Of a DNA stretch of 64,000 nucleotides, positions 1 to 64,000 are shown in pieces (position 1 is the first letter of the stretch; each line of letters opens with the position of its first letter). The notes below the pieces were generated by a model. That model did no database searches and was not told where the DNA came from. It worked only from the letters and a program-made list of their open reading frames with translations. Origin of the DNA: Sipunculus nudus (Eukaryota; Annelida; Sipuncula; Golfingiida; Sipunculidae). The position numbers were made by a program, and so were the translations under genes. The stretch covers positions 60,768,917 through 60,832,916 of the forward strand of contig CM049319.1 of assembly GCA_026874595.1 (NCBI GenBank), read 5' to 3'.

Positions 1-31
1 CCTTTAGGACCAAAGTTTTTGCCATAGCAGT
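1..31 (-). CDS. LIM gene exon 9 (cut by window edge): end of LIM4
   Basis: After an acceptor TTATTTCTAG ending at 32, phase 1, the 31 visible bases translate to [11 protein letters not shown]. This supplies C368 of LIM4 and the conserved tail start. The frame match with exon 8 and the family motif make it convincing despite its length. The donor or stop lies outside the window. Confidence 0.85.
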
Positions 32-3000
32 CTAGAAATAAGAACAGATTCAATTCAGCACAAGTGGTCAGTATGTGTATGATTAACATGGAAAATAATC
101 CCTTCAGGAAATAAGCATCAACAAGTGGCCAATGGGCCATGACACTCAGCTGAATTTGACTGGGTGCTCATTCTTTCAGTAATGTTATATAATGTCTGGG
201 AGAATAGCCTATGGGTAATGATACTACCGGTATGTTGAAAATTGGACGGGAAATAACAATTTCAGGATTCAAAGGAGACTTGCAAAAGGACAGCCTTGGA
301 TTAAACAATAGAAGATTCCAAGGAAAATAGAAACAATTTGTACCCTGTCTCCCTGGGTGCTAAAAATCATGTTTCTGGTCTTTACCTTACAGAATATAGG
401 TCATCATGACCCAATTTCAGGTTTTCAAGGAGATTTGCCAAGGTTCTTCCTGAATGTTACGTTAGAAGAGTCTAGGGCTAATGGATACAATTTGTCTGAC
501 TGCTCAAAATCATGCTCCTGACCAGTAGCTTTCAGAATAAAATTCACCATGAACTAATTTTAAATTTCAAAAGAGATTTGCCCAGGACCTAGGCCTAATG
601 CATACAAATTACCCATCTGATGTTAAAGGGGCTCAAATCTCCCTGGATGTAGTGTTGGAAGATTTTGGGGCTTAAGGATACAATTTGTACCCTATCTAAC
701 TGTATTTGACATGTTTTATATGAATTAAGTTGCCTAATTTCAGGATTCAAAGGCAACTTGCCAACAACCTCCCTTGACTTACGATAGTAGGTTCAAAAGA
801 AAATAGATACCGTGTCTATCTGGGTTCTCAAATCCATACCTTTTTTACTCATAGTGTACAAAATATAGCCTGTGCACCATGACCTAATTTCTGGTTTCTA
901 AAGAGATTTCTCTATAACCTCCCTAGAAGGTATTTTAGAAAAGTCTAGGGCTAATGCATACAATATGTGCCCATCTGACATTCAGGGTGCTCATGTGACA
1001 TCTTTTTCCCTGTATGTTGCAGAATACAGGTCCCAGTGACCTAATTTCATGTTTCAAAGTACATTTGCCTGGGACCTCCCTGGATGTTATGTTAGAATAT
1101 TCTGGGCCTAGTGGATACAATTTGTGCCCTTCTGTCTGGGTGCTCAAAATTGTGTTTTCGGCCTGGGTTGCAATAAAAGGTCACTATGACCTAATTTCAG
1201 TTTCCAAGTAGATTTGCGTAGAACCTCCCTGGATATTGTGAAGAAAGATTCTGGGCTTAACAGACATTAACTGTGTCTATCTGCCATTCAAGGTACTCCT
1301 ATGACATTTTTCATATAGGTTGCAGAATATAGGTCACCATGACCTAATTTCATGTTTCCAAAGACATTTGCCTAGGACCACCCTGGAAATTATGTTAGAA
1401 TATTCAAGGCCTAATGGATACAATTAGTGCCTCATCTGACTGTCTCAGTGCTCAATATCATATTTTTTTGGTCCACAGGTTGCAAAATATAGGTCTCACT
1501 GATATAATTTCCAGTTTCCAAGGACATTTGACTCGGACCTCCCTAAATGTTAAGTTAGAAGATTCTAGGCCTAATGGATACACTTTGTGCCCCGCCTGAC
1601 TGTCTGGGTGCTAAAAATCATGTTTCTAGCCCATAGGTTACAAAATTTGGGTCATCATGACTTAATTTCAGGTTTCCAAGGAGATTTGCCTAGGACCTCC
1701 TTGGATGTGAAGTTAAAAGTTTCTAGGTCTAATGGTAACAATTTGTGCCCTGTTAATGGAAGGCCAGAAATGGACGATAGACAAAGGGTGATTGATATAG
1801 CTCAGATGACTTCCAGTCAGCTGAGCTAATAATTGGTAGAGGTTTCACCGAAAGAATATCATTAGAGGAGATCCAAGTTTTTTTCAGACTATTAATTTTC
1901 TTCCATACAATATGTGGAGCTATGTTCCTTGCAGCAATATTATTCAGTTTTCTGCTAGCAATATCAGTTTTCTGCATCTGTTAGTGGTGTTCCAATTAAT
2001 CAATTATATCGATAATCATCCTTTTCTTTCAAAATTATTTAAATCTATTGCATTTTTTAAACAAGGGACCAATGAGTCACGTCACTCAGCTGAATTTTGG
2101 AAAAATATTAGTAACTGAAAGATATATTTTTATTTCTTTTGGTTTTAGATATATATTACCATTTGAATAGCTGAAAGAAATTGCCCTGCTAAAATGAAAC
2201 TCTGTAAATTATTGCATAATGGACATGAGCTAAAGCATATGCACTATGCACTGTGTACATAATAAATGAAACCTTTGGCCTGAAACCATTTAGTGATGCA
2301 CCTAGGGGAAAAATGGGACAACGGTGTTATATAAAAAATACATTTCATAAAAAAAATAATGTGTGAAGGTGATTAAGTTTTCAATGTTAAATACTTTGCC
2401 ACATGAGTTAACAAGTGACCCATGGGTCATGACGCTCAGCTGACTCGGAAGAGATTTGCAAAAGGAAATTTTATCATCTGAATGGTAGTATATAACCATT
2501 CAACTGAAGCATCAAACAGATTAACCAACAGGCTGAGATTGTGTCTGTATTAATATATCTCAAAAATAGAGAAAAAATGCGTAAACTTTGAAAAAAATAC
2601 AGGTGGCTCCACCAGTCTGCAGAAACTAATAAAAACACTTAATGGTCAATATCCATGCAAAGTGCAAAGAAGCATGGTGGTCTCTGGATTAGTTGTTCAG
2701 ATACTTCAGCTTTTGTATCAAATTTTCCATTATTCTGAGGGATACTTTGGAGTCTTATAGCTTGAAGGATATGGGTAACAGAGACCTAATTTCAGGTTTC
2801 CATAGACACTTTTCATGGGCCTCCTTGCATGACAATAATGAAGATTTTAGGTCCAGTTGTTACTATTTGTACCCTGTTGACTGATAACCACATCTTTTAA
2901 GGTCTCAAAAATAGAGAAAATAATTCGTAAAAATTTGAAAAAAAATAGAGGTGGCACACCCAGTCTGCTAAAACTGATGGAACATGTCATGATCAATATG

Positions 3001-6000
3001 TATGCTAAAAATCATAAGCATCAGTGTTGTAGTTATTGAGATACTGGAGTTTTTGTATCAAATTTTTCTTTATTCTGGGGGTTATATTGGAGCCATACAG
3101 CTTAATGGATATGGGTAACAGAGACCTAATTAAAGGTTTCAATGGAGATTTTTCATGGGTCTCCCTGTGTGAAAAGAATGAAGATTCTAGGTCCAGTTGT
3201 TATGATTTGTGCCATGTTAACAGATGTTCATATCTTTGAAGGTCTCAAAAATAGAGAAAAAAAATTCGAAAAAAAGCCCGAACAAATATATGTGGTGCCA
3301 CCAGGCTGCAGAAACTGATGAAACACTCCATGATCAATATCCATACAAACAATTATGGTGATCTCTGCATTAGTTGTTCAGATACTTCAGCTTTTGTATC
3401 AAATTTTCCATTATTCAGAGCTGTACTTTGGAGTGCCATAGCTCAGAGGATATGGGTAACAGAGACCTAATTTCAGGTTTCCATGGCGACTTTTCATAGG
3501 TCTCCCTGTGTGTCAAGAATGAAGATTCCATGTCCAATTTGAACCCTGTTGACAGATAACTACATCCTTAAAGGTCTCAAAATAGAGAAAAATTTGTAAA
3601 AATTTGAAAAATACAGGTGGTGCCACCAGTCTGCAGAAACTGATGAAACATCTCTTGATCAATATATATGCCAAAAATCATGACTATCAGTGATGTAGTT
3701 AATCAGATATTGATGTTTTTTTATGAAATTTTGACTATTCTGGGTGGTACTTTGGGGCCCCATAGCTTGAAGGATATGGGTAACAGAGACCAAATTTCTA
3801 GTTTCTATGTAGACTTTTCATAGGTCTCTCAGAATTTCAAGAATGAAGATTCTAGGTCCAGTCTTAACAATTTGTGCCCTGTTAACAGATGTCCACATTT
3901 TTAAAGGTCTCAAAAATAGAGAAAAAAATTTGTAAAAAATAAAAAAAATAGAGGTGGCGCACCCAGGCTGCGGAAACTCATGAAACACTCCATGATCAAT
4001 ATCCATTCAAACAATTATGGTGATCTCTGCATTAGTTGTTCAGATACTTCAGCTTTTGTATCAAATTTTCCATTATTCTGAGCTGTACTTTGGAGTGCCA
4101 CAGCTCAAAGGATATGGGTAACAGAGACCTAATTTCATGTTTCCATGGAGACTTTTCATGGTTCACCCTGTGTGTCAAGGATGAAATTTCTAGGTCCGGT
4201 CGTTACAATTTGAACTCAGTTGACAGATACCTACATCCTTAAAGGTCTCAAAAAGAGAAAAAACAAGGGACCTATGGGTCACGGCGCTCAGCTGTTATAT
4301 ATGATAAAAAAATATGATTTAGATATGATTCACGTGCTGGTTTTGTGTGGTAAAAAATATGAGCTGTATTATGAGTTGTTGTTGTTTAGCTTATGTATGA
4401 TTTTGATAGTATCTCTGGAGACAGGGAAGAGGATTGATTTCATTTATTTTATTAACAAATGGAGTACTATTGTCGCACAGATTTTGACTTTGCCATATAA
4501 CTTATAAGCAGAACATATAATATAAGAGTTTAACTATTAATTAAAAAAATTACAAATATTGTCCCAAATATAATTTTTATTAAAAATAATAAGAGAACCT
4601 TATGATTTTTTAAAATGAAATATAACTGAAATGATTATTAAAATAATATTAAAGAATATATTCATGAATGCATTAATGAATACATTTGGAAAGTATTTGC
4701 ACTGGTATTCATATAGTTTCATTTTTACCTGAATTCCCATTCTGTATGCAAGAAATTTTATAATGGAGTACATATTCATATTTGTATTTAAATACAATTG
4801 CAAATTATTCGCACCATGTCGGGTATTTATTCAGTTTTCACCGAACAATGATGTTGAGTATCCAGAATATACAAAATTAACACATTTAAATAATGATCAT
4901 AAGTACCTGGTTTTATGGCTTTTATTTATATTTAAAAAAATAAATGTAATATATTCATTTTGGATAAATTTCACATTGATGTACACACTAGACACAGTAG
5001 GAATCTAGATTAATATTATCAACTGCATCTTTGTCCATCATTACTTTCCTTCATATGATCCACAATCATTAGTAATAAATAATATGATTTACTTTTTTAT
5101 CATTAAAATTGAACTGAAAAGTACCATAGGTGACTGCATGGTGTTATTTGGAATACATGACATTCTGTCCATCGATACAAGATTCTTATATCATCAGTAA
5201 CTGCAAGTTAATTTCCTGTTATTATAAACTAACAAATTCCTTTTCTATTTTTCTTTAATTTGTTATTAAAAACTAATAAAAAATTATTAATTTATTGTTT
5301 ATTGTTATGTTGTTGGTTAAAACTACTAGATGAGTTGGGTTGGACACCTGGATCAACTGTGGCTGGCCATTATATAATAAGCTGCCTGGAGCCCAAGTTT
5401 ATGCCTCCCCTCAAGCATGCATAATTTGCTGAAAGTTCAACAAGGTCAACATACAGGTGACTCAAGAGGGGCTGGAGAGGGCCAAGGTCTGACATGGTCT
5501 CATAGAAACATTTACAAAAGCTACAATTTTTGGCCAATTTCTTTCAGCTTTCTAAACTAAAAAGCTGAAATCCTTATGTGTGCATGACATAAAAATTATA
5601 TCAACAGTGCTCACAGGAAACAAACGTGCCATAGTCAAAGTTGAGCAAAATTTAAGGTACTAATTTTATATTTATACTAATAACTTATAAAATTTGAAAA
5701 ATTCAGGACTAATTTTAGGTATTTAATTGAATCTTGATTAAATAATGTTACATCCCTGACAAAAAAATCTCTAGCTTCAGCAATATCCTTGTTAAGGGAG
5801 TAAATATATTTCTTGATTTTTTTACAAAGTGCATTATGTTTTGGCCCATAACTTAAAACAATTACGCAATACTGACATCATTTCTGGCATGTGCATAGAG
5901 AATGTATAGAAAAATATGTATATAATATATGATTAAAGTCAGACCAGTTGTTTTGATATTAGGCAGTCTTGAAGTGTAAAAATGGGTTTTTAATGGAAAA

Positions 6001-9000
6001 ATGAAGTTTTTCATTAATATCTCGAAGGTATTAAGTCCTAGTGACCAAATTCTTGGCATGGTAGGGGATTTTGGAGACATCTAATTTTATGCCAAATTTA
6101 AGGAACTGAGAGCTGAAGCTGGGGAGCTGAGCTCTTGCAAACTGCATAACACTAGCTTTATGTAAACAATATGTTACATGGTGTTTAAAAACTCGAATAA
6201 AATCTACAGTTTTTGATCAACTGGTTTCAAATTTTTGGTGTTAACAGACAGTGCTACCAAAAACATGCTGTGAAAATTAAATCCACAGTACTTACAGGAA
6301 AAAAACGTGCCATGGTCAAAGTTGGGCTAAATTTAAGGTACCAATTTTTTATTTTTGTTAATATTTTAAAAAATTTAAAAGATTTTGATCTAATTTTGGG
6401 TATACAATTTAATTTTGATTAATTAAAGTTATATTACTGGAAAAAAGTCCATAGCTTTAATATGTTTTGTGTTAAGTGATCAAATATCTTTCCTGATTTT
6501 TTACAAAATGCATTATGTTTGGGCCCATAACTTTTATAAATTATATAATACAGACATAATATCTGGCATGTACATAGGAACTATATAGAGGAATATTTAC
6601 TGTAAATATGAGGAAAAACAGATGAGTCATTTTGATATTAGGCAGTCCTGAAGTGTGAAAATAGGTTTTTAATAAAAAATTGAGGTTTTTCCTTAATTTC
6701 TCAAAGGAACGAAGTCGCAAAGACCCAGTTTTCGGCTTGGTAGGAGATCTTGGGGACATCTAACATTATACCAAATTTTGGATTCCTAGGTCTTACGGTT
6801 TCAAAACGTGCCACATCTACGGACGGACGGACAGACGGACGGACGACGGACAATGGACCACGACTGTAGCTCAGATGACTTATAGTCAGCTGAGCTAAAA
6901 ATTGTAAAAATTTGAAAAATCCAGGTGGCGCCACCAGTCTGCAGAAACTGATGAAACATCACATGATCAATATGTATGCTAAAAATCATGACCATCAGTG
7001 ATGTAGTTAATGAGATATTGAAGTTTTTGTATGAAATTTTTCACTATTCTGGGGGGTACTTTGGGGCCCAATAGCTCAAAGAATATGGGTAACAGAGACC
7101 TAATTTCTGATTTCCATGGAGACTTTTCATAGGTCTCTCAGAATTACAAGAATGAAGATTCTAGGTCCAGTCTTTATGATTTGTGCCCTGTTAACAGATG
7201 TCCACATTTTTAAAAGTCTCAAAAATTGAGAAAAAAATTTGTAAAAAATAAAAAAATACAGGTGACGCCACCAGTCTGCAGGAACTAATGGAACATCTCA
7301 TAATCAATATGTATGCCAAAAATCATGACCATCAGTGATGTAGGTAATGAGATATTGAAGATTTTGTATGAAATTTTAGACTATTCTGGGGGGTACTTAG
7401 GGGCCCCATAGCTCAAAGGATATGGGTAACAGAGACCTAATTCAAGGTTTCCAAGGAGATTTTTTATGGACCTCTTTGGATGTAAAGTAAGAAGATTCCA
7501 GGTCCAGTGGTTACGATCTGTGCCTTGTTAACGGACAGACGGCCGGATGGCCGGATGGCCGGACGGACGACGGACAAAGAGTGATCGCTATAGCTCAGAT
7601 GACTTACAGTCAGCTGAGCTAAAAATTAATCCCACAAAGTTTGACCAATATTCCTGATTTTAAAACTTAGTTTAACAGTGTTATTCACACCTTGGCCCGG
7701 CCAACTCTAAGAAATATGAATGAAATGTAACAAAGTATTTATATCTTCTTAAATCTCGTCAGTTAGCACTTACATTAGATCCTAATATTTAATCATATTT
7801 GATTATTAGGATTAAATTCCTGAACATTTTTTTCTTTAAAACAAGGGACCTATGGGTCACGACGCTCAGCTGTTATATATAATAAAAAAATATTATTTAG
7901 AAATGAGGCACATGCTGGTTTTGTGTGGTAATAAATATAAGCTGTATTATGAGTTGTTGTTGTTTAGCCTATGTATGATTTTTATAGTACCTTTGGAGAC
8001 AGGGAAGAGGATTGATTTCATTTATTTTATTAACAAATGGAGTACTACTGTCACACAGATTTTGACTTGGCCATATAACTTATAAGCAGAACATATAATA
8101 TAAGAGTTTAACTATTTATTAAAAAAATTACAAATATTATCCCAAATATAATTTTTATTAAAAATAAAAAGAGAATCATATGATTTTTTAAAATGAAATA
8201 TAACTGATATGATTATTAAAATAATATTAAAGAATATATTCATGAATGCATTCATGAATACATTTTGAAAGTATTTGCACGAGTATTCATATACTTTCAT
8301 TTTTACCTGAATTCCCATTCTTTATGCAAGAAATTTTATAATGGAGTACATAATCATATTCGTATTTAAATACAATTACAAAGTATTCGCACCACGTCTG
8401 GTATTTATTCAGTTTTCACCAAACAATGATGTTGAGAATCCAGAATATACAAAATTCACACATTTAAATAATGATCATAAGTACCTGGTTTTATGGCTTT
8501 TATTTATATTAAAAAATAACTGTAAAAAATTCATTTTGGACTAATTTCACATCAATGTACACACTAGACACAGTAGGAATCTAGATTAATATTATCAACT
8601 GCATCTTTGTCTATCATTAATTTCCTTCATATAATCCTTAATGATTAGTAATGAATAATATGATTTACTTCTTTATCATTAAAAATGAACTGAAAAATGC
8701 CATAGGTGACTGCATGGTGTTATTTGGAATATGTGACATTCTACCCATCGATACAAGATTCTTATATCATCAGTAACTGCAAGTTAATTTCCTGTTATTA
8801 TAAACTAACAAATTCCTTTTCTATTTTTCTTTAATTTGTTATTAAAAACCAATAAAAATTTATTAATTTATTGTTTATTGTTATGTTGTTGGTTAAAACT
8901 ACTAGATGAGTTGGGTTGAACACCTGGATCAACTGTGGCTGGCCATCAGCTGCCTGGATTCTCCCCTCAAGCGTGCATAATTTGATGAAAGGTCAACAAG

Positions 9001-12000
9001 GTCAACATACAGGCGACTCAAGAGGGGCTTGTGAGAGCCAAAGTCTGACAGGGTCTCATAAAAAACATTAATAAAAGCTACAATATTTGGCAAATTTCTT
9101 TCAGCTTTCTAAACTAAAAAGCTGAAATCCTTATGTGTGCAAGATATGAAAATTATATCAACAGTGCTCACGGGAAACAAACGTGCCATGGTCACAGTTG
9201 GGCAAAATTTAAGGTACTAATTTTATATTTATACTAATAACTTATAAAATTTGAAAAATTCAGAACTAATTTTGGGTATTCAATTGAATCTTGATTAAAT
9301 AATGTTACATCCCTGACAAAAAAAATCTCTAGCTTCAGCAATGCCCTTGTTAAGGGAGTAAATATATTTCTTGATTTTTTACAAAGTGCATTATGTTTGG
9401 GCCCATAACTTAAAAAAAATACACAATACTGACATCATTTCTGGCATGTGCATAGTGAATGTATAGAAAAATATGTATATTATATATGATCAAAGTCAGA
9501 TCAGTGGTTTTGATATTAGGCAGTCTTAAAGTGTAACATTGGGTTTTTAATGGAAAAATTAAGTTTTTCATTGATATCTTGAAGGAATTAAGTCCTAGTG
9601 ACCAAATTCTTGGCATGGTAGGGGATTTTGGAGAAATCTAACTGTATGCCAAATTTAAGGAACTTAGAGCTGAAGCTCGGGAGCTGAGCTCTAGCAAACT
9701 GCATAACACTAGCAATATGTGACATGGTGCTTGAAAACTTGAATAAAATCTACAGTTTTTGATCAACTGGTTTCAAATTTTTGGTGTTAACAGTTGAAAT
9801 GCTAACAAAAACATGCTGTGAAAATTAAATCCACAGCAGTTACAGCAAAAAAACGTGCCATGGTCAAAGTTGGGCAAAATTAGAGGTACCAATTTTTTAT
9901 TTTTGCTAATATTTTTAAAAATTTAAAAGATTTTGATCTAATTTTGGGTATACAATTTAATTTTGATTAATAAAAGTAATATTACTGGAAAAAAAGTGCT
10001 TAGCTTTAACAAGTTTTGTGTTAAGTGATAAAATTTCTTTCCTGATTATTTAAAAAATGCATTATGTTTGGGCCCATAACTTTTTTAAATTAAATAATAC
10101 AGACCTAATTTCTGGCATGTACATAGGAATTATACAGAGGATTATTTATAGGAAATATGAGGAAAAACAGATGAGTGGTTTTGATATTAGGCAGTCCTAA
10201 AGTGTGAAAATAGGTTTTTAATAAAAAATTGAGGTTTTTCCTTAATTTCTCAAAGGAATGAAGTTGTAAAGACCCAGTTTTTGGCTTGGTAGGAGATCTT
10301 GGGGACATCTAACATTATGCTGAATTTTGGATTCCTAGGTCTTACGGTTTCAAAACGTGCCACATCTACGGACGGACGGACGGACGGACGGACGGACGGA
10401 CGGACGGACAGACGGACGGACGACGGACAATGGACCACGACTATAGCTCAGATGACTTATAGTCAGCTGAGCTAAAAAATCAAAATTGTCCAAGTCTGAA
10501 CAAAAAGAATTTATTTAACATTACAATTATAAGCTTTGTCTTGTTTAATAGTCCTGTGTATTTAAGGGGTGGGTGGGGGGAGGGGTCTCTGTTGTTACTG
10601 CTCGTTGCTAAAAAACAAGTGACCCATGGGTCATGACGCTCAGCTGCCAAGCATGACCTGCGACATCATGGGTTGAGATTCACAACTTCCAGTAAAATTT
10701 TGAAGAACCAATTTGCCAATTTGTTGAAATTTTCTACAACAACAGAAATATATATCACCTATGTCTGGTTAAAACACAGTGAATTGATGGTCTGAGGAAA
10801 ATGTATGCTTGTTAAGGTATCCAGAACTATTCCCATAGCTTACTTGATACCTGTCAGTCTCAAAAGGAACACCACAAAGGGCAAATATAAGATCAAAATA
10901 TATAGCAAAAAATCAAGGAAATCCATGCAAGAATTATTGAGAAACAGGTGCTTCTGTATGAATTTTTATTCAATACAAGCCAACTGTACTGCACTTTCAT
11001 ATATGATGATAATATTTATTAAGAAATATTTGACCCAATCCTTTGCAAGATTACATTAATATACGTCCGACTGCCTTCACTTTAACAGTTCTTGAGATAA
11101 TATGATCAAAAGGAATTTAAAGATGGTTGCCTGATGGCCATTTTGGACTTATGACAGGTCTGAAATTAGACAACAACCATTCTCTAAATCGGACCAAAAA
11201 CTGAAGGAAAATTACTGAAACTGCACTGAAAAAAAGGATTTCTAAGGTGGCTAGCTGGCAGACATAATGGATTTCTGACAAGTCTGACATTTAGTATCAC
11301 ACATCCTCCAATAAGAGACCAAACTTGGGGCAAATTCTCCAAATGATGTTACAGTAATGAATGTCCAAAACAATTCAGAAGGTATGTTCAGGCGCTCATA
11401 TCAGATTTACAGATATGCAAATGTAAAAGTGTAGGTCCAATATTTTTTATTATCACTCTGCTTTTCAATGGGGTCAGCAGGATTGGTAAACTGCAAAACC
11501 TGAAAGAAAAGAAATGCAGAAAGCATGACTAAGAGTCTTGTAATAAAATAAAGCCATCCTAAATCAAGTACACATCCACATATTATGAGAACAAACACTT
11601 GCTTTTATATGTGGTGATTTATATAAAAATATTCAGATATCTAGGAAACTAAGTTGATTGCTATGATTCCATAAAATAAGCTGCAAAATGTTCCCATCAT
11701 CTTATAAATCAGTAGCTAAACCTTAATACTATACTCTAATAGTGTTAATTCCTGACTTAAGTATTTCAACAACAGTGTTTTGTTATGCAGTAACGAGGTA
11801 CTTATCACTCAGCCTTATCACTTAATAGCCTGATACAAAAGGGAGTCATATGTCACCAGTGTCACTCACAATTACAGCCACACGGTTAGATGTACCAGCT
11901 GGAGTGCAAGCTTATATATACAAGAAAAATAGAGATGGTCTACAAAATAAGTTGAACTGACCTATGACCTTGGCCTTTTGCCCACATATCAACTGGATTC

Positions 12001-15000
12001 TTTCTAAATGATGGGTAACTACTAACCAATTACATCTGGCCGGGTGTAATTACTTGGCAACGAATGAGTGAATAACTTAGACCTGCAACATTCAACCTCC
12101 TGACCAGCTGACCTCAAAATCAATTAGTTATTTCTTCATGCAAAAAGACCCATAAATATGAAGTTTGAATCACACTGAGTGATGCATAGATGTGGCATAT
12201 GTGAAAGACTGAAGGTTTGGGTTGAACAGTTTCACTTGAAATATGTTCACAAGCATTTAGAACAATATTGTGACTTTGACCTTTGACCTTTTGAACTCAA
12301 CTTCAATAGGCTTCTTCTCCTATTGGTAGGTAAGCCATATATGACAGATGGAAAGTATAGATTGAAAAGTTTGCCTGAAAATGACTCCACGCAAGAAGAG
12401 GGTGCTGTGAACTTGACCTTTGACCTCAAAATCAACAGGTCTTTTCCCCTGTTGGCAGAGAAGTGATATCAGTGCTGAAAGGTTTGGAATGAAAGGTCTA
12501 GCTTGAAATGTGTCCAAAACCTTTTCAAAGTAGTGGATCCTGTGACCCTGACCTTTGACCTTGTGACCTCAACATCTATAGGATTCTTCTCCCACTTAGT
12601 AGGTGAGCTATATGTGAAAGATCAAAGAATTGGGATGAAAGGTTTGGCTTAAAATGCATCCACAGGCTTTTCAAAGAAGTTGGTTCTGTGACTTTGACCT
12701 TGTGACCTCAAAATAATTATGAATCTTCCCCTGTTGGTAGGTGAGCTGTATGTGAAAGATGGAAGGTTTGGGATGAAAATTTTGGCTAAAAGAATTATTT
12801 CTGGGGGGGTGCAAACACACCCCATAACTTCGAGAATATAGGTCTCAGTGACCTAATTTCAGGTTTGCAAGGAGACCTTTTTAGAACCTCTAAGACTGCA
12901 TAGGATTCATGGCCCTAGCCCCTACGGTTACGATTTGTGCCCTGCTAACGGATGGAAGGCCGGCCAAACGGCCGGACAGACGGCTGGCTGGCCGGACAGA
13001 CAGAAGGACGACAGACAAAGACCCATCGCTATAGCCCAGCATGACTGAAAGTCAGCTGAGCTAAAAATATAAAATTATAAGATTCATCCTGTTTATAGTA
13101 CATGTCTGTCAACAGAATGGGGGGGGGGGGGGGGGGGGAGAGAGAATGGCTCCCTGTGGTATTCAATGCAGACAGCCTAATCAAGCTCAACAAGAGAAAC
13201 GGCTTGCCAGATTGATGGGATTACATAACAGCCTGGGGAGAATAGAGAGCTGCACTGAATGACCTCAGTGACCAAAGTGGACTGCTTGACAATGTAAGGG
13301 AATACAGCAAGAGCCTTAAAAAAAATTCAATAATTAGCTTAATTTTGCAGCTTGTATTTTCAAATTTCAAAATTTTACAGATTAAATCCTTATATGTACT
13401 TGCTGTGAAAATTTAATCTACAGTACCTACAGGAAAACAAGGGACCCATGGGTCACGGCGCTCAGCTGTTATATATGATAAAAAATATGATTTGGGAAAG
13501 AGGCACATGCTTGTTTTGTAATAAGCTTTATTATGAGTTGTTGGTGTTTAGCTTATGTATGATTTTGATACTATCTTTGGAGACAGGGAAGAGGATTGAT
13601 TTCATTTATTTTATTAACAAATGGAGTGCTATTGTCACACAGATTTTGACTTGGCCATATAACTTATAAGCAGCACATATTATAAAAGAGTTTAACTATT
13701 TATTAAAATTTAATAACAAATATTGTGCCAATATAATTTTTATTAAAAAAATAAGAAGAAAATCATATGATTTTTAAAAATAAAATATAACAAAGGATTA
13801 TTGAAATAATATCATATAATATATTCATGAATGCATTCATGAATACATTTTGAAAGTATCTGCACTGGTATTCATATACTTTCATTTTTACCTGAATTCC
13901 CATTCTTATGCAATAAAATTTTTTAATGCAGTACATATTCATATTCGTATTCAAATACATTTGCAAAGCATTCGCACCATGTCTAGTATTTATTCAGTTT
14001 TAGCCAAACAAAGATATTGAGAATCCAGAATATACAAAATTCACAAATTTAAATAATGATCATAGGTACCTGGTTTTATGGCTTTTATTTATATTTAAAA
14101 AAAATAAATGTAATATATTCACTTTGGACTAATTTCACATCAATCTACACACTAGACACAGTAGGAATCTAGATTAATATTATCAACTGCATCTTTGTGT
14201 ATCATTAATTTCCTTCATATGATCCCTAGTGATTAGTAATGAATAATATGATTTATTTTTTTATCATTAAAATTTCACTGAAAAATACCATAGGTGACTG
14301 CATGGTGTTATTTGGAATAACATTGACATTGACATTCTATCCATCCATACAAGATTCTTACATCATCAGTAACTGCAAGTTAATTTTCTGTTACTCATCA
14401 ACTAACAAATTCTTTTCTATTAATTTTTCTTTAATTTGTTATAAAAAACCAATGCAATATTATTAATTTATTGTTTATTGTTATGTCGTTTTTCAAAACA
14501 ACTACTAGATGAGTTGGGTTGGACACCTGGATCAACTGTGGCTCGGCATTAGCTGCCTGGCTGCCCGAGTGTATGCTTGGCTAAAGCATGCATAATCTGA
14601 TGAAAGGTCAACAAGATCAACATACAGGTGACTGAGGAGGGGCTGGATTAAGCCTGGGTCTGACATGGTCTCATATAAACATTAATAAAAGCTACAATAT
14701 TTGGCCAATTTCTTTCAGCTTTCTAAACTACAAAGATGAAATCCTTATGTGTGCATGATATGAAAATTATATCAACAGTGCTCACAGGAAACAAAGGTGC
14801 CATGGTCGAAGTCTGGCAAAATTTAAGGTACTAATTTTATATTAGTACTAATAACTTATAAAATTTGAAAAATTAAGAACTAATTTTGGGTATTCAATTG
14901 AACCATGATAAAATAATATTACATCCCTGACAAAAAATCACCAGCTTCAGCAATCCTCTTGTTAAGGGAGTAAATATATTTCTTGATTTTTTATAAAGTG

Positions 15001-18000
15001 CAATATGTTTGGGCCCATAACTTAAAACAATTACGCAATACTGACATCATTTCTGGCATGTGTATAGAGAATGTATAGAAAAATATGTATATTATATATG
15101 ATCAAAGTCAGATCAGTGGTTTTGATATTAGGCAGTCTTGAAGTGTAACAATGGGTTTTTAATGGAGAAATGAAGTTTTTCATTAATATCTCGAAGGTAT
15201 TATGTCCTAGAGACCAAATTCTTGGCATGGTAGGGGATTTTGGAGACATCTAATTGTGTGCCAAATTTTAGGAACTGAGAGTTGAAGCTGGGGAGCTGAG
15301 CTCTTGCAAACTGCATAACACTAGCTTGATGTACCGTAATGTCTACATCAGTTTGTATCCTTCATAAGTTCGCACACTATAAATTTCCTGAAACATATTT
15401 TTCTATAATACATATATGAATTCGTACACCAACATACGGTGCCGATATTAGCTATTGCCGGTGACCACCGGCGGTCCGTATGAACCGTAATTGTTGCTAT
15501 GATTAAAACCGCTTTGCATGCGGAGATGAATCAAATGTCGACGCTGTTCATCTGATAACAACACATCTTTATGTCCAAGTGCATGGCAGTAACATGATAA
15601 CTTTAGGAACAATTTTATCAGATTTGCGACTTCAAGTAAATAGGAAAAACTGTCACTTAACTGATACCGATGGGCCGTCTTTGCTTCAGACTTGTTACAA
15701 CATGAATGTGATTTGAACAAAAGAACTCAAGGTAAAAAGATGTGTTTTTATTGATAATATTTTGTTTACTTAATAACAGAATAAGGATTTGTCAGTGGGA
15801 CAAAAATCACATTAGCTGATGATCATATACTAGCAATCCACTTGAGACAAATCTCGCACGGACCACTGATCACTGGCATGACCTGGTGCTACGAGACATC
15901 AAAGGTTAAATGGAGATCAACAGTGCTTTGAACCGCAGCTACAAAGGATATACCGCTGTCTTAAAGAGTTTTTATTTGATAAATCCCCGTAATGTCCGTG
16001 AAATCATTTATTTTTTTTCCCCGCTGTATGAATCTTATAAGAATCTCCCAAATAAAACTACCTTATCTCGCGTTGGCAACTGTGGCCGTTTGGTTAGAGG
16101 CGCATGAACTGTTAAATTGTTAACCTTGATCCCATGGTTCAAACCTGTCAATTTTTCCCCTTTTATGTTATTCCCCCGTCACAGTTTAGAAATATGATAA
16201 ACATATATTTTTCATTTATTTCTTTCCACTGAAATTACCAAACGGGAAAAATAAACATTAAATTTATTGAAATATATAAATAAATCTGATGAGATTACAT
16301 ATTCACGGCTGTAATAAGTTCACTTGCCGCCAGGTGGCACCACTAATAAATTTCATTAACGCCCTAAGAAAATCACCATTACCATTTTTTTAGGGCGTGT
16401 TCTGAAATCCATACAAATAATGTTCGTAAATGAATTAAATATTGCCAATAATTATTACAAAACAATAGCCCATTTTCTTACCGCTAATGATCCTACGCAC
16501 CGAAGTACGCCGTGAGAGACCCCTAGCTAATGATGTTTTCCTTTCATGTCCAAATTGTGAAACCCTTCGAAGATCGTTGCTTGTTTGTTTACCAATAATT
16601 TATTTGATTTGTAATATTAAGGTGATCAGTGACTCCTGTCAATTTTGTTTGCACCATAGCCGTGATCAAATAAATTTGTTAACAAATTGTACTAATGAGG
16701 TACAAATTTAACAGTTTGGGGTAATTAATTACTGAAGTTCCATTGCCGGTAGCTGGATTTTTTTATGATCTTTATGATCTTTTTTGCCGGCCTGTGGGTT
16801 ACAAATGTTTAGTTTGTTCCGGCCGGCAGTACAGGTCGTCTGGGTAACCCCCGACCGGCGCAGCTAAAACCCTGTATATCATATATATATATAAAACACC
16901 GGTTTATAAAATGCCAGTTACGGGATATAATGGATATCTTTTTTGACACCAGCTGCACTCACATATACCCAAACAAGTGTTGGTGTTTAATAATAATTAA
17001 CACGAGGGTTGCCGTACATCCCCTGTTATCGCCCACCGCCGATTCATAAGTGTCAGACGATCTTCGCTCCTACAATATTCTAATTTTTCATATTTTACAT
17101 ATAATAATTCACACACTGAGAAAAATAATTATTTTTTCCTGTACGAATTCAAGTAGACATTACGGTAAATAATATGTTACATGGTGCTTGAAAACTTGAA
17201 TAAAATCTACAGTTTTTGATCAACTGGTTTCAAATCTTTGGTTTTAACAGACAAAATGCTAACAAAAACATGCTGTGAAAATTAAATCCACAGTACCTAC
17301 AGGAAAAAACGTGCCATGGTCAAAGTTTGGCAAATTTTAAGGTACCAATTTTTTATTTTTGTTAATATTAAAAAAAAATTTAAAAGATTTTGATCTAATT
17401 TTGGGTATACAATTTAATTTTGAGTAATTAAAGTTATATTACTGGAAAAAAAGTCCATAGCTTTAACATGTTTTGTGTTAAGTGATCAAATATCTTTCCT
17501 GATTTTTTACAAAATGCATTATGTGTGAGCCCATAACTTTTTCAGATTATATAATACAGACCTAATTCCTGGCATGTACATAAGAACTATATAGGGGAAT
17601 ATTCATGGTAAAAATGAGGAAAAACAGATGAGTAGTTTTGATATTAGGCAGTTCTGAAGTGTGAAAATAGGTTTTTAATTAAAAATTGAGGTTTTTCCTT
17701 AATTTCTCAAAGGAACGAAGTCGCAAAGACCCTGTTTTCGGCTTGGTAAGAGATCTTGGGGACATCTAACATCTGGATTCCTGGGTCTTACGGTTTCAAA
17801 ACGTGCCACATCTATGGACGGACAGACGGACGGACGACGGACAATGGACCACGACTATAGCTCAGATGACTTATAGTCAGCTGAGCTAATAATGCCTGCC
17901 CACATTGATTTCTGAAAAAAGTGCACGAGAACCAAACATTATTTTTTTATGGCCTAGTTACTATCAATTTTTATATTGACAGGTTCCAGCCCATCATTTG

Positions 18001-21000
18001 TAAAACTGGTATACTGAGGCCTTTATATCAGAATTCTCAGGAAACCCTTCCAAGATGTGTCCGAGTGTAAAATTTCAAATTTCTTACCCTTACAGTTGTG
18101 ACAAGGCTGATATTATTTCCACTCACTTTTGCAATAGATCTCTTGATCCTTTTCAGCCAGGTTTGAAGAATCCAGCTTTTTGTGACATGCATGGCAGGTG
18201 AAACACAGCGTGTGGTAAGACTGAAAAAGGAAAAGTAATGTGAGACCATCTGATTCATGACAGATCATACTTTCTTTCTGTTTATTAAATGACCCCACCA
18301 ATGGAAATATTCTTGTAAGCTGGACCTTCATTATGCTGTACTCTGCAGAAATGCTGAGAAAGTAAAATCAGAACGCATGAAATTACAAAATCTGCAGGGC
18401 ATAACTCAAAAATTAAAATGAATCAAAGGAAATCAGAAGAAATAAACAAAATGATTGACAAGTTAAATCACCAAAAACCGAATAAACTAGGTTACTAGAG
18501 AAACATGGGTCTTGAAACTCAGCTGAATTCGTCTATAATTTTTTTTTCAAAATGTGGGCCCTGTGACCTTGACCCTATGACCTTAAAATCAATAGGGTTC
18601 TTCCTCTATGGGTAGGTGTGCCAAACGTAGAAGATGAGATGGTTTGGGATGAAAGGGTTTGCTTCAAATGTATCCAAGAGTATTAAATGGAACAAAGCAT
18701 CATCATTATAAATCCTTTGAATTTCAGTCAGCTGAGCTAAAAGTCATTCCAGAGATGGTGCTGAAAATTTATAATTAATTCTTATCACTTGCAGTATACC
18801 AATAATTACTACATTTGACCTGTGACATCTGGGTTTTAGTGTGTACGCAAATGGCAGTCCCTATGTGTGGTTGTTTCAACCAAACCCAAATCCTCATATT
18901 ATAGTAGGATAAAAATGGTTTATTAAATAAAATAAGAGCTCCACAAACGTGCATAATATGCCTTTTATGTCTTGTGACCTCTGACCTCATTAAATATGTG
19001 TGAAATCTGCTAAGGAATTCAACTGAGATGAGAAACTCTATTGGTAAATATGTATAATGAGTTTCATGAGAAGAAAGGATTTTTGCTAAGTCACCACGGT
19101 ACCTCCTAAGTGAGGAGACCTCTCACCTCATTAAACATGCGTGTATTTTGCTGGAAATCAAACTTAGGTGAGATATTTTAATGACTAACATTTCTGTTGA
19201 GTTTTATCAAAATCCTTCATATTCTTCTTAAGTTATTGCAGCGACACCACAAAGTAGCTTAATGACAAATTACCTTACAAAACTTGCAGGGATTTTGCCC
19301 ATAATCACAGTCGGGCGAGATAATCTGTTGGTAAGAAGTTATAGTGAGTTTGGTGAATATCCATCATAGCCCTGGTAAGTTTTCATGGCAACACTAAAAG
19401 TTAACGGACGGACATATGGACAGTGGATATACCATAATACTCCTGTCATTTGGCAGGCTTATAAAAACACTTGAAAATTCCTCAAATGCTCCATTTCTGT
19501 TTAGATATAAATAATACAAAAATCAGTTACCTGTCCAGCTCCCATCTTCTTCTCGGCAGCATAAACCACCTTGTCACATCGCCTGCAAGAGTCACCACCA
19601 GAGCTCCAACGAGACCGCTCACCGTTTCCGTTAGCCTTCCCTCCGTTCATGTCAAGTTCTCCCATCTTATCAATCACTGGAGCCACATAAGCTTCCGCTG
19701 TGTAAGGAACATTCCTGCAATAAAAGGTATCATTATTAATCAATATTTGGTTATAATTTTCTATAAACATTTCTAATACAACACCTACTTTTGTGGAAAG
19801 GCTGGGTAGGTTTTTTTTTTTTAAGGACTTTTTTCATTCAAAGTTTCATGTATAATGTTTACTCTCCTGAGTTTTAAGTGAAAAAAATACAATAATCTGT
19901 GGAATATATTACTATTTTTAATTCATATTTTTCTCTCAAAATATTGGTTCGACTACAGTAACCTCATTCCAAGCCATGCATCATGAGTCTTCAAAACAAT
20001 TAAACTCTGCCTGTCTAATAAGGCCTATTTTAAGGATGTGTCAAAAATATATAAATGTTATAAAATAGCAGCTATCAGTGGTTGGTTCCATCTAAGATGA
20101 CCAAATCACATCCTAATTAAAGTAGCCCATTCAAGTACCTTTTAAAAAAGAATGTCTAATTTCTAGTTTCCCCTCTGTATATATTAATGATCTATGGATA
20201 TTTTTGGTTGTGAAAAGTTCTCATAGGGCCTTAGTGAAGGATGTATGAACTTGTTTATCAACAACATATTTGTAAACACAGAAATGTTGACAAACGGAAA
20301 CAAGGGACCTATGGGTCACGACGCTCAGCTGTTATATATGATAAAAAAATATTATTTAGAAATGAGGCACATGCTGGTTTTGTGTGGTAATAAATATAAG
20401 CTGTATTATGAGTTGTTGTTGTTTAGCTTATGTATGATTTTGATAGTACCTTTGGAGACAGGGAAGAGGACTAATTTCATTTGTTTTATTAACAAATGGA
20501 GTACTACTGTCACACAGATTTTGACTTGGCCAGATAACTTATAAGCAGAACATATAATATAAGAGTTTAACTATTTATTAAAAAAATTACAAATATAATC
20601 ATATTCGTATTTAAATACAATTACAAAGTATTCGCACCATGTCTGGTATTTATTCAGTTTTCACCAAACAATGATGTTGAGAATCCAGAATATACAAAAT
20701 TCACACATTTAAATAATGATCATAAGTACCTGGTTTTATGGCTTTTATTTATATTAAAAAGTAACTGTAAAAAATTCATTCTGGACTTATTTCACATCAA
20801 TGTACACACTAGACACAGTAGGAATCTAGATTAATATTATCAACTGCATCTTTGTCTATCATTAATTTCCTTCATATAATCCCTAATGATTAGTAATGAA
20901 TAATATGATTTACTTCTTTATCATTAAAATTGAACTGAAAATGCCATAGGTGACTGCATGGTGTTATTTGGAATATGTGACATTCTACCCATCGATACAA

Positions 21001-24000
21001 GATTCTTATATCATCAGTAACTGCAAGTTAATTTCCTGTTATTATAAACTAACAAATTCCTTTTCTAGTTTTCTTTAATTTGTTATTAAAAACCAATAAA
21101 AATTTATTAATTTAATGTTTATTGTTATGTTGTTGGTTAAAACTACTAGATGAGTTGGGTTGGACACCTGGATCAACTGTGGCTGGCCATAAGCTGCCTG
21201 GATTCTCGCCTCAAGCGTGCATAATTTGATGAAAGGTCAACAAGGTCAACATACAGGTGACTCAAGAGGGGCTGGAGAGAGCCAAAGTCTGACAGGGTCT
21301 CATAAAAAACATTAATAAAAGCTACAATATTTGGCCAATTTCTTTAAGCTTTCTAAACTAAAAAGCTGAAATCCTTATGTGTGCATGATATGAAAATTAT
21401 ATCAACAGTGCTCACGAAAACAAACGTGCCATGGTCACAGTTGGGCAAAATTTAAGGTACTAATTTTATATTTATACTAATAACTTATAAAATATGAAAA
21501 ATTCAGAACTAATTTTGGGTATTCAATTGAATCTTGATTAAATAATGTTACATCCCTGACAAAAATATCTCTAGCTTCAGCAATGCCCTTGTTAAGGGAG
21601 TAAATATATTTCTTGATCTTTTACAAAGTGCATTATGTTTGGGCCCATAACTTAAAACAATTATGCAATACTGACATCATTCTGGCATGTGCATAGCGAA
21701 TGTATAGAAAAATATGTATATTATTTATGATTAAAGTCAGATCAGTGGTTTTGATATTAGGCAGTCTTAAAGTGTAACAATGGGTTTTTAATGGAAAAAT
21801 GAAGTTTTTCATTGATATCTCGAAGGAATTAAGTCCTAGTGACCAAATTCTTGGCATGGTATGGGATTTTTTGAGAAATCTAACTGTATGCCAAATTTAA
21901 GGAACTTAGAGCTGAAGCTCGGGAGCTGAGCTCTAGCAAACTGCATAACACTAGCAATATAAGACATGGTGCTTGAAAACTTGAATAAAATCTACAGTTT
22001 TTGATCAACTGGTTTCAAATATTTTGTGTAAACAGTTGAAATGCTAACAAAAACATGCTGTGAAAATTAAATCCACAGCAGTTACAGCAAAAAAAGTGCC
22101 ATGGTCAAAGTTGGGCAAAATTTAAGGTACCAATTTTTTATTTTTGCTAATATTTTAAAAAATTTAAAAGATTTTGATCTAATTTTGGGTATACAATTTA
22201 ATTTTGATTAATAAAAGTAATATTACTGGAAAAAAAGTGCTTAGCTTTAACAAGTTTTGTGTTAAGTGATAAAATTTCTTTCCTGATTATTTACAAAATG
22301 CATTATGTTTGGGCCCATAACTTTTTTAAATTATATAATACAGACCTAATTTCTGGCATGTACATAGGAATTATATAGAGGATTATTTATAGGAAATATG
22401 AGGAAATACAGATGAGTGGTTTTGATATTAGGCAGTCCTGAAGTGTGAATATAGGTTTTTAATAAAAAATTGAGGTTTTTCCTTAATTTCTCAAAGGAAT
22501 GAAGTCGAAAAGACCCAGTTTTCGGCTTGGTAGGAGATCTTGGGGACATCTAACATTATGCTGAATTTTGGATTCCTAGGTCTTACGGTTTCAAAACGTG
22601 CCACATCTACGGACGGACGGACGGACGGACGGACGGACGGACGGACAGACGGACGGACGACGGACAATGGACCACGACTATAGCTCAGATGACTTATAGT
22701 CAGCTGAGCTAAAAATATGTTACCTGAGGTGGTAGGTTGCATATATGAGGAGGTAGAAAGGTCACTTATTGCAATAACGCCATTTGCAAAGCTCTGGCTT
22801 ATCTGACTTGCTGCAAGATGCCTTTGATGACTGTGTTTTTTATTATCTTGGAGAGCCTCAACATATTAAAAACACATTGATATAAACAAAAAACAAGCAG
22901 TCTGTGTGTGGTGATATCCACGTTTTCTGGCCTATTTTTATAAAAGCTCCAAGGGATTACCTTTAATTCATAAATGTTAGATAGGTGATTGGGCCCCTTT
23001 TAGGTTAAGATGATAACCGATAACAGGGATTATCAGGTTAATTCACAATAAGTACTTCCCTACTACCATGATATTATGTAACATTGGCTTTTTGTGCAAA
23101 GTTTTAGTTCACAGACATGCCATTTTAGGTTTATTACATTTTAGGTTTATATAACATTTATTTTTGTGAAATGCATGATATTCTATAAGGAAGAAATAAT
23201 TATAATATAACAAATACAGTAGAACGCCTGTATTATGGTCACCATCGGGACTGGATGAAAGTGGCCTTAATACAGGAGTGGCCGTTATACAGGACTTGAT
23301 GGGGGGGGGGGGGGGGTTAACATGTAACACGAAACCAAGTTCTGATCTTTATTACAATCAACAAAATAAACATAAATACAGAGTATAAGTATAACACTGT
23401 TATCAGTAAAAAATAAAAAAAAATATTTATAATCACGAATGTGTTCACAAGGACATTAAAGATTGTTTAAAGATCCACAGTTTGCTAAACGTTTTTCTGA
23501 TGACATAATCATCAGGACACGTTGGTTGTCATTCGTTAATTAAATGACAAACACCCTGATTAAGATCGGGCAAGCACAACAGATTCCCCAACATACACGC
23601 AGGTCGGAACACATGCCTTACTATTGTGCACACCCGTGCAGTGGGGCTGAGTGGGGTAGTATGATGCTGGCTACGTGTCAAACAACTCAGTCACGGTCAA
23701 GTGGTTACCTTTTTCCAGGCACTCATTAACAGACAGGAATATGTGAGAGCGGACACTTGTGTAATGATATTTAGGTCAGAAGTGGCCGCTTGATTTGTTT
23801 AGCCCATGTCACGGAGTCACTGCCCCTGACCGTAATTGAGGCGTTTCCCGGCCTGCAGGAATGAGATACCTGGCTGTAATATGGAAACGAGGAGTGACAG
23901 TAATTGACAACAAAATGATTATGAAATATAACAGTCGAAAATTCGGGACCGGAAAATCTTAACATTATAAGACGCATTGACCGTTATTAAGGCGTGGCCG

Positions 24001-27000
24001 TTAGCAGGCCTTCTACTGTATATGGATTATTTGTATAATCAAAATGACAGAATCACATTCTCTGAAAACTGCACATTTGCGAGCCTGTTGGCAATCCTGA
24101 AAAGTACTAGAGACCTTGATATTATAAAAAGTACTGGAGTTCTCATGCAAGAAACTGTATCATAATATTCTGATATCACCATGAATATCGCTTTACACTT
24201 AATTGATTATCTTAATATTATACTGATATCTTCACAAACCTGATCCAAAGCAGCCCCAGTCAAAACAAGTCGCTATGTTTCCTATATTAATTTCCAAGTT
24301 CAACTAGGAAAGGTTAAAAGAAAGCAAATGTATGCATTATACAAAGTCTGTAAACACCAGCATTAAACTGATGTTTGGTATGTCCCTGAGAGTGGTATAA
24401 CTTGATAACAATAAGAAAAGTTGAGAACCCTAACTACATTCTGTATCTATACTTAACACTACCTAACCCAACCTTCCTTTGACACACAGCCATGTATGGA
24501 CCCCAAGTAAATTAATTCAAATATGCTCAGACACACAGATAAAGTAAAATATGGCATATATTAGAACATACTGTCTGGTAACTACATTGCTTTTTCCAGT
24601 GTCCATCGACAGCATGGTGCCAGCACCACAGGCGTAGCCATAACCCTTCGGCCCGAACTGTTTGTTGTAACATGGCCTGCAGTACAGCTCCCCATCATGA
24701 TCAGCTGCAGAGGTACTGTCTACTTTTTTATGGCAGTTACCTGCAACATAAGGGTTTATATTGTCAAAGATGTTAACATAGAAGGAGAGAGCACTCCAAG
24801 TTCAATGCTTGCAGCCATGCTATCCTTTGAGTTTATTTCACTAGCCTATTGTGCTGACAGTGGTACTTGCCCCCCCCCCTCTTATCTTAAATTTCATTAA
24901 GCCTAACTGGGCAGATTGTCTGGTTTGATGTGTTTTATGCACTTGAGAGTAAACCTTTCATGGGTCTAACACACTGGGTGTGATTTCAAGAATTAATAGA
25001 ATCAGCAGAAGTCAATTTTCATATTCTGTACTTTCCATAATTTAATCAATTTAACACATTAAACAGGGCAAGAAAAACAATACACTGGTATTGCAAAGAC
25101 AATATACTGGTACTACACCAGTAAAACTATTTAACCAATTGAAAATGAGCAAACTTGTACAAAATAAAACAGCTACACTCACACTCAGTTCAACATATTA
25201 AGCTTAATAACTACTTAAGGGATGAAAAATAGCCTTTTGGGTACAAATGGCGAATTTGGCAAAACGTTGGGTGCAAAGAGTGAATTTGCCTAATGATGTG
25301 ATAAAATTTTAGGTAAATTTATGTATATAAAAAACCATCAATCATGAATAAGCAGCCATGACTAACCAAAAACATGATAATTAGATTCCCTGAATTATCA
25401 AAGAAAACATCTTACCACAATTAAAGCATAGCTTATGGTACTTCCTGCCCAGGGCTAGCATCTGCTCTGCGAAGTAAACTCGCTTGCCACATCGGGGGCA
25501 GCAGTCCGGGTCCTCCTTGTTCACATACTCCTCTCTAGGGGAGGACGTTTCCCTGGAGACCATGGAATAACAAAAGTACAAGCAACATTAAACATTGGAT
25601 AATAAAGAGTGACTAGATATACAAGTATTCATTATAGGCCTGTTAATTGCTGTGATTCAATTTGATTATCAATTATTGCCTTTTGATTGAATTCTCGGTT
25701 TGATTACTGTATACCTTAGAAATATTCTGTCAGAGACATGTGTGTACTAAACATTTTCATCCCATATGATGCTATAAGATTAAGATTATTATATACTCGA
25801 GAATTTGTGCAGACCAAGTAATATTTAAATCTTCTCATCCATTATTGTGCTAACATCTGTTAATCTCTCTCTGAAAAAATATGCCTTTAGTTTTGATTTG
25901 AAAATTGGCAGAGATTGACTTGATCTGATGTCTAGAGGAAGAGCATTCCATAATGAATGTCCAGTTGCATAGAATGCTCTCTCACCACACAAGGCCCTTT
26001 AAGTTCTTGGACATCCTAACATGTGGCTGTCAGTTGACTGTAAGGTTCTTGTAGGTCTTTACGGATGGATTAGTTCTTTAAGATAGATGTGTGCCAGGTT
26101 ATGTTTGTGAACAACAAAATTTTAAATGTTATCCTCTGTGCTATTGAGAGCCAGTGGAGATCATATTAAGGTGAAATAAGGCCATGTTTATGTGTTCTGG
26201 TGATAATCCTGGCAGCAGTACAGCTACAGGTCAATGCTTTATCATGAAATATTAACATCTTTGCTCCGTGTATGGTACAAACTCACTTTTTCTCGGAGCC
26301 ATTGGTGGCCCCATTATCCATTGACAGCATGGTCCCGGCTCCTCCAGCAAATCCATAGCCTTTTGGTCCAAAGTTTCTCCCATGGCAGCTTTTACAGTAC
26401 AGCTCACCCTCATGATCAGCAGCACTCCGACTGTCAACCTTAGTGTGGCAGAGAGCTGTGAAGAAAAAAAATGTCCTCGTTAATGTGGCAGAGAGCTGTG
26501 GAGAAAAGACATGTCCCCATTAATGTGGCAGAGAGCTGTGGAAAAAAAATGTCCACATTAATGTGGCAGAGAGCTGTGGGAAAAAAAAATGTCCACGTTA
26601 ATGTGGCAGAGAGCTGTGGAGAAAAGAAATGTCCACGTTAATGTGGCGAAGAGCTGTGGAGAAAAGAAATGTCCACATTAATGTGGCAAAGAGCTGTGGA
26701 GAAAAGAAATGTCCACGTTAATGTAGCAAAGAGCTGTGGAGAAAAGAAATGTCCATGTTAATGTGGCAAAGAGCTGTGGAGAAAGGAATGTCCAAGTTAA
26801 TGTGGCAAAGAACTGTGGAGAAAAGAACAAATGTCCACATTACAGTGGCAGAGAGCTGTGGAGAAAAAAAATGTCCATGTTAATGTGGCAAAGAGCTGTG
26901 GAGAAAAGAACAAATGTCCAAGTTAATGTGGCAAAGAACTGTGGAGAAAAGAAATGTCCATGTTAATGTGGCAAAGAGTTGTGGAGAAAAGAACAAATGT

Positions 27001-30000
27001 CCACATTACAGTGGCAGAGAGCTGTGGAGAAAAAAAATGTCCATGTTTATGTGGCAAAGAGCTGTGGAGAAAAGAAATGTCCACATTAATGTGGCAAAGA
27101 GCTGTGGAGAAAAGAACAAATGTCCACATTACAGTGGCAAAGAGCTGTGGAGGAAAGAACAAATGTCCACATTACAGTGGCAAAGAGCTGTGGAGAAAAG
27201 AAGAAATGTCCACATTACAGTGGCAAAGAGCTGTGGAGAAAAGAACAAATGTCCACATTACAGTGGCAAAGAGCTGTGGAGAAAAGAACAAATGTCCATG
27301 TCAATGCTTGTAGAGGAGTGATAATGTTTCATACAGGGATTACCTGGAGTTTCTTTATGTGTGCAGTTAAAGTCAGGTATCACACAGATTCTACAGGGGT
27401 CAAAATACTTTGAAATTTACAACTTTCCAATGGAAAGGCATTAATACAGGTTCACCTTTCCACAGAAAAATTTGCCTTTCTGCTATAAAGATGCCTCCTG
27501 CCATCATATCAAACTTTCAGTGAACCTTCGCTTGGTGTAAATCCAATTCTGCCATCATACAAGCCATCCTACATGCACATGTGCTTGCGAAAAGAACTGA
27601 ATGTTTTCAATAGTAACACTGTTATATCAGAAACATGATTTTGCAGGAAATTATGAGAGATGAGGGCTTAAATGCTGGAGGGCAGAAGGAATTATAGACC
27701 AAATGTAGGAAATAGAGGTAGTCGCTGAAAGACCCTGTTTGTTCCTGTTCATCAGATACTAATATGGAAAACGTCTAGTGTTCACCATTCCAATGAATTG
27801 GTACAAAATGAAAAATGCCTTTCTGTTGCCTGTGTTATGACAGGCGGAAAGGCTTTATTTAGAGCCCTGTTATACAGAAAAGGTAGGTGACGGCATGCTT
27901 TCATTACACACGCCCCTTTATCTAATAATACCATTCACCGAGGATAGTTATGTAATGTGTGCTCATGTTCTACCAAAGCCTTAAGCCCTGATTAAATATA
28001 TGCCTGAGATCAAACCTGAATGGAGTGTCTGACACATACCACATGAGAAGCAGGCCTTATGCCACTTGCGGCTCAAGAACAGCTTTTCCTCCGCAAAGTA
28101 CACAGTTTTTCCACAGCGGGGGCAGCACTTGGGATCGGTCTTGTTGACGTATTCCTGCTTCGGGGCAGAACCAGCTTCTGATGATATCTTCCTCCAGCAC
28201 TGGTTACAAACCAGCGTGTTCTCCTCCAGGATGTTGGCCATTCCTGTATCAGACATGACCCGGTGGCATCCAGCTGTAATATGTTAATTTAGTGACATGT
28301 ATATCTGGTTCATGATGATGTACAATAGAACCTGTCTAAAAGATCACCTGTGTAATATTATAAGACCATTTGTCCATTTAGACCACACTTGAGTGAACTG
28401 AATGCATTGATATTGGTTATAACTTTACAACTGTCCCGTCTAATAAAACCACCTGTAAATATGACCTATTTGGCCAGCCTGACAGGTGTCCTTATTAGAC
28501 AGGTTTCACTGTACTTCATAGATTACACTTTGGTGAGGATAAACGCCTCCTTTTTTTCTGTCTTATCTTATTAATAATGCAATTATGTACATCTGCAGAG
28601 TTCCATTTGATGTCATAATGGTAAAACTTGCTTATTATTTTATTATTGAATAGAATGAAAAATAAGGGTTAGTTGTGAGCACAGTATTTACATAAGAGGC
28701 CATTTTTTATGTAATTGACAATGGTCAGAGACTGCTAAAAGAGCCAAATTTGATCCCCACAGTCAAACAGTCTGAAATTACATGTGTGCAGTTGGACACC
28801 TGGACCCCCAAGAACTGAGCTTCCAAGTAAGATTTGGGGCATCTCACATGTTTACCCCACATTCCTGAAAGCCCTGAATTTATGATATCCCTTGAAAACT
28901 TTTTTTTAAACAGACCTTAACTGATAATTCCATGTTTTTGACCATTGTGCTAGATATAATTTCTGTATAACATATTCATTTTTATGATTAACTTTGCAAA
29001 TAATTAAATGTTTATATTCTCCCCTTTGCAATTAATTTTATTTTACAATGACCTGAGTGTTGAATATTTTCTTAAATTTAACTAGAATACAGGTAGTCGA
29101 CAAGCGACTACTTGTATCCGCCTAAATCAGAGTGGAACGGGTGAAGTGTTGCATATTAGCATGGATATTTTATCCCATGGCAGACAAACAGATGGGAGCT
29201 GTGCAAACATGGCTGCAGGTGGCGCCACCAGTTTTGCGTATGATAAAGAGCTATGTGAGATTTATACACATGCAAAATTTTGGCCCAATCGGTCAAACGG
29301 TTCCCTAGATATGAGCTTGGATGTCTGCAGCATAAACTTGATTGTAGGTGGCGCCACCTGTCATAAAATCAGAAAAGCTATCCAGGATGTATAAGCATGC
29401 CGAATTTCAGGTGAATTAGTCAAACCACTGCAGAAATATGAGTGATTTTAACCCAAGGCAGACGAACAGATGGACACTGTGCAAACATGGTTGCAGGTGG
29501 TGCCACCATTTTCGGTGTATGTTATAAAGCTCTCCAAGGGCTACATTTGTGCAAAAAATTTTTCCTGATCGGTCAAACGGTTCCTGAGATATGAGCTTGG
29601 ATGTCTGCAGCGTAAACGTGAATGTAGGTGGCGCCACCTGTCATAAATCAGAAAAGCTATCCAGGATGTATACGCATGCTAAATTTCAGGTGAATTAGTC
29701 AAGTCACTGCAGAGATATGAGTGATTTTAACCCAAGGCAGACAAACAGATGGACACTGTGCAAACATGGTTGCAGGTAGCGCCACCATTTTTGGTGTATG
29801 TTATAAAGCTCTCCAAGGGCTACATTTGTGCAAAAGAATTTTCCTGATCGGTCAAACGGTTCCCGAGATATGACTTTTGATGTCTGCAGCGTAAACGTGA
29901 ATGTAGGTGGCGCCACCTGTCATAAAATCAGAAAAGCTATCCAGGATGTATACGCATGCCCAATTTCAGGTGAATTAGTCAAGTCACTGCAGAGATATGA

Positions 30001-33000
30001 GTGATTTTAACCCAAGGCAGACGAACAGATGGACACTGTGCAAACATGGTTGCAGGTGGCGCCACCATTTTTGGTGTATGTTATAAAGCTCTCCAAGGGC
30101 TACATTTGTGCAAAAGAATTTTCCTGATCGGTCAAACGGTTCCCGAGATATGAGCTTGGATGTCTGCAGCGTAAACGTGAATGTAGGTGGCGCCACCTGT
30201 CATAAAATCAGAAAAGCTATCCAGGATGTTTACGCATGCCCAATTTCAGGTGAATTAGTCAAGTCACTGCAGAGATATGAGTGATTTTAACCCAAGGCAG
30301 ACGAACAGATGGACACTGTGCAAACATGGTTGCAGGTGGCGCCACCATTTTTGGTGTATGTTATAAAGCTCTCCGAGGGCTACATTTGTGCAAAAAAATT
30401 TTCCTGATCGGTCAAACAGTTCCTGAGATATGTGGGTTTATGTGTGGAAACAGATGCACAAACGGACGCAGAGCGCAAAGGAAAGGTCAGAGGTCAAAAC
30501 AAAATCGGGGCGCAGCAGTTCACATGTGACCCGAACATAATCCCGGGTTTCGGAAAATTCCGCCCAGCGGTTACGGAGGAGTTCTCCGGACACCTACGCG
30601 GCGGCGGCGGCGGCCAGCTGAAAACATAGTATCCGCAAAACTCTGTTTTGGCGGATACAATAACAAATCAAGTACTTAATTTCAAAATCTTTACAACCAT
30701 TGATTGCATTTTTAGGTGTCTCAGCCATTCATCAGGTTCATGATCATCATGAATGGAACCTCATGAAAATTTCATGACATTTTGGAGAATGAACCAATTA
30801 AGAAAAGGTAAGATTTTGGTGTGGTTTGGCATATGATCAGGATTCAGGTATACAATCAAGGAATATTCCCAATTGTACATTAATTTATCCATGAACAAAT
30901 CTGGCAATATTAGCTTAAACCTAAATTAGTGAAAGCAAACACAGTTTGGGAGCAGATTTCTGGTTGTTATATGGACTGAAAATCTCAAGTGCAATATAGT
31001 AACTGTCAAGTCCTCTTCAGAGCATAATGGATAACTGAAACATCCTGAGTTAAGTAAGTGGATCAAAACTGCATTTATTTGCATCCTCAAACAAGCAGAT
31101 GTTACCACTGAGTGGACGACATGATTGTATATTCAATAAAATCAATGTCAGGTCTCTTAGCACAAACACAATCACCAGACGTCTCTTAGCACAAGCACAA
31201 TAGCTAGCATCTGGTGCCGGGCACTGATTTACATTTGTAATGCATAGTGCACATACTTGAAGTACACTTGTTGATATTCCAAACATGTGCTCAGCAAAGG
31301 TAACACAAAGACCATGGTAATAAAGCATGAAGGAATTTTTTTACATACAGCTGAATCATTAATTATATACCACTATGATAAACTCAGCCAAGTAGTTTTT
31401 TTTATTACTGTTGTTTCATTGGTATATGTTTGCAATATCTTATGGAGGGTTGTGGTTTTTTTAAATATTTTTTCTGAAGGAGGTAACCACCTCAATTTGG
31501 CAAAAGCTAGCATAATTGATATGTATATCTGCAGGATTCCATTCTGCTAGTCCGAAACCAGATTGGAAGGGTAACACCCAAGGATTAATTCATTAAATTT
31601 TGAAAACAAGCTGGTTCTCCATAATGTCTTTTTTTACAGGGACTACTTTGACATTGCAAGATAGGTAAATGCAACAGGGTAATAAAGAATAATAGATGGT
31701 CATCTTTCACTTGCTAATAATAGGGGAAAATTTCCAGACGAGGTGGAATGTTTCTGCTGCTTAGAGTGTGCATGGGTGTACTGTTACTTATTGAGGCCAT
31801 CTTTGTTCTGGTGGGCAGAACTGACCTGTTATGCAAATAGAGTTGATAAATTGTGATACACATTTCTCTCCACTTGGATTCATATATATATTCACATATA
31901 TTTCTCAATTACATTTATTCCTGACAAATAAGCTCAATAAAAGTTGTGTGATAGTTTATCAAATATATTGATTGGTGGTTTTCTTTAATAACTGTTTAAA
32001 CTTTTTTAGCATTTTTGCATAACTGATCACAAATTATGGAAGCACATCCAAAGAATTCATATTATCCAGATAAAATATTCTAAATCTGTCTGAGACAAAG
32101 ACAGGTTATAAAACAGCCAACAGCATTAAAACTGAACCTTATGCAGCGAATAAGTGTCCTATTCCAGGCTGTTACTTTTCAACATCGTGAACAATCTACA
32201 GTCAATATATAAGGTATAATTCTATACAACAGATTTTACAAAGAGTTAAAAAAAAAAAACTGTTAACAAGCAAATTCATGGAATTTATGTCCCCCACTTT
32301 CGCCTCTTGTTGTCATTCTGATTCATGCTTGACTTATAATGTTTTAGATTCATTCTGGCCTGAAGATGTTTCCACATGTCATAGTGGCTGTTTTCAGTTT
32401 TCATGGTCCCCTGAAGATGTCTCTACATATTCTAATTTTGGTTGGGAAATATAAACAAAATTTGATTTTTTTTAGAAAAACATTTCAGACAGACACTCCA
32501 AACCAGTCCTAACCAAGGTATACAAAGAAGCAATCAGTGGCCCAAATTTGAAGGAAATCGGAAAATATTAAGAAAGTTACCTAAAGAAAACAAAAATGTG
32601 ACAGACGGACAGACAAAAGGACAAATCCAATTCAACGTCCCCTGTTCTGAGAAAGCAGGGATAATAATTGATCATTGGTCGATTTTTATCTTTCAATCAC
32701 TGAATATGATCTTAAAACCAATTCTTACCATTAAATCATAAAGACAATGTTCAATTCAAATGTCAAATCTATGACATGGATCCAACAAATTTTAAATTAT
32801 GTTCATAAATTTTCATAATGCTTCTATGTTTAGCCATAGTGCTTCACAGCAAATTCTACTTAAAGATCTGCATTGATCTGTCCTTGCTTCAAGTGAAGTT
32901 TTTTAAATTTAAGTTATTCTTTCCATAAATATTTGCATGTTGAGGACAAAATCTAGGGTGCTCTTCATGAAAAAAAAATAAGGTCACCTGGACTACGTTT

Positions 33001-34079
33001 AGGTAGCATCCCAGGTAAAAAAAAACCCTAAATTTAAAATCAAACAAAAGACAGTTTTAAATGCATATTAGAACCCATAAAGTATATATCATTTTTGCCT
33101 GAAACAGAGTTTTTTCTAAATAATATATGTATTAACAAAATTCACATTCATTTTCATGATTTTTTAATATTTTTGATAAGGCCAAAATAAAAAAAAGGTA
33201 TGGTTCTCAGGCACTTTTTTTCCGAAATCAATGCGGGCGGGCGATTTTTTTGTTTTTAATTTTTTTTGTATGTTTCGATAAAAATGTCAAATGATAAGGG
33301 AAAAAGCATGATAATAACATTTATTTTGCTAAACGAGTAAAAACACTACATAACAAGGGAAATTGTATGATTTTATCTTCTTGAAAGAAATGTCCGAGCA
33401 GCTGCAGCTCAAAATTGGTAAGCTTCTAATGAAAATCAAAATAAAAAATTTTCATGCGGGGGTTTAAAATTGATGCGGGCGGTGCCTGAGAACCATACCT
33501 TTTATTTTTTTTGGCCTAAGTATGAATTTTTAAATGATACACAGTTTTAAGCAACCAGTAACAGCTAACTACATGACAATATCTAAAAACCTTTTTTTCT
33601 TTTGTTTTTGTTTTTCCTCCACCATGTTTCTTTTATGTCTTAAAATTATATTTAAATTTTTTATTGAATCAAAATTTTAAAATTCAGTTTTCAGTTAGAA
33701 AGAAACATACATTAAAACAAAAAATGGTTTTTAGATACTTTAAAAATTTCAAAATTGTTAAAATTACATATGAAAAAGACAGGGAAATTCGTAAATAAAT
33801 GTACCATTAGAAAGAGCTCTGTACCTGATTTAAAATGTGGGGTCTTATATGCATCTGAAACAGGCTTACGAATGATTTTAAATATAGGGGATTTTATAGC
33901 GATGCTATTTTCATACGTTCCACTTTAACCTTGTTCTACATACTTTTCTTGTAAAACAGAAACTCACCACATTTGAAACATTTTTTATGCCAGTCTTTCT
34001 TCATGAAACTTTTCTGGTCATTGTAGTACACACGTTCTCCACAGGCCTCACAAGGGGGCGCTCCACCTAACATCGGCAT
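1..34079 (-). CDS. Multi-LIM-domain muscle-type protein (Mlp84B/CRP-like), 3' end outside window
   Basis: The CDS joins 34079-33968, 28273-28040, 26455-26287, 25552-25416, 24740-24572, 19714-19531, 18220-18127 and 31-1 on the minus strand. The frame stays open across every GT-AG junction for about 376 residues. Four LIM zinc-binding domains are visible, with ligands C10/C13/H31/C34-C37/C40/C60/C63, C88/C91/H109/C112-C115/C118/C136/C139, C190/C193/H211/C214-C217/C220/C238/C241 and C317/C320/H338/C341-C344/C347/C365/C368. All have the C-x2-C-x17-H-x2-C first finger. LIM2 and LIM3 are followed by the FGPKGYG and glycine-rich stretch typical of CRP and muscle LIM proteins; LIM4 reaches FGPKG at the edge. 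Proteins of this family act as adaptors at Z-discs and actin bundles (alpha-actinin and zyxin partners) and can enter the nucleus. That role here is inferred from family. Drosophila Mlp84B has five LIM domains, so a fifth may lie to the left. An in-frame TGA upstream of the ATG supports the chosen start. Confidence 0.92.
121..1829 (+). mobile_element. Pearl/HINE-like element P1, ~155-bp tandem cores
   Basis: The 5' end (ACAAGTGGCCAATGGGCCAT, then CACTCAGCTG) has the same pattern as the other elements here. It is followed by about nine to ten diverged cores; the marker GACCTAATTTCA recurs near 879, 1037, 1186, 1339, 1499 and 1657. It ends in a short degraded GGAC-like stretch and the hairpin AGCTCAG...CTGAGCTAA at 1800-1829. 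No protein is encoded. A core near 155 bp is what is expected for bivalve pearl elements. Confidence 0.75.
1830..2410. repeat. Spacer with a solo 5' element end
   Basis: This is mostly AT-rich sequence without genes. At 2061-2093 there is an isolated 5' terminus of the same superfamily (ACAAGGGACCAATGAGTCAC, then GTCACTCAGCTG) with no matching 3' hairpin before the next element. It is probably a truncated copy. Confidence 0.55.
2411..7622 (+). mobile_element. Pearl/HINE-like element P2, ~335-bp tandem cores, interrupted by H1
   Basis: The 5' end carries the perfect 14-bp palindrome TGACCCATGGGTCA at about 2416-2429 followed by GACGCTCAGCTG. Seven cores of 323-343 bp follow (marker GTAACAGAGACC near 2774, 3114, 3457, 3780, 4118, 7089 and 7423). 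Then come a GGAC/GGCC microsatellite (7530-7577) and the 3' hairpin TAGCTCAGATGACTTACAGT plus CAGCTGAGCTAA. Element H1 is nested between cores five and six. No coding capacity is seen. Confidence 0.8.
4263..6898 (+). mobile_element. 2.6-kb HINE-like element H1, nested in P2
   Basis: It starts ACAAGGGACCTATGGGTCAC and ends AGTCAGCTGAGCTAA. Layout: a unique 5' part of about 1.2 kb, two diverged tandem cores of about 690 bp (5500-6180 and 6180-6870, both with the GGGCCCATAACTT or TTGGCCCATAACTT motif and the TTTTGATATTAGGCAGTC motif), a short GGAC repeat (6819-6845) and the 3' hairpin. It lies between A-runs of the host array, which fits insertion into A/T runs as known for Helentron relatives. 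No Rep/helicase is present, so it is non-autonomous. Confidence 0.8.
7841..10475 (+). mobile_element. 2.6-kb HINE-like element H2
   Basis: This is a full-length copy of the H1 family, colinear from ACAAGGGACCTATGGGTCAC to the terminal CTAA. Its GGAC microsatellite is greatly expanded (10369-10430). It is separated from P2 by about 218 bp of unique AT-rich DNA. Confidence 0.82.
10615..13064 (+). mobile_element. Pearl/HINE-like element Q with DR1-bearing cores
   Basis: The 5' end has TGACCCATGGGTCATGACGC and CTCAGCTG; the 3' end has a GGAC/GGCC-rich tract (12945-13010) and AGTCAGCTGAGCTAA. The middle (about 12260-12790) has four units of about 145 bp with TGACCTTTGACCT, 'ttctcc..ttggtaggtgagctatatgtgaaag'-type sequence. 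The part 10650-12200 has no visible genes and may be element sequence or an older insertion. Confidence 0.65.
12277..12561. promoter_or_regulatory. Three perfect DR1 nuclear-receptor motifs in element Q
   Basis: TGACCTTTGACCT, the reverse complement of the DR1 consensus AGGTCAAAGGTCA, occurs at about 12278-12290, 12415-12427 and 12549-12561. DR1 is bound by HNF4, RXR and COUP-TF type receptors. Presence is certain; function is only possible. Confidence 0.35.
13065..13436. repeat. Spacer with a 20-G homopolymer
   Basis: There is no gene here. It holds a run of G at 13119-13138 and, near its right end, an H-core-like fragment. Confidence 0.6.
15334..17165. mobile_element. 1.83-kb TIR DNA transposon with TA target duplication, inserted in H3
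   Basis: Perfect 13-bp inverted ends CCGTAATGTCTAC (15334-15346 and 17153-17165) are flanked by TA on both sides (15332-15333 and 17166-17167). H1 shows the empty site as TATGTAAACAATATG at 6160-6174, with one TA. The TA duplication suggests the Tc1/mariner/IS630 group or another TA-targeting group. I see no transposase. The interior has a 90-codon open frame (15720-15448, minus) without recognisable motifs, a tRNA-like block and short hairpins. It is likely non-autonomous. Confidence 0.8.
16074..16152 (+). tRNA. Degenerate tRNA-like sequence or SINE head inside the TIR element
   Basis: TGGCCGTTTGGTTAGAGGC resembles a RNA polymerase III A box and D-arm of a Ser/Leu-type tRNA. GGTTCAAACC at about 16137-16146 fits the B box/T-loop. 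Spacing is about right for a tRNA, but the arms pair only partly and the anticodon is unclear. It is more likely a relic or SINE head than a working gene. Confidence 0.35.
18127..18220 (-). CDS. LIM gene exon 8: central part of LIM4
   Basis: The acceptor CCTTTTTCAG ends at 18221 and the donor AAAA|GTGAGT is at 18127/18126, phase 1. It encodes S336-K366 with H338, C341, C344, C347 and C365. The last ligand of LIM4 comes from exon 9, 18 kb away at the left edge. Confidence 0.9.
18490..18740 (+). mobile_element. Short single-core relative of the DR1-type elements
   Basis: The 5' end (GAGAAACATGGGTCTTGAAA, then CTCAGCTGAATTC) and the 3' end TTTCAGTCAGCTGAGCTAA match the superfamily termini. In between is one core of about 145 bp with TGACCTTGACCCTATGACC. 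There is no GGAC tract. It is a minimal 250-bp version, useful for defining the termini. Confidence 0.6.
18955..19462 (+). repeat. Dispersed repeat D, copy 1 (tandem ~175-bp units)
   Basis: Units begin with TGACCTCTGACCTCATTAAA followed by TATGTGTG or CATGCGTG, then GAGTTTCATGA- and AAGTTATTGC-type blocks. It ends in GGACGGACATATGGACAGTG and a TTTGGCAGGCTTATAA tail. Related copies are at 38208-38403, 44840-45320 and 53015-53250. Confidence 0.6.
19531..19714 (-). CDS. LIM gene exon 7: inter-LIM linker and start of LIM4
   Basis: The acceptor TTATTGCAG ends at 19715 and the donor CAG|GTAACTG is at 19531/19530, phase 0. It encodes a linker ([19 protein letters not shown], then Gly/Asn-rich NGGKANGNG and a Ser/Trp/Gly stretch) and the first ligands of LIM4 (C317, C320). 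LIM4 is interrupted inside the first finger, unlike LIM1 to LIM3, so its exon structure has a separate history. Confidence 0.9.
19715..20299. other. Intron 6, left part: nothing recognised
   Basis: AT-rich intronic sequence between exon 7 and H4. No repeat or gene signature was seen apart from a T-run at 19810-19821. Confidence 0.5.
20300..22712 (+). mobile_element. 2.4-kb HINE-like element H4 with internal deletion
   Basis: It has both H-family ends and both cores. It lacks about 215 bp that H2 has at roughly 8135-8348, with the deletion junction near 20595. A long GGAC tract lies at 22609-22660. It sits in intron 6 in the same orientation as H1-H3, opposite to the gene. Confidence 0.8.
23217..24018. 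mobile_element. 0.8-kb TIR element (Tigger/pogo- or mariner-like MITE)
   Basis: The ends CAGTAGAACGCCTG (23217-23230) and its near-perfect inverse CAGGCCTTCTACTG (24005-24018) are flanked by TA (23215-23216 and 24019-24020). Subterminal stretches such as GTGGCCTTAATACAGG and CCGTTATTAAGGCGTGGCC are also roughly inverted. It contains a 16-G run (23301-23316) and no transposase. Confidence 0.65.
24021..24571. other. Intron 6, right part: nothing recognised
   Basis: Intronic sequence between the TIR element and exon 6, without repeats or genes that I can identify. Confidence 0.5.
24572..24740 (-). CDS. LIM gene exon 6: second half of LIM3 and tail
   Basis: The acceptor TATGTTGCAG ends at 24741. 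The donor is CA|GTATGT at 24572/24571; this is the only strong GT that keeps the frame with exon 7, rebuilding a Gln codon. It encodes C220, C238 and C241 and the tail [19 protein letters not shown], then [10 protein letters not shown]. The tail has a Cys where LIM2 has Gly. It is the paralogue of exon 4. Confidence 0.9.
24741..25415. other. Intron 5: nothing recognised
   Basis: This is a short intron. It has a C-run at about 24870-24878 and two TACACTGGTATTGCAAAG/TATACTGGTACTACACC-like near-repeats at 25080-25120. No gene is seen. Confidence 0.5.
25416..25552 (-). CDS. LIM gene exon 5: first half of LIM3
   Basis: The acceptor GTCTCCAG ends at 25553 and the donor G|GTAAGAT is at 25416/25415. 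It enters in phase 2 and leaves in phase 1. It encodes a Ser/Pro linker, [10 protein letters not shown] and the first finger of LIM3 (C190, C193, H211, C214, C217). The block is closely similar to the matching part of exon 3, which points to an internal duplication. Confidence 0.92.
25553..26286. other. Intron 4: possible decayed repeat
   Basis: The stretch 25850-26220 (for example GGAAGAGCATTCCATAATGA) has the feel of a decayed transposon coding fragment on the plus strand, with several stops. No family could be assigned. Confidence 0.35.
26287..26455 (-). CDS. LIM gene exon 4: second half of LIM2 and glycine-rich tail
   Basis: The acceptor is TTCTTCACAG ending at 26456, and the donor is AAAA|GTGAGT at 26287/26286. 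It enters in phase 1 and leaves in phase 2. It encodes C118, C136 and C139 of LIM2, then [19 protein letters not shown], the CRP-type tail. The acceptor and the first 16 exon bases are the seed of the minisatellite that fills the neighbouring intron (26440-27312), so the exon start is embedded in a repeat unit. Confidence 0.92.
26440..27312 (-). repeat. Minisatellite of 21 units (40-43 bp), each carrying a 3' splice site
   Basis: On the minus strand each unit reads TTAAC, a spacer, a pyrimidine tract TTTCTTTTCTCCACAG, then CTCTTTGCCACA or CTCTCTGCCACA. The last unit is the real exon 4 acceptor with its first 16 bases. Units near the exon are the 40-bp type; distal ones are mostly 43 bp with an extra TTG (seen as 'aacaaatg' on the plus strand) and a CATTACAGTGG variant. 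The plus-strand open frames here are repeat artefacts. Confidence 0.95.
27313..28039. other. Intron 3, right part: nothing recognised
   Basis: Unique-looking intronic DNA between the minisatellite and exon 3. No gene or repeat was identified. Confidence 0.5.
28040..28273 (-). CDS. LIM gene exon 3: second half of LIM1 and first half of LIM2
   Basis: The acceptor ATTACAG ends at 28274 and the donor G|GTATGTG is at 28040/28039. Both junctions are phase 1, so the exon is symmetric. It encodes the second finger of LIM1 (C40, C60, C63), a linker rich in Ser, Glu and Lys, the [10 protein letters not shown] block and the first finger of LIM2 (C88, C91, H109, C112, C115). LIM1 lacks the GYG-rich tail seen after LIM2 and LIM3, so it is a divergent domain. 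Confidence 0.9.
28323..28511. mobile_element. 189-bp MITE with TA target duplication
   Basis: The left end is CAATAGAACCTGTCTAAAAG and the right end, inverted, is CAGTGAAACCTGTCTAATAA. Similarity extends about 30 bp, and TA lies on each side (28321-28322 and 28512-28513). It fits a Tc1/mariner-type MITE. It lies in intron 2. Confidence 0.75.
28514..29084. other. Intron 2 spacer: nothing recognised
   Basis: AT-rich intronic DNA without visible repeats or genes. Confidence 0.5.
29085..30661 (+). mobile_element. Element K1: five 280-bp tandem cores, GGC microsatellite, hairpin ends
   Basis: The 5' end has the hairpin GTAGTCG-acaag-CGACTAC (29093-29111) followed by TTGTATCCGCC. The 3' end has GTATCCGC...GCGGATACAAT (30629-30661). 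The cores start near 29158, 29438, 29717, 29997 and 30277. Each has two GGTGGCGCCACC-type palindromes about 140 bp apart. A GGC tract lies at 30599-30614. The subterminal TGTATCCGCC is inverted as GGCGGATACA. No protein is encoded. Confidence 0.8.
30717..30920 (+). repeat. Dispersed repeat S, copy 1
   Basis: The block CATGAATGGAACCTCATGAA, CATTTTGGAGAATGAACCAA and TTTGGTGTGGTTTGGCATATG matches 34220-34420 and 35720-35900 at comparable spacing. It is non-coding and family unknown. Confidence 0.6.
30921..32287. other. Intron 2 interior: nothing recognised
   Basis: Intronic DNA without gene or clear repeat. A pair of short direct repeats (GTCTCTTAGCACAA) occurs at 31151 and 31181. Confidence 0.45.
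32288..32668 (+). repeat. Possible small HINE-like element
   Basis: It ends with GACAGACGGACAGACAAAAGG, a short spacer and the hairpin CCCTG-ttctgagaaag-CAGGG before ATAATAA (32640-32668). That is the microsatellite-plus-hairpin order of the other families. The 5' limit is uncertain; ATGTCCCCCAC at 32287 could be the inverse of the 3' CGTCCCCTG region. Confidence 0.4.
33179..33517. mobile_element. 339-bp foldback MITE
   Basis: The inner inverted ends GGTATGGTTCTCAGGCAC (33197-33214) and their exact inverse (33483-33500) are perfect over 18 bp. Outer A-rich arms starting AGGCCAAAA extend the match to about 36 bp. Two ATGCGGGCGG-type motifs sit just inside. No coding sequence is present. Confidence 0.8.
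33518..33967. other. Intron 2, exon-proximal part
   Basis: Very AT-rich DNA without recognised features beyond the exon 2 donor. Confidence 0.5.
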
Positions 34080-34093
34080 CTTGATCAGTCACT
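33968..34093 (-). CDS. LIM gene exon 2: start codon and first half of LIM1
   Basis: The acceptor is a TTTTCAG at 34100-34094, followed by 14 nt of 5' UTR containing an in-frame TGA, then the ATG at 34079-34077. The exon encodes residues 1-37 plus one base: a short MPMLGGAPP leader and the first zinc finger of LIM1 (C10, C13, H31, C34, C37). The donor is G|GTGAGTT at 33968/33967, phase 1. A second ATG two codons downstream is possible but the first one has an A at -3 (AAGATG). Confidence 0.9.
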
Positions 34094-34149
34094 CTGAAAA
34101 CACATCATGATTATCAGTAATCAGCAAACCATTGTGTTAAACCACATAA

Positions 34150-34420
34150 CTCATAAATCCCTCTGCAAGGAGAGTATACATTCATTTGTGTTTGTGTGTG
34201 TGTGTTTGTACACAACATAACTCACCCAGTCATGAATGGAATCTCATGAAATTTTCTTGGCATTTTGGGAATTGGCCATTGAAGAATCTGAATCAATTAG
34301 GTTTTGGTGTGGGTCTGGCACATGACCCAGATCCAAGAACTTCATCAAGGTATATTCACAAATGTACAGTCATTTATGCACTAATGAACCTCATAATACG
34401 GGCCAATTAAGTGAATGACA
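34150..34420 (+). repeat. Dispersed repeat S, copy 2, with GT tract
   Basis: It begins at a GTGTGTGTGTG tract (about 34180-34205) and continues with CATGAATGGAATCTCATGAA, AATTTTCTTGGCATTTTGGG and TTTGGTGTGGGTCTGGCAC, matching copies 1 and 3. Confidence 0.6.
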
Positions 34421-35530
34421 GAGACTTGTGTCCATGATTAGAATGCACACTTCTAGATCTGATATAAGATCAGACCATTTCTACCTGTAATAAGCCATAC
34501 CATTCTGTTCATGTTTAAATGCAAAATGAGTATCAGAGGTATGGGTAGATTCCTAGGTTAACAAACATCCTCATGGTGCCAATGTCCCCAATTAACCTGC
34601 AGAGTGGAAAGTTATTCCTCATAATCATTTTTGTGTCTTACCTACTGCATCTTGATAAATTTATTTGCAAATGAATGCTGTTGACTCAGCTATATCAGGG
34701 TTTCTGCACCTCTTGGCAAAGTAAATTTGCAACCTTCAAGTTTTAAGACCAGCTGACAGAAAATTTAAGATCCTTTTACACATAGAATACTTTAATGGCC
34801 CTACCGTGCTTTAATGATCTTTGTAGAGCCTTCATTTATTAGCGGAGAAGTCCAGAGAATTTTCTTCGACAAGTAACCGCGGCAAATTCTCAAACTGTTT
34901 CAAGCTGATGTTCAATCACTGAACTATTTGTGCATATTCATTATATCAGGATGGGTAAAATCAAATTTAAGACCTTTTTCAGACCTATGTCAGGATTCCT
35001 GACATTTTAAAGGATCCAAAGGAACCCTGTATATATGAAGTGGGACCTTTAGAGAGCGGTTTATAAGCATACTGTCACTGGTGTATTAACCAGCGTGATG
35101 GACTCAAGTGTGTAAAACCACCTTAAGGACCACATTAACAAGCACAGGCACATAACACCAGCCAGAGGGTCAGCCAGAATGAGAGTCCTAGGCCATTCAA
35201 GGTCAACAGGAGAGGGGTATGAATGAAGCTGACACCGCAGGCAGGAATCGGTAATCACTGCTGGAAGCATTCATCCTGAGTCAGAGGTTGGTGCAGGGCA
35301 TTGTGACCATGCATGACTAAACCCTGGCCTTCACATAATCAAATCAGCGCCTGGATTAACAGAGCCTGGTCACCAAGGTCATCTGATATTCATCACTCAT
35401 TCCATTCTGTTGGACTCTTGGTGAAGCTGCATGTGGCATAATCTTTAATCTGATGAACATGAATCATCTTACACGAATATAATCAGGTCTGGCCTGTAGC
35501 TGAAATTGTGCACTAAAGCACAATTGGTTA
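34421..35530. other. Intron 1: nothing recognised
   Basis: No gene or confident repeat is seen in this stretch. Confidence 0.45.
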
Positions 35531-35534
35531 AAGG

Positions 35535-35905
35535 GGTAGGCTTTACAGGGGTAAGGTGTTAATAAGGCATTTGACTATGAGCAGAGGTCCTTGGTTAAAA
35601 TTTCTGCTAAAGCCGTTGAGGTATATAGGTAAAACCATGAGCCAGGAGGGTAGGTATGCGTTCATCCCTTTTGTGTATTTGTGTATGTTAGTGTGTTTGT
35701 TCACAATATAATTCATGCAATCATGAACTGAAGCTAATGAAATTTTCAGGGCATTTCAGGAATGGGCCAATGAGGAAACAATTAGATTTGGTGTGGTTTC
35801 AGCATATGACCCACATTCAGGAATGTCAGCCAGGAATATTCACCAACATAGATCACTTATACACAAATGAACCTGGAAATATGGGGAGAATAAGTGAATG
35901 CAGTC
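35535..35905 (+). repeat. Dispersed repeat S, copy 3, possibly with a SINE-like head
   Basis: The S block is at 35700-35900. Just upstream, GGTAAGGTGTTAATAAGGCA and GGTCCTTGGTTAAAATTTC are spaced like a decayed tRNA-type A box and B box, so S may be the tail of a SINE or composite repeat. This is weak. Confidence 0.45.
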
Positions 35906-35969
35906 TTCGTTCTGGGAGCATCCTACAATATGGAACCCAACAAGGTGGAGGCTTGCAATCCTTAGAATG

Positions 35970-36177
35970 CAGATTTCTAGGGTTTTTTTTACGGATTACA
36001 CAACTAGTTATAATGAATAATACAATGTACTTATGTCTTGAGGTGGACAAAATCAGAGAAAACCACTGACATTGGACAGTCTCTACAACCCACTCTTCCA
36101 GAGCTCCACACTGGGGATCAAACCTGGGTCACCTGTTGACAGGCAAGCATGTTACCACTCTAATTTTCCAGGCCCCT
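35970..36177 (-). repeat. tRNA-derived SINE
   Basis: Read on the minus strand it starts GGGGCCTGGAAAATTAGAGT, continues GGTAACATGCTTGCCTGTC and then GACCCAGGTTTGATCCCC. These fit Pol III A and B boxes at tRNA spacing. The following body contains GTTTTCTCTGATTTTGTCC, recalling the conserved 'GGTTTTCTCC' box of animal SINEs. The 3' limit is approximate. Confidence 0.6.
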
Positions 36178-36179
36178 GC

Positions 36180-38207
36180 GATTCCTTGTAATGTGTTAAG
36201 CTCTTAACTGCAGGTTAACCTTAAGCCTAGATTCTTTAACAAAATCTTATCTTTATCATTCAATAGACAAGGTCACCAACAGGACCTGTTCTTTGATGTC
36301 CTTTTGTAAAGATTTAAAGGACTGGAAGAGTTTGTGGAGACTCTAGAAATAAAAAGTCAACAAACAAAAGGCCACAATATTCTGTTAACATCTGCAAGCT
36401 CCAATTATTAATAGATATTTTATAAACAATAGCAATTTGTTTTGTGTTAATTTATCCAGGTATATATACTTTTTTCTTGTCATTTTAAGTACAAATGTAA
36501 TAAGTAATGTAATTTCACCTTAAAGTTTATAACTCTTAATAATTTGAACATACTTTGCCCTCTTAAGGACATTAGTTGTGCACTTATACTCCATGGATAT
36601 TTTATCGATGAAATTGACATCCTTGGACTTTGTTCAGTGGACAATACTTCCTGTGACATTTGTCTGATTGATAATTTTGTTTTGGGTTCTCTGTTATCAG
36701 TTTATTGTAGTTTCAAGGGTTTTCTATCAAAAAGTCAGAAGACAAATGCCCCCTGCATCACAAAGAATTAATACCAAGCCTCATGCTGCCTCTTACCATA
36801 CCAAAGACCACCATGAAAATTCTGCAGCATTATATCTACCCTCAGAAGACAGGCACTTAACAAGATCCTCAAGTAGTCCCTCGAGTTATAAAAAGACACT
36901 TTATATCATCAATGAAAATATCAGCCTGAATCTATATCACTATGCAGCTGGCTTGTGATTTATCTGTATCAAACACAAACCACTTCCTGTACTGAAACAT
37001 TATAGCTGGAATCTGGCCTTCTGTATCAAGAAATATTAACATAATCCTTCAACATGCCACAGCTTGTGCTATAATTATCCTAATGACAAGTGGCAGCATT
37101 AGCTGCCGCTCATATCTCAAAGACCAGCTGTCTGGCTTACCAGATATCTTATGGTAGTCTCTTGGTTAACTTATGGTATTTTCTTGATATTTTATGGTAA
37201 CTGCTGTCATTTATTTCAGCAGACTATCCATGCTGTTTACTGTGGACTTAAACAGTTGTGATAAGGCTGCTGAAATTGCAAACCATCTGTAGTGCTGGAG
37301 CAGAGCTGCCATTTCCATCTGTAGAACAATGCACTTTTGTCTTAAGAGGCAATGCAGTCAAAGAACAGATAGTACATAAACATAGTTAACTCCATAACCA
37401 GACGAAATCAATATTACAGTTTGTTCCACTAGGGTATGCACATCAGCTTTTGGAGATAATTATGAAATACTCATAATTTTGTTAAATAAGTGAAAATGAT
37501 GCAACAATTCATATATGTACATGCCAATGATAATATTTTATTCAAAATTATTAATTTTATACTGTAATTTTTCTATGGATGCTTCTACAGTGTGACAGTG
37601 CTGGGTGTTGTCTTTCAGCTCTGTTGACAAATTTTACAATATTTATAGTCCCAATAGTAACCAACATCCAATCAATGTCTGGCACAATGTGTTCTTGCAT
37701 TACCCTATCACATCATTCAAAATGTTGTGAGAAAATAAGACCGTGTTCTCACATATAAAACTTTTTAACTTAAATGTTTTGAAGGCAAGTACAGGATTTT
37801 GTTCACTAAAAGGTCATTTTTTAATGTTAATTTTGTAAAGAAAAGTCCACAAATCACTTAGCAGAACAGACTAAAAGTGTTTTTCAACATAAGAAATTAT
37901 TTTATCAATTACTGGTTCGGAAGATTGTCTGTAATCCTAACAGGCAATTAACAACAAACATAAGTGAAAACATAACCTCCCTGACAGATGAAGTTCATAA
38001 TGATTTATGTCAGTAGTCATTTCACTCTTTATCTTTGACATGACCAATTAATTTTAAATCTCCAGGTTAAAACTAATACAAAGGCTGAGAAAATCTAAGA
38101 CTTACTCAACACTACACAATAACAATGTTTAAAGATCACAGCAAAGTGGCCCAGGAATTTCACAAAGACAGTTGAGAACTAGTGAATAATACTCCAATAA
38201 ACTGTTG
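36180..38207. other. Intron 1: nothing recognised
   Basis: About 2 kb without genes or repeats I can name. The open frames at 36544-36958 are short, overlap in two frames and lack motifs. Confidence 0.45.
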
Positions 38208-38403
38208 TATGTCTTGTGACCTCTGACCTCATTAAATATGCATGGATTTTGATAAGAATCAAAATCAGAAGAAGTAATATATTGATAAATAAAGAGTTTT
38301 GTAAAAATCCATCAAATCCCTGGTAAATCACCACAGCATTACTACAAGTGAACAGATGGACACTGCCCATGTCAAAATGCTATTCATCTTAGATAGGCTT
38401 ATA
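38208..38403 (+). repeat. Dispersed repeat D, copy 2
   Basis: It has TGTCTTGTGACCTCTGACC, then CATTAAATATGCATGGATTT, a unit body, GAACAGATGGACACTGCCC and TAGGCTTATAA, a single-unit version of 18955-19462. Confidence 0.6.
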
Positions 38404-39441
38404 ATAAGAACTATGCAAGTTCCCATGTTTGAAGCAACCAGCCAGGTCTACTAATTCATTCCCACCCTGCATAGTACAGACAATGTTTATCATCAAAACA
38501 AAAAGACCATTCTCCCCAGGGCTCTCTCCATTTAAACTAATCATTTCAGTCTCTCCTTTCCAACCTGTTCCTCCACACAAGTGGTGTCCAACAATTCTGA
38601 ACAGCTGAGAAAATAATGCACATGTTCTGAAGTTGGCAGTTTGTCTGCTGTTTCATGTGTGACACAACTGTGGTCTAACCCTGATAGGATGTAATAACAG
38701 TTGTACATACATGCAAGGTAAGCTCTGGGTAAAGCTATAATTTTACAGCACAGTTAAATATAACACTAGACCAAGTTGATGCCTGGTTATTACTATGATT
38801 GTACACAGTTGCAGAGTGAATTGTCACCTGTCCCGCTTGTAGTAGAGGTTTGGAATGTGTCTTACATATTTCATGTATATGTAATGTGTATTTTGTACAT
38901 AGGGTGTCATTCAGCAATACTTTCCTGTTAAAGTTCTCGGACATGAGAATTCTTCAAAATACCATCAAATCAGGTTTTTAACTATACTTGCATCTATGGA
39001 TAAAAAACATTCCTACTACAAACTATATAAACACAAGTCCATAGTCCTATAACTCTTATGTAAAGTTAGTCCATTTACTGTTAAAGAGAAACAGTTCCAG
39101 GATCCAACCATCCCTGGCTCCCATCCCTTTAAAATACAACATCAAATGCCATTCTATTTTCATAAATGTATCAACCATAATCTCTTTATGATTTTCATTC
39201 AATGTTTTGTTGACCGGGATTGACCAAATAAAAGAAAGAGAATTAAAATAAAAATTAAAGATTTTACAAGTTATGTATGCTTACTATTATTTATTCATTT
39301 TTAACTCATGGAATTTATCACCAGGAATATCAAACTAGGAATACTAACAGTTTTCAATATACCAGAATATGGCATTTGCATGCTGTGAATGCCTCTCAGT
39401 TCATACTTCCAGCCAACGCTGAACCAAATCTAAACTAGATA
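38404..39441. other. Intron 1: nothing recognised
   Basis: No gene or repeat was identified. Confidence 0.45.
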
Positions 39442-40791
39442 TTTCTTGGCACCGCAGGTGCCACAGTATCCAAAGTCAATTGAACCCCCCAACCCCCCCC
39501 CCTTTAAGAATAGGCCCCCATCTTCAGCAGCATATACTGACATTTAGCAATGAAACTATGGTTTTTTCTATTTATCAACTTGAGAAACAATACTTTCATC
39601 AAATATAGGGGCCAATATGTTGAATCACTCTTGATAAAAGAGCATTAATTTATTTTACAGAAACAGGAAGGTAGGTGGTGCCACATGTCTGGTTTTCAAG
39701 AAAATTTTCCCAGATGGATAGACATGACAAATTTAAGACCAATACCTTGAACCACTCCAGAGATATGAGCAAAAGCACATGTACAGCAAAACAATAGCTA
39801 AGAGTCTAAGATCTATGGATATGCACAATTTCAGGCCAATAGTGCAAATCACTCTTCAGAAAAGAGCATTTATTTAGTTTACAAAAACAGGAAGATAGGT
39901 GGTACCACTTGTCTGGTTTACAACCAAACTTTCCAAGATGGATGTACATATATAAATCAAGTTTGAAACCCATATATCAATCCAAGAAGGAGTTATCATC
40001 AGGAAATGACCTTTTGGACAGATGGCTCCTGTGACCTTCGCCTTTGACCTTGTGACCTAAAAATAGATAGGGGTCTTCCTCTATTGGCAAGTGAACTATA
40101 TGTGCAAGATAAAAGGTCTGAGATGTAAAGTTTGGCTTAAAATGCATCCACAATATCTTTCAAGATGCGAGTCCAGTGACCTTGACCTTTGACCTCATGA
40201 CCCTAGAACCTATGGGGTTTTTACTTTGGTGGTTTGCCATACATAAGTCACTTTTGAAATCCATATGGCCACTCTCATGGTAAAGGTCATGACCCAAATT
40301 TAAATAGACCTTATCCCATAACCAATCTCTCTACATGTTCATAATATGAAAGAAATCTGTCCATTAGTTTTTGACTTATAATGCTCACAGTACTGTCAAG
40401 TGGCAGTTATGGGGGTATTAAAAGGTGTAAAAACAAGGAAAGGATAATAGGTGGCACCACCAGTTTCCTACATATCACAAGCTAGGCTATCCAAGACCTT
40501 CAGTCACCTTGATTTTTGGACCAGTCCATCCAAGCTTACTTTAGATATTTAAGAATTTGTGTTATTTTCAGCAAAAATAGACCTATTCAAGGTCAAGGTC
40601 ACTCTCCTAGCAAAGATCATGACCCTATTTTAAATAGGCTTTGTCCTCTTACCTAAATCTATACAAATGTACAGTTTGAAAAAGATCAGTGAAATATTTT
40701 TTGAGTTATCCCGCTCACAAGATTTTTCTGTGGCGGCGGCAGCGGGACCTTCATGAAACCATAGTATCCCGACTTTGTCTGGGGATACAAT
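39442..40791 (+). mobile_element. Element G1 (DR1-type cores, GGC tract, inverted GTATCCCC ends)
   Basis: The 5' end is TTTCTTGGCACCGCAGGTGC, a hairpin (TGGCACC-gca-GGTGCCA), then CAGTATCC, and a C-rich run. Cores carry AGGTGGTGCCAC and TGACCTTTGACC. The 3' end has a GGCGGCGGCAGCGG tract and GTATCCCGACTTTGTCTGGG closing with GATACAAT. The layout matches G2. Confidence 0.75.
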
Positions 40792-40854
40792 GATTTTGCA
40801 GCAAGAAAAGAGAAACAGGTGATATTTTCTGTATATGTCAAGGCCTAGATACAG

Positions 40855-41090
40855 TTATTGACCAGTAAGCCAATGGTCCAGACCAAATTTCAATCAGGAT
40901 TCAGTCCAGCGTAAAAAACGATCGTGATTTGGGCTGGATCAGATCCCAATCAGGGTTTAGGTCTGACTGAAGCCCAATCTGGAACTGGTCTGGACCAGTC
41001 GCCAGTTGGTCTGGACCAATACCCAATTGGACTAGCCCAAATCCTAATCTTGACCTGGTCCAGCCCAAATCCTGGTTCAGACAATGAGTA
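40855..41090. repeat. Degenerate short-period tandem repeat
   Basis: Variants of GGTCTGGACCA, CCAATTGG and AGCCCAAATCC recur every 20-30 bp. The open frame on the minus strand simply translates these repeats. Confidence 0.55.
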
Positions 41091-43400
41091 GACAAAATAC
41101 TGAATTATCCCTTCAACAATGACTTTAGATTAAACTGAGAAAAAATTCACCTGGGCTTATACTCATAACTTAAATCTGTTATTTTTGTTATAAAAAAAAT
41201 TGTTTATGCAGCATTGAACTTCTGATACAAGAGTGTTAGTAACATAGTGACCATAGTGACAGGCACTAGACTCTTGACTTATGGAGTCCAAAATGACTTG
41301 ACCCACTCTGCAATAAGTCTGAAAATATTCAAGATCATTGGGTTTTACCATACCCAAAGGGGATTCTGGACTAACAGGTGGGGCATAAGCGGACCAGCTT
41401 AGATGTCTATCATGCTGGTATCATCTGTAATCAATGAAACCAGACAAATCCACTACAGTCATCCATCTAATCACGTCCCTGCCATCTGTACACAGACCAG
41501 AAACATGTAGTAAAGTTCATGACCCCAGAGTCATGCTGAATATCCCAGAGACATGACCGGCTCCACATTATTACAGGAAATAATACAGGCTCAAATTTCC
41601 AGGCTATGATTTATTGAGTATAAGGTATCATCTCACTATTTCCTAATCATTTCAGCCAGAGTTGGTTAGACCATGAAACTGAGTGAAACAGAAACAAAAT
41701 TAAATTAATTAATGAAACCAGGTCTTATTCAAAAAGTTAAATGAAGGTATTTATAAATGACAGATTATATTTTCTTTATTGTAAAATTTAATATGTTCAT
41801 AAAAATTGATTTTCATGTGTGTAGTAGATTTGTTTTGTTCACTTAGGGTTTTATTTTCATGATAATTCCCCTATGTTGAAGAATAATTTTGAACTGTCGT
41901 GAATTTAAACCTGACTACAGAATGCAAATCCTTTCGACAAATAACTCTTCAGTGTTCAGCACATTAGAATCTATATTTTCTGCACTATCAAGGTTTCCAA
42001 TCAAGCACATCTGAAACACCCCACCTTTCACTTGATATACAGGTAATTCTATGAGTGACCTTTCATGCTAATTCAATCATGATGGTGGTAAATTAACTAC
42101 ATATAATTTGAAGTTTGTATTTGACAAATATCTCATATAATGTAAAATAGCAATCTCTGTGATCACAAGAGAACCCTCCTCTGTCCCCTCCCCCCAAACT
42201 TGCACTCTAACCGACAACCCCCCCCCCCCCCACCTTTCTCCATCCTGAGGTTATAATCGAGAATCAGGCAAACGTAAAAAATAAATATCAGGTCAAATCA
42301 GTGACACAGACTAATATTGTCCCAAATTTTCAGTTTTTTTTCAGCCATATTGGATATTAGCATAAACAGAAATTGGCAGAAAATGAAAAAAAAAAACAAT
42401 ATAAAAGGTTCTGAAATATGGGGTTTTGCACTAGGGTGGAAGTCATACAAATTTATTTTACCCAAACGTGGACAAAGAAATAAACTCATTAATCCCGATC
42501 AGCCTTCCTGTTGATTGGGGGGGGGGGGGGGGGGGGTTGTTAAACTAGTAATGAAATCCTTAAGTGTAAAATTATCTAATGCTAATGGTGATGATTAATA
42601 CTACATTTGCTTCATTTGGTTCAACCAAGCCACCTAACTGCAACTGTAACACAAACATTTTCCCCTAAAATTCACAATTCTTCAGGTTATGTCAGTACAA
42701 CCAAATCTGCCTATTGCACATGTAACTACTGAGCAATCTATACTGCTGCTCAGGAAATAGGGATTTTATCCAGTGGGCTTAGCAGAGGACAAAAACCATA
42801 GTTGACAACCACTGGTGATATTTGAGGGTCTCATGCTACTGAGGGTTTATTGCATTTGAGTTTCTTTCCTTACACGGGTGCCTTTGAGTTTGAGACAGGA
42901 CCAATTATGGGTTTGCAGCCTAATCTCTCTTCAGCATTCACCAATGTTTATGAAAGGTAATTAAAATATAATCATGCTAATACCAGGGTGGAAATAGGTA
43001 GCAAATTTAGACTTTTGCACTTGATAGCAACTGAAGACTCAGAAACATGTAACCAAGGTGATACTGAGGAATGGAATATTTCAAGACCAATGAACGCAGA
43101 GCTGGAATTTATTAAGGTCTTTTATTTTTGGAAAGGCAAATATGGTATATCTCTGCAGATAAGATAGTATACTATGGCAAAGAAATGTAACCTTAAAGAA
43201 TCCTATTACCAAGAACTATGGGCTAAATAAATGTCCTTATAATTAACTACAACTAGAAGAATACTGACAGGTCAGGAAGGGTCCAGCTGAAGGCCCATAT
43301 ACTTCTAGTGTGGGCCGAGGGTTGCTTGGGAAAAATATAACTTGATAACATGCAGAGACAGAGGAAACTGACCCAAAACAGTATTTAAACACTGAGGCAA
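41091..43400. other. Intron 1: nothing recognised except homopolymers
   Basis: There is a C-run at 42218-42231 and a 20-G run at 42517-42536, about 300 bp apart. Otherwise there is no gene or repeat I can name. Confidence 0.45.
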
Positions 43401-43419
43401 GATGGAACGACAGGCAAGA

Positions 43420-44345
43420 AAAGTTTGGCTAAAAGGCATTCACCCATTTAAATTTTTAGAAATATGAGTCCTGATCGAGACCTTGACATCTGACCTTGTG
43501 ACCCCAATAGGGAAAGGGATATTTGCCTATTGGCTGGTGAGCTGTGTGTGTAAGACAGAACCTCTGGTATGAAAGGTTTTGCTTAAAATGCATCCCCAGT
43601 TTCTAAAGATGTGGGGACTGTGACATTGACCTCTGACCTCATGTCCCTAAATGAGGAAGGATGTTTATTTTAGTGTTGGGCCATATAAAAGTCCATTTTA
43701 AAATCCATATTTTAATCCCAACTGGAGTTATCATCTTGAAATAGATATGTGGACAGATGGCTCCTGTGACCTTGACCTTTGAACTTGTGCCCCCAAGATT
43801 GACAGAGATGTTTCCCTCTTGGCAGGTGACATATGTGTAAGATAGAAAGACTGGCAAGGAAAGTTTGGCTGAAAATGCATCCATAAAGTTTTTAAAAATG
43901 TGAGTCCAGGCACCCTGACCTTTGACCTCATGACCCCAAAATCAATAGGGTTCTTGCTTTTGTGTTGGGCCATTTATGTATCATGTTTGAAATCCATATG
44001 TGAATCAAAACTGGAGTTATCATCCAGAAATGAATTTGTGGACAGATGGCTCCTATTATCTTGACCTTTGAACTTGTGACCCCAAGATTAATGGAGATGT
44101 TTCCCTTTTTGGCAGGTATCGTATATCTGTAAGATGGGAAGACTGGCATGAAAAGTTTGGCTGAAATTGCATCCACAATGTTTTTATAAATGTGAGTCCT
44201 GACACCTTGACCTTTGGCCTCATGACCCCAAAATCTATAGGATTCTTACTTTAGTGTTGGGTCATTTATATATTAAATTTAAAATCAATATGTGAATCAA
44301 AACTGGAGTTCTCATCTGATAATGAATATTGGACTGACAGACTGT
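43420..44345 (+). repeat. Orphan array of DR1-type cores related to G elements
   Basis: About three to four units of roughly 285 bp carry TTGACCTTTGA, TGGACAGATGGCTCCTGTG and AAAGTTTGGCTGAAAATGC. A perfect TGACCTTTGACCT lies at 43916-43928. The right end has GACAGACTGTCAGATGGACA, but no hairpin terminus is clear. Confidence 0.65.
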
Positions 44346-44839
44346 CAGATGGACAGACAGGGTGATTACTATAGGGCTATAAAACTCTCTACTCTCTAAA
44401 ATGGAATGGAACACCCTATGGGACCAATGGGACACCTAACCATAACATTTTCAATTTATGGTTATTTGCTCCGAGAACATTCCCCTTTCAAAGCCTACTG
44501 TAAACTCAGAGAGCAACAATTACTAGGCTGAGCTGCTGGTGTTACAATTGCTTTATGAATTGCACAATTAGACTGCGATCAATTCATGTAATTACAATCC
44601 AGCACATGAATTATTCTGTAGCATTATCAGGCTAACCAGTCATGCAATCATAGTGCCATTGTTGAACTCAGGGAAAAATGACATCATGCTCTATTGCTGC
44701 TGATGTGTCATACCAGTGCAGGCTTGGGCTATGGGAATTATGAATGTGATATCATGAAGCAACACTGTTGGCAGACAGGCAAACAACAGAGTGGAATCTA
44801 ACTTGTCTGTATTTAACAATAGCACTACAGAAGTGCATA

Positions 44840-45320
44840 ACATATTGATCTTGTCTTGTTACCTAATTGAATATGTGTGATTTTTGCCAAGAATCAAGTT
44901 CAGGTGAGAAACTGAATGGGATCATTTTTATTATTTATATACTGTCAATATCCATCAGATTTTTGGAAAGTCATCTCTACGCCACAAAGTCTACTGAACT
45001 TTTTACCTTGTTAAATATGCATGGATTTTGCAAACATTCAAACTAAGGCGAGATATAACTTTAATTAATATTTTTGTTGAGTTTCATCAAAATCAATCGT
45101 ATTCCTGATGAGTTACTGTGGCGACACCATAAAATAGCCCCATGACCTCTGACCTTATAATATGCACAGATTTTGCCTATAATTGAGTAAGTAAAACTAT
45201 TGGTTAGTAGTTATGGTGAGTTTCATGAAAATCCTGTGAAGCCCTGTTAAGTTATCGCGGCGACACTTAAAAAGAATGGACAAACAGACAGTGGGTATAC
45301 CATTTTACGTCCCAGGGGCA
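44840..45320 (+). repeat. Dispersed repeat D, copy 3
   Basis: Two to three units with AATATGCATGGATTTTGCAA and GAGTTTCATCAAAATCAATC-type blocks, ending GGACAAACAGACAGTGGGT. Same family as 18955-19462. Confidence 0.6.
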
Positions 45321-46091
45321 TGATCACTAAAACATGTTACTCCAACCTCTTCTCTGTGATAATGACTCAAATTGAAACCCAATTTCTTTCAAGTGGTAGA
45401 TTTTGCCTTGGAATTGTACTCTGGATTGCTTTAATATCATAATTCTATGTCTTTACCAACCTCTGACTGATTCATTCCTAAAAGCAAGTCTAAAGCATTC
45501 ATGTGGCATTGTTTTATAGACTAAAACCTGTAATAAAAAGGGAAAAGTTGATCTGTGAAAAAGATCTAGTATGTCCCATACCTGTTGTGGAAGTAGCTGG
45601 AATAATAGTTGTTAATACCTGTATGAAATTGGAGATGGGTCAATGTCACCCACAAAGATTACCTCTGTGACCTTGAAAACTGCCAAACTCGGTGTGTGGT
45701 CTAATATAAACCTTTTTAAAAGGTATTTTTAGATGAAATGAAATTATACACAGATAATTTCTCTATCTTTAATTACCTGTATGTTTATCAACAAATACTT
45801 AAGAGAAATATACATAACAAGCAAAAACCTGTTCCAAGATATTTAGTGTCTAACATGCAACAGATCACACAACAAAACTTTTTTTACACAATTTGTGTTT
45901 TTGGCTATGACCACTGAATTTTGTAGGGTGAATAAAAATTCATGCAGGGCAAGAGAAATTGCCCAGCCAGTCAGGTATTTTCAACAATTAATATCAAGCC
46001 CTGCTTCAGGTATTTAAACAACAGGAGCATATGCTAACTTCCAAGGCCTCTGTTGATTTCTCTGCTCATGAAAACATATGGAAGACTAGAC
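45321..46091. other. Intron 1: nothing recognised
   Basis: No gene or repeat was identified. Confidence 0.45.
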
Positions 46092-48689
46092 ATTTCTTGG
46101 CACCGCAGGTGCCAGAGTATCCCCAGACATAGTAGGCCCCCCCCCCCCCCTTTATGAATAGACCCCCATTTTTAGCAGCATATACTGACACTTGGCATAT
46201 TTATTGTTTCTTCCAGCTAACAATCCACAATCTTGTTGAAGATATTGGTCCTGTGACCTTGATCTTTTAAAAGATGTGTCCTGTGACCTTGACCTTTGAC
46301 CTCATGACCCCAAAATCAATTGGGGTCTTGTTTTTCCAATGGGACATATACAAGTCAAGTTTGAAATCCATACATCAATAAAAGCAGGAATTATAATCCA
46401 GAAACTAATTTTTGGACAGATGGCTCCTGTGACCTTCACCTTTTACCTTGTGACCTCAAAATTGACAGGGGTCTTCCACTCTTGGCCAGTGAACTATATG
46501 TGCAAGATGAAAGATCTGAGATGAATTGTTTGGCTGAAAATGCATCCACAATCTTTTTAAAGAGATTTCCTGTGACCTTGACCTTTGACCTCATGACCCA
46601 GAAATCAATTTGGGTCTTGCTTTTCCAATGGGTCAAATACAAGTCAAGTTTGAAATCCATACATCAATAAAAGAAGGAATTATCATCCAGAAACTAATTT
46701 TTGGACAGATGGCTCCTGTGACCTTCACCTTTGACCTGGTGACCTCAAAACTGATAGGGGTCTTCCTCTCTTGGCAGGTGAACTATATGTGCAAGATGAA
46801 ACATCTGAGATGAAATGTTTGGCTGAAAATGCATCAACAATTTTTTAAAGATGTCCTGTGACCTTGACCTTTGACTGAATGACCCAAAATCAATTGGGTC
46901 TTGCTTTTCCAATGAGACATATACAAGTCAAGTTTGAAATCCATACATCAATAAAAGCAGGAATTATCATCCAGAAACTAATTTTTGGACAGATGGCTCC
47001 TGTGACCTTCACCTTTGACCTTGTGACCTCAAAACTGATAGGAGTCTTCCACTCTTGGCAGGTGAACTATATGTGCAAGATGAAAGATCTGAGATGAAAT
47101 GTTTGGCTGAAAATGCATCAACAATTTTTTAAAGATGTGTCCTGTGACCTTGACCTTTGACTGAATGACCCAAAATCAATTGGGTCTTGCTTTTCCAATG
47201 AGACATATACAAGTCAAGTTTGAAATCCATACATCAATAAAAGCAGGAATTATCATCCAGAAACTAATTTTTGGACAGATGGCTCCTGTGACCTTCACCT
47301 TTGACCTTGTGACCTCAAAACTGATAGGGGTCTTCCACTCTTGGCAGGTGAACTATATGTGCAAGATGAAAGATCTGACATGAATTGTTTGGCTGAAAAT
47401 GCATCAACAATTTTTTAAAGAGGTTTCCTGTGACCTTGACCTTTGACCTCATGACCCAGAAATCGATTCGGGTCTTGCTTTTCCAATGGGTCAAATACAA
47501 GTCAAGTTTGAAATCCATACATCAATAAAAGAAGGAATTATCATCCAGAAACTAATTTTTGGACAGATGGCTCCTGTGACCTTCACCTTTGACCTTGTGA
47601 CCTCAAAACTGATAGGGGTCTTCCACTCTTGGCCGGTGAACTATATGTGCAAGATGAAAGATCTGAGATGAAATGTATGGCTGGAAATGCATCCACAATC
47701 TTTTTAAAGATGTGTCCTGTGACCTTGACCTTTGACCTCATGACCCAAAAATCAATAGGAGTCTTGCTTTTTCAATGGGACATATATAAGTCAATTTTGA
47801 AATCAATACATTAATAAAAGCAGGAATTATCATCCAGAAACTAATTTTTGGACAGATAGCTCCTGTGGCCTTTACCTTTGACCTTGTGACCCCAAAATTT
47901 ATATGGATCATCCACTTTTGGCAAGTGAGCTATATATTCAAGATGGAAGACCTGGGATGAAAGTTTGGCTTAAAATGCATCCACAGTATCTTTTAAAATG
48001 CCAGTCCAGTGACCTTGACCTTTGACCTCATGACCCTAGAACCTATAGGGTTCTTACTTTAGTGGTGGGCCATACATAAGTCATGTTTGAAATCCATGTC
48101 TATCAACACTGGAGATATCATAAGAGGTGTGTGATTTTCACCATATATGGCAATATTCAAGGTCAAGGCCACTATCATGGGAAAGGTCATGACCCCAATT
48201 TAAATAAACATCATCCCATAACCCTTACCTATGTATATGCATAATATAAAAGAAATCTGTCCATTAGTTTTTTACTTATAATGCTCACAGTACTGTAAGG
48301 TGGCAATTTTGGGGGTATTAAACGGCACGAAAACAAGTAAAGAATAATAGGTGGCGCCACCAGTTTCTGGAACATGACAACCCTATCCATGATCTTCCAT
48401 CAACTTGATTTTGGGATAAATCCATGCAAGATTTCCTGAGATATTAAAGAATTTGTGTGATTTTCCCCAAAATTGGACCTATTCAAGGTCAAGGACACTC
48501 TCCTAGTAAAGGTCATGACCTCATTTTTAATAGGCGTCGTCCTCTTACCCATATCTAAACATATACCAAGTTTGGTAAAGTTCTGTGAAATATTTTTTGG
48601 GTTATAGCGCCAACAAGATTTATATGCGGCGGCGGCGGGGGGACCGGTATGAAAACATAGTATCCCCCGACTTTGTCTGGGGATACAAT
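46092..48689 (+). mobile_element. Element G2: seven ~287-bp DR1-type cores with inverted ends
   Basis: The 5' end TTTCTTGGCACCGCAGGTGC folds as a hairpin and is followed by GTATCCCCAGACA and a 14-C run (46137-46150). The exact inverse TGTCTGGGGATAC closes the element at about 48675-48687. Cores recur near 46284, 46573, 46857, 47146, 47431, 47720 and 48010. A GGC tract is at 48627-48640. No protein is encoded; the many 60-70-codon frames repeat with the cores. Confidence 0.85.
46290..48028. promoter_or_regulatory. Perfect DR1 motifs repeated across G2 cores
   Basis: TGACCTTTGACCT is present at 46290-46302, 46579-46591, 47437-47449, 47726-47738 and 48016-48028. It is usually preceded by TGACCT, giving TGACCTTGA, an ERR/FTZ-F1-type extended half-site. 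Other cores have one-base variants. The motif is certain; receptor binding is untested. Confidence 0.35.
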
Positions 48690-51600
48690 TATGCCAGTGA
48701 CAGAGAAGGGAGATGAGACAATAATTTCTGGTCAACTATCATCACAACATCTGCAGCCTCAGGTAAAACAGTTATCTAGGTGGTGTTTATGTGCTTATAT
48801 TTATGATCTATATCCTATAAAACATACCCTGCTCACATACATCTGATATTTACATAATGACACCTTTTCCCATTCCTATCCATATCCTAACAGATGGGTT
48901 TTCAAGCTGAAACATCACCTTAATTTACACTACTGTTGTGTTCCAGACCATATAAACCAAATACCCATACAAAAAACAAAGCAATAAAATCTGTCTTTCT
49001 CACAAGTACTCCTGTCACTTAGGGAGATTCATATATCAGAAGGAAACAAAGCACTTTGTCTCAAGCTGTGACTGACAAATGTTCCCTTTAATTAAAGAAA
49101 ATAAACGAGCTGCATAAATTGGTTATGCCTGCGGTAATACTGAGCCATTTATTAACGTTACTACTAAAGTATGAAGGCTTAATGCATTGCAGCCATTTTC
49201 CAAGTGGCCTCACACATACCTGGTGAATTCCATTTACAGTCACCACCTACGTAAATATTCTGATGAATAACGAACTGATATGTCATAATGAATACCTGTT
49301 CCAGGTGAATGATACATATGCTGCACAGTATGTTATTAAGAGATGTTATCCATGCTGCAATTGATGCTATCTGTGACGAAGCAAATACCTGAGGTTTGTA
49401 TCACCATCAAGTACAAATCAATCAACAAAGGTATTATGTGTGGGTTGTATATTTATAAATATATATATAACTCTGAAGAAAAACAACACTGTAAATTCAC
49501 AACAGTCACAGAAAATATATATATATGTGTGTGTGTGTGTTTAAAAATAAACTTTTCCATTTATCTAGTGTTATTATCTCTTGTATATTATAAGTGTTTG
49601 TAAACCATGCAATATATATGAACCTCTTATACTCTAACACTAAGCTTAAGGGGGTTAATACTAACTAATTGAAGGACTCTGTGCTGAGCATACAACAGAT
49701 GACAAGGTTGTTCAATGAATCATGTTTGTAATTGTTGTGCAGCTAAATATCAGACAGCACAAGGGCAGTATGGCATACTCTTCAAATAATCAAGCAATTT
49801 TGCAAGGATAATGGATTATCTACTGAAAACTGATCATTAGTGCCAACTGGAATGGTACTCTAGAGTCAGTAGAGCGCACACCTCTACCAAATCAAAATAA
49901 TGATATATTATGCAGATATGCTTCTTTATCCGAAAATGCAAGAAAATGTTCTGATTTTTTCTGGCCTGACACTGAGCTGAATTTATTTGGAGGTGCTGCC
50001 GATAATTCATAAGCCAAAGTATGTGGATTGTATGAAAGTGTTGGCTTATGAAACCACCAGGATAAACTTTAATTAAAATTAATCACAAACTAGTTCACTG
50101 TAAAAAGAATGCTATATCATGCCGCACTTAATATTGATAAAATTATTTAAATAAAACGGGTACTTTGTAACATCGTCAAAAAAGGTTTTCAGGTCAGTTT
50201 AAGCCGGCCAACATTTTGCAAGCTGAGTCAAGCCATGAAACTCTGCTTACTATTACAGTCAGCTATCTTTTTGTCCAAGCCAGCTGCACTGGTGTGACTA
50301 ACACAGCCCTGGGCTCTAAAGAACAGGTGAAAACAGAACCTCCTTCACAAAGCAATGATACTTGGTGCTTTGAAGACAGTTTGTCAAGAGACAGATAGAT
50401 GTCAACAGTTATAAGAACATTTGGATTAATTAAATTATTGTTTTCTCACAGGCATCACTGACAGATGAAAAAAAGTGAACAACAGAGGTCAAAGGTTATA
50501 CTCAAGGCCCACTCCATTTAACTTTTAATACAAAATGAAAACAGCAACACTTCAAGAAAATTTGTTAACGAGCAAACTGACAAACATGAGACAGAAAAAC
50601 AATCATAAATAAAATAAGAGTCACCTGAATTTAGTTTAAATAATTAACTATATTGGCCCTTTTAATTTATACCATTTCAGCATCAGTTTGTTTAGTATAT
50701 TGTATTGTTACCAGTCCATTCACCATGCTGTACTGCTGTTTTTGATATTCTGTACAAAAGGCATTGATTAGGCATACATTACTTGTTCTTTGTTATTCAT
50801 GTATTTGACCAGTTAGTACAGGTGTATGCATGTGGTATTGATAATATCAGTATACCAGTTAACCTGGGCCCTTTTACCATTGATCAGAAACACCATGTAA
50901 GTTCACAGCATACAGAACAGTCCTGATAAACCACCAAGTTTTAAGTTGTTGTGGAATGTAGCTACCTGTTTCTTGTTGTTATAAACTGCTTGTGTCAGGT
51001 GAGACCAAAATAAAACAAACTTCAGCACTTGGTGCCACCCTGACTGGATAAATCATATCATATAAAAACATACTTCCAAAAAATAAAATAAAATAATGTA
51101 GCATACATAAAATATGCTCAAACATAATGAGGCATGACAATAACAATATACAGGTTGCCAATAAAAACATACTACCAAAAAAAAATAAGGATATATATAC
51201 CTGCGCTCTTGATTTATACAATGAAAAGAATTGTCAAATTTAAAATCGTTAGCTGGAAAATCTGGAAAATGTTGGAAATAAAGGTAATGCTTCCCTCCCT
51301 TGGTGCTTATTTTAAAATATTAAAATTTTTACTAAAAAATGTACACCAGTACATTTAAGGTTGCAGGCCATATAATACCATATAAAGGGCAGAGTGAGAT
51401 ATTATGTATGTTAAATGAAAACATCAACACCATGAAGTAAACAACTTGGGTCCTATTGCTGCGGGCAATCTATTACATATGGGTTGACATGAGCACAATG
51501 TCCCCATTTTATACCATGTCTAGAGTATGAAATGCCAGGGGCACTGATCCATGTACAATAATTCAAGCCTATGTCATCCTGAACCTCCACAAGGACATTT

Positions 51601-53014
51601 CATAAACACACAGAAACCTCAGCATCCCTTAACTGAATCTCAAGGTCAAATTACAATCACCTTTATGCTGGGTCATGTTAACTGGTGACCCATGGGACAT
51701 AATGTCCTCTATTTTGGACTGGATCAGATCAACATGTGGTTCTTATGTCAGAATAAACCTATGTAGCCAGACATTGAAAACTACTGTATTCATAGTTCTA
51801 ATATAAAGTCAGTTTCTGTGGATTCTGAAATGTTTCTAGGGGAGGGGGGTATACATATATTTTTTGTTGAATTCATGGGCTAGTTTTTCCTCCAAAAAAA
51901 TTAATTCTTCATGATCATTTTGTGAACATTTTTGAAAAGCCAGCCCGCCATCACTCTGTATTGAATAATGGCATTGTGTGGGCCTACCTTACTATTCAGA
52001 TTTACAATGACCTACTGACAAACCTGATAAAATGCATAAAGATAATATAATTTTTTAATAAATGTATAAATCTGATTTTGTGAAAAAAAAATATTCAGTT
52101 CTACCTGGTATTGCATAAGATTTCAGCACTGATGGGCTTGCAAGTGTTTCTATTCAAGTACCTCTGCACTTACAGCTACACTGGCAAACGTGGACTTGCT
52201 CTGTCTCTCATTTAATAATGCGAACAATTCATTCTGCACTTGTCTTGTTTCCATATATATGTCAAAGTTATGTCATTCATACAGTCAGTAAAGGACACCA
52301 GAAAGTACTAAGGAATGATTAGTCCATAAAAGTTTTAACCCCATGAATAGCATTTCATATAAAAACTATAAAAATTTTAGACTGACAAAATTTTTTCAGT
52401 CCACAGTATATCCCGATCTACCTTTTCATGAGTTTAATCACATCATTCACTCATAGTTCTAATGTCTGCTTACACCATTTTAGCCTGTGGTTATCTATAT
52501 TAGCTCATTGTTCTTAAATCAAATTAGACCAGTAAAACCAAGACTCACTCAATACTGGATGACACATTGACTGGAGATTTATGCTGACTTCCTCCTGATA
52601 GCATAATTCACTCCATGAGATAAATATATATACAAGTGCCAGTTTAATACTAACATATCAAATTTGTATTAAATAAAATTTATCATCTCAAAAATGCACA
52701 TCTCAAAACAGGCAACATAAATCATTCATATATTTCATTTATATTATGAAAAAATTTCTAATAAATTGTGTTACAGCACAGTACTCAGTCTTGGTAAATG
52801 GATCTTGAAAACAGAAAGAAAAATAGTCCTTTTGTAAGACTTTCACAAAAGAGGGAGCAATTTCAATGGCAGTTTTACACTGAGTTCCCTCAGAACATGG
52901 ATCAGTCTCAAAGCACCACCATGATAACCCTTCATTTAATCTAGGGCAGAGCTCTTGTCTACAATGCCTAAGAACCATGGAACATGAGCACTGGAAAGAG
53001 TTCACAATGCTATG
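48690..53014. other. Intron 1: no gene seen; simple repeats only
   Basis: A TA/GT microsatellite lies at 49515-49541. I could not identify exons or element ends in the rest. The short frame at 50216-50398 has no domain. Confidence 0.45.
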
Positions 53015-53250
53015 ACTGGTGACCCCTGACCTCATTAAATATGCACAAATTTTGCAAAGAATTTTAGTGAGAAACTATTTGTTAATATTTTTTTTGGAGT
53101 TTCATGAAAATCTACCAAATTTTTGGTAAGTCATAATAGCTCTACAAAAGTCTGGTGATCGCATTCAATGTGCATGGATTATATATAAGCGTGGATTTTG
53201 CCATGAATTCCTAAATTTGATGAACAAATGCTTTTTCATCAAAGTCAATC
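53015..53250 (+). repeat. Dispersed repeat D, copy 4 (partial)
   Basis: GGTGACCCCTGACCTCATTA, AATATGCACAAATTTTGCAA and GGAGTTTCATGAAAATCTAC match the D unit. No 3' tail is seen. Confidence 0.5.
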
Positions 53251-55515
53251 ACATCAGCAACCCTATCTGTGCATCAGTCTTTGTTTAGAGTTTTAAGATG
53301 AGCAATGAAATTTTGATGGCTGCACTGCAGGTCCCTTTGTCAATTATGTACCATAGTTGCAAGGGAGTCTGGGACCCCAGCAGCAGCTGATCCTTCAGAA
53401 ACTAAAAAGATGACAGCTAAGAGGGTTTCACTCCCTTCTCCATTTTGGACTCAAAATATGTTTTATCTTTCAAACAAAATGAAATCCTGGTATCAAAATG
53501 TAGAGCTTTCCACAATTCTCAAACTTCAATAAAAATTACTAACAACATATCAATTCCTTAAACACACTAGCCTGCTCTATCAAAAGCAGTCATTTTCAAT
53601 ATAAATCTCCCCCCCCCCCCCCCAAAAAAAAAAAAAAAAAAATTAAAAAGCTTTAATTCAATTTTCTGTTACTCTTCGGAGTTTCAAAGTCAGTGAAAAA
53701 AAATAATGATCAGTTCCACTTGTTATGGTTGCAATGGTATCAGCCTTCCAACTCCCCAACCCCCTCCCCCTAGCATTTTTTTAACCATCTCTTGTTCTGG
53801 ATACTCAATTTGACAACACTGTCTTAAAATCAAGGGAACCTTCCTTCCAAGGCCTGTCAATTCAATGCATGCACTTATTTACCATGACAGAAAGTTTAAC
53901 GTTCACATCATTAACTTCAACAATTAACCTTAACAAATCATCCAGACATGAAGCCATATTCATATTAATTAGCCATGAACTTCTGAATGGAGGTCCATTG
54001 TGATTAATGACACTGATATCCGAATAAAAGCTGGCAATCTGACATGAGCTTACCAGGGAAAAGCTGGCTATAATTGCGAAAGCTGACTTAACATGTAGTG
54101 TTCCTGAAGCATGGTTCTGGTGCTTACTTGTATTTTCAACATGAATATTTTGCAGTTTTAAAACTGTATAATTTCATTTTTGTAATGCACAAACAGACTC
54201 AACATATCAATGTCAATGAATTTTACTTTGTTTTGTTGGTATTATCAGGCCCTAAAATAGGCCATCATTTTGCATAAAGGATCATAAACGATTATGTATG
54301 CACATATTCAGTCATATTATCCTGATAAAATATTCTTATTCTGCCAGAGATAGGGCACAAAACATCAAACAGCATTAAAATTAAAATAAACCTTATGCAA
54401 TAAATAAGTGTCCACAACCATTATTAGCCATTATTTTGAACTATCAACTTATTGTTAAAGTAAGACTGACAATATTTACAGTATAATTCTATACAACATA
54501 ATTCATCGTCATGAAGATGGTTCTTGAAATAATTGATTAATAATTAATCATAATTTTATCAATCACTGAATCGGATTTTACAAATGATTCCTTGACCACT
54601 AATAACCAATGACAAAAATCAGTCCACCAAAACTGCACATGACTTGTAAGACAGTAACATTCATCAATAAAAGGTTTCATATTTTTGGTACAAATGTGAA
54701 ACATAAAAATTAATTAAAATAAGATTTTATGACAAATAAATTTTGCAAATAAAATACTGTTTACATGATGGGATACACATATTTTCTTACACTTATGTAG
54801 AAGTGTATTTTCTTTCACTTATTTCTTACTAAGGTAGGTGTATTGAAGAAGCTGATAAATTCTGGCAATTTCTGCCATGCTTATTTTTGTAGAAATTTCC
54901 CATAAATGCTGGACAACAGTTGGTCAATCAATAATGACAAGTCCCGAAGGGCCCAAATTATGATAATCTGAGTGCACATGTGACATTTATAATTTTATTT
55001 TAAATGTTCCATTTATATGATTTATAATATAAGATGATATGTTTCTTTCTTCTGAATAAGGACTTGTATAGATTTATAAAATGTAAAAAGAATGTATATT
55101 CCATTTCCAAGACAATGAACACTGTCACCAACAGCTAAGAGACTTTAAAAGTACTAATTCAAAGATATCATGGTACAAGCTATTTAAGCCTGGGATGGAA
55201 TTACATGATAGAAGAAACTGCGCTTGGTCATCAATTTGTCACATATGTGTTACCAACCATTAGTAAATAGGCCTCTGACAGAATTTGGACCATGCCTTTT
55301 AGCACCTGTTTTTACTTTTTTTTTTATTGATTGAAATACGTTTTGTGTGTGTCCGAACATTTGTGAATTTTATATCAAGTCAAGAGGACTTTCTGGCCCG
55401 GTGCCAGCTGTCAATAGCCAGGTCTCGCCAGCCCCGAAGAAAGTGCGTGCAGGCTGATAATATTTGACTGGCACGGATAAATTACGGACATTTTTACACA
55501 TTAGACGCTTCTTAC
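53251..55515. other. Intron 1, promoter-proximal: no gene seen
   Basis: A C15-A19 homopolymer block lies at 53609-53642. No coding exon or element was recognised. Confidence 0.45.
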
Positions 55516-55770
55516 CTTATTTGTTGAGTGTACGCTTGACGACTCTGTGCTGTTGTGACTGTGTGCAGTTTTCACGCTCCGCTTGTATTGTCTGAAATCC
55601 CCGCTCTGAAAAACCTGTTCAATTTGCACACGGCACTGATATTGGAGGTGCGCGACATCTGTGAGCGTGTCGTAGAAGGGACCGCATAAAAATGTCTGTG
55701 TCGACGGGGATGGCGCAACAAACGTAAAATAATTTCATCTGGATTCGGGGAGGATATAAATGAGCTTTTA
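55516..55770 (-). promoter_or_regulatory. Candidate promoter and non-coding first exon of the LIM gene
   Basis: This is a locally CpG-richer stretch in an AT-rich window. On the minus strand it has a TATA-like TTTATATCC near 55755-55763 and ends with a good donor, ATAAG|GTAAGAAG, at 55516/55515. Exon 2 has an acceptor 14 nt before the start codon, so an upstream 5' UTR exon must exist; this is the best candidate seen. Intron 1 would then be 21.4 kb. No transcript evidence is available and the start site is a guess. Confidence 0.42.
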
Positions 55771-56181
55771 CGTTCCATTTTTATCAACTCTTATCTGCAA
55801 GTATATGTATCAAGTTATAATGTTGTTATTTTGCTGTTATTTTAGGCTTGCTATGTATTTTTTTTTTTTTTTTATTGAAACAACTTATAAACAGATACAA
55901 AAGAACATACAAATAGACATATATGAAAAGATACAAATACATTCACATAGACGGACATAAAGCAAAACATGTATGTTTCTATATCACATATTTTTAACTC
56001 ATAGATCTATAATCAGATGTTAGTTACAGTGTTTAATTGAGAATGATACATATATACATATACACATATATATACTCCTGTTCATACATATACACGCATA
56101 CATACATATACGTGTTGACAAGGGTTCTAAAAAAATAAAACAGGAAAAGAAAATAGATTTATTTTTACTCTTTTTTTGTTT

Positions 56182-57018
56182 CTAAAAGATAATATGAATA
56201 TTGTCCCATTTTTCAATATGACTCTTGATTTTATCGCGTTTCCTTGCAATATTCCTTTCTATATTATGAACTTGTTCTACGTATATTTTGAAACTAATGT
56301 TTGTTGGCATTGTCTTGTTGCATTTGCAATTGTATATAAATTTTTTTGTTAACAGAAGTAGCATATCAATCAGGCTATATTTTGTTGTGTTGAATATAAC
56401 AGATTTTATATCAAACATCTCTTCATTTATCCCATTATGTAGAGTTGATACCCAATTTTTTACTTGAAATATTATCTTTTTAGTTTCTCTACAATGATAA
56501 AAAAGATGTAACAATGTTTCTTTTTCAGAATTGCAGAAGGTGCAAAGTGTTGTTTCCTTTTTTCCAATGATAAATAAAAATGGGTTCAAAGCAATACATC
56601 TATGAAGTAGTTTAAACTGGAACATTCTCAGTTCTTCTGATATGGTTATTTTTTTAATATTCTGAAATGCTTCAAATACTATTTCTTGATAATCTCCTTG
56701 CATATCTCTGTTCCATTTTTCTACAACTTTTGAAGGTTCTATATATATCTTGAGTATTAATTCTTTATAAATTGTGTTTGTTACTTTTTTCATTTTCTTA
56801 ACTATTTCTAAATTTGAATTATAGACTGTTTTTGTTATTTTATCTGTTGCCAGTTCTTTCTTCCACCTGAATGGGATTGCATCCACTATACTCATGTATT
56901 GCATTTTCTTGATATTTACTTTAGTTTTATCTGTTAATTCTCTGTGGGACAGGAAGACATATTTTTCTCCATTATACTTTGTGATATCTTTTATACTTGT
57001 TATTCCAGCTATATGCAA
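56182..57018 (-). pseudogene. Retrotransposon ORF2, C-terminal zinc-knuckle part
   Basis: The 278 residues are Lys/Ile-rich with a C-x2-C-x8-H-x4-C knuckle (CTFCNSEKETLLHLFYHC), the usual ORF2 C-terminal motif of L1-like elements. The open frame extends upstream of the listed ATG to about 57160, where it joins the reverse-transcriptase segment after a frameshift. It ends at a stop about 300 bp before the poly(A) tail. Confidence 0.82.
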
Positions 57019-57101
57019 AGTTTTATTATAAACTATTTTGTTACCAACTTTTATATGAGAGTTGAAAAATAATATTTCATTTAGAATTTCGTCACAAGTA
57101 T

Positions 57102-58877
57102 TTACATGTTTAAAGTTATATTTGCCCCAAATGTTGAGTACCTCTCTCCAAAATGGATGACATGTATTGCTAAAATGGCGAAATCATCATATTTTAAATT
57201 ACATTGGAATATAAGGGGTCCTAATTTTTTAAACTGAACATTGACTATTTGTCTCCATCCCTCATCTGTTTGTCCCGAGACAAATCTTTTAATCCATCCA
57301 ATTTTTAATGCTTCCATTTTGGATTTAAGATGTATCATATTGAGCCCCCCTTTATCCATTGGCGCAATTAAGGTTGTTCTTTTTATCTTTTCTTGACCTC
57401 CCCAGATAAACTTATACAAGAGTGCTTCAATTTCTTTTAAATAATTTAGCGAAGGATTTGGTAAAACTTGAAATGCGGAAGTTAACTGTGACAAGATATG
57501 GGCTTTTATAATAGTAATTTTACCTGAGAGAGACATTGTTCTTGTTGCCCATATATTTAAAATGGCTTTGATTTTACTTAATATTTCTTTGTAATTGATA
57601 TCTTTCATTTTTCGCCAATCTGGGTGTATATATATACCAAGAATCTTTATGGGTTCTGTGCACCACTTAAGTCCTAAATTTTTCATACTGTCACCTATAT
57701 TTTTAGTGTTTTCTATTACTGGCATAATAACAGTTTTTTCTAAATTCACCTTCAGTCCAGATATTTTTTGAAAATTTTGAAATGTTAAAATGGCTTCTTT
57801 TGTTGATTCTTGCCCACCTGTGAGGAAGAGAGCAGTATCATCTGCATATTGGATTAATTTATGTTCTTTACCAGCAACATTTATCCCTCTTATTTTTGTA
57901 TTGTTTCGTATTTTAATTGCCAATATTTCTGAAGCTATTATAAATTAGTATGGAGAAAGAGGGCATCCTTGTCTAACACCACGCGTTACTGGAAAATAGT
58001 TTGTTGCCCATCCTCTGTTCATTACACAGCTACTGATGTCTGAATATAATATATTAATCCATTTCTTAAAAGCAGATCCAAAATTAAACATATGTAAAGT
58101 GTTTTGAATATGGGACCATTCTAAAAAGTCGAAAGCTTTCTCAAAATCTATTGACAAGAGATAACTTTCTATATTATGTGTCTTTGAATAGGCAAATAAA
58201 TCTATAATTTTTACTATATTCTCCCCAATATATCTATTTTTAATAAAACCTGTTTGGTCTGGACTTATTAAAATGTGTAACACTGATTTTAGTCGATTTG
58301 CGAGGGTTTTGGCAATAATTTTATAATCAGTGTTTAACATTGAGAGAGGGCGCCAATTCTTTAAGACTGGAGTATCTTTATCTTTCTTTGGTATTAGGCA
58401 AAGGATGCCTTGGCGCATAGTGGTTGGCAAGGTTCCAGTTTCAAAAGAGTATTTTACTGCATTTATATAGTATTCTTTAATATGATCCCAAAAAACTCTG
58501 TAAAATTCAGCAGGGAAGCCATCTGGACCTGGTGTTTTCTTCATCTGAAGCGATTTCAATGTACTAAATAGCTCTGCAGGGTTAATTCCTTTGTCGCACA
58601 TTTGTTTATCTTCCTGTGGCAGGATTCTAATGTTATCTAATAAATCATAATTATCTAAAGAGTTTTCCTGGTTAACTGTGGACTCTGTGGTTGTATATAG
58701 AGATTTATAAAATTTAACCTGTTCTTCTAGAATATCTTTTGTATCACTTAGTATTTTACCATTATAATCTTTCAGTTTGTGAATCGATTTTTGTTCGTAG
58801 TTTCTTTTTTCCATGTTTAAAAAGTATTTTGTTGGTTTGTTTCCTTCTGTATACCATTTACATTTACATCTTACCAT
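57102..58877 (-). pseudogene. Retrotransposon ORF2, reverse transcriptase part, with a stop
   Basis: Reverse-transcriptase blocks in order: KTPGPDGFPAEFYR, LIPKKDKD with NWRPLSMLN, DQTGFIKNRYIGENI, SIDFEKAFDFLEW (catalytic Asp), GVRQGCPLSPY and QYADDTALFL (catalytic Asp pair). The same frame is open upstream of 58877 as far as the AG tract. One in-frame TAA at 57947-57945 follows PLSPY, where the family normally has Leu. Reading resumes in the same frame to about 57160, where a further frameshift removes the correct C-terminal frame. The enzyme is therefore dead in this copy without correction. It belongs to the same element as the flanking segments. Confidence 0.88.
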
Positions 58878-58960
58878 GGCAGCATCTGTTTCTTTCTCAA
58901 CAAATTGTTTGTGTTTATTGACTGTAATTTCCCATCTTAATTTATCTGCAATACTGTTTG

Positions 58961-59947
58961 TTAAGTTATATTGGTGTTGAGCTTTACAGATCTCTCTCTC
59001 TCTAAGGCTATCATTTTGTTATTATAATTTTTCTTTTTGTTTGCTGCAAATGATATGGTTTCTCCTCTGATTTGGCATTTCAGTGTGTCCCATAATAGGG
59101 CTGGATTTGCATCTTTATTGTTCAATACTGTATGATGAATACATTTTTTAATTTGATTTACATAATTTTCATCCTCAAGCAGTGAGCAGTTCAATTTCCA
59201 ATAGCCCGGTCCTCTTTTATAATTACTTAGACTTAACTTTATATATATCAATGAATGGTCTGTTTTATATGCTGGCTCAATGTCTGAGAATTCTACATAA
59301 TTGCCTAAACTTTTGCTTATTAGAAAGTAATCTAGCCGAGAAAAAAGTGGTTTTGGGTTATACCGATGCCATGAATATTTTAGTATACCAGAATGTTGTG
59401 TTCTCCAAATATCTGTAAGTTGTGAAAATTCTGCCCATTGTAGGAGTATTTCCCTTGCTTTCTCATGAGTGTGTACATTACCCCCTTCTTTATCCACAGC
59501 TGGGTTCATGACAACATTAAAATCTCCTCCAATTATTAATTTGTCTACTTCCATTTGTGATAGTGTTTTTATTAAATTAGTGAAAAATTCTGGATCATCT
59601 TTATTAGGTCCATAGAGATTAACCAGTGTAACATTATGTATTCCTATTGATACATTAAGTATAATAAATCTTCCATGTTTATCTTGTGTACTATTCTTGA
59701 TATTAATACCTGCTCTGTTTTTTATTAAGATGCATACTCCTCTGGACTGACTGGTGCCATGACTAAAGTAGATTTGGTTGCCCCATTCAGATTTCCATCT
59801 ATTCTCAGACTCTACATTACTGTGCGTTTCCTGGATAAATATTATATGAAATGTTTTCCGATTCAACCAATGAAATAACTCTCTTCTTTTCCTGTTACAC
59901 CCAAGACCCCTAACATTGAGAGAGGCAATGTTACAAGTGTCTGTCAT
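58961..59947 (-). pseudogene. Retrotransposon ORF2, endonuclease part
   Basis: The 328 residues form an apurinic-like (EEP family) endonuclease, which nicks target DNA for target-primed reverse transcription. Visible motifs in order: SLNVRGLG (Asn), IQETHS (catalytic Glu), LVNLYGPN, GGDFNVVM (Asp/Asn), SRLDYFLIS and TDHS (catalytic His). The frame is lost in an AG-dinucleotide tract (about 58991-59003): the coding sequence continues in another frame towards the reverse transcriptase. So this is the N-terminal part of a frameshifted ORF2, not a separate gene. The start is the first ATG in frame. Confidence 0.88.
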
Positions 59948-60017
59948 ATTAGATAATAATTGTTAGAGATAAGCCTCTGATGTGACCTGTTCTTTTATTC
60001 CTGCCTTGCTATGTATT

Positions 60018-60975
60018 GTTAAAAATATACATTCAGTACAATTAATTAAGTATATATATTGTTATTTTGTCGCGGTCACGAGTTGATATTTCTTACACAA
60101 GTAACATTCACAGCAGGCCTAAATGCATGTGTAGTATGTGTGAAAAACTTCATTCATTCATTCATTCATTCATTCATTCATTCATTCATTCATTCATTCA
60201 TTCATTATATAAATAATAATTGCAGAGATTAAGGAAAGGGGGGGGGTCTAACCAAAGAGGAATAGTGAAAAGCCTTAAAAAAAAGATCACCAGGTCCAGA
60301 CAAGTGGGGTGGGGGTTGGGGTGGTCAAGGCTGGGTAATATTGTCTGAACCCCTTAAAACAACCTTGCAGTGGATGAAAAAAAGGGGAGGGGGGCTCCGG
60401 ACCCCCTGGACCCCTCTCCTGGATCCGTTTCTGAATTTATTATTACATAATTTATAGAAGTATATATAATAATAATTTATAGTTGTATTTAGATTGCTGG
60501 CAATCTATTTTTACTTGTTTACAGGAGTTCCCTGCAGCGTATAAAGCTCTATACGCCCCCGAGGCAGCGGAATTCTTGCGCTTCTAAAGATATAGCTAGG
60601 GAGTAGGCCTATGGTTAAAGCGCTGTGTAAAGAGCGTAATAAAGCTCAACATAATGTATATTTAACTCAGTCCCCCTCCCCCCTCATTAAATTCAGCTGA
60701 ATTTCTGTTTTTATTGATGACGAAATTAAGGTATGCCTCAAAAGAGAAAATTAAATGAGCTGCATTTATATGCATATAAATGGAGCAATATCTATTAATT
60801 GATCCTGTTAAATTTTCCTGGCAATTATAGATCAATTCTGAAACGCAAAAGAAAGATAGAAAAAGGGGCTTTATTAAGATTGTTGATCTTGCAGGGATGG
60901 TACAAAAACACTTTTGAAGGACTGGATGATTAAGTTCTTATATTTTGTAGCATCCATACATGAACAATTAACGGG
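60018..60975. repeat. Intergenic DNA with a CATT microsatellite
   Basis: A (CATT)n tract of about 14 units lies at 60149-60207. G-rich stretches at 60238-60246 and 60386-60393 are followed by a GGGGCTCCGGACCCCC hairpin near 60388-60406. No gene is visible. Confidence 0.55.
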
Positions 60976-61104
60976 TTTCTTCTACATGGGCCATGATGCC
61001 CATGCATGCAGCTGACAATAATTTAGCATGGCTTGTGACATCATGTATAACGACATTTCACAAACGATTCATTGTTTTAAGAACCTAGGATCTATAACTG
61101 TGGT

Positions 61105-61145
<41 letters not shown>

Positions 61146-61330
61146 CTGTCTCAAAATAAACGTTTGCTGAAATTTAAGAAAAAAAAAATGAAGACATTTC
61201 AGGTGGCGCCAGCATATATATGGAATAGTATGTAAATTAAGAGACTAAAGATTCAAGACCCAAGACCAAAATGCATATCAAATTTGAAGTTATATAATCA
61301 GTTCATGGATAATTAAGAAATTTATAGAAG
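60976..61330 (+). repeat. Truncated HINE-like 5' end with TA microsatellite
   Basis: ACATGGGCCATGATGCCCAT and CATGCAGCTGAC resemble the 5' termini of the intron 8 elements, and TAGCATGGCTTGTGACATCA resembles the start of element Q. A (TA)17 tract (61109-61142) and AGGTGGCGCCAGC (61201-61213) follow. No 3' hairpin was found. Confidence 0.45.
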
Positions 61331-63708
61331 CAATTTTGCACACCTGCAGTATAGAACAACAAAGAAACTTTTATTTCTATTTTCTTTAAAAAAAGCTTCA
61401 TCTGATTGCGTTTGTAAAAAAATCCAATATGACTAGAAAATATATTTAACTGATGCATTCTGTATCAATTTTATGAGCCAAACCTAAATATATGAGCGCA
61501 GAGGTAAAACTTCCACATGAATGGTTCAATCCCCTATTCAGTGACCTTACATAATCTAGCTTATCTGCTTGCCATTTCATGGAATATAAACAAAACAAAT
61601 GAACCACTCTAAAGGTTCGCGGACGCTTTCTTTACGTATAGGGGCAAACAAATATGTTGCTTCTTTAGATCGTGGGTCTAGTGGTGCTAGAAAGAAAGTG
61701 AGATTCTGACTAATTATTTAAGACTTGTAAACCTATATTCAGTTTTCGGTAAATGTGCTCTCATTCATACAGCATTTAACAATGGAAAGAGTTATAGAAG
61801 CATTCTCTTGTTGCATAAAAAATTCACCTGTACCCATCAAGTGCGTGTTTTTTCATCTTATTCAGTTCATACCCTCTAGTTAACCTTGTCTTTTAAATAT
61901 TAGTCATCACAGTTCAACCTGAACACTGTTCTCATAAGCTTGTGTGGCAACTGGATAAGTGGTTTCAGTAAAATACATCATCTTTTTTAACGGCTATTTT
62001 GTCTTTTTCAAGTGCGTGTGTATGAGCCATGATGTAGATGATCCCAAGGTGCTGCTGTGTGTGTATACAACAGATTACTTGCGTCCGACACACAGACATA
62101 CCGCACTCTTGCATTATTTGGCCAGTTGAGCACACGAGGCCCAAAGAGGTTAGGAGAATGGATTATTCATCAGATTTTCATTTGAAATTTGTATGTCAGT
62201 AAATCTTTACCCAAATAGATTTATGTTCTCATATAAATATGAATCCTGTGTAGGCCTTTATACTGTTTACTTGTGTCAAGTAATTTATTGGATCATTGGC
62301 GCATTTTGGTGGGTGACAGGTGCGAATTCCCTCCTTTTTTCCTCTATCAAATGTCTATTTACCCCCCAAAAAAATGAAACTTCAAAGCTAGATTAAATAA
62401 AAAATATAAAATTTAATTTTTCATCAAGAAATATACACAGTAGAGGGGGGAAGATAACAAAACTGTTTATGAGATATTGTTTTGTAGTTGAATATTTATA
62501 AGTCGACTAAAAAAGTGGCTTAAAATAGCATACCTTTTATTTTTTTTCAATGTTACAAAATCATGTGAAAATGATTGAAAAGTTCAAATTTAGATCATGT
62601 GGTTGCTGTGAAATATGCATTGACACGACACATGAAAATTTAGGCAATGTCCACATTACAGTGGATACATAAGAAATCACCGGGCTCATTACCTCCAGGC
62701 TTAAATTCCATGTATATCGTAACAGTGAGGCATGTTATAAAATGCATTTACAGGTTTCAATTTCATCTGAATGTGACATAACTGGAGTTCTATTCCAATG
62801 CTTGAAAAAAGAAAATGCAAGAAAAAGCAGAACAGTTGCTCCATAAGAAATTGAGGAAAGCACGAAAGGCACATTTGTATGCATAATCATGCATGCGAGA
62901 TTTCCTCTGTATATGGTGAGCTTTTTCATATATATGAATAAAAAAAGTATAGTCTCTCTCTCTCTCACTCTCTCTCTCTCTCTCTCTCTCATGTTAACTC
63001 ATGCAGGTCCTTTTTCTCTACACTAGCGTGGACGAGATAAATACAGAGTATCGATATAAAAAAAGCCACATGAATACAAATATAACCTCAAACAAACATT
63101 TATCAAGATGAAGCCAGGTAAATATACAGAGAGCAGGAAAATATTAATTAATTATCTAACGAATATTCCAAGGAACAATTGACAGATCTGTATTATTTAT
63201 GTAGATCGAGATGTCATTACAATCTAGCGACATCTGTTGGCGCCTATTGACACTTTTTGCCGCCTTCATCAGCCCCTAGCATTTTCCAGATCCAGACCCG
63301 AGGAACACTCTCAGTTGTCTAACCGCGTGGAATCCTCCCCTCTCTAAATTTCTGGATCCACCGTTGTATACAGATAAAAATGGGAAACCTTTCTATACTA
63401 TATGCTAAAAAAGCGAGGCTTCTCTTGAAGCCTTTTTCATGTACCCAGATTCATTTACCTAAACCAGCTGTGCAGGCTTAGTGAACCGAACACCGCAGAC
63501 GACTGTTTGTGGACTGCGCATGCTCTTGAATAGAAAATACGTCGGATGAAGGCTGGTGCACGGGTTGCACATACACAAAGGCTAAACTAATGTGAAATCA
63601 TTTAGGAACCAATTATATTTCAAATATATATCACGAACACTGAGATTTTCTTGTTTAAAAATCATAGCAAAGCTGGGAGTTCCCTTCTCTATCAGAATAT
63701 AAATAATT
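61331..63708. other. Intergenic: nothing recognised apart from a TC microsatellite
   Basis: A (TC)n tract lies at 62953-62990. The short open frames at 62193-62396 and 62735-62992 have no domains, and the latter partly translates the TC tract. Confidence 0.45.
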
Positions 63709-64000
63709 ATATCCGCCAAAAAAGTTTTGCGGATATACTTAGTTTTCAGCTAGGCGGACGCCGCCGCCGCCGCATAGGTTTTCGGAGAACTCCTCCGTAA
63801 CCATTGGACAGAATTTTATGAAGATGAAATTATGATCGGGTCACTGCTGCTCCCTCATTTTAGGTTGACCTCTGACATTTCCGCTTTGCAGAACATCCAT
63901 CTGTGCGTCTGTTTTCACAAAAAGTTAAAACTGACATATCTTGGGACTCGTTTGACCAATCGGGCTGAAATTTTGCATTAGTGAAGCTCTTGGATAGCTT
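63709..64000 (-). mobile_element. Element K2: 3' end of a K1-family copy, inverted, cut by window edge
   Basis: Read on the minus strand it has the GGAGGAGTTCTCCG block, a GGCGGCGGCGGCG tract and the terminal hairpin TATCCGC...GCGGATA (63713-63740), colinear with 30361-30661. The rest of the element lies beyond 64000. Confidence 0.8.

Follow-up and report, generated by a model that had tools for sequence, protein, structure and literature searches.

The host gene

The window, that is, the whole stretch of 64,000 nucleotides that was analysed, carries a multi-LIM gene (CRP/MLP-like) on its minus strand, in which the 3' half of one intron is taken up by a tandem array. The parts of the gene that are needed below are as follows.

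Exon 3, 28040..28273, minus strand: first half of a LIM domain, ending in CFSC + G; its start is putative
Intron 3, 26456..28039, minus strand: phase 1, with the array in its 3' half
True exon-4 acceptor AG, 26456..26457, minus strand: assigned by reading frame and LIM homology
Candidate branch point for the true acceptor (TTAAC), 26479..26483, minus strand: A at 26480, with the last intron base 24 nt further on
Exon 4, 26287..26455, minus strand: 169 nt, second half of the LIM domain, with the donor GTGAGT next to it
Exon 5, 25416..25552, minus strand: first half of the next LIM domain; the intron after it matches intron 3 in position and phase
Exon 6, 24586..24740, minus strand: paralogue of exon 4, end not fixed; its acceptor has no nearby copies

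Exons 3 and 4 jointly code for a LIM domain and, behind it, a GPKGYGF glycine-rich stretch. The domain scores 43.2 bits against the Pfam LIM model (cut-off 22.9), and the best relative of solved structure is CRP1 (1b8t, E 2e-41, with a query lacking one alanine). A preliminary description of this DNA had set the donor of exon 3 at 28039, where a GT does begin, and had taken the last unit of the array as the real acceptor of exon 4, in agreement with the AG at 26457-26456 that reading frame and LIM homology single out. More LIM modules come from exons 5 and 6 and from neighbouring exons. For a half-domain that ends at 33969 the donor position coincides with that of intron 3 (the next exon was not found), and the module with an exon at 18220 (18100-18220) has no intron at that place. 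Because the intron is common to at least two LIM modules, it is probably older than the array, judging from the gene sequence. A protein search of the genome returned nine matches: five in this gene, three with 55-60% identity at another locus, on contig 4, and one weak match on contig 6. Given this distribution, no second close copy of the gene was seen in that search.

Other tandem repeats are also present. A 280-bp repeat lies upstream of exon 3 at 29167-30432 (4.5 copies, 93% matches), and arrays of long period (160, about 340 and 289 bp) are found in and around the gene at 875-1749, 2558-4263, 6897-7532, 43479-44316 and 46265-48097.

Structure of the array

The array was delimited with TRF, which reports a period of 40 (also 83), 21.1 copies and 87% matches. 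At its low end the array reaches 24 bp into exon 4. When it is cut at the acceptor, 21 acceptor positions result, from one partial first unit and 20 complete units.

Tandem array, 26432..27298, minus strand: about 21 copies of a 38-43 bp unit (TRF)
First (partial) unit, 27274..27306, minus strand: CATTGAC branch-like region, pyrimidine tract and CACAG; the presumed original intron end
Complete units (20), 26456..27273, minus strand: the last, 26495-26456, carries the true acceptor
Decoy AG positions, minus strand: from 27275-27274, where the partial unit ends, through to 26497-26496
Mutated decoy position, 26979..26980, minus strand: AG changed to AA (CACAA)

The array of about 21 copies and the roughly 20 decoy acceptors directly upstream of the true site, both named in the preliminary description, are thus real: there are 20 decoy positions, and the AG is kept at 19 of them. 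The finer claims made there fared less evenly. A unit length of 40-43 bp holds for most units (43 bp in seven, 40 bp in eleven), but single units of 39 and 38 bp also occur. CACAG was said to be in every unit, which is right apart from the one CACAA. The claim that every unit has TTAAC is wrong, since only 9 of the 20 do; the others include TGTAATG (six units) and ATAAAC (one), and the looser branch motif yUnAy occurs in 13 of 20. A CU-rich tract is present in every unit.

Fourteen of the 20 units differ from their nearest neighbour at 0-2 positions, four units on the exon side at 3-4, and the inner units 9 and 12 at 5 and 4. Units 1-4 at the far edge are near-identical (0-2 differences among them), and units 6, 7 and 8 pair with units 10, 11 and 13 at 1, 1 and 0 differences; these pairings look like signs of duplication within the array. 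In 3 of 20 units the core CCACATTAATGTGG forms a perfect palindrome, and for 11 of 20 the predicted fold of the unit's first 24 nt reaches -5.0 kcal/mol or below. Weak folds are predicted for the last two units (-2.5 and -1.2), but a hairpin was rejected as a mark of the true site, as seven other units fold just as weakly (-1.4 to -2.8). A fold prediction for the whole array, run without a shuffle control, gave nothing useful.

Origin from the intron-exon boundary

The units resemble the beginning of exon 4. When 24 nt from the start of each unit are compared with the start of the exon, each of the 20 units agrees at 18-21 positions and their consensus at 20 of 24; at the 126,159 other window positions on both strands the consensus reaches 16 or fewer. 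Within 2 kb the 24-mer at the exon-4 junction has 20 copies with at least 18 of 24 matches, and for the 12 other junctions of the gene (six acceptors and six donors, with control 24-mers placed at the junction or within 3 nt of it) no copies were found at that level and distance. The exon codons for A-L-C-H, which are preserved in the unit, fit the LIM family, and this makes the exon the likely source. An origin of the array from the intron 3/exon 4 boundary is therefore well supported at the sequence level, as the preliminary description had proposed from the same likeness, and the exon-4 junction is the one among 13 that has copies.

How much of the exon was included is less certain. Over exon nucleotides 1-12 no column is mismatched in all units, the four units adjoining the exon match at 12 of 12, and the exact exon 12-mer occurs at none of the 126,154 window positions outside the array region. 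On the intron side of the array, the sequence TTGACATGGACA of the partial unit is like the units' TTAACATGGACA at 11 of 12 positions, a level reached at 10 places in the array region and at 1 of the 126,154 positions outside. The two edges of the array sum to one unit with a shared CA, which is what a single founder duplication would be expected to leave. Exon nucleotides 13-24 are a weaker match: at three columns no unit agrees with the exon, the unit consensus agrees at 9 of 12 (a level reached at 59 of 126,154 outside positions), and the partial first unit at 7 of 12 (2512 of 126,154 positions). The estimate of 12-16 exon bases per unit in the preliminary description is thus clear for the first 12 nt, but the likeness beyond them is weaker. 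Because the 9/12 agreement exceeds chance, a founder with a 24-nt exon part, or an older event, may still be entertained; the longer founder is less favoured than one with 12 nt, because the intron-side edge agrees at 11 of 12 against 9 of 12 for exon nucleotides 13-24.

In the best-fitting model, a founder piece of about 31 nt of the intron end (branch region, pyrimidine tract and CACAG) and 12 nt of exon 4 would have been joined at the shared CA, and later duplications would have raised the number to about 21 copies. The gradient of exon similarity along the array is weak (rho 0.47, p 0.037, from 20 non-independent units). Elsewhere in intron 3 no older unit remnants stood out above shuffled sequence (best 21/40; shuffles had a mean of 19.5 and a maximum of 23).

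The array in its genomic context

A two-unit query run against the 1.43-Gb genome, in a search that skips very common words, gave 13 matches, all within the array. For comparison a 304-kb sample of contig 14 was used, comprising the window, four flanking stretches and 20 spaced stretches. It contains 58 distinct arrays (period 10-400, at least 2.5 copies) and 392 acceptor-like sites, or 0.64 per kb of strand, and 19 of these sites lie inside the 0.87-kb array. By a crude flag, there are six other sampled arrays in which half of the copies or more contain acceptor-like sites; three are neighbouring satellite stretches in sampled stretch L021, and one each lies in L023, L027 and L029. Positions 1-9830 of L021 (25.00 Mb) are almost wholly a 376-bp satellite, and stretch L013 is almost wholly a 342-bp satellite.

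These figures bear on two ways in which the array could mislead. It could be a minisatellite of other origin that lies near exon 4 and is like it by chance or composition, and acceptors do arise easily: shuffled units of the same composition had an equally good one in 1390 of 20,000 cases. Since composition alone yields acceptors, it is the exon match and not the acceptor motif that carries the case, and here the gap between 20 of 24 at the exon start and at most 16 elsewhere in the window, the perfect 12-nt match of the four exon-adjoining units and the failure of the two-unit query to match any other place in the genome, very common words being skipped, make such an origin extremely improbable. 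The array could also have been collapsed or inflated during assembly. The copy number of a 0.87-kb array in one assembly could be off, but the units carry distinct variants and the contig is 68 Mb long, and we regard an artefact as highly improbable.

Predicted consequences of decoy use

Splicing to a decoy was followed by computation. The frame would be shifted at 14 of the 20 decoy positions and kept at 6, but the preliminary description, which had expected a frame shift in most cases, was too mild, because a premature stop is met from all 20, 156 nt or more upstream of the exon-4 end. For 17 of the 20, the first stop lies 53 or 56 nt in. Read from the sequence, this stop appears to be the TAA that lies in the branch-like region one copy further on; the last decoy would meet the corresponding TAA in exon 4 instead. 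If exon 4 alone is skipped, a stop also results. A join of exon 3 to exon 6 (24740-28040) leaves the frame intact, and its product would be a hybrid LIM domain.

Acceptor strength was rated with a simple consensus that was set by hand. As this score rates some putative acceptors of the same gene low (-5.6 for exon 3), it is a weak yardstick, and the following numbers are a rough guide: among the 19 AG decoys, 15 have a higher score than the true site, and any of the 19 is outscored by at most 88 of the 3447 other AGs on the strand. The strength of the site was considered as the cause of correct choice and gets no support from the simple score; with 15 of 19 decoys above the true site, it fails to explain correct splicing.

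Interpretation

The array is probably a 'mirage', the name used in lancelets for minisatellites of this kind, grown by tandem duplication over the boundary of intron 3 and exon 4 and mostly neutral, with the true site picked by the context of exon 4 and its donor, and with unproductive products from the decoys. Since the true site is not the strongest, the choice should rest on what follows it, namely exon 4 and a donor 169 nt away. The last copy would be chosen as the one acceptor that precedes the whole of exon 4 near its donor, possibly by way of exon definition and exonic enhancers. Reed and Maniatis reportedly found in 1986, with duplicated acceptors in competition, that exon sequence and position decide. 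A transcript spliced to a decoy, with its computed early stop, would be open to nonsense-mediated decay. As the decoy products stop early, the array is probably close to neutral for the gene, apart from some wasted transcript. What reading frame and homology show is only that the true acceptor would be needed for a normal LIM domain.

Functional roles are the main alternatives to a mostly neutral mirage. A steady share of transcripts could be spliced to decoys and destroyed, so that array length would set LIM protein output as a rheostat. The high rank of the decoys among the AGs of the strand, the 15 that score above the true site and the early stops from all 20 positions are in line with this, but stops in intronic extensions are expected anyway, and lancelet mirages with duplicated splice signals are described, in the available parts of the reports, as having no effect on regular splicing; we consider such a rheostat rather unlikely. 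A brake of variable length is plainly unlikely; in it, about 19 acceptors without a productive outcome, the majority rated no worse than the true site by the simple score, would compete with that site, and copy number would set the amount of LIM protein. It is very unlikely that the repeated pyrimidine tracts act as a regulatory array which would govern whether exon 4 is included, through binding of U2AF or a PTB-like protein, with joint skipping of exons 4 and 5 giving an in-frame hybrid LIM domain. The CU-rich tract in every unit and the in-frame join of exon 3 to exon 6 fit this proposal; against it, skipping of exon 4 alone gives a stop, and the in-frame double skip follows from the modular build of the gene.

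The array is a natural competition test, with about 20 near-identical acceptors and a working protein expected from the last one only, and how the spliceosome passes over the decoys bears on exon definition.

Comparison with known systems

A splice-boundary minisatellite is a rare but already described kind of repeat, and as far as its DNA can tell, the present one is a structurally clear case. In lancelets, minisatellite-like duplications of intron-exon boundaries have been named mirages, and the cases given in the available text of these papers are the globins BflGb6 and BflGb9, Adh3, troponin C and PGBD5 (PMC3087553, PMC3902484). In BflGb6 the repeats contain the 3' end of an intron and the 5' part of an exon, many with splice signals, and evolution inside such clusters is described as concerted, with the boundary copies left out (PMC3087553, PMC3902484). 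Adh3 data and globin RT-PCR suggest that regular splicing is undisturbed; mirage length differs between haplotypes, and somatic instability is reported at Adh3 (PMC3087553). The array described here is likewise minisatellite-like and spans an intron-exon boundary, and it shares with lancelet mirages that many but not all repeats have splice signals (AG in 19 of 20). The 10-72 bp units given for the lancelet Adh3 mirage bracket the 38-43 bp found here, whereas the BflGb6 haplotypes are described with 6 and 3 units of 150-160 bp, against about 21 units here. The host also differs, being a LIM gene in a 1.43-Gb genome; lancelet genomes are near 0.5 Gb, and the larger size speaks against a lancelet host. 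In the titles and abstract beginnings of open-licence papers, no mirages by that name were recognised outside lancelets among the matches listed. If the host is not a lancelet, mirages would be extended beyond the only group in which those matches use the name. An abalone intron minisatellite was discarded as a relative, since its unit is 27 bp and the available text ties it to no splice site.

Other systems share single features with the array. A human, and thus non-lancelet, minisatellite also has many copies of a splice signal, but by the part of its description available these are donors, whereas acceptors are repeated here. Introns can be gained by tandem duplication of AG/GT proto-splice sites (cited in the available part of PMC3087553), and this is likewise a tandem duplication across a splice signal. 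Intron gain makes a new intron, however, and none was made here, as intron 3 is common to other LIM modules; it was rejected as a reading because the intron behind exon 5 agrees with intron 3 in position and phase and the donor after 33969 agrees in position, the module with the exon at 18220 being a counter-case for this sharing. In NAGNAG and other tandem acceptors, neighbouring acceptor AGs compete. There the difference is a few bases, whereas here a whole 3' splice site with its branch region is repeated about 20 times.
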